Assembly: GCA_020091685.1 (NCBI GenBank)
Contig: CM034602.1
Span: 420,051-484,050, forward strand
DNA length: 64,000 nt
Reading direction: 5' to 3'
DNA from: Lutjanus erythropterus
Lineage: Eukaryota > Chordata > Actinopteri > Lutjaniformes > Lutjanidae
Below the pieces are notes generated by a model. The model did not search any database. It saw only the letters and a program-made list of their open reading frames with translations, and was not told where the DNA came from. How positions within the stretch are numbered: position 1 is the first letter of the stretch; every line of letters starts with the position of its first letter. Shown here piece after piece: positions 1-64,000 of this stretch. The position numbers were made by a program, and so were the translations under genes.

Positions 1-59
1 CTGCATCATATATGTGCTGCAATCATTTCATAAATAAGGTTGTTTACTGTCTAACAAAC

Positions 60-130
60 AGAGGTGGGAAGTAACTAAGTATTAAATACTAGTTAATGTA
101 TTTAAGGAAAGTTTTCAAGTTTGTGTACTT

Positions 131-168
<38 letters not shown>

Positions 169-180
169 CATATTAAAAAA
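60..180. repeat. Mobile-element-like end plus (GT)n microsatellite
   Basis: The stretch begins GAGGTGGGAAGTAACTAAGT, a sequence type common at the ends of non-autonomous DNA elements in fish, and runs into a perfect GT repeat at about 136-164. A related end in the opposite orientation (AGTTACCTCCCC) lies near 2560-2575. The remainder of 1-1110 shows no gene that I can support. Confidence 0.4.
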
Positions 181-1129
181 GCTAATGTGACTATGGTTTT
201 GTCTTTTAAAATCTGCTTCTCTTGTTTGTTTCACATTTGAAATAACACGATGCTACCAGATGTCATGTTCTTCTTCAGGTAGAATCACTGACAGGAAGTC
301 TGCTGACCCTGATGGGTTTCATTTCAGAGTGACAGGCTGTTTATTGAACATTTACTGGCTCCAAACAAACTGACACCAGGTCAGAGAAGCAGCACAGGTC
401 GTTACATCAGTCCCCAGCCTCAGAGGACAGAACAGCTGAGAGGACAAAAGTTCATCTTTGATGATTTTACTTCATCTGACTGTTTCTTTATGAACGCCTG
501 GTGGTATCAGTTGACCTGGCCTGCTCCATCACCATGGTAACCGACACCGCTGACCTGGCCTGCTCTGCAGCAGGTTAACTGTCGGGCTTCATTGAGCTGT
601 GTGTCTCTTTGTGCTCACATCACAGGTTTAGACCTTTTCTATATGACCAAACATGAATTTACATTTAGTGTAGTTTCAAAGAACATACTAATTTTTAAAG
701 AGTTAAGAAAATCCTGTCTGACAATTTTATTGTCTTCAAAAGCCAACAACATTCTTTTATTTATGTCTTTGAAAAATTGTTGAATAATGTGAACCTTGAA
801 TAGCATTGGCTTGAAATAGCGCCCCACTGTCCACTGTCCTGATGACAGGTGATTCTGTAGCGCCCTCCTGTCCAGCCAATAGACACTGTGAGGCATTCAT
901 GCCAAACAAACACTTTTTTCTCTAATTTTAGTCCCAGAACAAATAGAATAAAACTTTTTACTTCCTGCAGATGTGAAAACTTGTTTATTTGTTGTGTTTA
1001 TTCTGATCAGTGTTCATTTAATTGAAGTTGTTGTCACTTCATAACCAGGATGTTAATAATGCCGTCATGTTTATAGTTCAGTGTTTCTCCAACAGATCAG
1101 ACAGTAAACTGTGTTCAGTCAGAAACAAC

Positions 1130-1135
1130 TTTATT
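1130..1135 (-). terminator. Poly(A) signal of crystallin copy 1
   Basis: AATAAA on the minus strand (TTTATT on plus) about 30 nt past the stop codon of exon 3. A very short 3' UTR is typical of gamma-crystallin genes. Confidence 0.6.
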
Positions 1136-1164
1136 GGTCTGTTCTCAGTGTTTCCATGGCGACT

Positions 1165-1444
1165 CTAGTAGTAGTTGTCCATGATGCGTCTCATGCTCAT
1201 GAACCTCATGTTGCCCATGAAGCCCATGTTGGTGAAGTTCCTGTACTCTCCAGGCCTCATGTACATCATCCTGCCTCTGTAGTGAGGCTGCTCGTACATC
1301 AGCCAGTGTCCGTCCATCACGTGACACGACATGCAGTTGGACATGCGGAAACGCTCCATGATGTTGTCGCAGTCGTCCATCAGCTCGTAACTCTGGCCGC
1401 CAAAGTTCTCCCTCTCATAGATCTTCATCCTGTACGACACGGTG
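1165..1444 (-). CDS. crygm: crygm copy 1, exon 3 (Greek keys 3 and 4)
   Basis: The acceptor TTTCAG precedes 1444. The reading frame is open through [13 protein letters not shown] to the stop at 1165-1167. The first bases should complete a codon left by exon 2, but exon 2 ends in phase 0 (PM|gtaacc), so about two bases are missing at CACCGTGTCGTAC compared with the usual H-R-G-S-Y-R. Confidence 0.85.
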
Positions 1445-1490
1445 CTGAAACACATCAACAATCAATCAATCAGTCATCAATATTCAGTCA

Positions 1491-1536
<46 letters not shown>

Positions 1537-2759
1537 TTACCATGGGGATCATGCGGCAGGACCTGATGCAGTCGCTCATTCCCATCATGCTCATGTAATC
1601 AGAGTACTCGCCCTCCTCAGGAAGTACTGGTTGCCCATGAAGTTGGTGCGGTCGTAGACCATGAAGCAGCCTCTCTCCACCCTGCAGGAGTGACACCTGC
1701 TCAGGTAGGACGACATGTCGGCACAGTCGCTGCTGCACTCATAAGAACGGCCCTGGAAGTTCCTGTCCTCGTGAGAAGACGATCTGAGACAGGCACAGAG
1801 AGGACAGAGGACAGAGTCGGACCTGAGCCACTCAGTCTGGTTCTTCTGTTCCAGTTCAGGTCTTTACGCACCAACAGCGCAAAACTGTCGCCTTCACTAA
1901 GCCCGCCCTCCTCAGTCATTGTTGTGATTACCTCTCTGTACCTGTGTACTTTACAGATTTAAGAAACTCCTTGGTTCCATTAAACTGAAGCAGCTCTCAT
2001 TTCTAGCTAACGGCTAAAGTGACAGATCTGTCTTGCAGATTTCAGAGAAGCTAGCTAATGTGCTAATGCTAATGAATGCTAATGCTGTAAAGTCCACAGA
2101 GAAGTGTGCCTCCAGCTGACTCTTTTAAAACAAGAAACCTGTGAAAGTGTATAAAAACCAGCTTTTTCTTTCATTTTAGTTTAAGTTGAGTCTTTATAAT
2201 GATGTTACATGAGGAACAGTTACTGCCATTTCTACACTATTGATTAAATATTGATAATATGTCTCTAACTGGTTAAATTCTAACAGTGATTAACTTATTA
2301 ATGGTTAACCTGTGCTGCTGCACTGTTTTGTTTCTTCGCTCATATTTCCTTGTTTTCCTTGTGATCGATCACCTGATTGGCTACAAAATGCAGGTGAAAG
2401 GTTTGGATATCAATTCAAATTGTTCTCAGTACTCAATTATGATTTTTAAAAAGTAACTATGTGGATTACATAGTGTAATGCATACTTAAGTACAGACTTG
2501 AAAATCTACTCTAACCAAAACAAACCTGCTTTACTGTAGTAATTTGAGTATTTGTAATTAGTTACCTCCCCGACATTCATAAAACATGTAATCATGTTAC
2601 AAGGCTCCATCTAATCCTGATGAGTTTGGGTTCCTTCTCCTGAGAACAGACTGAGAACGTGTTTGGTTCTAAAACCAGATGTTGCGTTTGTTCTGAGTTG
2701 TGAAAGTGACAGGAAGCTGTTCTCACCCTGCCCATCATGTTCATGCTGCTGGACGTCAT
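1165..2759 (-). CDS. crygm: Gamma-M crystallin, copy 1 (three exons, frame-disrupted as read)
   Basis: Encodes a fish gamma-M crystallin, a structural lens protein made of four Greek-key motifs. Exon 1 (2727-2759) encodes [11 protein letters not shown]; exon 2 (1541-1783) encodes Greek keys 1-2; exon 3 (1165-1444) encodes Greek keys 3-4, recognisable from [12 protein letters not shown], the Met/Cys-rich [14 protein letters not shown] and MRPGEYRNF, ending in DNYY. Exon 2 is exactly 243 nt (81 codons), the family size. It nevertheless has one extra base near 1774 (TTCTCACGAGG where TTCTACGAGG is expected) and one missing base near 1611 (before [11 protein letters not shown]), so the middle is out of frame and would stop early. 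The exon 2/3 junction also lacks about two bases. These are either pseudogene lesions or consensus errors; net-zero indels in a full-length exon favour errors. The Met-rich composition and exon plan are diagnostic of the family; the exact paralogue is not resolved. Confidence 0.8.
1496..1535. repeat. (GT)n microsatellite next to crystallin exon 2 donor
   Basis: About 20 uninterrupted GT units, immediately downstream (in sense orientation) of the exon 2 donor at 1539-1540. In the transcript this reads (CA)n. Confidence 0.9.
1541..1783 (-). CDS. crygm: crygm copy 1, exon 2 (Greek keys 1 and 2)
   Basis: Bounded by acceptor CTGTCTCAG and donor ATGgtaacc. Corrected for the two indels it reads through [26 protein letters not shown] and [16 protein letters not shown], all classic gamma-M motifs. 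In the raw frame a TGA appears about 40 nt into the exon. Confidence 0.8.
2410..2580. repeat. Interspersed element remnant in crystallin intron 1
   Basis: Contains AAGTAACTATGTGGATTACA and a terminal AATTAGTTACCTCCCC, resembling in inverted form the GGGAAGTAACTA end at 62-78. It looks like a decayed non-autonomous DNA element. The rest of intron 1 (1784-2726) holds AT-rich sequence without coding signals. Confidence 0.35.
2727..2759 (-). CDS. crygm: crygm copy 1, exon 1 ([11 protein letters not shown])
   Basis: Eleven codons from ATG (CAT at 2757-2759 on plus) to a consensus donor AGG|gtgagaac. Short Met/Ser-rich first exons are the norm for gamma-M crystallins. The ATG follows ACAACATGA, with A at -3. 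Confidence 0.8.
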
Positions 2760-2848
2760 GTTGTCTCTCTGTGCTCAGCTGGTTGCTGGTTGCTGGTTGC
2801 TGCTGGTTGCTGTGTGAAGGTGTGTTACCTGTGCAGCAGCTGCTGCTC

Positions 2849-2854
2849 TTTATA
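2849..2854 (-). promoter_or_regulatory. TATA box of crystallin copy 1
   Basis: TATAAA in GGTGCTATAAAGAGC, about 90 nt upstream of the ATG, consistent with the TATA-driven, short-leader promoters of gamma-crystallin genes. Confidence 0.65.
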
Positions 2855-3042
2855 GCACCTGAGCAGCTGAAGCCTTTGTGCAAAGAGCCTGAGCCAGCAG
2901 CTGCCGTCATAAAGAGACGCTCGGTGTTCGGCAGTTCTCTTAGAAAACACACACAAAGAGCAGCTGAATGTACCTGTGTCTCCTTCACCAATCAGAGGCC
3001 TCCACACCACCACGCTTTCTGGAACAACAAAACGCCTCTGTC

Positions 3043-3056
3043 ACACACACACACAC

Positions 3057-3126
<70 letters not shown>
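3043..3126. repeat. (CA)n microsatellite upstream of crystallin copy 1
   Basis: More than 35 CA units with a single G interruption near 3061, about 190 nt upstream of the TATA box. Confidence 0.95.
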
Positions 3127-3131
<5 letters not shown>

Positions 3132-3239
3132 GTTAGAAAAACACACAAAGAGACACAGACAGCTGAATATCTTTGGTTGTGAACAGAATGAGACATTTTT
3201 TAGGACGTCATCTTGGACTTTCAGAAACTCTGATCAACA

Positions 3240-3560
3240 TTCTGTTACATCTTTTATGACATTTTTCTCACTATGTCTTTTTTGTTTTGTTATGTTATTT
3301 CTTGTTTTGTTATGTCATCTTTTTTGTCTTGTTTTATCTTTTGTTCTTACAGCTTTTACATTGTTCTTCTTCTTGCTTCATTGTTCTTCTTCTTCTTGTT
3401 ATGTCACTTACAGTCTTGTTACGTCTTTGTTGTTGTTATATCTCGTTACACCTTCTGTGTTGATTTTCATCTTATGATGCTTTTGTCTTGTTATGTCATT
3501 TTTGTTCCTGTTTTTATCTTGTCACCTCTCATACATCTTTTTCACCTTTTATGTCTTTTC
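3240..3560. other. T/C-rich low-complexity stretch
   Basis: Repeated TTTTGTTATGTCA/TTCTTCTTG motifs. Apparent ORFs here are compositional; no gene is seen. The wider 3130-6000 interval is intergenic. Confidence 0.6.
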
Positions 3561-3899
3561 AGCGTGCAAAATAAAAATAATCAATAATTCTCCTCAAAGT
3601 CATTAAAACTAAAGTAATGAGCCTGTTTTACATACATGTCTAACTATCACATGCTGGATATTCATATACATATATACTATATATATGTATATACCATGTG
3701 GATTTAACTAATCAAACAGGTGAGATCCTTCCATTGGATAATTACTGCAGTGATCAATATGTTTCAGCAGTAACAGGTTATTGAACTCTAAGTGATGTCA
3801 GATCCTGTGGTCGAGGAAAGATGTTCCTCTGTTTCAGAAGAGTCAAATTATTGTCTAAAGAAAATAACTGAGGAGATTAATGAAACAATTAAAACTGGG

Positions 3900-4090
3900 T
3901 GAAAAACTGTCCAACAAATTATTATTATTATGTTGAAAAATATTGATCAGAGTCCAAGATGACGTCCTCAAATGTCTGGTTTTGTCCACAACTCAAAGAT
4001 CTTCAGTTTCCTGTCAGAGAGGAAAGAAACCAGAAAATATTCACATTGAAGAAGCTGAAATCAGAGAATTTGAGACCTAATCAGTGATCA
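3900..4090 (+). repeat. Interspersed repeat family A (AAACCAGAAAATATTCACAT)
   Basis: Diagnostic run: TTGTCCACAACTCAAAGATC, CAGTTTCCTGTCAGAGAGG and AGAAACCAGAAAATATTCAC. The same sequence recurs at about 9830-10050, 29470-29800, 39150-39370 and 49000-49690, often next to ATCGATTAATCGTTGCAGC-like motifs. This looks like a non-autonomous mobile element; the superfamily is not determined. Confidence 0.65.
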
Positions 4091-4199
4091 TTCATTCATT
4101 CATTGATCTTTGTCTGAGTGGCTGATCTCTGATCTTTAGATCACTTATACTTGACTTATTTTGAACATTTGTAATCTTTCATGAATAAACATTTAGATG

Positions 4200-4345
4200 T
4201 ATTAAGACTTTTTCAGATTTCCTCTCTGAAGTAATCCACCTTTTTACTAAATGTAACTATAATCAGATTACATGTTTTGTCTGTAACTGTAGTGGAATAC
4301 AGTCATCTTTTTTGGATTCTAACTGTGTAATCTGTGTCTGGACAC
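4200..4345. repeat. Interspersed repeat (GTAATC...GATTACA type)
   Basis: Contains AAGTAATCCACCTTTTTACT, AATCAGATTACATGTTTTGT and TGTAACTGTAGTGGAATACA, a layout seen in common teleost non-autonomous elements. A related piece lies at 5868-5975 (TAATCGATTACCCTCTAAAT). Confidence 0.4.
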
Positions 4346-5224
4346 ACTGAGCGAACACTTTTGACCATTAATGCAGTTAGTACAGAAACTTTGGTCTCGA
4401 TCATCTGTCAGACAGTTAGACACACAACACGATGTCTTTGTGTGGAAATACTTCAAAATATTCAGTAATGAAGATATAATGTGTGTGCTGTGCTCTCAGG
4501 AGAGAACAGAGAGATTTCAGATGATTTCTGATTTCATACCCCCTTTCCTCCTGGGATCATAATTATCCTGTATCTCATTTTCACACATTGTTTTCTTTTC
4601 ATGACCACGTTTCAAACGCTGTATATTTATATCCCTAAAAGTCGAGTGTTTCCACCTGACAACAACAGACACCAAACCAGATGTAGAAAGAAGAATTCCT
4701 GTTTCTAAATGGACATTTTAAAGGAAAATGGCATGAATTTTGTCCAATCTGCTGCATCAATTTTCTTTTAAGGGCAAAAATGAAGGAATGACAGAAAACT
4801 GATGAATATTAGTTTGTACCAGATAGTTCATAGCAACTTCATGTTAGAGACACACATTATTCTGCACTCTTTCCTGAGAAATTAAAAGTAAAATTAAAGT
4901 ATTTCAACATAAAAATGTTGTTGCAGTGTAGAGCTGCAAGGATAGATTGATTATGAATCACTTATTAAATTAATCACCTGTTATTCTGACAATCAATTAA
5001 CTGAAGTGTCAATCTAAAGGTCAGACTGCAGCAGCCATGGTGAGATGGAGAATCACTTCTTTCTGTGTGTAGACATGAAGGAGGGTCATGAGACAGTTAT
5101 GACTTTTGTCAGCTCATTTGTGCAATTTGTGGGTAATTCTAGATGTAATGATTTTGGATCGAATATGTAACAGAACTGGATCAAGTGGATAAACTGGACC
5201 TTTGGACTGTTTTTGTTGAAACAT

Positions 5225-5790
5225 TATTGATCGATGGGTTACTTCAAGTCTTCAGTGGTGAGTTGCCTCAGTCTTGTAATTGTTTGTTTGTGGAGCTGAT
5301 TGTTCCTGCTGTTGTGACTGTTTCCAGATTGGCATCAATCGAAACATGACAGTCTCATCTTTCTCACAGCATGTCACATGAGAATACATGTTTACATGGT
5401 GTCTTTTATTTATTTTTACATGGTGTATTTTGACCCCACCACCAGTTAACTCTCCACCAACCCACCACTTCAGGGGTTAACAGGAGTGTATAAGGTGTGT
5501 CTGTGTGTTTATGATGTGGAGCTAAAATCCACAGGGTGTCTGCATGTAACTTCCTGTGCTTCATCATTTAGCTGAAGTTGAGTCCATATTACAGGAGTTT
5601 TGGGACGATTTTCCAGTAATGTGCGGGTTTACAGATCTTCACCCCTTGTTAATGAAACAGGACCATCTGTGTCAGAATATTATTGATTGGTAGGTTACTT
5701 GAAGTTTTCAGTGCTGAGTTGCCTCAGTCTTGTAATTGTTGGCTGGTTTGTGGAGCTGATTGTAGCTGCTGTTGTGACTTCTTCTTGAAA
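5225..5790. repeat. Diverged tandem duplication, spacing about 460 bp
   Basis: A block of about 90 bp containing GAGTTGCCTCAGTCTTGTAA and TGTGGAGCTGATTGT occurs at 5229-5325 and again at 5690-5780, with similar flanks (GGGTTACTTCAAG / AGGTTACTTGAAG). No coding signal. Confidence 0.65.
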
Positions 5791-6035
5791 TGATAAGTAT
5801 TGATCAAAACAAAAGTGTCTCAGCTTTCAAAGATGTCACAGTGTTCATATTTACATAACAGTTGTAACGCTTTAGATTACAGCCCAAAATATACTGTGTA
5901 ATCGATTACCCTCTAAATAAATGTAAGAAAATAACAACTAAAAGGGTTTTAGATTACAGCCTGCATTCCCTGTAATTACATGTAAAAAAAAGAGAGAGAG
6001 AGCCAACAGTGCTTTAGTTTACACTGAAACATAAC

Positions 6036-6094
6036 TTTATTGCTCCTGTTCAGTTGACAGAGTTCAGTAAAGTTTATTCAAACAGAACTTTATT
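6036..6094 (-). terminator. Candidate poly(A) signals of crystallin copy 2
   Basis: Three minus-strand AATAAA hexamers (plus-strand TTTATT at 6036, 6073 and 6089) follow the stop codon of the decayed copy. Confidence 0.4.
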
Positions 6095-6116
6095 GCTCCT
6101 GTGCTGCTGACGTATT

Positions 6117-6384
6117 TCAGTAGTAGTTGTCCATGATCGTCTCATGCTCATGAACCTCATGTAGCCCATGTTGGTGAAGTTCCTGTACTCTCCAGGCCTC
6201 ATGTACATCATCCTGCCTCTGTAGTGGGGCTGCTCGTACATCAGCCAGTGTCCGTCCATCACGTGACACGACATGCAGTTGGACATGGAAACGCTCCATG
6301 ATGTTGTCGCAGTCGTCCATCAGCTCGTAACTCTGGCCGCCAAAGTTCTCCCTCTCATAGATCTTCATCCTGTACGACGCGGTG
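6117..6384 (-). pseudogene. Crystallin copy 2, exon 3 remnant
   Basis: Recognisable as [27 protein letters not shown], then in a shifted frame [19 protein letters not shown] and [13 protein letters not shown], then back in frame to IMDNYY and TGA. As read, the middle third would be translated in the wrong frame. Confidence 0.8.
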
Positions 6385-6430
6385 CTGAAACACATCAACA
6401 ATCAATCAATCAGTCATCAATATTCAGTCA

Positions 6431-6435
<5 letters not shown>

Positions 6436-6500
<65 letters not shown>
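6436..6500. repeat. (GT)n microsatellite in crystallin copy 2 intron 2
   Basis: About 30 GT units at the position equivalent to the 1496-1535 repeat of copy 1. Here the exon 2 donor has been carried about 1.8 kb away by inserted sequence. Confidence 0.9.
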
Positions 6501-6501
<1 letters not shown>

Positions 6502-6509
6502 GTATGAGT

Positions 6510-7130
6510 GAGTGGAGACAGGTGTGTTGGAGGTGGAGCAGAGCTTCACCAGCTGCAGCTCATCCTTAATCAAGCCCTGCCACCTCAGTCAGTCTGTTTC
6601 CAGCCTTCCTCTTTACCAGCTTTGTTCATTTAGCCAGTTTTTGTTCTGCCTGCAGTTCTGTCTGCCTTGGTTTTGGTCCTGGTTTCCAGGCTTCCTGTCT
6701 TGGATCCTACACCCTCACCCACTCTCTGGATCTTCTTGCCACCTTCACTCAGCCCAGCCTTGCTCCAGCTTCATCAAACCCTCCTGCTCACTAAGCCACA
6801 GCCCAGATCCTCCACTATCCAGATTTGAAACAAATATCCCTTTAACCTAAACTCCCTAAAGTCCCCTAAAGTCGCCTGCCTCTCTGTGTCTTGCGCTTGG
6901 GTTCACCCACTCAGCCTTAACACATACACAGAAGCAAAGAGCATTAATGCCTCAGGGCTCAACTGCTTTTTATCATTTTTATCAACGACCTCCTCTCCAT
7001 TTGTTCTGAATGTTGTGTTCAGCTCCATGCAGATGACACAGTAATATACACATCTAAAAATAATATACAGATTAAATCAGCTTTGCAGTCTGATTTTGAT
7101 AAACTACAAACTTTATTACATTAATACTTG
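6510..7130 (+). mobile_element. Non-LTR retrotransposon fragment with reverse-transcriptase motif
   Basis: At 6945-7130 the plus strand encodes, across one or two frameshifts, PQGS-x-GPLLF-like residues followed by FINDLLSICSECCVQL and HADDTVIYTS, the reverse-transcriptase palm with its catalytic Asp pair. The C/T-rich 6510-6900 segment may be leader sequence of the same element or an independent insert. It lies inside the expanded intron 2 of crystallin copy 2. The LINE clade is not determined. Confidence 0.6.
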
Positions 7131-7689
7131 TAATCATAAGAGCCGTATGCATACTGTTCACTTTGGAAAGGTAAGAGGCTCAGAATAATGAATCCATTGT
7201 ATTTAAATATATTTCTGTCACCATTCCAGAGTCAAACCAGTCGATCTGATTTTCAAAGCAACATCATCATTATAACCAAGTTCAAACAGCCAACTGTGCA
7301 ACTGAATTTCCTGGACAACAACTGTAACTGAAATCTGATTAAAAATAAATAAATACACGAAAATACAACATTTATGATGCATTTATAAAGATATTCTAGG
7401 CGCTCACCATGTTCATGTTGGCTGTTACTGGTTTCACTTTAAAAACCTTTCATTTCTATACAGCTACATGACACGCAACATAAACCTCCCAACATCACTG
7501 AAATATTAATAAACATAATGAATATTGATGAATATTGAAGAGGTCGAGGCTGCACAGGCAGATAAATGGAAAATAGAAAAATCTAAATGGCAGAAAAAGG
7601 CTGCCGTTCTCTCCACTCAGATTGAACTGATGTAGTACCTCAGTTTAGCCACTAGATGGAGACAGAGATCATGTGATCCTATGAAAGGC

Positions 7690-8125
7690 CGAGGAGGGTC
7701 AAAGGTCAATATTTTTCAACATTTTCTGACATTTTATGGACCAAACAACTAAATGATTAATGGAAAAAAATATTGACAGCTTATCAATAGTGAAAATAGG
7801 ACGCGCGTTCTGTGAGCTCCACATTTTTCATGTTTTCATCACAACTTCCATCTCCAGAGAATAAACCTGCTGTCATTTTCTCCCAAAACAACCAGTGTGA
7901 AGGACTTAATGTGACGTAACGAACCATCTGGCAGCCATGATGGACGTCTACAGCATGAAACAAAGGCTGTGATGGAAGATCGTGTTTGTGTGACTGCAGC
8001 ATCAAAAGGTTGGATAGATACGGTTTAAAGGACGGTGTATGAGACAGGATGAATTAATCAATTAATCAGGAATGATGGACAGATTAATCAATACTGAGAT
8101 TAATGGTTAGTTGCAGCCCTAGTTA
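7690..8125. repeat. Interspersed repeat fragments (ACATTTTATGGACCA / TTAGTTGCAGCCCTAG)
   Basis: TTTTCTGACATTTTATGGAC followed by ACAACTAAATGATTAATGG, and further on TGGTTAGTTGCAGCCCTAG, resemble other copies near 9960, 28000 and 31020. These are remnants of an AT-rich non-autonomous family with no coding capacity. Confidence 0.45.
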
Positions 8126-8221
8126 TGTGTATTCAGTAACTGATCCAACCCTGCTTATCATGTTAAAGATCTGTCCTGTGATTGGTCAGCTGTTTTCAGC
8201 AGGGTGATTGGCAGCGATCAG

Positions 8222-8287
<66 letters not shown>
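8222..8287. repeat. (GT)n microsatellite beside crystallin copy 2 exon 2 donor
   Basis: About 32 GT units ending 4 nt from the exon 2 donor at 8290-8291; (CA)n in the sense strand, as in copy 1. Confidence 0.9.
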
Positions 8288-8291
8288 TTAC

Positions 8292-8519
8292 CATGGGGAT
8301 CATGCAGGACCTGATGCAGTCGCTCATTCCCATCATGCTCATGTAATCAGAGTACTCGCCTCCTCAGGAAGTACTGGTTGCCCATGAAGTTGGTGTCAGA
8401 CCATGAAGCAGCCTCTCTCCACCCTGCAGGAGTGACACCTGCTCAGGTAGGACGACATGTCGGCACAGTCGCTGCTGCACTCATAAGAACGGCCTCTAGT
8501 TCCTGTCTCAGAAGACAAT
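8292..8519 (-). pseudogene. Crystallin copy 2, exon 2 remnant
   Basis: Splice signals are kept (CTGTCTCAG acceptor, ATGgtaacc donor), but the exon is 15 nt short with dispersed indels. Motifs [14 protein letters not shown] and [11 protein letters not shown] are still readable in separate frames. Confidence 0.75.
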
Positions 8520-8523
8520 CTGA

Positions 8524-8716
8524 GACAGGCACAGAGAGGACAGAGGACAGAGGACAGAAAGGACAGAGGGGACAGAGGACAGAAAGGACAGAGGACAGAG
8601 GACAGAAAGGACAGAGGACAGAAAGGACAGAAAGGACAGAGGGACAGAGGACAGAAAGGACAGAAAGGACAGAGGACAGAAAGGACAGAAAGGACAGAGG
8701 GGACAGAGGACAGCTT
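8524..8716. repeat. GGACAGA minisatellite upstream of crystallin copy 2 exon 2
   Basis: More than 20 copies of GGACAGA/GGACAGAAA directly abut the exon 2 acceptor. Copy 1 has the same tract in only two to three units at 1795-1818 (AGAGAGGACAGAGGACAGAG), so this array is a lineage-specific expansion of the acceptor's polypyrimidine tract. Confidence 0.9.
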
Positions 8717-9194
8717 TAGATGTTTGATTTCTGTCTGATGACATCATCAAATTAAGGAGACAGCTGATTGGTTCAGATGTTAAATCAACATATCCACAGG
8801 GTGAAGTTGAAAGTGTGCTGTCGATATCAGAGCTGTCGTGATGTCAGATTATGAAGGACAAAAGAATTCTGGGTAACGGTGTTTTCACAATTAGAAGATA
8901 GAAATAAAAATTAGAAATATTAATAAAAATAATATTATAATAATGTTATCAGTCACATTCATCTATAAGAATCTATAAACATCTATAACTGTGTTTACTG
9001 GGTATTTTGTCAAATGAAATCAATCAATGAATCAATATTATTGACGCAGTCTGATCAGATGTGTATCAATAACATGGATTCAATATTTCAGTTGTCATCA
9101 ATACAGGAGATTACAGAGTCATGTGACCTGTCAGCTGACCTCACAGGTGAGTGTGTGATGACATTTGGAAGGAACGATGCATGCTGGGACTTAC

Positions 9195-9224
9195 CTGCTC
9201 ATCATGTTCATGTCGGTATGCCAT
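9195..9224 (-). pseudogene. Crystallin copy 2, probable exon 1
   Basis: The minus strand shows an ATG, then ACATGAACATGATGAGCAG and a donor gtaagt. This aligns with copy 1 exon 1 (AGCATGAACATGATGGGCAG) but is about 2 nt shorter, so the Met-rich frame is lost downstream of the ATG. Confidence 0.5.
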
Positions 9225-9290
9225 GTTGGATCTGTTGGATCTGACAGACGGAGGCTAAGTGACTGTCACACCTGTGTGAGCTCAGTTATA

Positions 9291-9635
<345 letters not shown>

Positions 9636-9829
9636 CTGTCAGCTGCTGCTGTCAACAGTAATTGAGACCTCAGGTTTTTATGCCTGATCATTTTTGTAAA
9701 AATCCGACAGACTTGATGTAAATCAGCATCAAATATCAAATTAGTGTGTGATTAATATATAAATATATATTAATTACCAATTAATGTGATAATCACTTCA
9801 CCAGTTTAAGTAACCTTAAGAAAAAGAAA

Positions 9830-10060
9830 GAAATATTCTGTGATTTCAGTTTGTTAAATGTGAATATTTTCTGGTTTCTTTCCTCCTCTCTGACAGGAAA
9901 CTCAATATCTTTGACTTGTGGACCAAACGAGACATTTGAGGACGTCGTCTTGACTTTGATCAACATTTTCTGACATTTTCTGGACCATGAAACGGTCGAC
10001 AGACTGATTGATGATGGAAATAATGATTATTTGCGCCCTGGAACTGAATAATGAGCTGTT
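9830..10060 (-). repeat. Interspersed repeat family A, minus orientation
   Basis: GTGAATATTTTCTGGTTTCT, CTCTCTGACAGGAAACTCAA and TTTGACTTGTGGACCAAAC are the reverse complement of the copy at 3900-4090, with a tail TGATTATTTGCGCCCTGG. Confidence 0.65.
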
Positions 10061-10126
10061 GTGTTGTGTAGATGAACGTTGGTGGTCAAACAGCAGCTGA
10101 CACAATCTTCAGATTGTAAGTTGATC

Positions 10127-10938
10127 TTTATTGTCGGCAGGTAAAGCAGCAGTATGAGACAGACATGGCTGAGGACAGTTCTTACAGCTCTTTGAGAGGA
10201 CACACAATAACTGCAGCCAACAACAGGATGGACATGATTTCACCCAGCGAAGTGTAATGACAACATGTCAAACATAGATCCTGTAGTTGTTCTCATGTTC
10301 TCAACTCTTCAGAACACAGGAGGAGATCTGCACTCCTCCAGGCTCAACTCTTTATAATGAGTTCACTTGGATTTAGTTTCCCAACAGCTGAAGCATCGTT
10401 ACATCATGGTGGATTTATAAAACACAAAGAAAAGCATGATGAAAAAGGACTTTCCTCACACCTGAGATCAATGATCATATATTTAACAGGTCGGTTCGAC
10501 TTTATCTGGTCAATCTGATGATTAGATCTGATTCAAGTTTAACGTCACTGAGCGAGTCCACAGGTACAGAGCCAATGAAATGAAAGGAAACGTGGAAATA
10601 TTCAATCTGTCTAAGGTTGTTGTATTTCCCACAGAACAAATCAGACAGTGACAGTTTCATGATGATTGTTCAGCACATTTTGCCTGAGCTCTCCTCTCAC
10701 ACCACCCTCAGGTCCACTGGTCACTTTTATACATATCACATTTACTGTGAGACAGTTTGGCTCAGTGTCCAAAATAAGCTGATCGTCTGTGGATCGTCAC
10801 ATTTCAATATTTCATGAAACAGTCAGACTCAGTCCACTGATGTTTTAATGATACACGCTTTTAGCATTTAAATTTGAATTTGCATCATTGATCTCAGGTT
10901 TTTGGAATCATCCTGCTGGAATCATTGAATTCTCAGTT
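10127..10938 (-). other. Probable 3' UTR of the C1q-domain gene
   Basis: The non-coding stretch between the C1q stop codon and a minus-strand AATAAA at 10127-10132. No other gene signal is present. Extent is inferred from the first good poly(A) hexamer. Confidence 0.4.
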
Positions 10939-11200
10939 TTAATGGATCAGAAATCCACTGAAGCTGGTGGTGTTGTTGGCTCTCAGTGGAGCCTGCAGGC
11001 AGGCGAACAGACACCGTGTCACTTATTTGCAGGTCCAGGACTGCTGCGTTTCCAGTATCAGTTGTCCCAGCGGCTGACTTGTCTGATGATAAGGCAATAA
11101 CGTCATTGTTCTTCATCAGCATCAGCTCTGATTTCTCTTGCTTCGGAATGAAAGAAGAAGGTGAAATAATAAACACCTGCAACAGGAGCAGTGAAGACAC
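10939..11200 (-). CDS. C1q gene, exon 3 (second half of C1q domain)
   Basis: Acceptor TTTCTCCAG then GVFTAPVAGVYYFTFFFHSE in one frame, LMLMKNNDVIALSSD to VSVRLPAGS in a second, and NNTTSFSGFLIH with TAA (10939-10941) in a third. All three pieces belong to one C1q fold in the right order, so the frame changes are lesions or consensus errors. Confidence 0.7.
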
Positions 11201-14200
11201 CTGGAGAAACAAAAGAGTCTTTGTCAAATTTAAAGAAGTAAAACTACAAACACACAGAGGGCAGCGTATCAGCGGAGGAACTGCTGATATCTGTGGCTGT
11301 AGCTTCAATCTAATTTTATGATGTGATTTTAATACAGTTACATCAGAAAACGAACAGCTGTCCTTTTTGTTTCTGATTGTGTTTCTATGTTGAAGTTTTT
11401 AAGGTGTTTCTATAGACTTTGTGTATCAGAGGATCTACAGCAGGTCAGAGCTTCATCAGGTGGTTTACAGAGTTACAAGGTTCAGTAAATGCATCATGAA
11501 AACAATACAGCATGTATTGATATTAGAAAATGTACTTTGTAATTTGTACTTTTGAATACTTAAGAATTTTTAAAAGCATGTACTCTAGTATTTAAACTCA
11601 AGTAAAATTTTGACTGAGCAACTTTCACTTGTAGTTGAGTAATATTTGACCAGGAGTATCTGTACTTTGACTCAAGTACTGGGGCTGAGTACTTTGTCCA
11701 CCACTGCCAACCATGGACCAGGGCTCGTGGTTGGATAGAGTGGAGCTAACCAGGCTTTAGGCTTCACCTCGAGCCGTGTCCAGGAGCTAGCAGTGACGGA
11801 GGCCAGAGGAGAGGTGACAGCGGCGGGACAGTGAGCAGAGACATCGGGCTCTGGAGGAGGAGCTACTGCAGCCTCAGCAGCTGGACAGGGTGCAGTGGCC
11901 TCAGGCACCCATCCTCAGGTGGGTCGGTCTGTGCTGGACCAAAGATGATTGTGTCTATGAACTTCTCGGCATCTTGGATCTTGTAGAGCGTGGACATTCT
12001 TCCTTCCAATTCAATAACCTTATCGCCAAGCGGCCACATAGAAGAGCTGAACTTACTGACATGGGTCCAACAAGTGGACCTGCTGCGGTGATTCGGCTTC
12101 AGGTTGCAAATTGTAGCCAGTCTTGATCCAGAGTCTGCTGTCTCGTTGGGATTAGTTAGCTCCTAGGCTAAAAACAAATCGGTTGTGCTAACTTGGCAGG
12201 CTGTCCAAGCCCGGACAGTAAAATGGCAAACCTGAAACAACTCAATCAAGAGTCTGAGTAGTAAAGTCTCGTACCTCTTAAAGTACTGAGTAAAACAACA
12301 AGGATCTGAAAGGTGAGACTTAAAATAGTGTAAAACTGAAAGAAAGTTATAAAGTTATAAAAGTTATTAAAAAGTTCTAAAGTTATAGAAGAGACAGAGC
12401 TCCAGTCAGACATAGAGCACAAGCGCATTGTATTAATGATGATCAAATCCTATACTGATTATTACTGATAGCTAAAATGAATAAAACCCTACATTTTGAT
12501 GCCCCAACATTTTTGGAGACCCAGACTGAGGCCCAACAGTGAGATCTAAAGAAAATTCAACTGTCTTAAATTAAGATCTTAAATTTGTCTCAGTGGTCAA
12601 ATTAAAGTCTTGTTGCTCCATATGTCCATCGTGGACAAACCTCTGAGACACCTGTGAGCTCAGCTTCTTTGTTTTGCTCCTTTTTCTCCTCTGATTTTTT
12701 TTTTTTTAGAAAACGGTGAAACTTCAGTGAGCTCAAAAAAAAAATCTCATTTGTTTGTCAGACGACAAAAAAAGGCAAGAAAGTAAAATCATTCAGGAAG
12801 GACATAATTTAAATATTTGTTGTTTTGCAGTTAAACTGATGGGTGAATGAATAAATGGTGGTAGAGAAAATATATCTCATACACACACATATATTTATAT
12901 TTTATTTTTATTAATAGGACAGCTGAAGACGGAACGAGGGAACAACATGCAGCAAAAGGCCACAGACGGAATCGAACACTCAGCTGCTGCAGAGGACTCA
13001 CAGCCTCAGAACATGGGGCAAACACTCCGCCAGCTGAGCTACCAGGCCACCGTAGAAATCATTAAGTGCAGAAACAGACTCAACCATGTGTCAAGACTTC
13101 TGGTTCCTTCTGAATACAGATATTTTCTGACAGAAACAGATACAGACTGAAGCTTTACTGCCAAAACACAGAACAGAGTCGACTCTGTTAACATCATGTT
13201 AATCAAATAAAATTCTACCTGCATTACAATTAAAAAGACAAATCAAAGGAGAACAAGAAAACCACTGATGTATATTAATATGGTTGGAAGAACTCACAGA
13301 CTGTATCCATTAATAGAAACTGCATATATTTTAATGATAATTGGAATTAATTTGATTGAATTTAATTTCAGTTAATTTCATATAATTTTAAGAAAACATT
13401 TATGCAAAATGATTAGTTATAAAAGAACAATTTTCCATTTATTTATTCCAACAAATTATAATTGAGACAGATATCCTGATTTTTAAACTTTAAAAACTAA
13501 AGAAACAGTTAAACCTACAGGAACAAACAGACCAGCATGAAGACTTAAATCCTGTTGAAATATGTGAAGTTTTTACCTGAACATGGACTGTAGCCATCAC
13601 TGATGTTTGTAATCAGTTTGTTGAAAATCAGAGTTCTGTCTGCGTTAAAGGGTCCATGGTTTCCACCGTGTTCTGCCAGTGCAGAGAACGCCACCTTCTT
13701 GTCTATAAAACAAATATTGTCATCATGTTAGTTTGTCAAAGTGTTTCTGTTGTCAACCTGAGTGTGATCAACAGCTGATCACTGCTGCAACAATCACACT
13801 GTTTCTTTATGCACCTTGATGACTGTTTGCTGAAGGACCTCTGAGATTCTGAATATCTGAAAAAACTTTGTTCTCATGGATCCACATCGTGACCTCAGGC
13901 TTTATGTTTTCAGGTCATCATGTTCTCATGAACATCATATCTCAAGAGTTCATTTGAACTTAAAGATGAACTAGAAAATGATGAGGTGATGAAACTTTAT
14001 ATCCCAGAGGTCAAAGGTCAACTTCACTGTGACATCATAATGTTCAGCACTCTATCAGTCCTCTGTCCTCCTCCTGTAAAAACTGTCTCTAAGTGAAGAC
14101 TGAAATTATTCACTGGACTCACGTCAATAAAGTGATTCAAATACACTCAACGGTTCCTGCAGGAAGTTGTGATGCTGCGATCACAATTCACAACTACAAC

Positions 14201-14952
14201 CAATCCCTGTGAATCCTGTGTGACTGTTCTGTCCAAACTCTGCTACGTTTCCACAAATCTGACCAATCATCACAGCTTCCCATGAGTTCCACCAATCACA
14301 GCAGTTCTTCTTACAAACATCACACATGTATGTCTCAGTGAACTGACTTGATGTTTTGTTTATTGTTCACAATTTTTGCATTTATAAAATGTTTTATTTT
14401 GTCATGGGTTCTGAAAAGAACACATCTATTGTTGTAAATGACATTCATCAACACTCTGTTCTTTTATTTTATCATTTTGAGCTGTTTTGAGTTTGATCTC
14501 CAAAAGATTTGACTTTTTGTAGAAAACCCTCAGGTGCAGTTACTTAGTTAGAACAGAGTGTGATGTTGTTCTCTGTGGAAGAAACTAATCAACTTTCTGA
14601 TGCAATTTTCTTATTCCCACCATTTCACTGCAAAAATGCCTAAAAACATCACAACATGCATTGCAATTTTTAGAAATCAGGTGTTTTGTGCCTGAAATCC
14701 TGGAGGAACTGATTTAATCCTGTTTATTAAAGTCCTTCATAGTTACAGGTCAATATAGTGCTGAGGCTAAAAACAAGGTTTAACTACTAGCAGTGCTGGA
14801 AGTAACTAGTTACATGTATTTAAATTACAAAATAAAAGTATCTTCATTAACTGAGGACACAAAGCCAAAAGTTGCTCTTTAATAAATGTTTGATCAAAGT
14901 CTTAAAGAGAAAGTTTGACTCTACCTCTCATCTCTGTCAGTCGATCACTCAT
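10939..14952 (-). CDS. C1q-domain protein (short, no signal peptide), frame-disrupted as read
   Basis: Three coding segments: 14925-14952 (MSDRLTEMR), 13577-13702 and 10939-11200. They join in phase as MSDRLTEMRDKKVAFSALAE, then GPFNADRTLIFNKLITNIS, GVFTAPVAGVYYFTF, NNDVIALSSD, NAAVLDLQISDTVSVRLPAG and NNTTSFSGFLIH before TAA. These are the landmark motifs of the C1q/TNF-like globular domain: the KVAFSA start, GPFN, the VF.AP..G.YYF strand and the terminal F.GFL. At about 139 codons it is nearly domain-only, lacking a collagen stalk or signal peptide, like the small globular-head C1q proteins abundant in fish. The last exon needs two frameshift corrections (near 11140 and near 10985), so the gene may be damaged or mis-assembled. 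An in-frame stop upstream of the chosen ATG supports that start. Function in this family is binding or signalling; the specific role is unknown. Confidence 0.7.
11515..11705. repeat. Interspersed element (TACTTTGACTCAAGTACTGG type) in C1q intron 2
   Basis: Contains AAGCATGTACTCTAGTATTT, AACTCAAGTAAAATTTTGAC, AGTATCTGTACTTTGACTCA and ends GTACTTTGTCCACCACTG, the layout of a widespread fish non-autonomous DNA element. Related ends lie at 62-130 and 14795-14840. Confidence 0.55.
11710..12170 (-). other. Unidentified coding-like fragment, probably from a mobile element
   Basis: The minus strand can be read as a Pro/Ala-rich stretch (MPEATAPCPAAEAAVAPPPE at about 11849-11908) and, in another frame, a coiled-coil-like VIELEGRMSTLYKIQDAEKF around 11960-12020. 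It adjoins the element at 11515-11705 and has no splice logic with the C1q gene. I do not recognise it; a degraded transposon ORF is most likely. Confidence 0.3.
12905..13056 (-). mobile_element. tRNA-derived SINE, copy 1
   Basis: On the minus strand the head reads TAGCTCAGCTGGCGGAG (A-box region) and GTGTTCGATTCC (B-box), followed by a body TTTTGCTGCATGTTG and CAGCTGTCCTATTAATA. Three further copies of the family occur in the window. Not a tRNA gene: no acceptor-stem pairing, and an extended tail. Lies in C1q intron 2. Confidence 0.75.
13577..13702 (-). CDS. C1q gene, exon 2 (first half of C1q domain)
   Basis: Acceptor TTTTATAG then, in phase with exon 1, DKKVAFSALAEHGGNHGPFN and ADRTLIFNKLITNISDGYSP, donor CAG|gtaaaa. 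Intact frame, 126 nt. Confidence 0.8.
13703..14924 (-). other. C1q gene intron 1
   Basis: Non-coding. Apart from a fragment near 14795-14840 (GGAAGTAACTAGTTACATG, an interspersed element end) I see only AT-rich unique-looking sequence. Confidence 0.5.
14925..14952 (-). CDS. C1q gene, exon 1 (MSDRLTEMR)
   Basis: Nine codons plus one base, donor GAGAG|gtagag. The remaining G completes an Asp codon with AC of exon 2, giving a smooth KVAFSA start of the domain. A TATA-like CATAAAAG lies about 75 nt upstream at 15025-15032. Confidence 0.55.
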
Positions 14953-15702
14953 GTCGGGATGGCAGGTTAGTCAGCTCTTCTTCTTCGTCTCCAGAGCCGT
15001 GACTCTTCAGATCCCGCTGCTGCTTTTATGCGTCGCCATCGATGACCATGTGATGTCACACAGCTTGTTTACACCGTTTTAGAGAACGTGATCACAGGTT
15101 TATTGTAAATTTCTCAGGAAATGTGGGTGCGACACCAACTCCTTTGAATATGTGAAGAAGTTTCACCAGACACTGATCCAAATCTAATATGGTAATATTT
15201 TCAAGAAACTCTGAATGATGATGAGATCAACAACTCAGCTGGAAAAATTTAATTACTGACCTGTGTTGGATTGACTTAGATTTCCAGACATGTATGAGAC
15301 TGGACTATGAATTTATTTATTATTTATTATTAGTGCTTCAAATTGAAGGTGTGACATGAAAGTATTCTATTTAAAGGTCCATCAGAGTTCTTGTTGGTTC
15401 CACGTTCCTGTAAAACAGGCAGTTATGGAGGAACGTGTCTCATCCCAGAGGCTTGTTCAGAACTGAAGAACCTAAAGCCAACCCTTAAATAAACATTTAT
15501 AAACACATGTTCTCTTCTTCAAATGGTTTAACTGTGAACTTCATGATGGACGTGTTCATGAACATTTTTATCAATCATATATTAATATTAGTTAGAACCT
15601 TAATTAACATCAGGACACATTTATTATCCATAGTTAATGATTATTACAGTATTAACTAATGTTAATTAATGGACCTTTATTGTAAAGTGTTACCAAACAA
15701 GA

Positions 15703-15704
<2 letters not shown>

Positions 15705-15757
<53 letters not shown>
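15705..15757. repeat. (TAA)n microsatellite
   Basis: About 17 uninterrupted TAA units. Confidence 0.95.
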
Positions 15758-16387
15758 CAGAGGTATGGAACATTTTTCCACTCAACATTGTGCAGCACTT
15801 CAGTATCAGACACATCACATTACTGAAGAACCATATTTCTAGTGAGGAACACTGATAAACAACAGCTGTTTATAAATTAGATCTATTGGTGAGAACTGAT
15901 TGATCATAAACATTCATTTAAATCTATAATATGTAACACCCCATTCAAATATCTAGAAATGACTCAAACTACATCATCATCAGCACGAGAGCAGAGAGTC
16001 CAAAACACGCAGTCATTTTAGTTTGGCATCTCTTCTTCTGAAAACTATAAGTAAAATAAAACAACACCAGTATAAACAAATTCTTCAATTTTACAGTGTA
16101 GCATTTACATTTACACATACATACATACATACACATACATACAGTGTATTAACTGATTCCATCCACTCAAAAATACTCATATACAGGCAGACTAATGAAG
16201 AAGAATATTTAAATGCTCCTGAATTAACACATAAAACTCCCTGACACCAGAGTATAATACTACATGATAAAAACAGCATTTTATAACAGCAACAACGATG
16301 TATTTACAGTCCATACTTTGAGCGGACACACCTCACTCTGCTTACCAAGGTGTAAACTCCTCTAAACCTGCTAACTTCTTCTTTTTA

Positions 16388-16530
16388 AAAGATTATTTTT
16401 GGGCATTTTGCCGTCATTCAAATAGGACAGCTGAAGATATGACAGGAAAGGAGGCAGAGAGAGGGGATGACACGCAGCCAATGTGCTGCAGGCAGGAATC
16501 AAACCAGCAGCCGCTGCAGAGGCCCGCTAA
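16388..16530 (-). mobile_element. tRNA-derived SINE, truncated copy
   Basis: Shares GGACAGCTGAAGATATGACA, GGAAAGGAGGCAGAGAGAGG, GACACGCAGCCAATG and the B-box complement GGAATCAAACCAGC with the copies at 63222-63416 and 12905-13056, but ends before the A-box. Confidence 0.7.
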
Positions 16531-18761
16531 CTTCTTCTCTAATGTGAGTATTAGTCTTTAATGGACGCTCCTTCGTCAAACTGACTCGACAGTGATGCAC
16601 ATGCTGATCCATGCAGAGACTCCTGTGAGGTGAGGAGAAAACCCACCTGGAGGTTTGTGTGCAGGTGGCTTTTATTTTCTATACAGGTTCTGGGGCACAC
16701 AGCTTCGACCTTATCACAAATGAATGACTGACAGTTCAGCTGCCACTTACAATTTATGTTGTTGAGTTGTTGAACAAATATTTCCATCAATGTGCTGCAG
16801 GAGGAACTGATCTTCATCTTGTTTTGAGGATGTTACTGTTAAACCACGATCAAGATAAAGCTTTGTGACTGTTAGGGTGGACTCACATCACTGAGACGAT
16901 GCAAACATGATCTTTGTCTGATCGCAGGCTGGGTGAGAAATGCACTGAAAGACACCAATGATCCCTAAATAAAGTTACTTGAATAACTTTAAACAGCAGC
17001 ATGTGTTCAACTGATTTAGGTGAAAGAATGTGAATCAAGCTAAATCTTCTCTGCATGTTATCACGGCATTTTAGGGAAGCTTCAGAGACGAGTCCATCAT
17101 AGCACCCGGCATGACGGACCATCAAAAACCTCCAGTTACTGGAGGCGTGACTGAGCCGATCTGAGATGTTTGAGCTCTGAACGAATGCAGCAGAGATACA
17201 CCTGGGATGATTTGTTTTAGGTGCTCAGGATAGGATTACAAGAGACCGAGAGGTCGCTGTGATTCTGGAGCAGAGACCAGAGAAATGAACGGGGAAACTG
17301 GACATCTGTCATGGTTGTGCTCTGGGAGTTTGAAAAGGTCTCAAAGGATTCAGTGGTGATTTGATTTTGAAGTAGAAGTCGGGTGAAGGCTGCCCAGATT
17401 GGTTGGTTTGGTTTACAAAGAAGAATACCAGGGTGTCGTCTGAGAAACGATAAAGATCTGAAACTTAGGCGTGACGCTGAGGGTCCAAGTGAAGCGTGGA
17501 GGCAGTGAACTCTGAGCATCTGAGAAACTGAAGAAGGTTACACGAACATGGCTTCTAAAGCTGAGCCAGTGTGGGGATGTTGAACCAGAAGTGGATGGTT
17601 CAGCTCCAAACTGACATTAAGGCTGAGGTCAGGGAAGGTGACGAGGACTTTGAGTCCTCTGAGAAGCAAAGTTAACTGTGGGCGGTCAGAGGGACACCTG
17701 GGCTGCTGGTTCTGAGCTTTAAGAAGACGTTAAGGTAAACTTTGACGCCATGATGGAATGAACACGGGTGAAGAAGGAAGTCAAGGTGACGAGGTCAAAC
17801 AAAAGGAAGGTTATGTTGTACTGGCTGTGGACATGATGGAAACCAAGTGGACCAGTAAGATGACTGGGTTGTTACGATATTGATGATGTTTTGGGAGTTT
17901 AGGCGACACATGTATGCCTGTGCGCTCCACCTTTCAGTTGACAGGGTGGTGACAGGATTTTTTTTTTTAAGACCAAACAAGTAATTGACTGATGAAAAAA
18001 TGACTGACAGATTGATAATGAAAATAATGATTAGTTGCAGACTTTAAACTTGTAAAAAAATACACATGCTGACAAACCCTACAGCAGAAAGGTAAAAAAA
18101 TAGATGTCACCATGAAACTTTCCCAGCTGATTACTCAGAACACAGAAAAACCTTTAACACTGAAAGTTCATATGTGCAAATGAGTCGATCTAACAGCATC
18201 ACAATCTGCAGACAGCGAGTTCAGCAACACAAACAGCTAAATGTGTTTTCTGCATGTTTTCTTTCCACTCGCTTAAAAAGAAACATAACAGACCAGAATC
18301 TCTAAATTTATCAGAGCATGAAAAAACACCAGTTTTGCCTGAATAATTAAAATATTTTAACCTTCTATCAGGTCAAATCCTTTGGCTTTTTCTGAAAGTC
18401 TGCTTTCTCAGTAAAAACTGAACTTTTGTTTTCTAACATTTTCAGGACCAAATGAAGACTCTGTGTCCAACAGATCAACATTCAGACTCACACATTTTCT
18501 TCTTCTCTAGTCATTTAAACTACAGTCACGTGATTTTCCTCTTCAGACGCAGCCTGCTGGGAGGTGAGTCTGCCTCACTTTGGCCCTGATCCAGAGTCAG
18601 TCCATCTCGGACGTGGTGTGATAAAAAGGTAATGGAAATGCAAAGCAGTGTGAGACAGGTTGACTCAGCACAGACAGAAGTGTCAGTGCTGACGGCGAGA
18701 GGTCCATTCTGTCCTTTACGTCCCTCCTCTTTACCACGTGACTTTCAAACACATTTCTCTC

Positions 18762-19035
18762 GGGTCAGCAGTGAACACGGGGGGCAGCAGGAACCTGACC
18801 AGAGGCGGTTACACCGGACAAGTCACCAGTTCATCACATCCTATTCACACCTATGGGCAGATTCACCAATTAACCTATTATGCTGCGTGTCTTTGGACTG
18901 TGGGAAGAAGCTGGAGAACCCAGAAAGAACCCACATGGACATGAGGAGAACACGCAAACCCCAGGCACAAACTCTCCAGCCCCTGAAGCAAACTGGAGGA
19001 TTTGAACTCAGGACCTTCTTGCTGTGCCGTTTTTT
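18762..19035 (-). mobile_element. Teleost SINE (GTGGAGTTTGCATGTTCTCC type), minus orientation
   Basis: Reads on plus as CACCAGTTCATCACATCC, CACCAATTAACCTATTATG, GTCTTTGGACTGTGGGAAG and GGAGAACACGCAAACCCC, the reverse complement of the copy at 52713-53071. Both are diverged members of a SINE family very common in fish. Confidence 0.75.
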
Positions 19036-19579
19036 TAAGATTCTGTCTGATAATTCAGTTTATAGCAACTTTTTCTGCAGGAGTTTCAGACGTTGATTCA
19101 GGTCTCACTGAAGGAACATGCAGGTAGAACAGCCAATAGGAACACCTGATCTTTACATGACCTGCGATTGGTTTAAATCTACGTCACAGTCCAGATTCTC
19201 TACAGGCTGAAAACAGAGTCATAGAGGAAGAGAAGTCTAGTTCTGTCTCAGACCACTTGATTTACAATATACTGAAAGATTAATATGGAATTATTGATCT
19301 TTATACCAAAACAATGTTTCCCATCACAGCTTTAAAGAAAAGCATCAACACTTTAAAGGAGAAACGCAGAATACTGAAGACTGCAACATTTAAGATCTAA
19401 TCATGAAACTAATTTCCAGTGAATTCATCTTCAGATGATTTTATTTAAGCTTTGATGAGTTTATTTAAGTTTATTAGTGATTGTGGTGGAATAATTCTGT
19501 TTACATCATGAAACAAATATAAATGATCTGATATACCTGCTGTATCATATTTGGAACATTTTCAAAAACCAAACAACTG

Positions 19580-19795
19580 TAGAGCAGAGCTGCAACAATC
19601 AGCCAATCAATCAATCAAAGACAATCGATCATTTCAGTCAAACACCGTCTGGTTGCAGCTTCTAAATGAGACAATTTGCTGCATTTCTGACAGTAAATGA
19701 AGAGTCTTTGTTTTGGACAACAGAAGACAAACTGAAGGATAAACAGTGATGATAATCTGCAGATTAATCGATCAGTTAGTTGCAGCTCCTTTCTT
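19580..19795. repeat. Interspersed repeat (GGTTGCAGCTTCTAAATG type)
   Basis: GTAGAGCAGAGCTGCAACAA, CTGGTTGCAGCTTCTAAATG, TCTTTGTTTTGGACAACAG and GATCAGTTAGTTGCAGCTCC form a typical AT-rich non-autonomous element with ends rich in ATCGAT/TTGCAGC. Confidence 0.5.
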
Positions 19796-19916
19796 TAAAC
19801 AGCAGATGAACATAAAGACTCAATAAAAACTCAGGACACGTTCAGTTTTTTCTTTTAGAAAATAATTTAATAACATTTAAATCCAACATATAAAACACAG
19901 CAGTGGAAGGACTCGT

Positions 19917-20562
19917 CTCCTCTAATACTCTTTATTCATTAGAGAAATTTGAAAAAAAAAAAAAAACAGATTGCACATGGAGGTCCTGACTGTCTCTGGA
20001 TCAGTCTCTGTGGCAGTCCTCCTCTCACACATTCAGACCACGACGAGGCCAAATACAAAATACTACAGCGCGTGGCGGAGGGCGGCCAGGCGTGGCGGCG
20101 CCACACTCCATCACAGATCATTACTCAAAAGTCTGATCAGTTTAACAAAATAAAGTCCTGTTTCTCCTCAGAGACAAAGAAAAGACAACGTGGGGAGGGC
20201 GGTCCTTTAGAACACACACGGAGGTCAAACACCACAGTGATGATGTCACGGTCTGTCCCACCCACCGCCCCCCACACATACCCCCTCAGGAGAAATCAAA
20301 ACAAAAAGGAGGAAATGAAGTCCAAATGAAGAGTGACAGAAACAAAGCGATGATCAATAAACATCATCATCATCATCATCATCACTGATACTTACGCACA
20401 TGATGGATTAGCAGCAGCAGCGAGCGCGGCGTCCTGGACGAGGTGAGCTGAGGGGGAGGAGGACGTCCGTCTTACCTCGCCTCATCTGTCTGCTCTCGTT
20501 CAATCATCTACAGCTGATTATTGATTATTGATTTATTGAGTTTGTGGTGGTGCTGATGGACG
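19917..20562 (-). other. 3' UTR of zfc3h1
   Basis: Sequence between the zfc3h1 stop codon and the minus-strand AATAAA at 19931-19936. It includes a short (ATC)n run near 20364-20384. The extent is inferred from the first good poly(A) signal; splice-like GTAAG sequences within it (for example near 20390) were not assigned. Confidence 0.5.
19931..19936 (-). terminator. Poly(A) signal of zfc3h1
   Basis: Minus-strand AATAAA (plus TTTATT) about 630 nt downstream of the stop codon. Confidence 0.5.
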
Positions 20563-20704
20563 TCACTCGCCTTCAGTCAGCAGCTCACTGTGAGACTCCA
20601 CTCCCACCTGCTGACACCCGTCCAGGAGCTCTCTCAGTCTGTCCACCTGTCCTCCTCCTCCTGCTGCTGCTGCTGCTGAGAGCCGCCGCCTCAAACAGCA
20701 GCCA
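20563..20704 (-). CDS. zfc3h1: zfc3h1 exon 35 (C-terminus)
   Basis: Acceptor CCCCCACAG then WLLFEAAAL in phase with exon 34, and, one frame over, GGGGQVDRLRELLDGCQQVG to LLTEGE and TGA. The switch falls in the GCGGCGGCTCTCAGCAGC run, a small indel. A (CAG)n/(AGG)n low-complexity run encodes the Ser/Ala/Gly linker. Confidence 0.8.
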
Positions 20705-21183
20705 CTGTGGGGGTGGGGGAGAGAGGAGGGTGAGGACGGGGAGGGCAACAGGTGATCAGGTGTGATGTAAACATTGTGTCACTTCAGGTGTCTCTCAAAA
20801 CTGACAACAAAGTTACAACATCTTCAGATTATTTTAGATATGAAGACTGCTGGCAGCTGTTAGCATCACTGCACGCACAAAAGTAGCTGCACTGTGAAGC
20901 AGCAGGCCGTTAGCTGCAGGCCGTTAGCTACATCCTGTTAGCTGCAGGTCGCTAGCTACATCCTGTTAGCTGCAGGTCGTTAGCTGCAGGCCGTTAGCTA
21001 CATCCTGTTAGCTGCAGGCCGTTAGCTACATCCTGTTAGCTGCAGGCCGTTAGCTACATCCTGTTAGCGGCTCACTGTGTGTGACGTAGTTCCAGTTGAA
21101 GTGTGAACTTTCACTGTTTTTACAGAGGAGACACCTGACTGACTGTTACATGTGTTCTGTGTTCTGTGTGTGTGCGTGCGTGC

Positions 21184-21224
<41 letters not shown>

Positions 21225-21227
21225 CTC

Positions 21228-21262
<35 letters not shown>

Positions 21263-23351
21263 TACATCTTTCCACAGGGCGGCACACAGCGGCAGGTTGT
21301 TGAGCGCCTGCTGATACAGAAGTCTCACCTACAACAGAAATCAGATCCAATAAAAGAGGAAGAGGAGGGGGACAGAAGACACAGCAGAGGACGGAGCGTC
21401 CAGTCAGTGAGACAGAAACACAAAAGGACACGTGGATGAAGTCAGAGGTTCACTTCAGTCGGGTTCTAACACTACAAACACAACAAACACACAAACTGAA
21501 GCTAAACGGACACTTTACACATTACTGCTGATAATAAACCTGCAGAAGAAGAAATCAGATTCAGTCACAGTTCTTCATCATCATCATCATCAATGAAACA
21601 ACTTCCCACACCGAAAATCAAAGCTGCTTTTAGCTTTTGAAGTTATGTAGACTAAACTTCCTGTTGAGTGTCACATGACCCGTCCATCAGTGACTCACCT
21701 CAGGTCGCTGCTTTAGTTCCCTCACCGCAGAAATCGCTCTGCCGAGAAACAAACAGGCGGTCAGCTTCAGTCAGGCTGCTTTTAATCCACAACATTATGA
21801 TTCATCTGTTCAACAAACCGACTCGTCAGTCCGTCTCTCACCTCCCGTCTTTAAGTTTCACGTGGGGGTGATGATTTATTGATGATCGATTCATCAGTTA
21901 AGAATCTGATCTATCAAATAAAGATCTGAACGCTCCACTTCATGTGTTTAACGTGTTTGTGTATGATGTGTGTAGAACGCCGTCAGAGAACGTCCAACAT
22001 GCTGCTGCACAAACAAAGTTTTGATTGACGGGGATGTTCGGAAAATGCAAAATCTACACTTTTTAATTTCAATTGATTGTTAATGTTACCAATGATCAAT
22101 TAAGCAAAGTGTCATAAAGCTTTATAAACAGTCAAAGATTAAACAAATAAATATAGAAAACAAAAGATAATGTGTGTGTTTTGTTTTGTGTGTTTTTTGT
22201 CATGTGACTCTGGAGAAACACGTGCTGCACACCTGCAGGTGGGCGGGTCAGAAAAATCTAAATATCAGATTATTGGTGGGTGGATGAAAAATTATATCAT
22301 TAACGAGGAAAATTTATATTAAAAGCTTCATGTTCCATCATCAGGTAGATGCTAGTCTGACTCTCTGGATACTCGCTGCCATTGGTCACTTTCTCAAAGC
22401 GGCACTGCAGCGTACGGATCTACGTTTTCAGTCCCCAGAAAACAACAAAAAACCTCGGAGCTGAAAATGCAGGAGAGAACGCAGCGAGGGTGCTGCTGCA
22501 GAACATGTTGAGGAACATCTGCACGTCAGGAGGGGAGCTCTGGTTTTAAAACCACAACATCACTGCAAAACAAGAGCTAACAGCTGTTAGCTTGTTTATG
22601 TTTGTGCCGTTAGCGTCCCAGGTGCTAATCTGCTGTTTTCAGAGTGTCAGTCGCAGCTCAGGTGATGCTCTCGTTTACCAGCAGAACGTCCACGTATGAA
22701 AACGTGGACAGTGGACGCTGTGATGCTGCTCAGTGGCGGGACTTCATACACAGCATGCGTCTGTGTTCATGTTCTGGTGTGTCATTAAATTTGGTGTGCG
22801 TCCTCCTGTAGTTCAGTTATAAACTCAGTGAACCATGATGCACTCCAGCTGTGCAGCATCAGCATTCTTTGTGTTTCTTTGTTTTCTTTGTTTCTGTGTG
22901 TTTTCTTTGTTTCTTTGTGTTTCTTTGTGTTTTCTTTGTGTTTTCTGTGTGTTTTCTTTGTGTTTTCTTTGTTTCTTTGTGTTTTCTGTGTGTTTTCTGT
23001 GTGTTTTCTTTGTTTCTGTGTGTTTTCTTTGTTTCTTTGTGTTTTCTGTGTGTTTTCTGTGTGTTTTCTGTGTGTTTTCTTTGTGTTTTCTGTGTGTTTT
23101 CTGTGTGTTTTCTGTCCACCTGGTTTTCTTTACACTCACATTTTCCAGAAGGCCAAACACTTTGGAGAGTTAGTGTTCAACATCCGAGCCTGGAACTTGA
23201 GGTGTTCAATGTTTCCGTCCTGCCACTCCTGATGCAGCAACCTGCACAACAACAACTCAACTCAGAAAGCAACTGAAAACAACGGCAGCTGTTCCTGACA
23301 CACAGAAACCAGTCGACCTCTGCTGGTTTACATCAGACCTGACCTCATACA

Positions 23352-23406
<55 letters not shown>

Positions 23407-26400
23407 TGTCAGTATGTGTGTACCTGAGGCCCAGTTCAGTGTTGTTGGGCATGGCGTATCTCAGTCTCTCCAGCACCAGTGCATGCTGGGACTGTGGCAG
23501 ACAGCTCAGGTACAGAGTCACCACCTGAAAATAAAAACAGCAGCTTCTTTTCATCACGACCAGCAGAGTTATTAAGATCTATAGAACCAATCAGAATGTT
23601 TGTTTACAGCTGGAATAAACAAGTTCACAGATTTTACAGATCTGCATGATTCAAACCAGCTGACAACCTGTTTATTGTGCATTTTGTCTCTTTTTTGTCA
23701 AATGAATTAAAGTCAAATCATGAGTGTAGGAGGAGGACAGACGTCCAGTGAGCAGCTGATGCTGATGATGATGATGATGAAGGACCCCGACATGAATCAT
23801 CCTGAAGGGTTTAATTAACAACACTGACCTGCTCACTCAACATGAACCTGCTGGTTACATCATCATGGACCAACATATATCCATCATTTGACCCAAAATA
23901 TGAATTTTAAAATGATTTTTGTGATTTAACAATGACTGTATGATCAGAATGGTATCCATAGCAACCGTCTGCTATACAGAAATAACAGACCTTAGAAAGC
24001 TTTAACCAATCAGAATAAACAAAGTCATGTTATCAAAGACGATATTATCCTGTGTGTCATTAAGACGATGTGAACGTTTCAGTTTGAGATCAACATGAAG
24101 AAGAACTCGTTCTGTTAGGAACCTTCATCTCACCTGTCTGAGCAGGTAACAGCTACACAACTTAGACATATTTAAGATATTTATTTGAAGTTATTTTTCA
24201 TGCAAACAATGACATAAAATGCTGAGATTTCTTTTGAATTTGAATCTTTGGCTTTTGATTTTTCAGACGCTGCAGCTTTAAATCAGACGTCAAAGTCAAC
24301 TTTAGTTTTTTTTTTCTTCTTATTTGAAAACTGCTGATAAATAAAATTATTTGTACAGAATCGACTTCAGGTGAGTCGATTTCTAACTTTTAAATATTCA
24401 CCATCATCATAAATATCAGCAAATCACAACGTCCATACTGATTGTTTGATCGATTGATTGATTGATTGACACACACAGTCTGACCTTGTTGTGGAAACGG
24501 TAGCAGCTCCAGAACTCTGCAGGGTTGAAGGGAACGTCCAGTCGAGACGGAACGGTGCTGAGACACCGATGGATCAGATCTGAGAACAGTTTGGAGCGAC
24601 CGCGGGCCTGAAGACTGCAGCTGAACACCAGGTAACTGTACACACACACAGAACACACAGAACACACACAGAACACACACAGAACACACACAGAACACAC
24701 AGAACATACACAGAACACACACAGAACACACAGAACACACACAGAACACACACAGAACACACAGAACATACACAGAACACACACAGAACACACAGAACAC
24801 AGATGATAATGATTCATATTGATTCATCTCAGGGTATCAATACTGTCAATCATCAACACCTGGAATCTGTTGGGTTTGATTATAAAAAAATAAAGATGCT
24901 AATCAATGAAACTGTGGTTAAGAATTTGATTGATCAAGTCAAACTCGATGGACTGGATATCAAAGATCTAAAGATGATCTGTTTCTTCTCTGTAAACATG
25001 TTCACTCCTGTTCTTCATTATATTCTTGAATTCTTCATGTGAAGAACTTTGTGGTTTCAGGCCTTCAGTTTCACAGTGTATGAATGTGACATGTGACTGT
25101 GAAACACTGAAAAAGATTGATTGATCTGTAATGTTACTGAGGATCGATTACAGAAAAGGGAAAAAAAAAATGTGCTGCTTTAATAAAAGATCATGTCACT
25201 GGTTTGTGAGTTATTCTTAGTGGTAGAAGATGATCTATTTCATGTTTATTTACACTTTTTATAAATGAATCAGATCAAAGTGTCAGGAAGTTAAGAAGTT
25301 AGTTAGAAGTTTAGAAGTTAATTTACTCATTAAATGATACAGTTGTGACTCCACTGTATCTGATGCAGACGAGTTCAGTTCTCAACATGATCCACTCACT
25401 TCTGTCTCCTTAACATTTTGACCAGCAGGTCAAAGTTAACTGGCTTCATTATTGCAGCAGGACTTATTTTACAAAACTGCAAAAACACAAAACCTCCCAG
25501 AATTCACTTTGTTTTCTACATGAAAAAGTTGGATGGCGGTCACTGCATTATATATTTTTTAATAAACTTCTTTTCAACTGTAGAAACTGTCACACTGGAC
25601 GAGAGTCCAACATTATCTGGTCCTCAAAAATCATCTTAACACTGAGATTAAATCTAATCCTCCACAATTAATTCCTGTTAATCAGTTTAACTGTCAGAGA
25701 GCAGTGAGATGATGTCCATGTCTTTTTGTGTCTCATTCTTTTACTGTTTTTATGTATGTAAACTGTAATCAGAGCGTCCTTGTAAAAGTGAGCTAAAGGT
25801 TGGACTGAACGTCGCTCAGAGTAGAAACCGAGCAGCAGGTGGCGCTCCTGCACAGACACTCACTCCATCCACAGCTTGTGAAGCTCGTCCAGCTGCAGCG
25901 ACGATCCCAGCGCTCGCTCAAAGGCGTCCACCGTCTCGTCCACAGAGCCATGAAGCCACTGCCAGCGACTGCAGCAACAACAACAAGAAGGGCAGTTTAA
26001 CCTCAGCGATTCACATCCTACGTGTCACTGACACGGAATTAACACGAAAACTCAGAGTTCTGTGAACTCGTCTTTGGCTGGTTTGGTTTATTTGATCAAT
26101 AGATACAAAAATGACTCGATACTCAGGATGCAACAAAACTCACAGGTCAGATTGTATCACTCTTCTGAGTCACACATCGCTTTTCAGATCAGGTGACATC
26201 AGGATTAAAAATGCACTTTGGTCTCAGTTTGTAGTCGTCGCCATAGTGATGGAATAAGAATAATAACAATAATAAACTTCTAATACTATACTATAGCACA
26301 TACAATAGATAATTATACACTGTACAGTATAATACACTCCTGCACTCTGTAGTCTGACTCAGTGTCCCGCCCACAACACTATCTGATTGGTTAGAGGTCA

Positions 26401-29400
26401 CAAGTAACAGCCAATCAGCACAGACACACCGAGTCAGAGTTCAGTGTTGTTGATGGGGAGCAGCTGTAACTCAAACATCCATCAAACCAGAACTTATAAA
26501 TACATCATGAATAAACCAACACAGACCAGTGAACGAGGTGGAGGTAAGCGATCTGTGGGCGGAGCTGCTCCTGCAGCTCCTTGATGATTGGACCTCTCAG
26601 CAGCTCCTCAGAAGGAAACCCCAGGATGTGTCTGAGAAGAGAAAAGAGAAACCGTAACCTGAAGTCCTCGGTGTGTTTCAGCATTCATCACACTGACACA
26701 CACACTGTGTACCTGAGAACGTCCACAGGTGTCCTCTCATTCTGCTCGTCCTCACACAGACTAAGGACGAAGCCTCTGAACAGAGGAACGATGGCGCTCG
26801 ACTGCTTCTGTCACACAAGACGCAGGGAGAAAAACACAACATTTAACTGAGCGACAGTAGGATTGTTTCCGTCCTACCTGGACGCAGACACCTGAGCTCA
26901 CCTGAGCCATGAGGAACTTGCAGGAGTGATAGAAGACCTCGGCGTTGTTGGGACACTCGGCCAGAGCGTGAAGCCACATGCTGACCGCCTGATCTGTGTG
27001 TCCCCTCCTCATGTGGAGGTCGGCCAGAGCGTCTCTCAGAGCGCAGGACTCGGGACAGACCTCCAGCAGAGACTCACACAGAGAGACACCCTCGTCAAAC
27101 CTGTATGAAGACAACGTCATCATCTGTAAATGTTGAAGTAATCCAACAAATTCAGGAGGAGAAAAAGACAAGTCTCTGCAGGACAGATCTGGTTTTGATG
27201 GGACGACTGAAAGCAAAGACACTGTTGGAGGAAGGAGACAGAATGGAGGGACTGAATGTGATTGGACAGCTGTCTCAAAATACACTGACAAAGAAAACTC
27301 AAATGGAAGATATTAGAGATCCTTTGTTGGTATAAACCACCGGGTCCGGAAAAACATTCTCACCCTGAATATCTACAGCAGAGTCAGAGACAGTCCACCT
27401 GAGCAGAGGGGACGGGTCTGTCCTTGATTCTGATCCTGAACTGTCACATGAGGTAAAGACCTGCTTCATTCTCACACGTAAAATCATCAGACGGGCGAGT
27501 GACGAGTCGGCTCACCTCTCCAGCAGTCTGTTGAGGAAGATGAGGTTGGTGTGAAGAGGCAGACAGGCCAGCGTCCTCTCCCTGGGAGACACAGACTCGT
27601 CGCTGCACTGACGGATGGCGTCTGAGACAGACGTAGACACAAGATGAAGAGACTAAACTCTGACTGACACGTTACTGTGATCATCCTGCTGCTGTCTGAT
27701 GTGTCCGTACCTTGAAAGAGGGCGGTGAGGATGTCAGGCGGCGTGCTGATGTCCTGCGGCGTCCTCCAGGGCAGCAGGAAGGACTCTCTGCTGACCAGTC
27801 TGGACGGGCCGGACTCTGCCGGGTCGTACAGGCCCGACGGCAGCCGGTCAAACTCCGTCAGGTGGATGTAAGAGAGCCAGAGCAGCGCCCGGTCGCCGGC
27901 CGTCAGGTGCTCAGCGATGCTCCTGTCGTGGGCCGACTTCAGCGCGTTCTGAAGAAACACAAAACAATATTATTGATTATTGTTTAATATTAGACATGAT
28001 CAACATTTTTTACATTTTATGGACCATAACAACTTCTTGATTAGTGGAAAAATTACTGCCAAATTAATCACTAGTTGAAAAAAAGCGTGAAATCAGGTGG
28101 AGCACACTGACGTACGTCTTCACTTATCGATCATTAATTTAATCAATGATCAATTAAGGACAGAGCTTACAGTTTTCACCCTATAAATTTCTACAGTTTG
28201 TCTGTCTCTTGCTGTCGTCCATGTCTGACCTGCAGGACGGCCAGCGCGCTGTCCATCCTGCCCGTGAACAGGTTGAGGTGGACTCTGTAGAGCAGAGCCT
28301 CCATCAGCTGGAAGGACAGTTTGTCCGAGACGCCAGGAGACGCTTCAGACAGGAGGAAGTGCAGCAGACGATCACACACGTAGTCCTTCCCCTCGAACGA
28401 GCTCTCCAGGTTCAAATACTGCAGGCAGAAAATCATCATCAAGATTTAGACAGACAGAAAAATATTTCTTCAGAAAACTGAACAGTAATCAATGAATTGA
28501 TCAGTGTGGACGCAGAAGACAGAAGACGTCACTCGACAAGCTGCAGCAAAACTTTTACACTTTATGTCAAAACTCAAAATCATGACAGTAAGCTGCTTTG
28601 ACATTTTCAGTCGTCTCAACATTTTTTATTTACAGAGCAGCAGATGAAGTTTGAACAGTGATTAAACTTAAACTATGTGTGTGTTGCGTTTTAACGCACA
28701 CCTGCCAGCCAATCAGAGCAGAGTCTGGACTCATGTAGTGTATCAGGAATAAAAAGCAGCATTACGTCAATCAGTCATTTTCTGACTTTTCCTTTGCAGA
28801 TTTTTGCCGTAATAGATTTGAAATATTTCTCCATCATAACAACTTGATGTGACGGGGCGGCTTGCAGGGGACAGCCAGAGGACAGCCAGAGGACAGCCAG
28901 AGGACAGCCAGAGGACAGCTGGACTGCGTGGACAGATCTTCAACAGAAACGTTTGGACTCACGTTCCACCAGACTCTGTAGTGCGGCGCGTGCTCCACAG
29001 CCATCTCACACATCTCCTGCACCTCGTCTCTGCTGCCCCGTCTGGAGAACAGGGACAGGTAGTGACTCCACACCTCCGGGTCATCGCAGTTTGTCTCCAG
29101 AGCTCGAGACAACGTGTTCAGAGCAGCTTCCAGACACTCCGCGGCAGACCTGAGGACAGACATCAGGTCGACATCAGATTCTCAAGCCGAAGTCGTACGA
29201 GCAGTGAAGAGAAATGAGACGACTTACGTCTCGTTCTGATTGAGGTATTTGAAGGCCAGTTTGATCCACAGCTGAGTGTCTCCAGGACTCTCCAGGACAC
29301 TTGTCTCCAGGTTTGATATGTCGTCCGTCTCACTGACAAAATAACGTTTGTCCTCTGATGTGACACAGACGTCCAGAGCAGACAGGCTGGACACGGAGCC

Positions 29401-32400
29401 GTCCTCTGTGTGCAGAGACATGAACACAGTCAGCAGATGATCATGGACAGAACTGAGGCTGCAACTAATCATCAATTACTTATTAATTAAAACAATTAAT
29501 CAATTATAGTTGTTTATCTATAAAATGTCAGAAAATGGTAGAAAATAGATCCAAACATGAAAAGAGGTGGAACGTTTTCATGTTTGGATCTATTTTTCAA
29601 CTAGTGATCAATCAGGTAATAACTTTTCCTCTAATCTGACCTACTTTTAAATTTGCAAAAGTGAGACGACGTTAATTAAACAATGAATCATTGAGTCATT
29701 TTTTTAAAGATAAAATTCTCTGATCTCAGTTTCTTAAACGTGAATATTTTCTGGTTTCTTTACTCGTCTGACAGGAAACTGAAGATCTGAGTTGTGAACT
29801 TCAGATGTAAAGTATGTGAGACGTTTGTCTTTCTGTCTGCAGCCCGGAGGGGACAGCAGTGAACCCGTCTCCTCACCGTGTCTCCCAGCCGTCACGTGTC
29901 CGGCTGCGGCCTCGTCCTCGCTGTTGTCCTCGGGGCCGCAGCCGCTCTGTGCCGATGGCGTCGGTCTCCACCTCCTCATGTCTTTACAGGTGGTGAACGG
30001 AGGGACTGGAGGAGGACAGAGACGTCACAGGTCAGGAGACTGATCATCTGAAAATGATGATGATGATGACGAAGACTTCACTCACCGTGTCGTTTGCTTT
30101 CGTTCACTTTGCTGACGAGGAGGACGGCCTTCTGATCGACTCCCATTCTGTCTTTGTTGGTGCCAAACAGCTTCTTCATGTATTTTTCTACGAGGCACAG
30201 AAACACGTTGGGATGAAGAATGTATTGATATATTTGATCATTATCATTTTTAATCTCTAAAATTGTTCTGTGTTAGAAAACAGACAAGAATTCACAACTT
30301 CAAACTATTAAACATGTTCAAATCCTTCAAACATTCAAACTAACATCTGCTGACAACACAGCTGTAAAAATCTGATATTATAATCATCTTTGTATTAAAC
30401 TAGGTTTTCTATAAAAAAAAGTTGGTCCTTTAAAGTTAAAGTTGTGTCCCAGATGATTTAATCAGGCATACAAAGGGTCAGCTATACCCTAAGGACCCCT
30501 GTCTCACTTCCTGGTTTAAAAAAAGACAAGAATACTGTTCAAACTCTGGAAAACTTTATATTTTTAGACAAATTCATTCTATAACATTTCTATCAGATGT
30601 GTCTCAACTATCATCCAACAACAGTAGTCATGGCGACAGCCTCTTTCTCTCTCTGCAGCTCACCTGTGGCGGCACTGATGTCATCATCTGAGCTGCTCTC
30701 TGTACAGCCAATCAGAGGCAGGTTGTAGGACAGGATGTCCTGGAAGAGCTGGTTTCCAGTCAGAGTGCAGTTCCTCATGTGCTGCCTGCAGAGCAGAGGA
30801 GCAGCGACGTGTTACATAACCATACATGATGACATATACAGAGCAGAGCGCCGACCAACACGTTCTCACCATCTGCAGTCGTCGTCGTTGCAGGTTCCTG
30901 TGAGGTCGAAGCGACAGAAGCGTGTTGCAGGTTGGATGGTGTTGCTGTAGGTCACAGAGCTCAGGGACAACTTCTCCTTGGTCCTGTAGTACGGACTGAA
31001 CCTGAAACACACATCAGACAGTTTCCTGACATTTTATGACCAGAACAACTGATCGATTAGTGGAAAAATTATTATATGATTATAGGTCCAAACATGTGAA
31101 AACAGGTGGACGTCCACGCACTCCACCTGTTTTCACGTGTTTGGACATATTTTTCAATTGACAAGATAACAAGACAAGCAGTTCAGAAAAAAACAGCCAG
31201 CTGTCATGGATCAATATGGACCTGTATGATCTGAAGACCAGCAGAGGGCTGTGATAGGGTCCAAAGGGAACCGGCTTCAGGTCCAAGCTCCCTGATTGGC
31301 TCGTGGCTGCGTCCACCTCCACAGTCACCACCTGCGGGGACAGAAGAAGAAGACACTGACCATCATGAATTATTTAGTCTAACAGCAGGTTTCAGATGTA
31401 AAAACTAAAATATGATGTGAAACTGCTTTTACTGAGTCTCAGTGTGAGTCAGAGTGTAAAGGACAAACACGACAACACAGACAAATAAAGGTTGATGGAA
31501 AACACCTGTGCAGGTGCAGGTGGGGGTTTGTCACCAGGCTCTCCCACACTGTGCAGCTCCCTCAGCAGCAGCTCCCCCAGCCGAGGCTGCTGCTGGTCCC
31601 TCAGCCTCAGAGTGTCCACGTCCAGTCCTGCAAACATCTCAGCAGGAGGTCTGGAGCCAGAGGAGGAGGAGGAGGAGGAGCTGGGGGGGGACTTGGAGGA
31701 GCTCTGATCTTTAGCTGGAGTGGAGCTGAGCTGCTCCAGGTTGGGTTTGGTGAAGGAGGAGCTGGACTGACGGAGGGAGTGTCTGCGTGGCCGTTTGGCT
31801 GCAGCAGCAGGAGCAGCAGGAGCAGCAGGAGGAGGAGGAGGAGCAGGAGGAGCAGGAGCAGGAGCAGCTTCTGGCTCTTGGTCGTCTGTCTCGGGGACAT
31901 CTTCACTGTCCAAGGTGAGTTTGTCCTGGGTGAGGTCATGCAGGGAGGGCTGCGGCAGAGGAAAGGAGGTGGAGGAGGGAGGCGGATCGGGAGGAGTGGA
32001 GGCGCGTGCAGGAGGCTCAGAGGACACGTCTGAGAGGAGGCCTTTGTTACGGAGGGCCTGCGCCTCCTTCAACTTCTGGATCTTCAGGGCGTACTCCGAC
32101 TCCAGCTGCTGCAGACGCTGCTTCTGAGCCATCAGCTCCACCAAGTGACGCTCTGATCCTCCAGCCGGGACGCCGTCCACACGCTGCAGCTTACTGGGCT
32201 GAGAGGGGACGACAGAGGAGGGGACAGAGAGGGGACGACAGAGGGGGACAGAGGGGGACGACAGAGGGGGACAGAGGGGGGCAGAGAGGGGATGACAGAG
32301 GGACAGAGGGGATGACAGAGAGGGGACGACAGAGGGGGACAGAGGGGGACGACAGAGGGGACAGAGGGGGGAGAGGAGAGGGGATGACAGAGAGGGGACA

Positions 32401-35400
32401 GAGGGGATGACAGAGAGGGACGACAGAGAGGGACAGAGAGGGGACGACAGAGAGGGGACGACAGAGGGGGCAGAGAGGACGACAGAGGGGGCAAGCAGAG
32501 AGGACGACAGAGAGGGGACAGAGAGGGGATCGACAGAGGGGGGGCAGAGAGGGGACAGAGAGGACAGAGGGGGATGACAGAGAGGACGACAGAGAGGGAC
32601 AGAGAGAGGGGACCACAGAGAGGGACGACAGAGGGGGCAGAGAGGGGACAGACAGAGAGGACAGAGAGGGGACGACAGAGAGGGGACAGAGAGGACCAGA
32701 GAGGGGGCAGAGAGGGACCACAGAGAGGGACAGAGAGGGGACGACAGAGAGGGACAGAGAGGGGACGACAGAGGGGGCAGAGAGGGGACCACAGAGAGGG
32801 CAGAGGGGACAGAGAGGGACAGAGGGGACGACAGAGAGGCAGAGAGGGGACGACAGGAGAGGCAGAGAGGGGACGACAGAGAGGGACAGAGAGGGGACGA
32901 CAGAGAGGGGACAGAGAGGGGACAGAGAGGGGACAGAGAGGGGACCACAGAGGGGACAGAGGGGCAGAGAGGGGATGACAGAGAGGGACAGAGGGGGATG
33001 ACAGAGAGGACGACAGAGGGGACAGAGGGACGACAGAGGGGGACAGAGGGGCAGAGAGGGGATGACAGAGAGGGACAGAGGGGGGATGACAGAGAGGGAC
33101 CACAGAGAGGGGACAGAGAGGGACAGGACGACAGAGGGGGACAGAGGGGGAACGACAGAGGGGACAGAGGGGGCAGAGAGGGATGACAGAGAGGACAGAG
33201 GGGGATGACAGAGAGGGACTACAGAGGGGGACTACAGAGGGGGACAGAGGGGGCAGAGAGGGATGACAGAGAGGGACAGAGGGGATGACAGAGAGGGGAC
33301 GACAGAGAGGGGACAGAGAGGGGACGACAGAGAGGGGCTACAGAGGGGGCAGAGAGGGGACGCACAGAGGGGCAGAGGGGACGACAGAGAGGGACAGAGA
33401 GGACGACAGAGGGGCAGAGAGGGGACAGAGAGGGACAGAGGGGGATGACAGAGAGGGGACCACAGAGGGGACAGAGAGGGGACCAGAGAGGGGACGACAG
33501 AGGGGGCAGAGAGAGGGGACGACAGAGAGGGGACAGAGAGGGGACTCAAGGAGGGGACAGAGAGGGGATCGACAGAGGGGCAGAGAGGGGACTACAGAGA
33601 GGGACAGAGAGGGACCGACAGAGAGGACAGAGGGGACGACAGAGGGGGTGAGAGGGACTCCACAGAGAGGGGCAGAGAGGGGACAGAGAGGGGACAGAGA
33701 GGGGACTCCACAGAGAGGCAGAGAGGACTACAGAGAGGGGCAGAGAGGGGACGCACAGAGGGGACAGAGAGGGGACGACAGAGAGGGGACAGAGAGGGGG
33801 ACAGAGAGGGGACAGAGAGGGGACGACAGAGGGGGACAGAGGGGCAGAGAGGGGATGACAGAGAGGACAGAGGGGGGATGACAGAGAGGGGACGACAGAG
33901 GGGGACAGAGGGGGACGCAAGAGGGGGACAGAGGGGCAGAGAGGGATGACAGAGAGGGACAGAGGGGGATGACAGAGAGGGACGACAGAGAGGGGACAGA
34001 GAGGGGACAGAGAGGGGACAGAGAGGGGACTACAGAGGGGGACAGAGGGGGACGACAGAGGGGGACAGAGGGGCAGAGAGGATGACAGAGAGGACAGAGG
34101 GGGATGACAGAGAGGAATGACAGAGGGGGACCCAGAGGGGGACAGAGGGGGCAGAGAGGGGATGACAGAGAGGACAGAGGGGGGGGAGACAGAGAGGGGA
34201 CGACAGAGAGGGACAGAGAGGGGACGACAGGAGGGACCGACAGAGGGGGGCAGAGAGGACGACAGAGGGGGCAGAGAGGGGAGGACAGAGAGGGGACAGA
34301 GAGGGGACCCACAGAGGGGGCAGAGAGGGGACAGAGAGGACAGAGGGGGGATGACAGAGAGGGGACGAAGAGAGGGGACAGAGAGGGACGACAGAGAGGG
34401 AGATCATGGGGGCAGAGGACGACAGAGAGGGGACAGAGACGACAGAGAGGACAGAGAGGGAGCGACAGAGGGGGCAGAGAGGGGACGACAGAGAGGGACA
34501 GAGGGACTCGACAGAGAGGGGACAGAGAGGGGACTGACAGAGGGGGCAGAGAGGACTACACAGAGGCAGAGGGGACAGAGAGGGGACAGAGAGGGACCTA
34601 CAGAGGCAGAGAGGGGACGACAGAGAGGCAGAGGGGATCGACAGAGAGGGACGACAGAGAGGGACAAGAGGGGACTGACAGAGAGGGGACAGAGAGGGGA
34701 CAGAGAGGGGACAGAGAGGGGACTCCACAGAGGGACAGAGGGGGCGACAGAGGGGGACAGAGGGGGGCAGAGAGGGGATGACAGAGAGGGACAGAGGGGA
34801 TGACAGAGAGGACGACAGAGGGGGACAGAGGGGGGACGACAGAGGGGACAGAGGGGGCAGAGGGGATGACAGAGGAGGGACAGAGGGGATGACAGAGAGG
34901 GACTCACAGAGAGGGGACAGAGAGGGGACAGAGAGGGGACCGACAGAGGGGGACAGAGGGGACGACAGAGGGGGGACAGAGGGGGCAGAGAGGGGATGAC
35001 AGAGAGGGACAGAGGGGGGATGACAGAGAGGGGACTTACAGAGGGGGACGACAGAGGGGACAGAGAGGGGGCAGAGAGGGGATGACAGAGAGGACAGAGG
35101 GGGATGACAGAGAGGGGACCGACAGAGAGGGGACAGAGAGGGACCGACAGAGAGGGGACGACAGAGGGGCAGAGAGGGGACGACAGAGGGGGCAGAGAGG
35201 GGACCGACAGAGAGGGGACAGAGAGGACGACAGAGGGGGCAGGAGAGGGGACAGAGAGGACAGAGGGGGATGACAGAGAGGGACGACAGAGAGGGACAGA
35301 GAGGGGACGACAGAGAGGACCGACAGAGAGGGACGACAGAGGGGGGCAGAGAGGGGACAACAGAGAGGGGACAGAGAGGGGACACAGAGAGGGGACAGAG

Positions 35401-38400
35401 AGGGACGACAGAGGGGGCAGAGAGGGGCGACAGAGAGGGACAGAGAGGGGACCCGACAGAGAGGGGACAGAGAGGGGACGACAGAGGGGGCAGAGAGGGG
35501 ACTGACAGAGAGGGGCAGAGAGGGGACAGAGGACAGAGAGGGACGACAGAGAGGGGCAGAGGACCGACAGAGAGGGGCAGAGAGGGGATCGACAGAGAGG
35601 GACGACAGAGAGGACAGAGAGGGGACCACAGAGAGGGGAGAGAGGGGGACAGAGAGGGGACAGAGAGGGGACGACAGAGAGGGGACAGAGAGGGGATGAC
35701 AGAGAGGGACGACAGAGAGGGGACAGAGAGGGGACAGAGAGGGGTTAGGAGGTAAAGATTATCAGCTCTGCAGACAATTTGATATTTTATATTATATGTT
35801 TGTTTATAGGAACATAAGGCAGGATTATTTGCAGACCATATATTAATATTTTTAAAACAGTTTAACTAACATTTTCCAAAAATAAAGAATTATGGAAAAT
35901 ACTCAGGATACAAAATTAATGCCACAAATTTGGTCAATAAATTACTATGATTTATACAGAAGTTTGATGTCATGCAGAAACTTTTTCTCTTTATATAAAA
36001 GAAAAATGGAAAAGGAGTTGAAGGAACAAATAAGTGAAGAAGAATGGTTTAATATTTGTGGAACACGGTTCACGCCCACCAGCTCCAGGATCTGGACAGA
36101 ATTCAACTGAAAAATATGGTCAGATCTTTCATAACTCCAAAGATCAGGAGGAAGTGGTGTCAAACCATGTGGACACATGAATGTAGATCATACACATATT
36201 CTGGTCTTCCCAAAAGATAAAAGGATACTGGAATAAGATACGGAGGGTTTAAGAAAAATAATAGAATATGAGATACTCAAAACATGCAAAATACTTTACT
36301 TGGAAAATTTGACACAAGACAAAGTACAAAAGAGGATGAGTACTTTGTTAAAAGTACTGTTTACAGGTAAAAAGCAACTACAAGATTATAGTATGAAGTG
36401 GAACCAGCGACTGAGGAGCAGTGCATTATGGGAGAGATATTTGTGATGGAGAACTGAGATTACTGAGATCCAATGAAAATGGAAAAATGGACTGATTATA
36501 AGAGGACACCACCACCAACACTGGACAGTAAAGACTGACACAAGGACAACTGTTTGATGATGTAAGTATGTTATACCTGAAAATGTAAATGAAGAAGGAA
36601 AATTTCAATTAAAAAAAAGTTTGTTTCTGGTCCATTAAATATAAAGTGCTGTTATCAGACTGTTACAGTCATTTAATCAACTGTTAATCAGCACCAACAC
36701 CTTCACTGTGGTGCTACTGAACCATGCTAACAACAGGCTAACAACGCCGCTAATGACACGCGCTAATGACACGCTAACAACAGGCTAACAACACGGCTAG
36801 TGACACGCAACAACAGGCTAACAACACAGCTAATGACACGGCTAACAACACGCTAATGACACGGCTAACAACAGGCTAACAACACGCTAGTGACATGGCT
36901 AACAACAGGCTAACAACACGCTAACAACACATAATGACACGGCTAACAACAGGCTAACAACACGCTAGTGACACGGCTAACAACAGGCTAACAACACGGC
37001 TAGTGACACGGCTAACAACAGGCTAACAACATGACTAATGATACGGTTAACGACATGGCTAGTGACACGCTAACGACACGGCTAGTGACACGCTAGCACG
37101 ATATGGCTAGCAACACGCTAATAACACGGCTAATGACATGGCTAATGACACAGCTAACAACAGGCTAACAACATGGCTAACGACACGCTAACAACAGGCT
37201 AACAACACGGCTAACAACAGGCTAACAATTGGCTAACAACATGGCTAATGACACGGCTAACAACAAGCTAACAACACGCTAATGACACAGCTAACAACAG
37301 GCTAACAACACGCTAACAACACAGCTAATGACACGCTAACAACAGGCTAACAACACTGCTAGTGACACAGCTAACAACAGGCTAACAACACGGCTAGTGA
37401 CACGGCTAACAACAGGCTAACATGACTAACGATATGTTAACGACAGGCTAACAACACGGCTAGTGACATGGCTAACAACAGGCTAACAACACGCTAACAA
37501 CACAGCTAATGACACGGCTAACAACAGGCTAACAACACGGCTAGTGACACGGCTAACAACAGGCTAACAACACGGCAGTGACACGGCTAACAACAGGCTA
37601 ACAACATGACTAATGATACGGTTAACGACATGGCTAGTGACACGGCAACGACATGGCTAGTGACACGGTAATGATATGGCTAGCAACATGCTAATAACAC
37701 GGCTAATGACATGGCTAATGACACAGCTAACAACAGGCTAACAACATGGCTAATGACACGGCTAACAACAGGCTAACAACACGGCTAACAACAGGCTAAC
37801 AATTGGCTAACAACATGGCTAATGACACGCTAACAACAAGCTAACAACACGCTAATGACACAGCTAACAACAGGCTAACAACACGCTAATGACACAGCTA
37901 ACAACATGCTAACAACATGGCTAATGATACGGTTAACGACATGGCTAGTGACACGCTAACGACAGGCTAACAACATGGCTAATGACACGCTAACAACAAG
38001 CTAACAACATGGCTATGACATGGCTAACAACAGGCTAACAACACGGCTAATGACACAGCTAACAACAGGCTAACAACATGGCTAATGATACGGTTAACGA
38101 TATGGCTAGTGACACGCTAACGATATGGCTAGCGACACGGCTAATAACACGCTAATGACACAGCTAACAACAGGCTAACAACATGGCTAATGACACGCTA
38201 ACAACAGGCTAACAACACGCTAACAACAGGCTAACAATAGCTAACAACATGGCTAATGACACGGCTAACAACAGGTTAACAACACGCATGACACGGCTAA
38301 CAACAGGCTAACATGGCTAATGACACGCTAACAACAGGCTAACAACATGGCTAATGACACGCTAACAACAGGTTAACAACACGCTAATGACACAGCTAAG

Positions 38401-41400
38401 AACAGGCTAACAACATGGCTAATGATACGGCTAGTGACACGCTAACAACCCCACTATTTTGCAGCAGCACCGTCACTACATCCTGGACTTAGCTCCGCCC
38501 CAAGACATTTGTGATTTGTTTAAAGAAACGCCAACAAGGCAGCGAGCAGGAAGTTCCTCCTGTATAACAGAATGTAGAGTCAGAGTTTTGTCCAGCGCTG
38601 GACACGTCTGACTGTTTAAAGTCTTTTACTCTCTCATATTTAAGGAGGAGGTGTCTGTCATCTCGTCTGTCAGCTCAGTTTTCATTCAGAGGTGACATCA
38701 CTTCCTGGTGCATAAACAGACTAGATGGATCTTTCAGCTGTGGTCGTCTGTCACAGAGGAACGATCTGAGAAGAACAGAAGGACAGAACGTGTCTCAAGT
38801 GTTCGTGTTTCTCACCTGCGTCTGGTTGGAGTCGGCGTCGTTTGGACCCTCTTCCTGCGCTCAGCTGAGCCTGAGTCACTTCCTGTTCCAACCGCACGGC
38901 CAGGCTCCTCTTCATGGAGACACGGTGTTCAACACGCTGCACCTGGGAGACAGACAGAGACACACAGAGGACAACCACAGGTCAGACAGAAACCACAGAA
39001 GTCACTACAGAATCTGATCTTACTCAAAGTTTCCATGACAGTAAAAATCATCTCTTCCTGTTCAGACGTGTTCCTAAACTCATCGCTGTGTTCGGTCTCA
39101 CACCACTGATTTTAACTTTACTTTTATAGTCCATTAATCTATTGACTGTTATTTTTTCAATTGGTTGATGAAAAAATATTGATCGGTGTTAAATAAAGTT
39201 TTGATCCTCAAATGTCTTGTTTTGTCCACAACTCAAAGATCTTCAGTTTCCTGTCAGAGAGGAAAGAAACCAGAAAATATTCATATTTCAGAAGCTGAAA
39301 TCAGAGAATTAGGACGTTTTATCTTAAAATAATGACTCAAAATAAGTAATTGTTTAATTAATTCACACTTTTTATTAAAAACGACTCAAACCGATCGATC
39401 GATTTTCTTTGTTTTTCCTGAAGGTAACACCGTGATGTGATGTTGGCACAAAGAGGGTCTTCCTGAATATTTAGGCGCCGACTCATGCTTGTTCCCACCT
39501 GTTCTGCAGCTTCTTGAGCAGCGTTCTGTTGGCGTGGACGATCTTCTGACGCCTGCAGCTGCTCTCTCAGTTTGGACACCTTCGCCTCAGCAGCCTTCAG
39601 AGACTCTCTCTTCTTCAGCTCCTGCTGCAGTAAATGTCTGAGACAGCCTCGTCCTCTGCAGCAGCTCCTGTCTCACACACAGACGGACAGACACACAGAC
39701 GGACAGACACACAGACAGACAGAGACACAGACAGACAGAGACACACAGTTAAACAGGTCTGCTCACAGTGACTGTTACGCCTACGCTGCAGCTTCATGAA
39801 GATTTATTCTCCTCTTTATCTTTCTGTCAGACAGACTTTTCTTTTACAGGAAACCACCATTAAATAAGACAAACATGTCTCTGAGAACAGAGGAGCTGTT
39901 GGTCTCTGCTGCCTCATCTGTTAGTGTGTTTGTGTTTGTGTGAGACTTTAGTGAATCTCAACTAAACCTTTAAAAACACTGAAGTCAATCAGTTATTCAA
40001 CATGTTTAATTAACAACAAACAGGTCAAATTAAATACTAATACCCAGTCAGTGTCTCACCCGAGTCAGCTGCCTCACCCAGTCAGTGTCTCACCCGAGTC
40101 TGAGAGTCTCACCCGAGTCTGAGTCTCACCGAGTCAGAGTCTCACCCAGTCAGAGAGTCTCACCCAGTCAGTGTCTCACCCGAGTCAATGCCTCACCCGA
40201 GTCTGAGAGTCTCACCCGAGTCAGTGTCTCACCCAGTCTGAGAGTCTCACCTGAGTCTGAGAGTCTCACCCGAGTCCGCGTCTCACCCGAGTCTGAGAGT
40301 CTCACCAGGTCAGTGTCTGACCCAGTCTGAGAGTCTCACCCGAGTCTGAGAGTCTCACCCGAGTCTGAGAGTCTCACCGAGTCAGTGTCTCACCCGAGTC
40401 TGAGAGTCTCACCCGAGTCTGAGAGTCTCACCGAGTCAGAGTCTCACCTGAGTCAGAGTCTCACCGAGTCAGAGTCTCACCAGTCAGAGAGTCTCACCCG
40501 AGTCTGAGAGTCTCACCCGAGTCTGAGAGTCTCACCCAGTCAGAGTCTCACCCAGTCTGAGAGTCTCACCGAGTCAGAGAGTCTCACCCGAGTCCGCGTC
40601 TCACCCGAGTTCGAGAGTCTCACCCGAGTCAGAGTCTCCTGAGTCTGAGAGTCACACCGAGTCTGAGAGTCTCACCCAAGTCAGAGTCTCACCCAGTCTG
40701 AGTCTCACCTGTGTTTGCTGAGTCTCACCCAGTCAGCTCACCCGAGTCTGAGTCTCAGTCAGTCAGAGAGTCTCACCAGTCTGAGAGTCTCACCGAGTCT
40801 AAGAGTCTCACCTGAGTTTGCTGAGTCTCACCCCGAGTTTGTTGAGTCTCACCTGAGTTTGTTGAGTCTCACCTGTGTTTGTTGAGTCTCACCCAGTTTG
40901 TTGAGTCTCACCTGTGTTTGTTGAGTCTCACCCGAGTTTGTTGAGTCTCACCTGAGTTTGCTGAGTCTCACCTGTGTTTGTTGAGTCTCACCCGAGTTTG
41001 TTGAGTCTCACCTGTGTTTGTTGAGTCTCACCCGAGTTTGTTGAGTCTCTCACCGTGTTTGCTGAGTCTCTGACCCGTGTTTGTTGAGTCTCACCCGTGT
41101 TTGTTGAGTCTCACCCGAGTTTGTTGAGTCTCACCTGAGTTTGCTGAGTCTCACCTGTGTTTGTTGAGTCTCACCTGTGTTTGTTGAGTCTCACCTGTGT
41201 TTGTTGAGTCTGAGCTCCGCCAGTCAGTTTGAGTCCAGCAGCTGACTTCACAGACAGATCAGAGTCAGAGGCAGCAGAGGAGGCGGAGCTCACACTGTTC
41301 TCCTTCAGCAGTTTCTGCTTCTCCTGCTGTCACACACACACACCGCACGACAGATTAGTGTGTGCGAACGTGATGTCACTGCGCATGATCAGCTGGTAGT

Positions 41401-41540
41401 GAGGGTGATTACCTGGCGATCTCCTCTTTAAGCAGTCGGTACTCGGTCTTCTTGGCTTCAGGTAGTGCCTCTAGAGTTCTGATCGGGTTGTTCTCCTTCT
41501 CACATCCTGACGCTGCTTAGGCTTCGCTGCCTGGAGGAGG

Positions 41541-41581
<41 letters not shown>

Positions 41582-41882
41582 GTCATCATCAGTCACATAA
41601 CGAGTCAGAGTCTCTGCTGCAGACGACAGCTCAGCTCAGTATTCTGATAAACATATTGTGTGTAGCAGCAGCAGGGTCAGCAGGTCAGCAGGTCAGCAGG
41701 TCAGCAGGTCAGGTGGTCAGCAGTCTGCTGGACTCACCTCGACCTCCGGCCTCTTTGATCATGAACTCCAGACCTCCCAACGCTGCCTGCTGTGTGGAGC
41801 TGCAGGCATCCATGTCCGAGTCAGAGTCGTCCGAGTCGTCAGAGAAACCACCACTGACTTGTGTCAGCTGACCAAGACAACA

Positions 41883-41920
<38 letters not shown>

Positions 41921-41977
41921 ACACACACACACACACACTACACTGAGCATTTTATCATCATCATCAGAGGTGTGTGG

Positions 41978-42053
<76 letters not shown>

Positions 42054-45000
42054 TCACCACCAGTGGGGCTCTGGCAGTGTGATGTCCTCTGAGAACTTGT
42101 TGGTTCTGGACTGGGACACGGTGTTCAGACTGACGGTGCTCAGGTTCCTCTGACTGGCTGCTGGACTCCTGCAGGAGGAGGACAGCTGGGACGAGGGCCG
42201 CTGGATGAGCTCTTCTCCTGCACACAGAGACAGACGAGGACATGTCCGCCAACAGAGACAGAGGAGCAGCTTCATGTGGACGAGATTCTGCCGTTTCAGT
42301 CAATGAGGACGGAACAATAAGTGACCAGAGACCTTTGACTTCATCACTGCAGAACCTCACAGGAGAACCGAGTGTGAAAGATCCTTTGAATTTCAGGGTT
42401 TCTACAAGTGTCAACAATTTATTTTAAGACCTTTCTGAATTTAAAATCTATTTCATGTCCATCCTGCCAACAAAAGAACACTGACAGTTTGCATTAATAT
42501 TCCCTGTTGTGTGCTGGGTTTGTTTTGTTGTATTGTGACAAAGTCAAATCCAACTGTATGAAAGTATCATTACCATCATAAATCTATTTTTCAGAATCAT
42601 ATTTTATACATTTTAAATTCTAAAAATCAGATTATTGGACGCCAGACGCTTGAAGGAGCTGCAGAAACCGTTTCCTCACAGTGTGATGAGACACAAACCT
42701 CAGCTGCTGCCACCCTTTATTGGCCATCGACATCAGACACGTCTCTCTCAGCAGCATCTCCTCCTCCTCCTCCTCATCAGCAAAGGGAGGTTTGGGAGGA
42801 GGTTCCAGTTCTTCAGGTGGAGGAGGGAGGAGGAGGTGGGGAGGAACGCCGGACAGCAGAGGGGAGAGGAACGGCTGAGAGAAATCCTGAAACACAACGA
42901 CAAGAGCTGAGTGTCACCGACAAACAACATCTGGACTCGACAGCTGCAGCTTCACTTCCTGAACTGACTCTCAAAAGTTTTTTCCACACGATCGTCATCA
43001 ATCATTTTGATCTAAATGGGAACATAAGTGAATAAAGACAAACTGTATCACAAACTTTTAAAATTAAGTTTCGTGGCCATATTTGTTGACTTTGAAACAT
43101 AAACTGTCAAATGAGACTGAAAGTGAAAATGAGTTTTGTTTCTGTTCATCCAGCAGAGAAAACATCAGACGTCAGTTTAGAGTTTTTAAAAATGCATCCT
43201 AAAGAAAGAAAAGTGCATCCTGGTTTATATGGGGACAATTCAACAAGATCAACATTTGTTCAACAACAACAGCTGTTCCTTTCAGGCTCTGACAGAGTTG
43301 GTTCTACGTTACTGAGATTCTTTCAAACTGATGAATTCAGTCGTCACTGCAGGTTTGATGTCACATTATATTCAGCTGTAAACAGAACGCACAGGAAACA
43401 CGATGCTGTCTGAAAAGTTTGTCTTCTTGGTGAGTAACAACATTTCTGCCACCCAGTAAATGACTCTGGAGAACATGAGAACGTGATCTGTTGTCTGAGA
43501 ATGTTCTGCAAGGGTCCATCCTTGGCCCTCTGCTGTCTTCAGTCTACATGTTCCTCTGAGTCAGAGGGACATGGTGTCCCATCACTGTTGTGCAGATGTT
43601 AAATGTCCCCACAGTCCAGTGGCTCCAGAGCTTTAGATCATCTTCATTCCTGCCTCACTGACTTAAGATGTTTTATGCCCCAAAATTGTAATTTTTGATT
43701 TGTTGTTTTATGCTCGTGTTAAACGTGTGGTCCACTCTTCCTTCTATCAGCTCAAAAAATCTCAAAGATAAGGTCCTTTTTGTCCTCTGCTGATTTGCAC
43801 AAAATTATTCACACTTTTATTTTTCTTGATTAGATTACTGCAATGCACTTCATGCTGGCATCAACCTGTTCTCCTCCATCGTCTCTAACTAGTACAAACG
43901 CTGCTGCTCAAATTTTAACAGGCACAAAAAAATTGACACATTACTCCGGTGCTTGTCGACCTACACTGGCTCCCGGTTTTAAAATTCTTCTGTTAACTTT
44001 TAAAGCATTGAACAGACTTGCTCCAAATTACTTGAAGGACTTCTGATCCCTGATGTGCCTCAGGGTCACTGAGGTCTATGGATGCAGCTCTCCTGATTGT
44101 CCCCAGATCCCGGATCCTGTCTAAAGGTGACCAGGCGATAGTCTCCTATCGAGATTAGACAGGCTGCTTCATTAGCTTCTTTTAAATCTTTGCTCAAAAC
44201 CTTCCTTTATAGGAAGGCATTTGCAAATTGCTAATTGAAGTCCATTGGTTTTTCCACACTGCTCTGGCCTTAACCTTCATCCCTGTACTTGTGACGTCTC
44301 ATGCATGTTTACCTGCATTTGCTTTTATTTTGTGTTGTTTCTTTCTTTGTTTCAGCTGCTCATAGTTTTTATTTTCTGTAAAGCACTTTGTAACTTTGTT
44401 AAGAAAAGTGCTGTATAAATAAAGTTTATTATCATTATATTCTATAATCAGTTAGAGAGTGGGGCGTACCATTCCAAACTGATGAGGTCCGTCACATAGA
44501 GAGACATGTGAGGGAAACATCCTGGATCGTCTGCGGTCAGCGGTGTGTGTGCCGGCGACGCCACTGAAACAATCAGAAGAAACATGTGTTCTCATTTGTC
44601 ACATCAGAACACAACATCAACAGTTCAAGAACAGGTGGAACTCACCTGAGACCCCGTCTCACTGTCTCGTATCCATGGCAACCTCATCATAGTTGTCATA
44701 CTGGTAGAGGTTCTCGAGGAGTCCAGACCCTGTTTGCCTGCAGACTTCCTGTGTTCTCGATCTCTGACTGAAGGACAGAGAGAACACACACATCCCGTCA
44801 CACTGAGTCTTCTTCTGTGGTGTTTGCACTAGGGTTGGGCAATTGGACACATGTATCGCTATCGACGATGGGCTGAATCCATCGCCGATTACTTTTTACC
44901 TGACTTTTAGGCGATATTTGTCATTTTATGTTGCTAATGTAACAGTGTGCAGAGTGACAGCCTCTGCTCTGCACCGCGCCTCATCCAGCAGCGCAGGACA

Positions 45001-46664
45001 CGCCACTCAGCCGACCAGGAGTGACCTGAGCTGGTGACGAGTGAAAACAGCCTGCAGTGTCAGACTCTTTAAACTCTTTCCACGCAGTAAAGTGAGGATT
45101 TATTTTGACCAGAGTCGTGACTGTTGGAGTGACAGACTAAGGTCGGAGATATACTTGCTGTTTAAGCATGCGCTTGTGTTTGTGTAGCAGTAATTTAGGA
45201 CGCGCACAACCATCACTCCAAATGGATACAGGATATGCGAGGCAGCCATGAGCGTAGGAGAGCGTGACATGCTAACACGTTATTAAAAGCAAGTATATTT
45301 CCACCTTAACAAAGATGGTTTTGTTGAGTTCTACATGTTTTTCTGTCGAGTTTAATGAAGTGTGTTTTCTGAGGCGTTAATGAACCAATCAAGTTTGTAT
45401 TAATTTGGTAAAAGAGAGAAACTTGAATTCAGAAGGTGAACGTTGTATTTCTCTGTTTCAGGTGTGAGAACATGTCATTTCTAGACACTTTGAGAGTTTA
45501 TTTTGTCCACTGGACGTACTGGACGCATTAGCATGTAACAGTGAATTCACCGCTGCACACGTCTCCCAGCTGAGACCTGAGGACGGGAGGAGGTGTGTGG
45601 GGGACGATGATTGTTTGGAAAATTTTAGCATATTGCCCAGCTCTAGTTTCCACAGGGTTCCACCTGACTCCGCCCTCCTACCTTGCTCCGGCCCCGCTTC
45701 CCTCCCACCAGTTTCATGAAGCGGTTGTACTGCTCGCCCTGGTTGGACAGGTCTCTGATTCGCCGGATCTCGCCCTCTCGCTTGGCGCCGTTCTTCGTCC
45801 TCCTGTCGCCTTTCTCCTCCTGCTCCCTCTGCTGCTGCAGCTTCCATGTCCTCAGCTGCTGCTTCCTGTGCGCCTGCTTTCGCACGAGCCTAAGACACAC
45901 ACACGCCATCATCAGATGACATAAAAGTTTTTTTTCATGTCACAACAGCATACCTGACAACAAACTAAATATTCTGTATTTTACACAACTTGTGAGCTTA
46001 GAGAACCACTCTGCACACGATTCAATCATCAACTGAGAATATGATCCAAAGATTCACTGACAAAAGAATCATTTGGCCTGTTAGTATGATTCTATGAAAC
46101 TGAAAATAAAATGACTCACAAGACATTCACACATTCATCAGCTTCACTTAAACACATGAACAGGATCCATTGACCGACAGTAGCAGGTGTTCAGGTGTTC
46201 TCACCTGACTGATGTTCTTCTTGTTACATCCTGAGTTCTTCCTCTGTCAGCAGACCAGCTTTAGGACCATAGGACCAGCTTTAGAACTTTAGGACCGCTT
46301 TAGGACCGGCTTTAGGACCGCTTTGGGTCTGCTCTGTCTGCAGGTCCAGTCCAGTCTTGGTTCTGTCTCTGTCTCTGTCTGAGGTTTGGACCTGGTCCTG
46401 TTCCTGTCTGCAGAAGCAGCAGCAGCGGGCGGCGGCGTGGCGGCAGCGGCGGAGGAGGCGGACCTGGTGGTGACTCTCTGCCTGCTGGTTGGAGGAGGAG
46501 TAGGAGGAGGAAGAGGAGGAGGAGGAGCAGCTCCTTTAGTGATGCGGTCTTTGCTCTTCTTCATCACCTGCTGCTCCTTCTGCTGCCACTTACTGGCCGA
46601 CTGCAGAGCGAGAGACGCAGCTGCAGCTCCGACAGCTCCTCCTCCTCCACCTTCACCCGGCTGC

Positions 46665-46721
<57 letters not shown>

Positions 46722-49700
46722 AAACAAACCACACTTGTTACACATCACATGACCATGATGATGTCATCAATCCCACCTTGTCAGGAGAGATGACAGAGTC
46801 TCGCTGGAGGCTGATGATTCTCCCGACATGAACACATCTGCCTTCTCATCCGCTCCTCTTTGCAGCTCGACACGTCTTCTTCTCCGACTCTTCATCAGCT
46901 TTCTGTTCTGCCTCTGCTCCGTCTTCTTGTCTTCTTTCTTCTTCTTCACCTGGTCACAAACAGGAAGAGAAACCATACTTTCAAATGGGACTTAATAAAG
47001 AGAAAGTTCAGACTTTTCACCACTTTACCTTGTTGTCAGACAGACAGGAAACCACTGATATATAACACTAACATCACTTTACAAACCAACCAAACTCCAT
47101 TGACAAAATCAGTAATTTTATCTCACAGAACACAGTTGTTGGTCTGCTGCTGCCTCCATCTGTTAGTGTGTTTGTGTGATTGTGAGACATCAGTGTTTTA
47201 AAGGGTTAATTCAGATTCACTGAAGTCACACAACAACACAAACACACTAACAGATGGAGGCAGCAACAGACCAACAACTCCTGTGTTCTGTGAGATAAAA
47301 TTACTGATTTTGTCAATGGAGTTTGGTTGGTTTGCAGAGAGTGACGTTTGGCTCTGCTGTTCCAGAACAGGAAGCAGATTCTGACTCACCCTCCTTCTTA
47401 GCGTCCCCTCCTGTCTTGCTCCACCCACTTCCCTTCAGCTGTTCCAGGTTGAGGGGCGGCAGTTTCTGGCGCAGAGGTTTGATGTTGAACGCTGGAACAC
47501 TTTCTCTCGGCCTCCAGCTCAGATGCCGTCTGCACCAGGAGCCGCTTCAGCTACTGGTTTGGTCTCTGTAACACTGGCAGTGTGGTCGGGCCCGCTCTGC
47601 AACAGGGGCCCTCTGCCTCCAGGGCCATGGTCTCCTCTTCCGGATGCACTCCAGCTCCAGCTGGATCTGTTTATACTTGGACAGCAGGTCCTCGAAGGAC
47701 TCATCAACACTGCTCTCTAGAAACACTGTGAGGCGCTCTTGCCGCCGTCCTCCCCGCCATCTTCTCTGAGGTCACATGGTCAGGAAAGTAACAAATCATT
47801 CACCATTCATTAATCATCTAGTCCTGGGGTCCCTGAACTATTTCATGCCAAGTGACCCAAATAGTTTTACCTTTGCCTGGGGCCCCTGAAAGACGCTCTT
47901 TTAAACCTGTTGATAAGACTACAAAAAAAAACAACCACTTTAAAATATTAATTCTTTTTTAATGTTCAGTTTTTTCCCTTTTGACTAATCAATTAATCAT
48001 CTGATCACTCAGCTCCTCCAGTGAGGAGGAGACAGTGAGAAGGAGACAGAGGAGGACACAGTGAGGAGGAGACAGTGAGGAGGACACAGTGAGGAGGAGA
48101 CAGAGGAGGACACAGTGAGGAGGACACAGTGAGGAGGAGACAGTGAGAAGGAGACAGTGAGAAGGAGACAGTGAGGAGGAGACAGTGAGGACACAGTGAA
48201 GAGGAGACAGTGAGGAAGGAGACAGTGAGGAGGACACAGGAAGAGGAGACAGTGAGAAGGAGACAGTGAGGAGGACACAGTGAGAAGGACACAGTGAGGA
48301 GGACACAGGAGGAGGACACAGTGAAGAGGAGACAGTGAGGAGGAGACAGTGAGGAGGACACAGTGAAGAGGAGACAGTGAGAAGGAGACAGTGAGGAGGA
48401 CACAGTGAAGAGGAGACAGTGAGAAGGAGACAGTGAGGAGGAGACAGTGAGGAGGGCACAGTGAGGAGGACACAGCGAGAGGAGACAGCAGGAGGAGACA
48501 GCGAGGGACAGCAGAAAAGTGAAGAGGAGACAGTGAGGAGGACACAGTGAAGAGAGACAGTGAGGAAGGAGACAGTGGAGGAGGACACAGTGAAGAGAGA
48601 CAGTGAGAAGGAGAGGAGGAGGGCACAGTGAAGAGGACACAGCAAGGAGGAGACAGCGAGGAGGAGACAGCGAGAGGAGACAGTGAGGAGGAGACAGTGA
48701 GGACACAGTGAAGAGGAGACAGGAGAAGGAGACAGCGAGGACACAGAAGAGGAGACAGTGAGAAGGAGACAGTGAGGAGGAGACGAGGAGGAGACAGCGA
48801 GGAGGAGACAGTGAGGAGGACACAGCGAGGAGGACACAGCGAGGAGGAGACAGTGAGGAGGACACAGCGAGGAGGACACAGCGAGGAGGAGACAGCGAGG
48901 AGGAGACAGACACACTGCAGCTCAAACATAAAACTGTGCTGAGAACCTTCAGGGCTGCAACTAACAAATACTTTCATTATTGATCAATCTGTCAATCATT
49001 TTGTTGATGAATTGATTGGTCTATAAAATGTCACAGCTGTCACCGTCAGTGAAAAATACGTCCTCAGTATGTTTGGATCTATTTTATCTTCATTATGAAA
49101 CAATCGATGGCACATTTTCTCTGTATCTTGATTTGAACAAGAAAATTGGTCAAAAAATGTTAATAAATGTCGATCAATTGTCCTCAGATGTCTTTTGTCC
49201 ACAACTTAATTAAGAATTTGACTGCTATTCAGACGTTTAATGAAGCTCATCTAATGTTTCAAAAGTGTCAATTAATTTCCTGTTGATCGATTGATTCTCT
49301 TCCACTGACGCCACCTGTGCTGCTGAGGTCACAGAGCAGACAAGACAGGAAGTCGTCGTTCTGTAGGTTTTGTTTTCCTGTGAAACACGATGACACACTG
49401 CAGCTGAGGACTGTCATCCAGGATAAAAACCTTTTAATGTACCAGTCAAATGATCAATGAATGTTCACATCTTATCAATCACCCAATAGATTATTATTTT
49501 CTTGACTGATGAGAAGCAAATCTACCAGACAAATCCACTGCTGTGTAAAGAAACCAGAAAATATTCACATTTAACCAGCTGAAATCAGAAAATGTGAACT
49601 TTTTTCTTCTTAAAAAATGACTCAAATCAATCAACCAAAGTAGTTGGCCATTAATTTGATAATCGATTAATCGTTGCAGCTCTAATGAAGTTCATGAGGA

Positions 49701-49806
49701 CCTTTGACACAAGCTGAGACTGGGACCTGAACTGGGAGCACTGGAGGACACGTTATCATATTAAACATTATTAATATTAGTACTATTATTATTATTATTA
49801 TTATCG

Positions 49807-49844
<38 letters not shown>

Positions 49845-50498
49845 CCCACAGGCCCCTGCTGATCAGTGGTTCCATCAGTGTCTCCTGATAACATTGATTG
49901 ATTAGTTGATCTATGTATTCACAGCTCCTTCAGGTTAAAGGATACGGGCTTTTCTTTGGGGGGACTCTGGTTTCTTGCTCATGTGGATCTCTCCGGGTCC
50001 GTACCGACCGGGGGGACCTCTGTTGCCTCGGTTCCAGCCTCCCCGGTCTCCGTTGGTCATGCCTCGGTGTCTGAACCTGCCCAGGGCCCCGTGGCTCCGC
50101 TCCCAGAAATTGCTCCGCGGGCTGGGCTCACCGTGAGGCCCGAGCCCCGGAGGCCCGAGTAGCGGAGGTGGAGGAGAGGGGACAGGAGGCCGGTCGGGCC
50201 CGCTTGGGCCGCACTGCTGCCGGTGGCTCGGAGGGAACGGACCGTGAGGGCCGCGGTTATACGGCAGCAGGAGGCGGTAATCGGGCGGCTGGTGCCCCGG
50301 GGGTGGCAGCATGCCGCGCGGGTGTTGGTGAGGTTTTCGTGTCCGTGGAGGAGCTCCGCGGCCCGGGCCCGGCCTGCTACCATCCCCCCGCCGGGTCGTC
50401 GGCACACTGTCGTCGGTTTCATCATCGCAGATCTCTCCGTCCTCCAGCTCCTCCTCCTCCTCAGCGGGACAAACATTATTAACCGAGTTTGAATCCAT
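20563..50498 (-). CDS. zfc3h1: Zinc finger C3H1 domain-containing protein (PAXT scaffold), 35 coding segments
   Basis: Full-length orthologue of ZFC3H1, the large nuclear scaffold that with the MTR4 helicase and PABPN1 forms the poly(A)-tail exosome-targeting connection for decay or retention of polyadenylated nuclear RNA. Diagnostic motifs in order: acidic EEEELEDGEICDDETDD, PSPRSNFWERSHGALGRFR (exon 1), IRDLSNQGEQYNRFMKLVGG (exon 5), YQYDNYDEVAMD (6), PPKPPFADEEEEEEMLLRE (8), NLSTVSLNTVSQ (9), LPQPSLHDLTQDKLTLD (15), PYHSPLLVFRSYRFSPYYRT (16/17), the CCCH zinc finger FCRFDLTGTCNDDDCRWQH (17/18), then a long series of HAT/TPR-like helical repeats to exon 35. Thirty-five coding segments are resolved, which I believe is the human exon number. 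Exons 1 and 15-34 read cleanly; most of exons 2-13 and exon 35 have 1-2 nt indels. Introns carry at least seven large tandem arrays. One human-like segment between exons 12 and 13 was not found and may lie in, or be lost to, the 40.06-41.2 kb array. Confidence 0.95.
20900..21068. repeat. 28-bp minisatellite in zfc3h1 intron 34
   Basis: About six copies of the unit GCTGCAGGCCGTTAGCTACA followed by TCCTGTTA. Confidence 0.9.
21171..21259. repeat. (GT)n arrays beside zfc3h1 exon 34 donor
   Basis: GCGT repeats followed by two GT runs split by TCTCTGTCT, ending about 6 nt from the donor at 21264-21265. In the transcript this is a CA-rich tract just after the 5' splice site. Confidence 0.9.
21266..21328 (-). 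CDS. zfc3h1: zfc3h1 exon 34
   Basis: VRLLYQQALNNLPLCAALWK then D|gtaatt, a helical-repeat segment matching the LYQRALQKLPLCASLWKD region of the human protein. Intact. Confidence 0.9.
21699..21738 (-). CDS. zfc3h1: zfc3h1 exon 33 (40-nt micro-exon)
   Basis: Joins exon 32 as WK-I-AISAVRELKQRPE and then VRLLYQ of exon 34, matching the human WKIAIAAEIVLKGQREV region. Acceptor CGGCAG, donor GAG|gtgagt; intact and in phase on both sides despite only 40 nt. Confidence 0.85.
22858..23115. repeat. TTTCTGTGTGTTTTCTTTG minisatellite after zfc3h1 exon 32 donor
   Basis: About 14 imperfect copies of an 18-19 nt unit. It ends about 25 nt from the exon 32 donor at 23138-23139. The sense strand reads AAACACACAGAAAACACAG, again CA-rich downstream of a 5' splice site. 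ORFs here (C/F/L or K/H/T/E runs) are spurious. Confidence 0.95.
23140..23241 (-). CDS. zfc3h1: zfc3h1 exon 32
   Basis: LLHQEWQDGNIEHLKFQARM then LNTNSPKCLAFWK, matching human LLQHEWEESNVQILKLQAKM. Acceptor TGTGCAG, donor AAAAT|gtgagt; intact. Confidence 0.9.
23353..23420. repeat. (GT)n microsatellite beside zfc3h1 exon 31 donor
   Basis: About 22 GT units plus short interrupted GT runs, ending within a few nt of the donor at 23422-23423. Confidence 0.9.
23424..23524 (-). CDS. zfc3h1: zfc3h1 exon 31
   Basis: VVTLYLSCLPQSQHALVLER and LRYAMPNNTELGLR, matching human FYLSCVPKTQHSKTLERF. Acceptor TTTTCAG, donor CAG|gtacac; intact. Confidence 0.9.
24485..24635 (-). CDS. zfc3h1: zfc3h1 exon 30
   Basis: YLVFSCSLQARGRSKLFSDL, IHRCLSTVPSRLDVPFNPAE and FWSCYRFHNK. 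With exon 29 it forms the conserved WMDYLVF. Intact. Confidence 0.92.
24641..24802. repeat. CAGAACACACA minisatellite abutting zfc3h1 exon 30 acceptor
   Basis: About 15 copies of CAGAACACACA/CAGAACACA/CAGAACATACA starting 4 nt from the acceptor (24636-24637). The sense strand reads TGTGTTCTGTGTGTTCTG, a UG/pyrimidine-rich tract before the 3' splice site. Confidence 0.95.
25864..25968 (-). CDS. zfc3h1: zfc3h1 exon 29
   Basis: RWQWLHGSVDETVDAFERAL and GSSLQLDELHKLWM, completing Asp with exon 30. Matches human ETVEAYEAALGVAM...KIWMD. Intact. Confidence 0.9.
26527..26631 (-). CDS. zfc3h1: zfc3h1 exon 28
   Basis: HILGFPSEELLRGPIIKELQ and EQLRPQIAYLHLVHW, donor TG|gtctgt. Corresponds to the human segment ending PYLWLIYCL. 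Intact. Confidence 0.85.
26713..26807 (-). CDS. zfc3h1: zfc3h1 exon 27
   Basis: KQSSAIVPLFRGFVLSLCED and EQNERTPVDVLR, donor CAG|gtacac. Intact. Confidence 0.85.
26902..27100 (-). CDS. zfc3h1: zfc3h1 exon 26
   Basis: FDEGVSLCESLLEVCPESCA, LRDALADLHMRRGHTDQAVS and MWLHALAECPNNAEVFYHSC, matching human KSLLESCPINCQLLEALVAL and NPQNAEVFYHMCKF. TPR/HAT-like repeats. Intact. Confidence 0.92.
27516..27621 (-). CDS. zfc3h1: zfc3h1 exon 25
   Basis: DAIRQCSDESVSPRERTLAC and LPLHTNLIFLNRLLER, matching human DAVKACTDESLAVEERIEAC. Intact. Confidence 0.9.
27711..27948 (-). CDS. zfc3h1: zfc3h1 exon 24
   Basis: NALKSAHDRSIAEHLTAGDR, LSYIHLTEFDRLPSGLYDPA and ESFLLPWRTPQDISTPPDIL, matching human NALKSANDGIVAEYL and FVMPWQAVQDV. 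Intact and CpG-rich. Confidence 0.95.
28230..28418 (-). CDS. zfc3h1: zfc3h1 exon 23
   Basis: YLNLESSFEGKDYVCDRLLH to LFTGRMDSALAVLQ, matching human LHLESTFEEKDYVCERMLEF and IFTGRCQSALAILQ. Intact. Confidence 0.95.
28865..28920. repeat. GGACAGCCAGA minisatellite in zfc3h1 intron 22
   Basis: Five tandem 11-nt units about 45 nt past the exon 22 donor (sense strand TCTGGCTGTCC). Confidence 0.95.
28963..29149 (-). CDS. zfc3h1: zfc3h1 exon 22
   Basis: AECLEAALNTLSRALETNCD, DPEVWSHYLSLFSRRGSRDE and VQEMCEMAVEHAPHYRVWW, matching human ALENNKDNPEIWCHYLRLFS and DEVQEMCETAVEYAPDY. HAT-repeat type helices. Intact. Confidence 0.95.
29228..29405 (-). CDS. zfc3h1: zfc3h1 exon 21
   Basis: DVCVTSEDKRYFVSETDDIS and NLETSVLESPGDTQLWIKLA then FKYLNQNET, near-identical in layout to human VRYFTNETDDIANLEASVLE and KLAYKYLNQNE. 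Intact. Confidence 0.95.
29465..29800 (-). repeat. Interspersed repeat family A with TTGCAGC end, in zfc3h1 intron 20
   Basis: Carries GTGAATATTTTCTGGTTTCT and GACAGGAAACTGAAGATCTG, plus an inverted pair around 29555-29600 (ATCCAAACATGAAAA / TTTTCATGTTTGGAT). Confidence 0.6.
29877..30005 (-). CDS. zfc3h1: zfc3h1 exon 20
   Basis: VPPFTTCKDMRRWRPTPSAQ then an acidic DNSEDEAAAGHVTAG. Matches human PPFTTYKDKRKWKPKFW. Intact. Confidence 0.88.
30086..30187 (-). CDS. zfc3h1: zfc3h1 exon 19
   Basis: KYMKKLFGTNKDRMGVDQKA and VLLVSKVNESKRH, matching human EKYVEKLFGVNKDRMSMDQM. Intact. Confidence 0.92.
30664..30785 (-). CDS. zfc3h1: zfc3h1 exon 18 (end of zinc finger)
   Basis: QHMRNCTLTGNQLFQDILSY and NLPLIGCTESSSDDDISAAT. 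Supplies the His ligand that completes the CCCH finger begun in exon 17. Intact. Confidence 0.93.
30870..31001 (-). CDS. zfc3h1: zfc3h1 exon 17 (CCCH zinc finger)
   Basis: FSPYYRTKEKLSLSSVTYSN, TIQPATRFCRFDLTGTCNDD and DCRW. The three Cys ligands of a C-x7-C-x4-C-x3-H finger are here, the His in exon 18. Intact. Confidence 0.95.
31080..31160. repeat. Foldback element in zfc3h1 intron 16
   Basis: AGGTCCAAACATGTGAAAAC and its near-exact reverse complement TTTTCACGTGTTTGGACATA flank a 20-nt loop; then TTTTTCAATTGACA. Near-identical hairpins occur at 61669-61752 and, degraded, near 59590-59640 and 29550-29600. Confidence 0.75.
31222..31331 (-). CDS. zfc3h1: zfc3h1 exon 16
   Basis: VVTVEVDAATSQSGSLDLKP and VPFGPYHSPLLVFRSYR, matching human VKPCPFRPYHSPLLVFKSYR. 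Intact. Confidence 0.93.
31506..32198 (-). CDS. zfc3h1: zfc3h1 exon 15 (largest exon)
   Basis: 231 codons: PSKLQRVDGVPAGGSERHLV, QKQRLQQLESEYALKIQKLK, LPQPSLHDLTQDKLTLDSED, then Pro/Ala- and Ser-homopolymer linkers (GGAGCAGGA- and GGAGGAGGA-type repeats on plus), SFTKPNLEQLSS and AEMFAGLDVDTLRLRDQQQP. Intact frame. The acceptor CCCTCTCAG is directly continuous with a 3.5-kb array of the same pyrimidine sequence. Its phase does not match the end of exon 14 as read. Confidence 0.93.
32205..35746. repeat. 3.5-kb GACAGAGAGGGGAC minisatellite abutting the exon 15 acceptor
   Basis: Hundreds of variants of ACAGAGAGGGG/ACGACAGAGGGG, nearly all purine on plus. In the zfc3h1 transcript this is a continuous polypyrimidine tract (CCCCTCTCTGTC)n. 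Long ORFs on both strands (R/G/E/D/T/Q-rich on plus, P/L/S/V/C-rich on minus) are products of the repeat and not genes. Confidence 0.97.
35880..36610 (+). mobile_element. L1-like LINE, ORF2 C-terminal fragment
   Basis: Plus strand, across frameshifts: EKELKEQISEEEWFNICGTR and TPTSSRIWTEFN, then a Cys/His region readable as DHTHI and YWNKIR, then KVLFTGKKQLQDY. This is the spacing of the L1-clade ORF2 tail (eeW, hiFW, fW). Non-autonomous remnant inside zfc3h1 intron 14, sense opposite to the gene. Confidence 0.65.
36730..38452. repeat. 1.7-kb GCTAACAACA minisatellite in zfc3h1 intron 14
   Basis: Built from 10-13 nt modules (GGCTAACAACA, GGCTAATGACAC, GGCTAGTGACAC) arranged in higher-order 30-70 nt units, with frequent single-base losses (ACACGGCTAA versus ACACGCTAA). 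Confidence 0.97.
38816..38942 (-). CDS. zfc3h1: zfc3h1 exon 14
   Basis: VQRVEHRVSMKRSLAVRLEQ then EVTQAQLSAG and KRRRLQPDAG, equivalent to human RVQQRVTIKKALTLKYGEEL. Acceptor CTCCCAG, donor GCAG|gtgaga. It ends in a phase that does not fit exon 15, so an indel near its 3' end is suspected. Confidence 0.85.
39130..39370 (+). repeat. Interspersed repeat family A, in zfc3h1 intron 13
   Basis: TTTTGTCCACAACTCAAAGA, TTCAGTTTCCTGTCAGAGAG and AAACCAGAAAATATTCATAT; same family as 3900-4090. Confidence 0.65.
39499..39667 (-). CDS. zfc3h1: zfc3h1 exon 13 (coiled coil), with indels
   Basis: LLQQELKKRESLKAAEAKVS and KLREQLQASE read in one frame; a 2-nt loss then shifts to IVHANRTLLKKLQ, and 1 nt is missing just before the donor. 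The first 20 codons also need a correction to give EDEAV-x-RHLLQQE. Matches human QQEAKKKESVRNAEAKITKL. Confidence 0.8.
39678..39748. repeat. ACAGACGGACAGACAC microsatellite
   Basis: Repeats of ACAGACGG/ACAGACAG/ACAGAGAC starting 10 nt upstream (sense) of the exon 13 acceptor; the sense strand reads GTCTGTCTGTGTCTCTGTC, pyrimidine/UG-rich. Confidence 0.9.
40062..41214. repeat. Splice-donor-derived minisatellite after zfc3h1 exon 12
   Basis: Two blocks: 40062-40810 with units like GAGTCTGAGAGTCTCACCC and 40810-41214 with about twenty copies of the 20-mer GTTGAGTCTCACCTGTGTTT. On the sense strand each 20-mer is CAACAAACACAG|GTGAGACT, that is, the last codons of exon 12 plus its 5' splice site. 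The copy adjoining the exon (donor at 41193-41194) is the real one. Confidence 0.93.
41195..41326 (-). CDS. zfc3h1: zfc3h1 exon 12
   Basis: QEKQKLLKENSVSSASSAAS, DSDLSVKSAAGLKLTGGAQT and QQTQ; 44 codons, open throughout. Matches human REKQRLIKSDQLKTSSSSPA. The phase relative to exon 11 is off by one as read. Confidence 0.82.
41413..41526 (-). CDS. zfc3h1: zfc3h1 exon 11, with indel
   Basis: EKENNPIRTLEALPEAKKTE and YRLLKEEIA, matching human EKENDPLRTPEALPEEKKIE. The 5' part (KPKQRQD) is in another frame, so a base is missing near 41500. Confidence 0.85.
41539..41580. repeat. (AC)n microsatellite before zfc3h1 exon 11 acceptor
   Basis: About 19 AC units on plus, (TG)n in sense, 13 nt upstream of the acceptor. 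Confidence 0.9.
41671..41722. repeat. CAGCAGGT tandem repeat after zfc3h1 exon 10 donor
   Basis: Six imperfect copies of an 8-9 nt unit (AGGTCAGC) beginning about 15 nt past the donor at 41736-41737. Confidence 0.8.
41738..41857 (-). CDS. zfc3h1: zfc3h1 exon 10, with indels
   Basis: SVVVSL in the entry frame, then SDDSDDSDSDMDACSSTQQA and ALGGLEFMIKEA in the next, then a further shift at GCCGGAGG. Matches human SVVVTLNDSDDSESDGEASK and FGGLESMIKEARR. Confidence 0.82.
41884..41938. repeat. (CA)n arm of zfc3h1 intron 9
   Basis: About 26 CA units with one TACA interruption, upstream (sense) of the exon 10 acceptor; (UG)n in the transcript. Confidence 0.95.
41980..42051. repeat. (GT)n arm of zfc3h1 intron 9
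   Basis: About 35 GT units ending 5 nt from the exon 9 donor; (CA)n in the transcript, complementary to the arm at 41884-41938 across a loop of about 40 nt. Confidence 0.95.
42058..42217 (-). CDS. zfc3h1: zfc3h1 exon 9
   Basis: EELIQRPSSQLSSSCRSPAA, SQRNLSTVSLNTVSQSRTNK and FSEDITLPEPHW, matching human RSNLSTVSINTVSQPR. Intact. Confidence 0.9.
42699..42886 (-). CDS. zfc3h1: zfc3h1 exon 8
   Basis: DFSQPFLSPLLSGVPPHLLL, PPEELEPPPKPPFADEEEEE and EMLLRETCLMSMANK, matching human PPEDPEQPPKPPFADEEEEE and LLREELLKSLANKR. The donor is probably GAG|gtttgt. Confidence 0.9.
43480..44450 (+). mobile_element. L2-like LINE, 3' fragment, in zfc3h1 intron 7
   Basis: Plus strand reads LDYCNALHAGIN, then across frameshifts AAQILTGTKK and FKILLLTFKALNRLAPNYLK, the hallmark end of L2/Maui-type ORF2. 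It ends with GTAAAGCACTTTGTAACTTT and GTGCTGTATAAATAAAG and a short ATT/ATC tail. Inactive, and opposite in sense to zfc3h1. Confidence 0.75.
44470..44563 (-). CDS. zfc3h1: zfc3h1 exon 7
   Basis: ASPAHTPLTADDPGCFPHMS and LYVTDLISLEW, donor TG|gtacgc. Open frame; equivalent to the SPAPSPVQPP...FSECSLGYF region of the human protein. Confidence 0.75.
44646..44767 (-). CDS. zfc3h1: zfc3h1 exon 6, with indels
   Basis: ENLYQYDNYDEVAMDT is unmistakable (human GGIYQYDNYEEVAMDTDSET). Upstream, HRKSAGKQGLDSS lies in another frame, and ACGAGACAGTGAGAC after VAMDT gives a stop where D-S-E-T is expected, so at least two small indels. Confidence 0.85.
44829..45646. mobile_element. 0.8-kb inverted-repeat element filling zfc3h1 intron 5
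   Basis: Terminal inverted repeats CTAGGGTTGGGCAAT (44829) and ATTGCCCAGCTCTAG (ending 45646) enclose non-coding sequence. Flanking TGTTTGCA and GTTTCCAC may be a degenerate 8-bp target duplication, which would suggest a hAT-type MITE. It occupies about 90% of the intron. Confidence 0.65.
45682..45889 (-). CDS. zfc3h1: zfc3h1 exon 5 (conserved core)
   Basis: KQAHRKQQLRTWKLQQQREQ and IRRIRDLSNQGEQYNRFMKL then VGGKRGRSK, the best-conserved block. The frame is open, but the middle EKGDRRTKNGA reads as RRQEDEERRQ one frame over, which matches human KEEDQRKQAEEEERR much better, so two compensating indels are likely. Confidence 0.9.
46205..46660 (-). CDS. zfc3h1: zfc3h1 exon 4, with indels; 3' boundary uncertain
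   Basis: EEEELSELQLRL in one frame, then ALQSAS and KWQQKEQQVMKKSKDRITKG in another (human ELSELQLRLLALQSASKKWQ), so 1 nt is missing. A Pro-rich tail follows and then a run of GGTCCTAAAGC repeats. I chose the donor CAG|gtgaga at 46203-46204; the frame is lost before it, so the end is provisional. Confidence 0.7.
46262..46330. repeat. GGTCCTAAAGC repeat inside the zfc3h1 exon 4 region
   Basis: Five to six imperfect 10-13 nt units (plus strand GCTTTAGGACC) that in sense encode PKAVLKPVLK-like residues. Unit-length variation would easily shift the frame. Confidence 0.75.
46667..46719. repeat. (CA)n microsatellite before zfc3h1 exon 4 acceptor
   Basis: About 26 CA units on plus, (TG)n in sense, 5 nt from the acceptor at 46661-46662. 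Confidence 0.95.
46777..46949 (-). CDS. zfc3h1: zfc3h1 exon 3, with indels
   Basis: VKKKKEDKKTE in the entry frame, AEAEQKADEESEKKTCRAAK one frame over, then RIISLQRDSVISPDK before the donor AAG|gtggga. Lys/Glu-rich, low conservation, so the assignment rests on position and splice sites. Confidence 0.65.
47390..47765 (-). CDS. zfc3h1: zfc3h1 exon 2, with indels
   Basis: SSVDESFEDLLSKYKQIQLE and LECIRK (human VEETFEDLLLKYKQIQLELE) and, in another frame, VPAFNIKPLRQKLPPLNLEQ (human FELKPLRQKL). Between them LLQSGPDHTASVTETKPVAE is in yet another frame. At least three small indels. Confidence 0.85.
48008..48912. repeat. 0.9-kb GAGGAGACAGTGA minisatellite in zfc3h1 intron 1
   Basis: About 70 copies of ACAGTGAGGAGG/ACAGTGAGAAGG/ACAGCGAGGAGG. 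Sense strand TCCTCCTCACTGTC is pyrimidine-rich, and the array ends about 240 nt upstream of the exon 2 acceptor. The three overlapping 308-322-residue S/P/L/C/V ORFs are repeat artefacts. Confidence 0.97.
48950..49690 (+). repeat. Interspersed repeat family A fragments in zfc3h1 intron 1
   Basis: Two fragments: GGGCTGCAACTAACAAATAC to TTGTCCACAACTTAA (48953-49210) and AAACCAGAAAATATTCACAT to GATTAATCGTTGCAGCTCTA (49550-49684). They may be one element split by unrelated sequence. Confidence 0.6.
49775..49844. repeat. (ATT)n(GTT)n microsatellite
   Basis: Seven to eight ATT units followed by about thirteen GTT units. Confidence 0.95.
49946..50498 (-). CDS. zfc3h1: zfc3h1 exon 1 (N-terminus)
   Basis: 184 codons from MDSNSVNNVCPAEEEEELED through GEICDDETDD, Pro/Arg/Gly-rich sequence and PSPRSNFWERSHGALGRFRH to KKPESPQRKA, donor CC|gtatcc. 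The ELEDGEI box and FWERSH motif match the human N-terminus. GC- and CpG-rich yet open without error. The start is the first in-frame ATG. Confidence 0.93.
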
Positions 50499-50700
50499 GA
50501 AACAAACCGTCTATAGGTGATCGATCATTAACACGAACTCATCGGACTGATCGGGTTAAAGTCATGTTTCAGCGGACCGTTGATATGAAGTCAGTCCGCT
50601 CTGACGGTTAGCTCACACTGCTAACAGCTAGCTTCTTCTCTCGTCGGCTCTTAGCCAACTATCGCGATACAACACGAGACTTAGGAGACCAGCCTAAACA
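49950..50700. promoter_or_regulatory. CpG-island promoter of zfc3h1
   Basis: CpG density rises sharply over exon 1 and the about 200 nt upstream, with no TATA box. A CG-containing palindrome TATCGCGATA sits at 50660-50669, about 160 nt upstream of the ATG. Typical of a broadly expressed housekeeping promoter. Confidence 0.6.
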
Positions 50701-50734
50701 GAAGGGATAGTCTCCTCACTCTGAAGTGACATAA

Positions 50735-51665
50735 TGAAGCAGTTCTTGATGAAACTGTTCAAAGTTGGGTTTGGTGTTTGTCCATCTCTTCTTGTGAATA
50801 TGGAATGTCCCTAATAACAAAATCAATTGAACAAAAAATCTGATGTCCTTCTTCTCACTGTCCTCAAAACATATAAAGACATCTTTGTCCTTAAATCGTT
50901 TGTCTAGTTTTTACTCTTATATAGTTTTTAACATCCACCCAAAACATTCTGGTGTACATGCAGTGATGAATAAATGGGAATAAAGACAATATTCAATATG
51001 AATCTTAAAACCTTTCTAGTGTTTTTGTTGCTGCATATATTTCATGCATAATTTTAAAGATACCTCTTTTACTTATATTACTATATTATTAAGACAAAAT
51101 TTATGCCAAACCAGGCAGGTTTTCTTCCAATCAATTTCCCCATAAAGCGAGGTCCAAACAAACTTGCTGCCAGCTAAGTTACAGATTGCATAAGATTCCT
51201 GATAGATTTATTTGAGCATTTAGTCTCAAACCTAAAGTTAGAGAGGAATTCATTACACATCAGAAACTGTCCACCAGTATTAACAAGGTGTTTGACTGAT
51301 ACAATACCACTGTAATACAAGGATTTATTTTAGTTAGTTGGTGTACATTTATGTTTTCTATATTAATTTCCAGGCCAGCAGAGCCTGTTTATGAAATCTT
51401 GCCAATTTAACAGGTAACTTAGGAATTTTGTAATCACACTGAAGCAGGAATTTAAGTCCATCCATCAAGTTAAACGAAAGTATTCCAAATGTTGTATCTC
51501 TCTTTGATCAGATTAGTTAACCATTTCACTTTGAAAGTATTATTTAATGTTTCAAAACTTAGTACTTCCAGACCACCATTTCTTTTTATATTACATCTAT
51601 ACATCTTTCCTTAAGTCGTGACATCTGTTTCTCCAAATGAAACGAAATAACATTTGAATTGTTGT
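50735..51665 (-). mobile_element. L1-like LINE, ORF2 C-terminal fragment, minus strand
   Basis: In the order of the element: FIWRNR then KRNGGLEVLSFETLNNTFKV with KWLTNLI near 51490-51640, KLARF-like residues near 51390, and LLGTFHIHKKRWTNTKPNFE near 50770-50825, each needing frameshifts. This succession (FIW...kGGL, laF..rW, HiHK.kw...KP.F) is characteristic of L1-clade ORF2 ends. Inactive. Confidence 0.7.
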
Positions 51666-51929
51666 TTCGTCATTGTGCTGGTTGTGTCATTAAATGATGT
51701 TTGGTGATGTCATTGTTGCTGTGGTCATTATCTGTGTATGTTCAGGGACAGAAAACAAGATGATCACTCTCACAAGATCAATTGGACTGTCGGCTTTATT
51801 TAAAAAACCTTAACATCCTTAAATTAAGAAATTACAGAGCAAAGAAGCAACAGAAAAACTGAGAGACTATGCACACAGAGAATAAGAATGTAATAATGCA
51901 CTTTAAATTTAGAGTCCTTGATGACTTTG

Positions 51930-52175
51930 GGAGATTTTAAAAACATGCTTACAAGTCTCAGTGTTCTTACATGCACCTTTCAACTAGGAATTGTATTAAT
52001 CAATTGTACATTTCTTATTGGCTATTTATTTTATTATCTCTCTGTCTTTTCTTGCATTGTTTCTATTGTATTTCTGCTTTGTTGCCTAATTTAATCTCGG
52101 CATCACTGAACATGAGGGCCACCCTTCAATATATTCCTGAGAAATAAATAAAGGTTGAATGAATCAATGATCAAT
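51930..52175 (+). repeat. Possible LINE 3' tail
   Basis: TCTGTCTTTTCTTGCATTGT, ATCACTGAACATGAGGGCCA and TTGAATGAATCAATGA after AATAAATAAAGG resemble the 3' ends of fish non-LTR elements. No coding sequence remains. Confidence 0.35.
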
Positions 52176-52712
52176 AACTGGATGGTAGGAACTAAAACTA
52201 GGATTAAAAAACAAAGTAAATGTGTTACGTTTCAAGTTGTTCTGTCAGTTTTGTTTGATGATCCAGTGGAAGTTTCGTATCACAGAGGCCAACACACTGA
52301 GCTTATCTTGTAAATTATAACCTCTAATTATGTTGTAATGATCTTTTAGTTTAGTTTTATTTTTCCTGTTCTGTGTGCTTTTATCTGCTCTTATTATGTT
52401 TATCGTTTGGATTTTTTGTGCTTTTGCCTGTGTGCTTCTCACATACCAGGACATACACTGTTTCAGCTACACAACAAAACACAACATTTAAGCACACAAA
52501 CGCTACAAACAAAAGAACATTACATCAGACAAATCATTTTTAAAGAATCACAGTTAAAGATGTGTAGGTTTCAAAATATCTATAGTCAAAGGATCACTGA
52601 TGTTTGTTGTCCTTATAAATAAATAAATGAAATGAAGATGGCCTCAGTCTAAAACTGAGAACTAAACAGCCTACATGAAGCAAAAACACTCAGATTATTA
52701 TGATGTATTAAA

Positions 52713-53071
52713 CAGGGCGTCACGGTGGTTCAGTGGTCAGCACGGCCGCCTCACAGCAACAAGGTCCTGAGTTTGATCCTCCAGCTGGATCAGGGTCTTT
52801 CTGTGTGGAGTTTGCATGTTCTCCCCGTGGGTTCTCTCCGGGTTCTCCGGCTTCCTCCCACAGTCCAAAGACATGCATGCAGATTAATTGGTGACTCTAA
52901 ATTGTCTGTAGGTGTGAGTGTGAGTGGTTGTCTGTCTCTATGTGTCAGTCCTGTGATGAACTGGTGACTTGTCCAGGGTGAACCCCGCCTCTCACCCAGT
53001 GTCAGCTGGGATAGACTCCACCCCCCCGACCCTTCAGGAATAAGTGCTTACAGAAAATGAATGGATGGATG
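52713..53071 (+). mobile_element. Teleost SINE (GTGGAGTTTGCATGTTCTCC type)
   Basis: Head GTCACGGTGGTTCAGTGGTC with B-box-like GAGTTTGATCC; body TGTGGAGTTTGCATGTTCTC, CAGTCCAAAGACATGCATGC, TAATTGGTGACTCTAAATTG, CAGCTGGGATAGACTCCACC; tail GAATGGATGGATGG. A full-length copy of a family ubiquitous in ray-finned fishes. Confidence 0.85.
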
Positions 53072-53257
53072 GACATTAAGACAATCAGTAAGTTAAAAAA
53101 TAATAACTAAATAAAATAATAATAACTGACTCTCCAAAATAAAAGCACGACTGAACTACACTATATTCATTGTATACTACATTATTAATATATATTTTAT
53201 ATACAATATAGAGCCACATTTTCTTTGTAAATGGTTAAAATAACTGTTAAGACGCAG

Positions 53258-53269
53258 TGCGCATGCGTA
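53258..53269 (+). promoter_or_regulatory. Candidate NRF1 site upstream of tbc1d15
   Basis: TGCGCATGCGTA, close to the NRF1 palindrome GCGCATGCGC, about 95 nt upstream of the start codon in a TATA-less, CpG-containing promoter. Confidence 0.5.
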
Positions 53270-53361
53270 GAGCTGTCCAGCGGAAGCTGACTTGTCAGTT
53301 TTGTTTTGGAAGTTGACAGGCACGTGAGCTGCTGACGTCATCAGTGGAGCGAGGAGGCGAC

Positions 53362-53385
53362 ATGGCGGCGGAGTCTGTTCTGAAG
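53362..53385 (+). CDS. tbc1d15: tbc1d15 exon 1 (MAAESVLK)
   Basis: Eight codons with donor AAG|gtaaaa, phase 0. The human protein likewise begins MAAAGVVSGK before IIYEQEGVY. Confidence 0.85.
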
Positions 53386-56300
53386 GTAAAAACATGATTT
53401 CTCTTGAAAGTGTGTCGGTGTCCACGATGATAAGTGTAACCATGTTTATGTACATGAGTCGGTGTGTGTTACAGACACACAAAAACACGCACACACAGCT
53501 CTGTTAGCTGTTAGCTCACCAGCTGATGAGTTAGCTGAAGTTAGCCGCTGTGCTAACTGTGTTGTAGCCGCAACGAGCACAGAGAGGACAAGATGCCACG
53601 ACAGCAGCTCAGTCTCATGTTAACTTCACCTGTGGCTTCACCTGTACGCCTGCACACCTGTACCTGTGTTTGTGTGTGTGTGTTAGCCTGTAGAGGCACA
53701 GCTCGACCTGCAGCCCCTCACACCAAATGCTAACGTCAGGCTAACATTGACATCTTAGCATTGGAGCTAACTGACGGCTGTAAACAGCTCAGTGGGGCCC
53801 TGAGGAGGAAGAGGAGGAGGAGTAGAAGAAAAACCGTCTGAACTGGTCAGCAGTTCGTCTTTAAACTAGCAGACAGTTTATCAGAACAGTGACTCATCAG
53901 AAACAACTGAAACACCTCGTTTCTGCTTTTTGCCAAGTCACCATCACCATAAAGTTCAGTTAGCTGTGTGTGCTAAATGCTAACGCTAGCAAACAAAAGT
54001 TTCTGGTGTGTTTTTTTTCTGTGAAAACAACAGTTCACAGCTCTGAAGCTCGAGCTAAACTGCACACCATCACGTTCATTAACCTAAAGACACAACGGAT
54101 ATTATATATTTATGTTCAAATGAGACTATATGTGGTGTTTTTTTTCCCTGATTTTTACAGTGAAGTCATCTTTTGTTTTTCTATCACGAGTCATTATATC
54201 CACATGAAAAAAAATCATTATATCCACATGACTGATGATTATTGAGCAAAAAATCTTATTGTGTTCATGTTTTCTTAACATTGTTCTTTCAGTTTTGTTA
54301 CAATATCAATAAATGTATTTAGACAGTGCTATTAGATTTTGTATCGCAGTATATTCTATAGAGGTGTTTCCAAAACCTTTTTTCAGGCGACCCACTTTTT
54401 AAACATTTTGACCCAATTCACCATCAGTCTTATCAATAAATCTTGGGTGGTAAAAGGTAATTTATGCATACATGAATGTTCCTGACCACGTTTACTACAA
54501 ATTTCACATCCTTATATTATCTTGAGGCGGTTAATGGAAACATATACTTTATACATATACTTTATAAATAAAGCATTTAAGTAATAAAGGCTCTTGTTTT
54601 TTTCCTTTCATCAGTAAAACAATATATGCATTTTAAACACTATAAAAGCTGTACTGCAAGGGTGCTTGGGTAGCTCATTTGGTAGAGCGTGTGCCTCATG
54701 TATGGAGGCTGCGAGTCCTCTGCAGCGGCCATAGGTTCGACTCCCGCATGCAGCCCTTTGCTGCGTCTCCGGCTGTGTTTCTCCAATTCCTGTCATATCT
54801 TCAGCTGTCCTATCAATTAAAGGCATAAAAGCTGTATTGCAGATATAAATCTTAAATTTGCTGAATTTCTTCTGCAGTCTTTGATTTATGTGGTGACCCA
54901 AAGAAAATCTCCTGTGACCCACCTGTGGGTCATGACCCAGTGTGAGAATTGAGAATTTACAGTATGTTATTTTAGAGAAAATGTCTAGATCGATATATAT
55001 ACCATAAATCGTGGATTAACCCAAAAAATTTGAGATGTTATTTATAAGGCGAGCTCCTGAGCCTGACAGTTCAACCCAAAATCCAAACTACATATTTCTC
55101 CTCCTCCCTGTGCTTCTGTTTATCCATCTGGATAGTTTCAGTGTGAGCTGTGAGTTTTAGAGATATTTGACTTGTCTTCAATATAATGGAAGCAAATGAC
55201 ACTCAGCTTGTGGAGCTCAAAGAGACAAAAATACTAAATACTATACTAAATAATAACATTTGAAAAACTCATCAGCAACTTCTCTTTAACGACTCATGAG
55301 CTGGTGAGACAGGACAATCCACAGACCTTGCTGTGAGCAGTTTCATGTAGGAAGTGCACAGAAAGAAGCGTGTAACATCCCCTTATGGACGAGAGGCTTG
55401 TGCCCGTGACAGCGCAGGATGTGAACACTAATGGCGACCTCCTCTTGTCCAGTAGATGCACACTTCCCTCTGTGTAGTGATTCGGTTGGTGTGTGTAGTT
55501 CAGTAGAGAGAGAATAGTTCCTCCGTGAAACTGCTCACAAGAAGGTGTGTGAATTTTCTTGAGGAAGTGGTTCTTGATTTCTTGGGATTTTTCGGGTGAA
55601 CTGTCCCTTTAATAATTTCGGTTTGTTCCTCCTGCGTGTTTGCAGTCAGTTGCTCAGATGAGTCAACTTTTCCTGAAAATGAAGACTCATCAATGTTTGT
55701 GAATCTCAGCAGGAGGTTTAAGCAAACATCCAGTCAGTGAGGACCGTCTGCTGGTAACCTCCAGATGTGACAGCAGCACCAGAACGCCTGCAAAAATGTA
55801 CCCCAATGTAGTTAACATTTTAAACGGAGGTTTGAGGTTTTATTATTCTCATTATAAAAAATGAGAAACATTTTGAAGAGCATTGTATTTTATTTTGATA
55901 GTCTCTGTCTGTCAGTGGGCCTTCACAGTAAAGGTAGGCAGATGTTAATTCACTGCAGGAGAGACTTGATGTTCTCCGACATTAGAGGGAAAATAAAACT
56001 CCACGATCCTGCATCCTGACGTGAAATCTACCGTGTTACACATGAGAAGAAGAACGTGACGTGCAGCTGATCTTAACGTTCCGTCTGTCACACAGGTCAT
56101 ATTTGAACATGAAGGAGTCTTCATCCATCCGAGCAGCGATGAGGACGCCATCGAGCAGGATTTACTCGTTTCAGGGTCTCTGAGGATCGTTGACAAGGTA
56201 AAACACGTGTTAATGTTTCTGTGTTTCAAAGATCACACATCAGTGTGAGGCTGCAACTAACAACAGATATCAATTAATTTACAGATCGATCATCGGCCAT

Positions 56301-59300
56301 ATTAACTATCAATTAATTGATTAATCAGACAGACAAAATCTTAAATGTTGCATTTATCAAATCTTTATTTCCACAGCAACATGTTCCACGTTCTCTGACA
56401 GCATTACATACATCTTCAGAAATAAAGCTGATAACTAGAACCATATAGAGTTCTTCAGCTGGTCCATGTAGGAGAACCTGTTCTCTTGGAACCCTCTCAA
56501 AGAGTTCTACCTAGAAGCCAACATAAAGGGTTACAACCAGAACCATCTGGGAAAGGTTTCACCTAGAACCCCCTGTGAGAGGTTCTACAGAGGACCCTTT
56601 ATGGTGCACCCTCTAGAGGTTCTATCCAGAACCTTTCTACCTCTCTTGGGGTTCTTACAAGAATCCAACCAGGAGGTTTTAATGACAACATTGTTATATT
56701 CCAAGGGTTCTATTTAGAACGCATTCAGGAGGTTCTACCGAGAACCTTGTTATGTTCCCCCCTTGATGGGTTCTTCAAGGATTTCAACAATCCTTGCAGA
56801 ACCCTTTCTTCTGAAAAAGGGTCTGTGGATGAAAAGAGTTCTAAATGGAACTGTTAGTCTTACAAAGAACCCTTGACAAACCCTTTCTTTCAAAAAGAGT
56901 TCTTCAGAAGCAAATAGTTCTGGGTAGAACCACTTCCTTTCAGGAAGAACCCTTTTAGAACCCGTATTTCTACGAGTGTAGCCTACTATAATTAGCTGCA
57001 TGTTTCACATGTTGATAGAAGATCGATTAAAGTTTCTTATTGATCATTGATTGTTTTCATCTCTAGACTATAAATCATGACAAACAATAATAATCAGATA
57101 TTCGTATGAGAAGTTGACAGCAGGAGATTTTTGTTTATAAAATGACTCCATGGTTTAATTGATTATATAATCAGAATGATTATCAGTTCATTTCCTGTCG
57201 GTGATTAATCAGCTAGTTCAGTGTTATTAATGGTTCATAAATTTGAGTTTTAGTTTTAATCTGAATATGATCATGATGATTGATTATATATTGTAGATAA
57301 GACACATGTACCTGTACACACTTCTTATTTGTTATTTTTGTTATATTATCTCTTTATATATTGAAGTAGAATATACTTTTTTTTTTTTTACATCGTAGTC
57401 TGTAACGTCCTGGGGATCGATGAGGTGTTTGTGTGTCTGTGTGAAGCGAGTTGTTGCTGATGTGTTTTTGTGTCGTCACTCTGTCAGGATGCTGAAGTCG
57501 TTGTGGAGTACAGACCTCTGGAGGACACAGTCGACCCGTCCAACATGCTGTGTGCTGGAAAGGTTTGTCTCTCTTTGTTTAAACACACACACAGCAGTTA
57601 GTTTAAGTATTTATAAGAACCAGAATTTGAAACTTCAGTACGAGATCATTTTGTTTTTTAAGAACCTGCACACTGTGCTGGAACAGGAAAGGAACTCTGG
57701 AACACTGTCTGGTTCTGCTGTGCTGCAAGGCAAAGTTCAGGCAGAACAATAAATAATTAATAGTTTCAGTGCTTTTAATATGATTAAATGTTCATATTTC
57801 ATTGTTTCTAAACACATTATATTTTGATAACTTTAATAACACAAAAATATCATCATCATCATCATCATCATCATGAGAAAAGTATTCCACATTTTATTTA
57901 TTTTATTTGACCTTTATTTAATCAGGCAAATGATCAGGAGTAAATTCTGAGAAACAGGAAGAGTGTCTGGAAGAAAACAGTGTCAAGATTAAAAGTTAAT
58001 CAAAAGTTTAAAGACAGAGACGCACAACAAACATGAAACATAAAAGACATGGTGTGGAACACAGACGAGGGCAGGTGATGAACGGATAGCAACAACAAAG
58101 GAACAAACGACCAGAGACACGCACAGCAACAAACAACAAAACCAAAAAAAACAACAAAAAGCAAACAGGCACAACAACAAAACAAAATAACAAACAATGC
58201 AACAACAGAAAAAAAACACAGCAAAAGAACAAAAGAATGCGCGGGTTTTAGAACACTGTAGAACACTATAGATCTGTAAACAGCGAGTCAGTGGAACCTG
58301 ACAGTAGAAATAAAGAACATATCATGTGACCTGATCAGGGACCAAATGTTAGCAGCAGTTAAATTGATTCAGGAGCATAAATCCATGTGAGATCATTGAG
58401 AATTTATAGGAGACATAAAATCTAATCTGTGTATCTGAATCCACAGTTAATCCAGATTCACTCTCCACTTTATTTTAACCAGCACTGTGTGTGTGTTTGA
58501 TCAGGACTCCAGTTCAGTGATGGAGTGGGACCAGTGTTCAGGTGAGAGGTCCCACCAGCTGCTGGAGACGCAGCAGAGCTACGAGACAGAGTGGGACATG
58601 GTCAACGCCGTGTCCTTCAAGAAGAAGAGCTGCACCAACGGAGAAGGTGAGTCATTCTTCATACATGCATCACATATTATATTTAGACTTTTATCAGAAG
58701 GTGGACAGAGGACAGTGCACGCTTTATCAACACTTAAAGGGATAGTTCACCCAAAACTGTAAATTCAGTCATTATCTCCTCACCCTCCTGCAGAGTGAAT
58801 GGAATTCTGTTAGAATCTCTTTCATGTCCAAGTAAAACTGGTACTGAAACATCCTGAAGTTGATCAATAATGAATGGAATCTGAAACTTATTAAATTTGA
58901 GGAACCAGCCTCTGATATTAAATATAAAACTGACATGTCAGAAATCTGTTTTGGAGGAAATAAAATGTGTTTCCTGACAAACATGTTTAAATGCATTCAC
59001 AGCACGTCAACAGTTCACCGTCACAGGGACGAGGTGTTAATAAAGTTTACACAGAGAGACATCAGATCATCCCGATCAGAGGCCTCTAATATTGATCAGC
59101 TGCTGATTCTGCTCTGATATTTTAATTTGTCTCAACTCGGTAGAGTCGACTACAGAAATGACCAAAAACAAATCTGATCGTTCTGGATCACAGCTGATCC
59201 GCCAGATCTGTTTGGGCCTGATGACGATGATGATGATGACGATGATGACGATGATGACGATGATCATGTGTTCTGTTCCCTCCGTGCGATCTGTCAGGCT

Positions 59301-62300
59301 CTCTGAACCACAGCCATGAGAGGAGCCGGTGGGCGTTCTCCTTCAGCGTCGGTGACCTCCGGTCCGTCACTGTGAAGGAGGAGGGTTGGACCTTCCTGGT
59401 CTTCAGACTGAAGGAGTCCACGTCCCTGCCGGCTCTGCACTTCCACCAGGGCGGCAGCACCGAGTTCCTGGACAGCCTGAGGAGGTTCGCTCTGCTCAGC
59501 GAGTGAGTACCACGACAACACAACAACAAACATATGGAAACACACAACTGATCAATTAGTGGAAAAATTATTGCCAGATTGATCATGAGTTGAAAAATCG
59601 GTGGAGCGCTCCGGCTGTTTTCACATGTTTGAACCTATTTTTCAATTGATAAGATTGTGACGGGGTTAATTTTTCATAAATATCTGATAATTTATTGACC
59701 AAACAACTAATAGACAATCAGTACTTTTTCAAACTATGAATACAATGAGATATTTTATCAATAATCCATATATTGACCTGTCCTCTGTACAGTTTGGTGG
59801 AGGCTGCGCAGATTTTGGTTGTTTGTGCTCAGAGGAACAATCAGTATTCTTTAATTGTTGTTCACTTGTGTTGTTTTTATGTTAAATTGTGTTAATTACA
59901 CACGTGCAGAGTGATTGTGTGTGTTGGTGTGTGTCGCCTCAGTGGACACATTTTATTAGCTCAGATTCTTGTGTCCTGAGGACGAGGACAGCGTCTCCTT
60001 GATCTCACAGCAGATAGCTGTTATTAAAGTTCTTATCGAAGACGCTCATAATGAAACCGTCTGCTTTAAGTACCGGATATTTTCACACGGTGACGTCTGC
60101 TGACCGCCTGCCTCCTGATTGGCTGCATCATCTTTTATTTACATGCAGCAGAGATCAAAGAAAAAGATGAGTGAAGATGTCGACTCACAGTGTCAGACCA
60201 CTGAGTCGCCGTCCATCTGTCAGTATGTCTCTGCTGGACGGCGACTTTTTACAGCTTTTATTGTGAAAAGCATCAACGCGATGAGAGCGCTGAGAGTGAA
60301 GCAGAGACACAAACACACCGACAGCTCAGATGATTAAAATACACATTTTAGACACTTTAAAATGTCTTTTTTCTCGTCTCATCAACAGTCCAGAACCCAA
60401 AGAGATCCAGTTTACTGTGATCAGACCAGAACATCTTCTTTCACTGAACCTGGGAACTGTGGGATATTTTGTTTTCTCTAAAAATGACTCCACATCATTA
60501 ATTGATCATCAAAATAACTGCTGGATAATTTTCTGTCAGTCGACTCACATCGCAGAAGTTCTTAAGGATCTGTTGTGCAGGAATAGAAACAGAGTTTGAT
60601 CAGATTTTTAAAGCCTATGTAGAAATGATTGGAACATTGTATTGATTTTTAGTGTCTAATTATTAAAATATAGACGTCATGACAGATGGAGGCTGACACA
60701 TTTCAGAAAAGGAAAATAAGAAAAAACATAAACTTTCAAGATTTTAACAACCTTTGTGGCCTCTCACGTAGAGATTTCTGAGTTTACGAGGTGCACCTGA
60801 ATGCACCATGAAGTCCCTGTCTTTGTGTGTTTGACACTCCACAGAGGTGTGGTGAAGATTTTATTTTTAACAAAAACTGTAAATTAATGGTTGTTTACGT
60901 CCGTTCATTGCTTAAGTCTGTTATGAAGCACTTATTATTTTTAAAAGTTTGATCTCAGCCTGTTCAGTCAGACAGAATTTAGTTTAATCTGAGTTTATGA
61001 AGCTGCTTTGTTTTTTTGTACATCATGTGTCTTTTCTCTAAATAAAGTGGGAGAAATGAAAAGTTTAAATGTTTTCCACATTTAAATTCTTCACTTTACA
61101 GGTCAGGCAGAGGAAAAGCTTAACATCAGACTCCTTTGCACTTAACTTTTTTAAAATTTTGCCCCTCTGAAGAAGTGATTGAGTAGAAAGACGTGCAATC
61201 AGGTGATTAATAAGAATGAGTATCAGCCAATAAGAACAAGAGCAACAGCTTTGATTTAAATCATTTGAATCAAAGTCAGTTCTCAGTTTGTCAGTCGAAT
61301 CATGTGACTTATTTTTTGAAAACAAACTTCCACCAGATAAACAGTCTGTCATTAATTGAAGTCAGAGAGAGTTGATGTGTGAATGTTGAATGTCAGTTTT
61401 TTGTGTTTTTAGGGCTCCGGATGATGAAACATGTCTGTTGGTCAGCACGCCAAACAAAGCTCTGTCTCAGTCCTTCGAGAACCTGCTGGATGACAACAAC
61501 TTCGGCCTCGTGCATGTAAGAAACTACAGCATGAAGATCTACTCTGTTCTATTCTTCTGTTTTTCAATTGACAGGATTGTGACAGGGTTAATTTTTCTAT
61601 ATTTTCTGGCAAAAAACAACTAATAAATTAGTGGAAAAATTATTGCCAGTTTAATCACTGGTTGAAAAATAGGTCCAAACATGTGAAATCAGGTGGAGCG
61701 TCCGTGCGTTCCACCTGTTCTCACATGTTTGGACCTATTTTTCAATTGACAGGGTGGGGCAGGATTAATTAATAAGCTGTTCTGCCGGTGCACAAAAGGA
61801 AAAAGTGAGTTTTGCTCCCTGGATGAACTCTGAGGAGCGAGCTGTGTGTTTGTCTCCAGCAGAAGTTCAGAAAGGACCCGTACGTCACCACGCTGGGCGG
61901 ATTCTCCAAAGTCACCAACTACATCTTTGATGCTTTCCGGGGCACAGAGGAGCAGCACCAGCGCCCCCCGGAGGAGGTGGCTGACCTACTGGGTGAGGTC
62001 ATCCCGGGACTGGAGATCAACCAGCAGGAGGAGCCGGGCTTCGAGGTCATCACCAGGGTGAGGCAACGCCACGTTAATATGTAACAACATTCATTTCCTA
62101 AACTGTTATCAAGATACACTGATTTTCTGTGATGGAGGGATGTGTTAGTCGTGACTGTGTGTGTGTGTGTGTGTCAGATCGACCTGGGAACGAGGCCTCA
62201 GGTGACCAGGAGGGAACCGCTGTCAGCAGACGACTGGACCAAACACCAGGACGCGGAGGGGAGGATGGTCAACATCACACACCTCAAACACGTCATCTTT

Positions 62301-63867
62301 AAAGGGGCAAGTTTGACTTTTTATTTATTTAGCCACTTTTTAAAACTGAAAGACCGTCGCCACCCAAATGACCCTTCACTAAGCCCCACCTCCAAACAGC
62401 AACAGTCCAATCATTGCTTAGCAACTGTAACTATAGCTGCCAAGCTTTCCATGTCCCTCCATGTTGAAGGTGTGCAGGACACACAACACATGTGAGGTGA
62501 ATGGATTAAACTCTGTCTTCATCCCTCTAACATAAGCAGCAAATGTTAGCATGTGTGGCTAACTAATGCTAGCTTTAACTTTACCTGCAGTCAAACTTGT
62601 CAGATCCCACTGCATCTGCATTTGTTCTGTGGGGGTTTGAGGAGGAGGATGTGGACTGATGAAGAGTCAAAGATGCGTCTCTCTCTGGCTCACTGTCTCA
62701 GGTCTGAGTCTGGTTAGCTTAGCTCTTATCCCGGCTCTCTTCCTGTGGTGATCGTGGTCCAGCTGGTCTGGCTGGGTGACCCGTCTCAAGGTCCGCTGCT
62801 CTAATCGAGTCCCTGCTCTTCCTTTTCCCACGTTAATGAGTGAATTTCTGTCATCTATCATGTAGATATACCTGCTGTATTTCACCATCTGACCAATGTT
62901 AGCTGAGATGTAAGCTAGCTTTAGCATCAGTCTGTTAGCATTAATGTTATATCATGTACGCAGCTGTTAGCTAACTTTACATAAACACTTTGACAGGGTT
63001 CTTGTTTTAAAACGTGTCAGATGGAAACATTAAAACATCAGCTGATTCAAGTCGAGTTAGCATTAGCATTAGCTTACATCAGTCAGCTACACTTATGAAA
63101 TCTGCTTGTGAGTCTTTATTTTAACGACAAAATCCACCATCATCAGCTGGACGTGAGAATCTGCTTTTGTTTAACTTCTATAAGGAATCACAGACATCAT
63201 GTTTCAACAAATACTGACAATTTTTTTAAGATGATTTTTTTGGGCTTTTGCCTTTAATTGGATAAAGACAGCTGAAGATATGACAGGAAAGGGGGTAAAG
63301 ACTGGAGGAATGACGTGCAGCAAATGGGTCACCGGTGGGATTTGAACCAGCGACCGCTGCAGAGGACCAACAGCCTCAGTACAGGGGACAAACGCTTTAC
63401 CAACTGAGTTATGGGAGAACTCCATACTGACAATTTTGATGTTAAATCTTCCGCCGTTCTCACTGTAAACTGAATAAATGCAGTGCAAGAATTGCAGCTT
63501 GTCAGATGCAGCAACAGTAACTCAGGAGGGGTGGGGCTTAGTGAAGGGCCAGGTCATAATAAAGCTTACCAATAAATCCTAGGAAGAGTTAATTTGTGCA
63601 TAAACAAACATTTCATCACCTTTTATTATCTGAACTTAAACTGATGAATTTATTGAGTGAACCTGATAAAAAATGACACATCATGTTTATCATGAGGTGT
63701 ATTTGATGACTCGGCATGTTTCTCATTTTGCGTGTGTGTTGTGTCGTGTCATGTGACTTGCAGGGTCTATGTCACGCCGTGAGGAAGGAAGCCTGGAAGT
63801 TTCTGTTGGGATATTTTCCGTGGGACAGCACGCTGGAGGAGAGGAAAGCTCTGCACAGAGCCAAAAC
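53362..63867 (+). CDS. tbc1d15: TBC1 domain family member 15, exons 1-9 (3' truncated by window end)
   Basis: Orthologue of TBC1D15, a Rab GTPase-activating protein (Rab7-directed, recruited to mitochondria through Fis1 and involved in mitophagy and lysosome-mitochondrion contacts). Nine exons are present: 53362-53385, 56096-56197, 57488-57562, 58505-58646, 59298-59502, 61413-61515, 61860-62057, 62178-62306 and 63764-63867. They join in phase without a single frame error. Exons 1-5 encode the N-terminal Rab-binding (DUF3548) domain, including FEHEGVFIHPSS, ETEWDMVNAVSFKKK and LPALHFHQGGSTEFLDSLRR. Exons 6-8 cover SQSFENLLDDNNFGLV, GFSKVTNYIFDAFRG and INQQEEPGFEVITRIDLG. Exon 9 begins the TBC domain with GLCHAVRKEAWKFLLGYFPW. 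The catalytic Arg and Gln fingers lie beyond the window. The ATG follows a good context (GCGACATGG). Confidence 0.95.
54657..54835 (+). mobile_element. tRNA-derived SINE, plus orientation
   Basis: A-box region TAGCTCATTTGGTAGAGCGT, B-box GGTTCGACTCC, body CCCTTTGCTGCGTCTCC and TCATATCTTCAGCTGTCCTA, tail AATTAAAGGCATAAAAGC. Best-preserved internal pol III promoter of the four copies. Not a tRNA gene: the insert between boxes is too long and acceptor pairing is absent. Confidence 0.8.
55064..55612. mobile_element. Inverted-repeat element (GACAGTTCACCC ends)
   Basis: Ends TGACAGTTCAACCCAAAATC (55064) and GGGTGAACTGTCCCTTTAA (55594-55612) are inverted. The sequence AGGGATAGTTCACCC at 58739-58753 marks another, truncated member. 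A common fish non-autonomous DNA transposon type; no transposase. Confidence 0.65.
56096..56197 (+). CDS. tbc1d15: tbc1d15 exon 2
   Basis: VIFEHEGVFIHPSSDEDAIE and QDLLVSGSLRIVDK; 34 codons, matching human IIYEQEGVYIHSSCGKTNDQ. Acceptor CACACAG, donor AAG|gtaaaa. Confidence 0.95.
56430..56990. repeat. Degenerate GGTTCT/AGAACC array in tbc1d15 intron 2
   Basis: About 25-30 occurrences of GGTTCT, AGAACC or AGAACCC at irregular 15-25 nt spacing. The overall pattern is palindromic: the first half is mostly in one orientation and the second half carries many GTTCT/AAGAACCCTT pairs. Non-coding. Confidence 0.75.
57488..57562 (+). CDS. tbc1d15: tbc1d15 exon 3
   Basis: DAEVVVEYRPLEDTVDPSNM then LCAGK; 25 codons, matching human DAEVIVDWRPLDDALDSSSI. 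Donor AAG|gtttgt. Confidence 0.93.
58070..58245. other. ACAACAAA low-complexity stretch in tbc1d15 intron 3
   Basis: Nearly pure A/C composition (ACAACAAAAC-type). ORFs on the minus strand (F/C/V runs) are compositional. An (ATC)n microsatellite lies at 57850-57878 nearby. Confidence 0.7.
58505..58646 (+). CDS. tbc1d15: tbc1d15 exon 4
   Basis: DSSSVMEWDQCSGERSHQLL and ETQQSYETEWDMVNAVSFKK then KSCTNGE; matches human DSSSVVEWTQ and SYEAEWDMVNTVSFKRK. Donor AAG|gtgagt. Confidence 0.95.
59219..59266. repeat. (GATGAC)n microsatellite
   Basis: GATGATGATGACGATGATGA-type repeat about 30 nt upstream of tbc1d15 exon 5. Confidence 0.9.
59298..59502 (+). CDS. tbc1d15: tbc1d15 exon 5
   Basis: SLNHSHERSRWAFSFSVGDL, RSVTVKEEGWTFLVFRLKES and LPALHFHQGGSTEFLDSLRR; matches human WSFLFSLTDLKSIKQNKEGM and LPALHFHQGDSKLLIESL. 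Intact. Confidence 0.95.
61413..61515 (+). CDS. tbc1d15: tbc1d15 exon 6
   Basis: APDDETCLLVSTPNKALSQS and FENLLDDNNFGLVH; matches human NKSLSQSFENLFDEPAYGLI. Intact. Confidence 0.95.
61669..61752. repeat. Foldback element in tbc1d15 intron 6
   Basis: AAATAGGTCCAAACATGTGA and TCACATGTTTGGACCTATTT are exact reverse complements around an internal TCAGGTGGAGCG loop region. Same family as 31080-31160. Confidence 0.85.
61860..62057 (+). CDS. tbc1d15: tbc1d15 exon 7
   Basis: QKFRKDPYVTTLGGFSKVTN, YIFDAFRGTEEQHQRPPEEV and LEINQQEEPGFEVITR; matches human QKIKKDPYTATMIGFSKVTN. The acceptor is TCCAGCAG, a tandem NAGNAG, so the leading Gln may be optional. Intact. Confidence 0.95.
62178..62306 (+). CDS. 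tbc1d15: tbc1d15 exon 8 (GC donor)
   Basis: IDLGTRPQVTRREPLSADDW and TKHQDAEGRMVNITHLKHVI then FKG; matches human IDLGERPVVQRREPVSLEEW. The donor reads AAAGGG|gcaagt, a GC-AG intron boundary, and joins in phase to GGTCTATGT of exon 9 (K-G-G-L). A short (TG)n tract (62158-62174) precedes the acceptor. Confidence 0.93.
63222..63416 (-). mobile_element. tRNA-derived SINE, minus orientation, in tbc1d15 intron 8
   Basis: Minus strand: AACTCAGTTGGTAAAGCGTT (A-box region), GGTTCAAATCC (B-box), TTGCTGCACGTCATTCC, TATCTTCAGCTGTCTTTATC and tail AATTAAAGGCAAAAGCCC. Full-length member of the family at 54657, 12905 and 16388. Confidence 0.8.
63764..63867 (+). CDS. tbc1d15: tbc1d15 exon 9 (start of TBC domain)
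   Basis: GLCHAVRKEAWKFLLGYFPW and DSTLEERKALHRAKT, donor AAC|gtacga. Contains the RKEAWKFLLGYFPWDS motif that opens the TBC Rab-GAP domain. The last annotated exon; the window ends about 130 nt later in the intron. Confidence 0.95.
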
Positions 63868-64000
63868 GTACGAACCTTCACTTTATCGCTCAGTGGCCAC
63901 TTTATTAGGAACACCTGAACACCTGCTCGTTAAGGCAGATATCTGATCAGCCAATCAGTGGACAGGAGTTCCTCGTAAAGTCGTCACTGTCTGTTTTCAT

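What the first reader, a model, noticed from the sequence alone, without database searches (positions are those of the whole stretch)
41858..42057. A 200-nt zfc3h1 intron whose ends are bridged by complementary (CA)n and (UG)n arms
Intron 9 consists almost entirely of a CA-rich arm of about 70 nt starting 5 nt after the 5' splice site and a UG-rich arm of about 54 nt ending about 25 nt before the 3' splice site, with a loop of about 40 nt. In RNA these pair into a long hairpin that places donor and acceptor side by side. Complementary AC/GU repeats at opposite intron ends have been reported in fish introns as a structural aid to splicing that can replace normal polypyrimidine-tract recognition; this is an extreme single-intron case inside an RNA-decay gene.
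Basis: partly seen in the sequence, partly recalled or inferred. Interest (0 to 1): 0.78.

Follow-up and report, generated by a model that had tools for sequence, protein, structure and literature searches.

The report
Fish intron bridged by CA/UG arms
A short intron in a fish RNA-decay gene has a CA-repeat arm after its start and a UG-repeat arm before its end that can zip together and bring the splice sites close; this looks like one more case of a known class of fish introns.

Summary
The minus-strand gene is teleost zfc3h1. The intron has a 71-nt (AC)n arm from +7 and a 55-nt (GU)n arm ending 16 nt before its end, around a 42-nt loop. It is predicted to fold into a hairpin of about 66-68 bridging pairs (MFE -122.3 kcal/mol, z -5.6). 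The flanking exons carry small frame changes, probably assembly errors.

The design matches the zebrafish (AC)m-(GU)n introns of Lin et al. 2016, known to me only through citing papers. In this gene AC tracts at intron starts and GU tracts at intron ends are common (11 of 12 tract ends in that polarity), but both in one intron is at the chance rate (1 seen, 0.97 expected). It is a good member of a known class; function here is untested. One unexpected point: the CA arm also matches the GU tract ending the next intron, and equilibrium folding shares it between the two, a geometry that could favour exon skipping.

The parts
41868..42057 (-). Intron of zfc3h1, 190 nt, corrected boundaries
   Evidence: Donor GTG|GTGAGG after RAPLV; acceptor TTGTCTTGGTCAG|CTG just before HKSVVVSL; homologues; AG positions
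41981..42051 (-). (AC)n arm, intron +7 to +77, 71 nt
41939..41980 (-). Loop, 42 nt, with four UGAU motifs
41884..41938 (-). (GU)n arm, 55 nt, runs of 22 and 31 nt with one interruption, ending 16 nt before the intron end
41883..41883 (-). Candidate branch-point A in UGAU, 15 nt before the intron end, unpaired in the predicted fold (speculative)
41868..41869 (-). Acceptor AG
42058..42203 (-). Upstream exon block (approximate start), with two frame changes
41738..41867 (-). Downstream exon, 130 nt, 5 nt short of LPRHK at its start and one further frame change
41543..41580 (-). (GU)n tract at the end of the next intron, rival partner of the CA arm

Best explanation
It is a teleost (AC)m-(GU)n intron. 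The CA-repeat arm just after the donor and the UG-repeat arm just before the acceptor pair once both are transcribed. The helix shortens the donor-acceptor distance from 189 nucleotides to a few steps and helps the spliceosome pair the two sites although the polypyrimidine tract is poor. Because the arms are simple repeats they pair in any register, so length changes in either arm do not destroy the pairing. Shown here: the arms, the boundaries by homology, the predicted fold. Inferred: pairing in the cell, help to splicing, lesser need for U2AF2.
For: Arms at both intron ends; fold energy z -5.6 and about 66-68 expected bridging pairs with 0-100 nt of flank; donor-to-acceptor path 3-10 steps against 189; loss of the fold when one arm is replaced, -26.9 or -12.6, and its return when both are exchanged, -114.6 and -131.8; most negative energy per nt of the 23 gaps folded, -0.598 against -0.547 to -0.096; weak polypyrimidine tract; AC-start and GU-end polarity in the gene, 11 of 12 tract ends, p 0.006; class described in PMC9024468 section 19 and in passages of PMC7404189 and PMC9198270.
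Against: Both arms in one gap is no commoner than independent arms predict, 1 against 0.97. Other GU-tract acceptors of the gene have no AC partner of 10 nt or more at their intron start. With flanking sequence the donor is mostly paired. By number of pairs between gap ends the next intron's gap scores as high, 60 against 58. The longer folds share the CA arm with the next intron. No expression, splicing or conservation data.
Confidence: 0.5

Rival explanations
1. Coincidence of two tolerated microsatellites. AC tracts are tolerated after donors and GU tracts before acceptors in fish introns; this intron happens to have both and the hairpin has no role of its own.
For: One-armed introns: AC at the start in 4 and GU at the end in 7 of 29 gaps, both in 1, expected 0.97, P of at least one 0.69. 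Another close CA/TG pair, 9290-9632, lies outside any intron that I recognise.
Against: Close opposite pairs are commoner in the window than random placement gives, 207 of 20,000 trials, though one is not intronic; the acceptor has a weak polypyrimidine tract.
Confidence: 0.34
2. The arms act as single strands that bind proteins: hnRNP L on the CA arm, TDP-43 or similar on the GU arm, and these set the splicing of the intron.
For: hnRNP L needs CA-repeat or CA-rich elements and can activate or repress splicing (passages of PMC7708053); TDP-43 binds GU repeats very tightly as single strand (passages of preprint PMC12697283).
Against: The arms are close and complementary, so pairing competes with binding; no binding data for this gene.
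Confidence: 0.1
3. The GU arm forms a pUG quadruplex instead of the hairpin.
For: One GU run has 15.5 repeats; 12 repeats suffice for a pUG fold (abstract of PMC12276007).
Against: Folding half-life in vitro is 13 min or more, which I take to be slow beside hairpin formation with a nearby complementary arm (inference).
Confidence: 0.03
4. The arm lengths, or their juxtaposition, are an artefact of the assembly.
For: Small frame changes in the flanking exons and in a crystallin exon, and 5 nt missing at the start of the downstream exon.
Against: Exons on both sides are in the expected order and the junction lies where the homologues place it, so the intron is real; only lengths are in doubt.
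Confidence: 0.03

Closest known systems
Zebrafish (AC)m-(GU)n introns (Lin et al. 2016, Genome Res. 26:12-23; paper not held, seen through PMC9024468 section 19 and passages of PMC7404189 and PMC9198270)
   Same: AC repeats near the donor, GU repeats near the acceptor, predicted hairpin that brings the splice sites together, unusually low folding energy, teleost gene.
   Different: No splicing or U2AF2 data here; another gene and an unnamed fish; a rival GU partner in the next intron.
CFTR intron 8 (UG)m tract and TDP-43 (named in passages and reference lists seen)
   Same: UG repeats close to a 3' splice site.
   Different: There the tract acts as a protein site and leads to exon skipping; no CA partner arm is mentioned in what I saw.
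Terminal inverted repeats of Hypoxylon sister stwintrons (PMC9024468 section 19)
   Same: Intron ends bridged by a predicted stem.
   Different: No AC/GU repeats in them according to that section; fungal; removed in two splicing steps.

Membership tests
(AC)m-(GU)n intron class | AC repeats near the 5' donor | tested here: met
   71 nt from +7
(AC)m-(GU)n intron class | Matching GU repeats near the 3' acceptor | tested here: met
   55 nt, ending 16 nt before the intron end
(AC)m-(GU)n intron class | Predicted fold across the intron that brings the splice sites together | tested here: met
   About 66-68 bridging pairs, path 3-10 steps against 189; but longer folds share the CA arm with the next intron
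(AC)m-(GU)n intron class | Folding energy 50-100% lower than conventional introns of the same length (as put in PMC9024468) | tested here: inconclusive
   -0.598 kcal/mol per nt against -0.547 to -0.096 for 22 other gaps of the gene; these are not matched in length or species set
(AC)m-(GU)n intron class | Splicing does not need U2AF2 | not testable with these tools
   Only a weak polypyrimidine tract is seen
(AC)m-(GU)n intron class | Splicing depends on pairing of the arms | not testable with these tools
   Needs minigenes
pUG fold RNA | 12 or more GU repeats | tested here: met
   GU runs of 11 and 15.5 repeats
pUG fold RNA | Quadruplex formed | not testable with these tools
   The folding program does not model it; the CA arm competes

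The most novel reading that the evidence does not exclude
A repeat-arm switch. The CA arm of this intron has two rival GU partners: its own, and the 38-nt GU tract that ends the next intron, where the match runs on past the repeats from this donor into the neighbour's acceptor region. Pairing with its own arm splices the 130-nt exon in; pairing with the neighbour, for example when a GU-binding protein covers the near arm, bridges this donor to the next acceptor and skips the exon. Repeat lengths and GU-binding proteins would then set exon inclusion. In folds of 527-1001 nt the arm is shared, 38-39 pairs to its own and 30-32 to the neighbour; with the near arm blocked the neighbour takes 38.
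Probability: 0.08. Interest if true: 0.55.

Novelty: new member of a known kind. Interest (0 to 1): 0.27.

Why it matters
If the hairpin works, it is a clean natural test piece for structure-guided splicing: long simple arms, a short intron, a weak polypyrimidine tract and a rival partner one exon away. It also warns that where such tracts are common, paired arms can meet by coincidence, so function must be tested and not read off the fold.

Tried and rejected
Acceptor at 41858 (reader): rejected, it cuts into conserved HKSVVVSL. Acceptor at 41854, which I first took from reading frame: rejected for the same reason; folds made for it were redone for 41868. Decayed gene copy as the cause of the frame changes: disfavoured because a crystallin exon near 1.7 kb also changes frame (seen by eye against the recalled family sequence), but not excluded. 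Uniqueness within the gene: rejected. PDB searches did not help to name the gene. Pfam scan of six open frames gave no family. Lin et al. 2016 and a companion review are not held. Literature searches answered; none listed a paper on this intron, and I make no wider claim. Orthologous introns could not be compared.

Limits. The splice-site tables in the script were recalled, so I cite pyrimidine counts instead. Exon blocks are approximate: 8 homologues of the 120 listed, 31 blocks, 30 gaps, 1 gap under 60 nt dropped, 29 counted. One search folded the 23 of 29 gaps of 60-1000 nt. The polarity test counts 12 tract ends as independent, the focal intron giving two of them. The pattern fitted 55 of 120 listed homologues; the shorter one fitted 117 of 120 (P0109, P0114 and P0117 lacked it). 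The hits are mostly fish by name, but not all: P0130 is named as donkey.

Full report
What is there. The window's minus strand carries a teleost zfc3h1 gene. Fish proteins named zinc finger C3H1 domain-containing protein match it, an exon at 30.9-31.0 kb matches Pfam zf-C3H1, PF10650, and tblastn with eight of the listed homologues gives 31 exon blocks from 50.5 to 20.6 kb. The finding lies in the ninth gap of that list.

Boundaries. Reading frame alone led me to 41854. Both are wrong. Homologues read NLSTVSLNTV...RAPLV followed by LPRHKSVVVSLNDSDDSDSDMDAC; 55 of the 120 listed fit the long pattern and 117 of 120 hold LPxHKxVV, 57 of them right after APLV. The window encodes RGHHTARAPLV up to the donor GTG|GTGAGG at 42057, and HKSVVVSL from 41863 on, so the acceptor must lie upstream of 41863. 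The only AG between the GU arm and that point is at 41869-41868. The intron is 41868-42057, 190 nt. The exons around it do not read in one frame: changes lie near 42146, 42090 and 41843, and the start of the downstream exon is 5 nt short of LPRHK. A crystallin exon 40 kb away also changes frame. I read these as assembly indels; the arm lengths carry the same doubt.

Anatomy and fold. The intron has a 71-nt AC arm at +7 to +77, a 42-nt loop and a 55-nt GU arm at +120 to +174. Its minimum energy is -122.3 kcal/mol; dinucleotide shuffles average -96.1 with sd 4.7, z -5.6, 0 of 200 as good. About 66-68 bridging pairs are expected with 0-100 nt of flank, and the path from donor to acceptor falls from 189 to 3-10 steps. 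Controls: 5' arm turned to UG, -26.9; 3' arm turned to CA, -12.6; arms swapped, -114.6; UG at 5' and CA at 3', -131.8; length changes of -20 to +10 nt in either arm, -85.5 to -150. Against a simple picture: with 30-100 nt of flank the donor -3 to +6 is mostly paired.

Splice signals. At -25 to -5 the acceptor is 52% pyrimidine with a longest run of 4 in the last 60 nt. Of 13 other modelled acceptors, 11 have 62-86% and two with GU tracts have 48-52%. A UGAU with an unpaired A lies 15 nt before the intron end and four more lie in the loop; which one is the branch point is not known.

Is it special? In 29 gaps between exon blocks, tracts (10 nt or more in runs of three or more units) occur as AC at the start in 4, GU at the start in 1, AC at the end in 0, GU at the end in 7. 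The polarity, 11 of 12, has p 0.006; both arms in one gap, 1 seen, 0.97 expected, P of at least one 0.69. So the placing of arms by intron end is real in this gene, but their meeting here needs no special cause. With 29 gaps the test is weak. In the window 15 CA/TG tracts form 2 close opposite pairs, more than random placement gives (207 of 20,000 trials reach 2); the second pair, 9290-9632, lies between a crystallin copy and the end of zfc3h1, where I recognise no intron. By energy per nt the focal gap is the most extreme of the 23 folded; by number of pairs between the two ends it has 58 and the next intron's gap 60. The runner-up in energy, 46951-47372, holds an unrelated 77-nt inverted repeat.

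Second partner. The CA arm is also complementary to the GU tract at the end of the next intron: 41531-41580 with 42014-42063, 50 nt, 90%, running past the repeats; the duplex scores -93.6 kcal/mol. Folds of 527, 647 and 1001 nt around both introns share the CA arm, 38-39 pairs with its own GU arm and 30-32 with the neighbour's, and are better by 24-41 kcal/mol than with the neighbour's tract blocked. With the near arm blocked the neighbour takes 38 pairs. Transcription order favours the near partner (inference), but the far pairing has exon-skipping geometry and can be tested.

What is known. Section 19 of PMC9024468 (read) describes zebrafish (AC)m-(GU)n introns after Lin et al. 2016: AC by the donor, GU by the acceptor, energies 50-100% lower than conventional introns, splicing without U2AF. 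Passages of PMC7404189 and PMC9198270 agree. The original is not held; I recall, from no call, that its abstract puts such introns in about a tenth of zebrafish genes. CA repeats as hnRNP L sites: passages of PMC7708053. GU repeats as TDP-43 sites: passages of preprint PMC12697283. Slow pUG folding: abstract and passages of PMC12276007.

Verdict. A well-formed new example of a known class, with the 3' boundary corrected and function untested. Interest is low to moderate; the shared arm is the one point I did not expect.

Noticed in passing
42146, 42090, about 41843 and 41864-41867, minus strand: Small frame changes in the exons next to the intron relative to fish homologues; others near 46612 and 39546. 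Probably assembly indels.
   Followed up: partly
about 41507-41530, minus strand: At the start of the exon after the next intron the frames of AAKPK and ASGCEKENNP differ, and one choice of acceptor gives an in-frame TAA.
   Followed up: partly
9290-9632: A second close CA/TG pair, (CA) tracts of 36 and 51 nt and a 188-nt TG tract, in no intron that I recognise.
   Followed up: partly
1168-1958 and 6077-8743, minus strand: Two gamma-crystallin-like gene copies; one exon matches Pfam Crystall, and both copies show frame changes by eye. In the first, a CA tract follows what looks like the donor.
   Followed up: partly
47077-47339: A 77-nt inverted repeat, 88% complementary, with a second 62-nt pair inside, in another zfc3h1 intron; it is the second most stable gap per nt.
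   Followed up: no
32211-35744, 36726-38449, 40042-41211, 48019-48909: Long minisatellite arrays inside zfc3h1 introns.
   Followed up: no
41868-42057, donor side, in homologues: Some homologues lack the residues just before LPRHK that others have, such as P0026 and P0028 against P0025: another donor or a difference of annotation.
   Followed up: no
61827-62081 and 63710-63943, plus strand: Open frames that look like TBC1D15 exons (recalled resemblance; the Pfam scans found no family).
   Followed up: no
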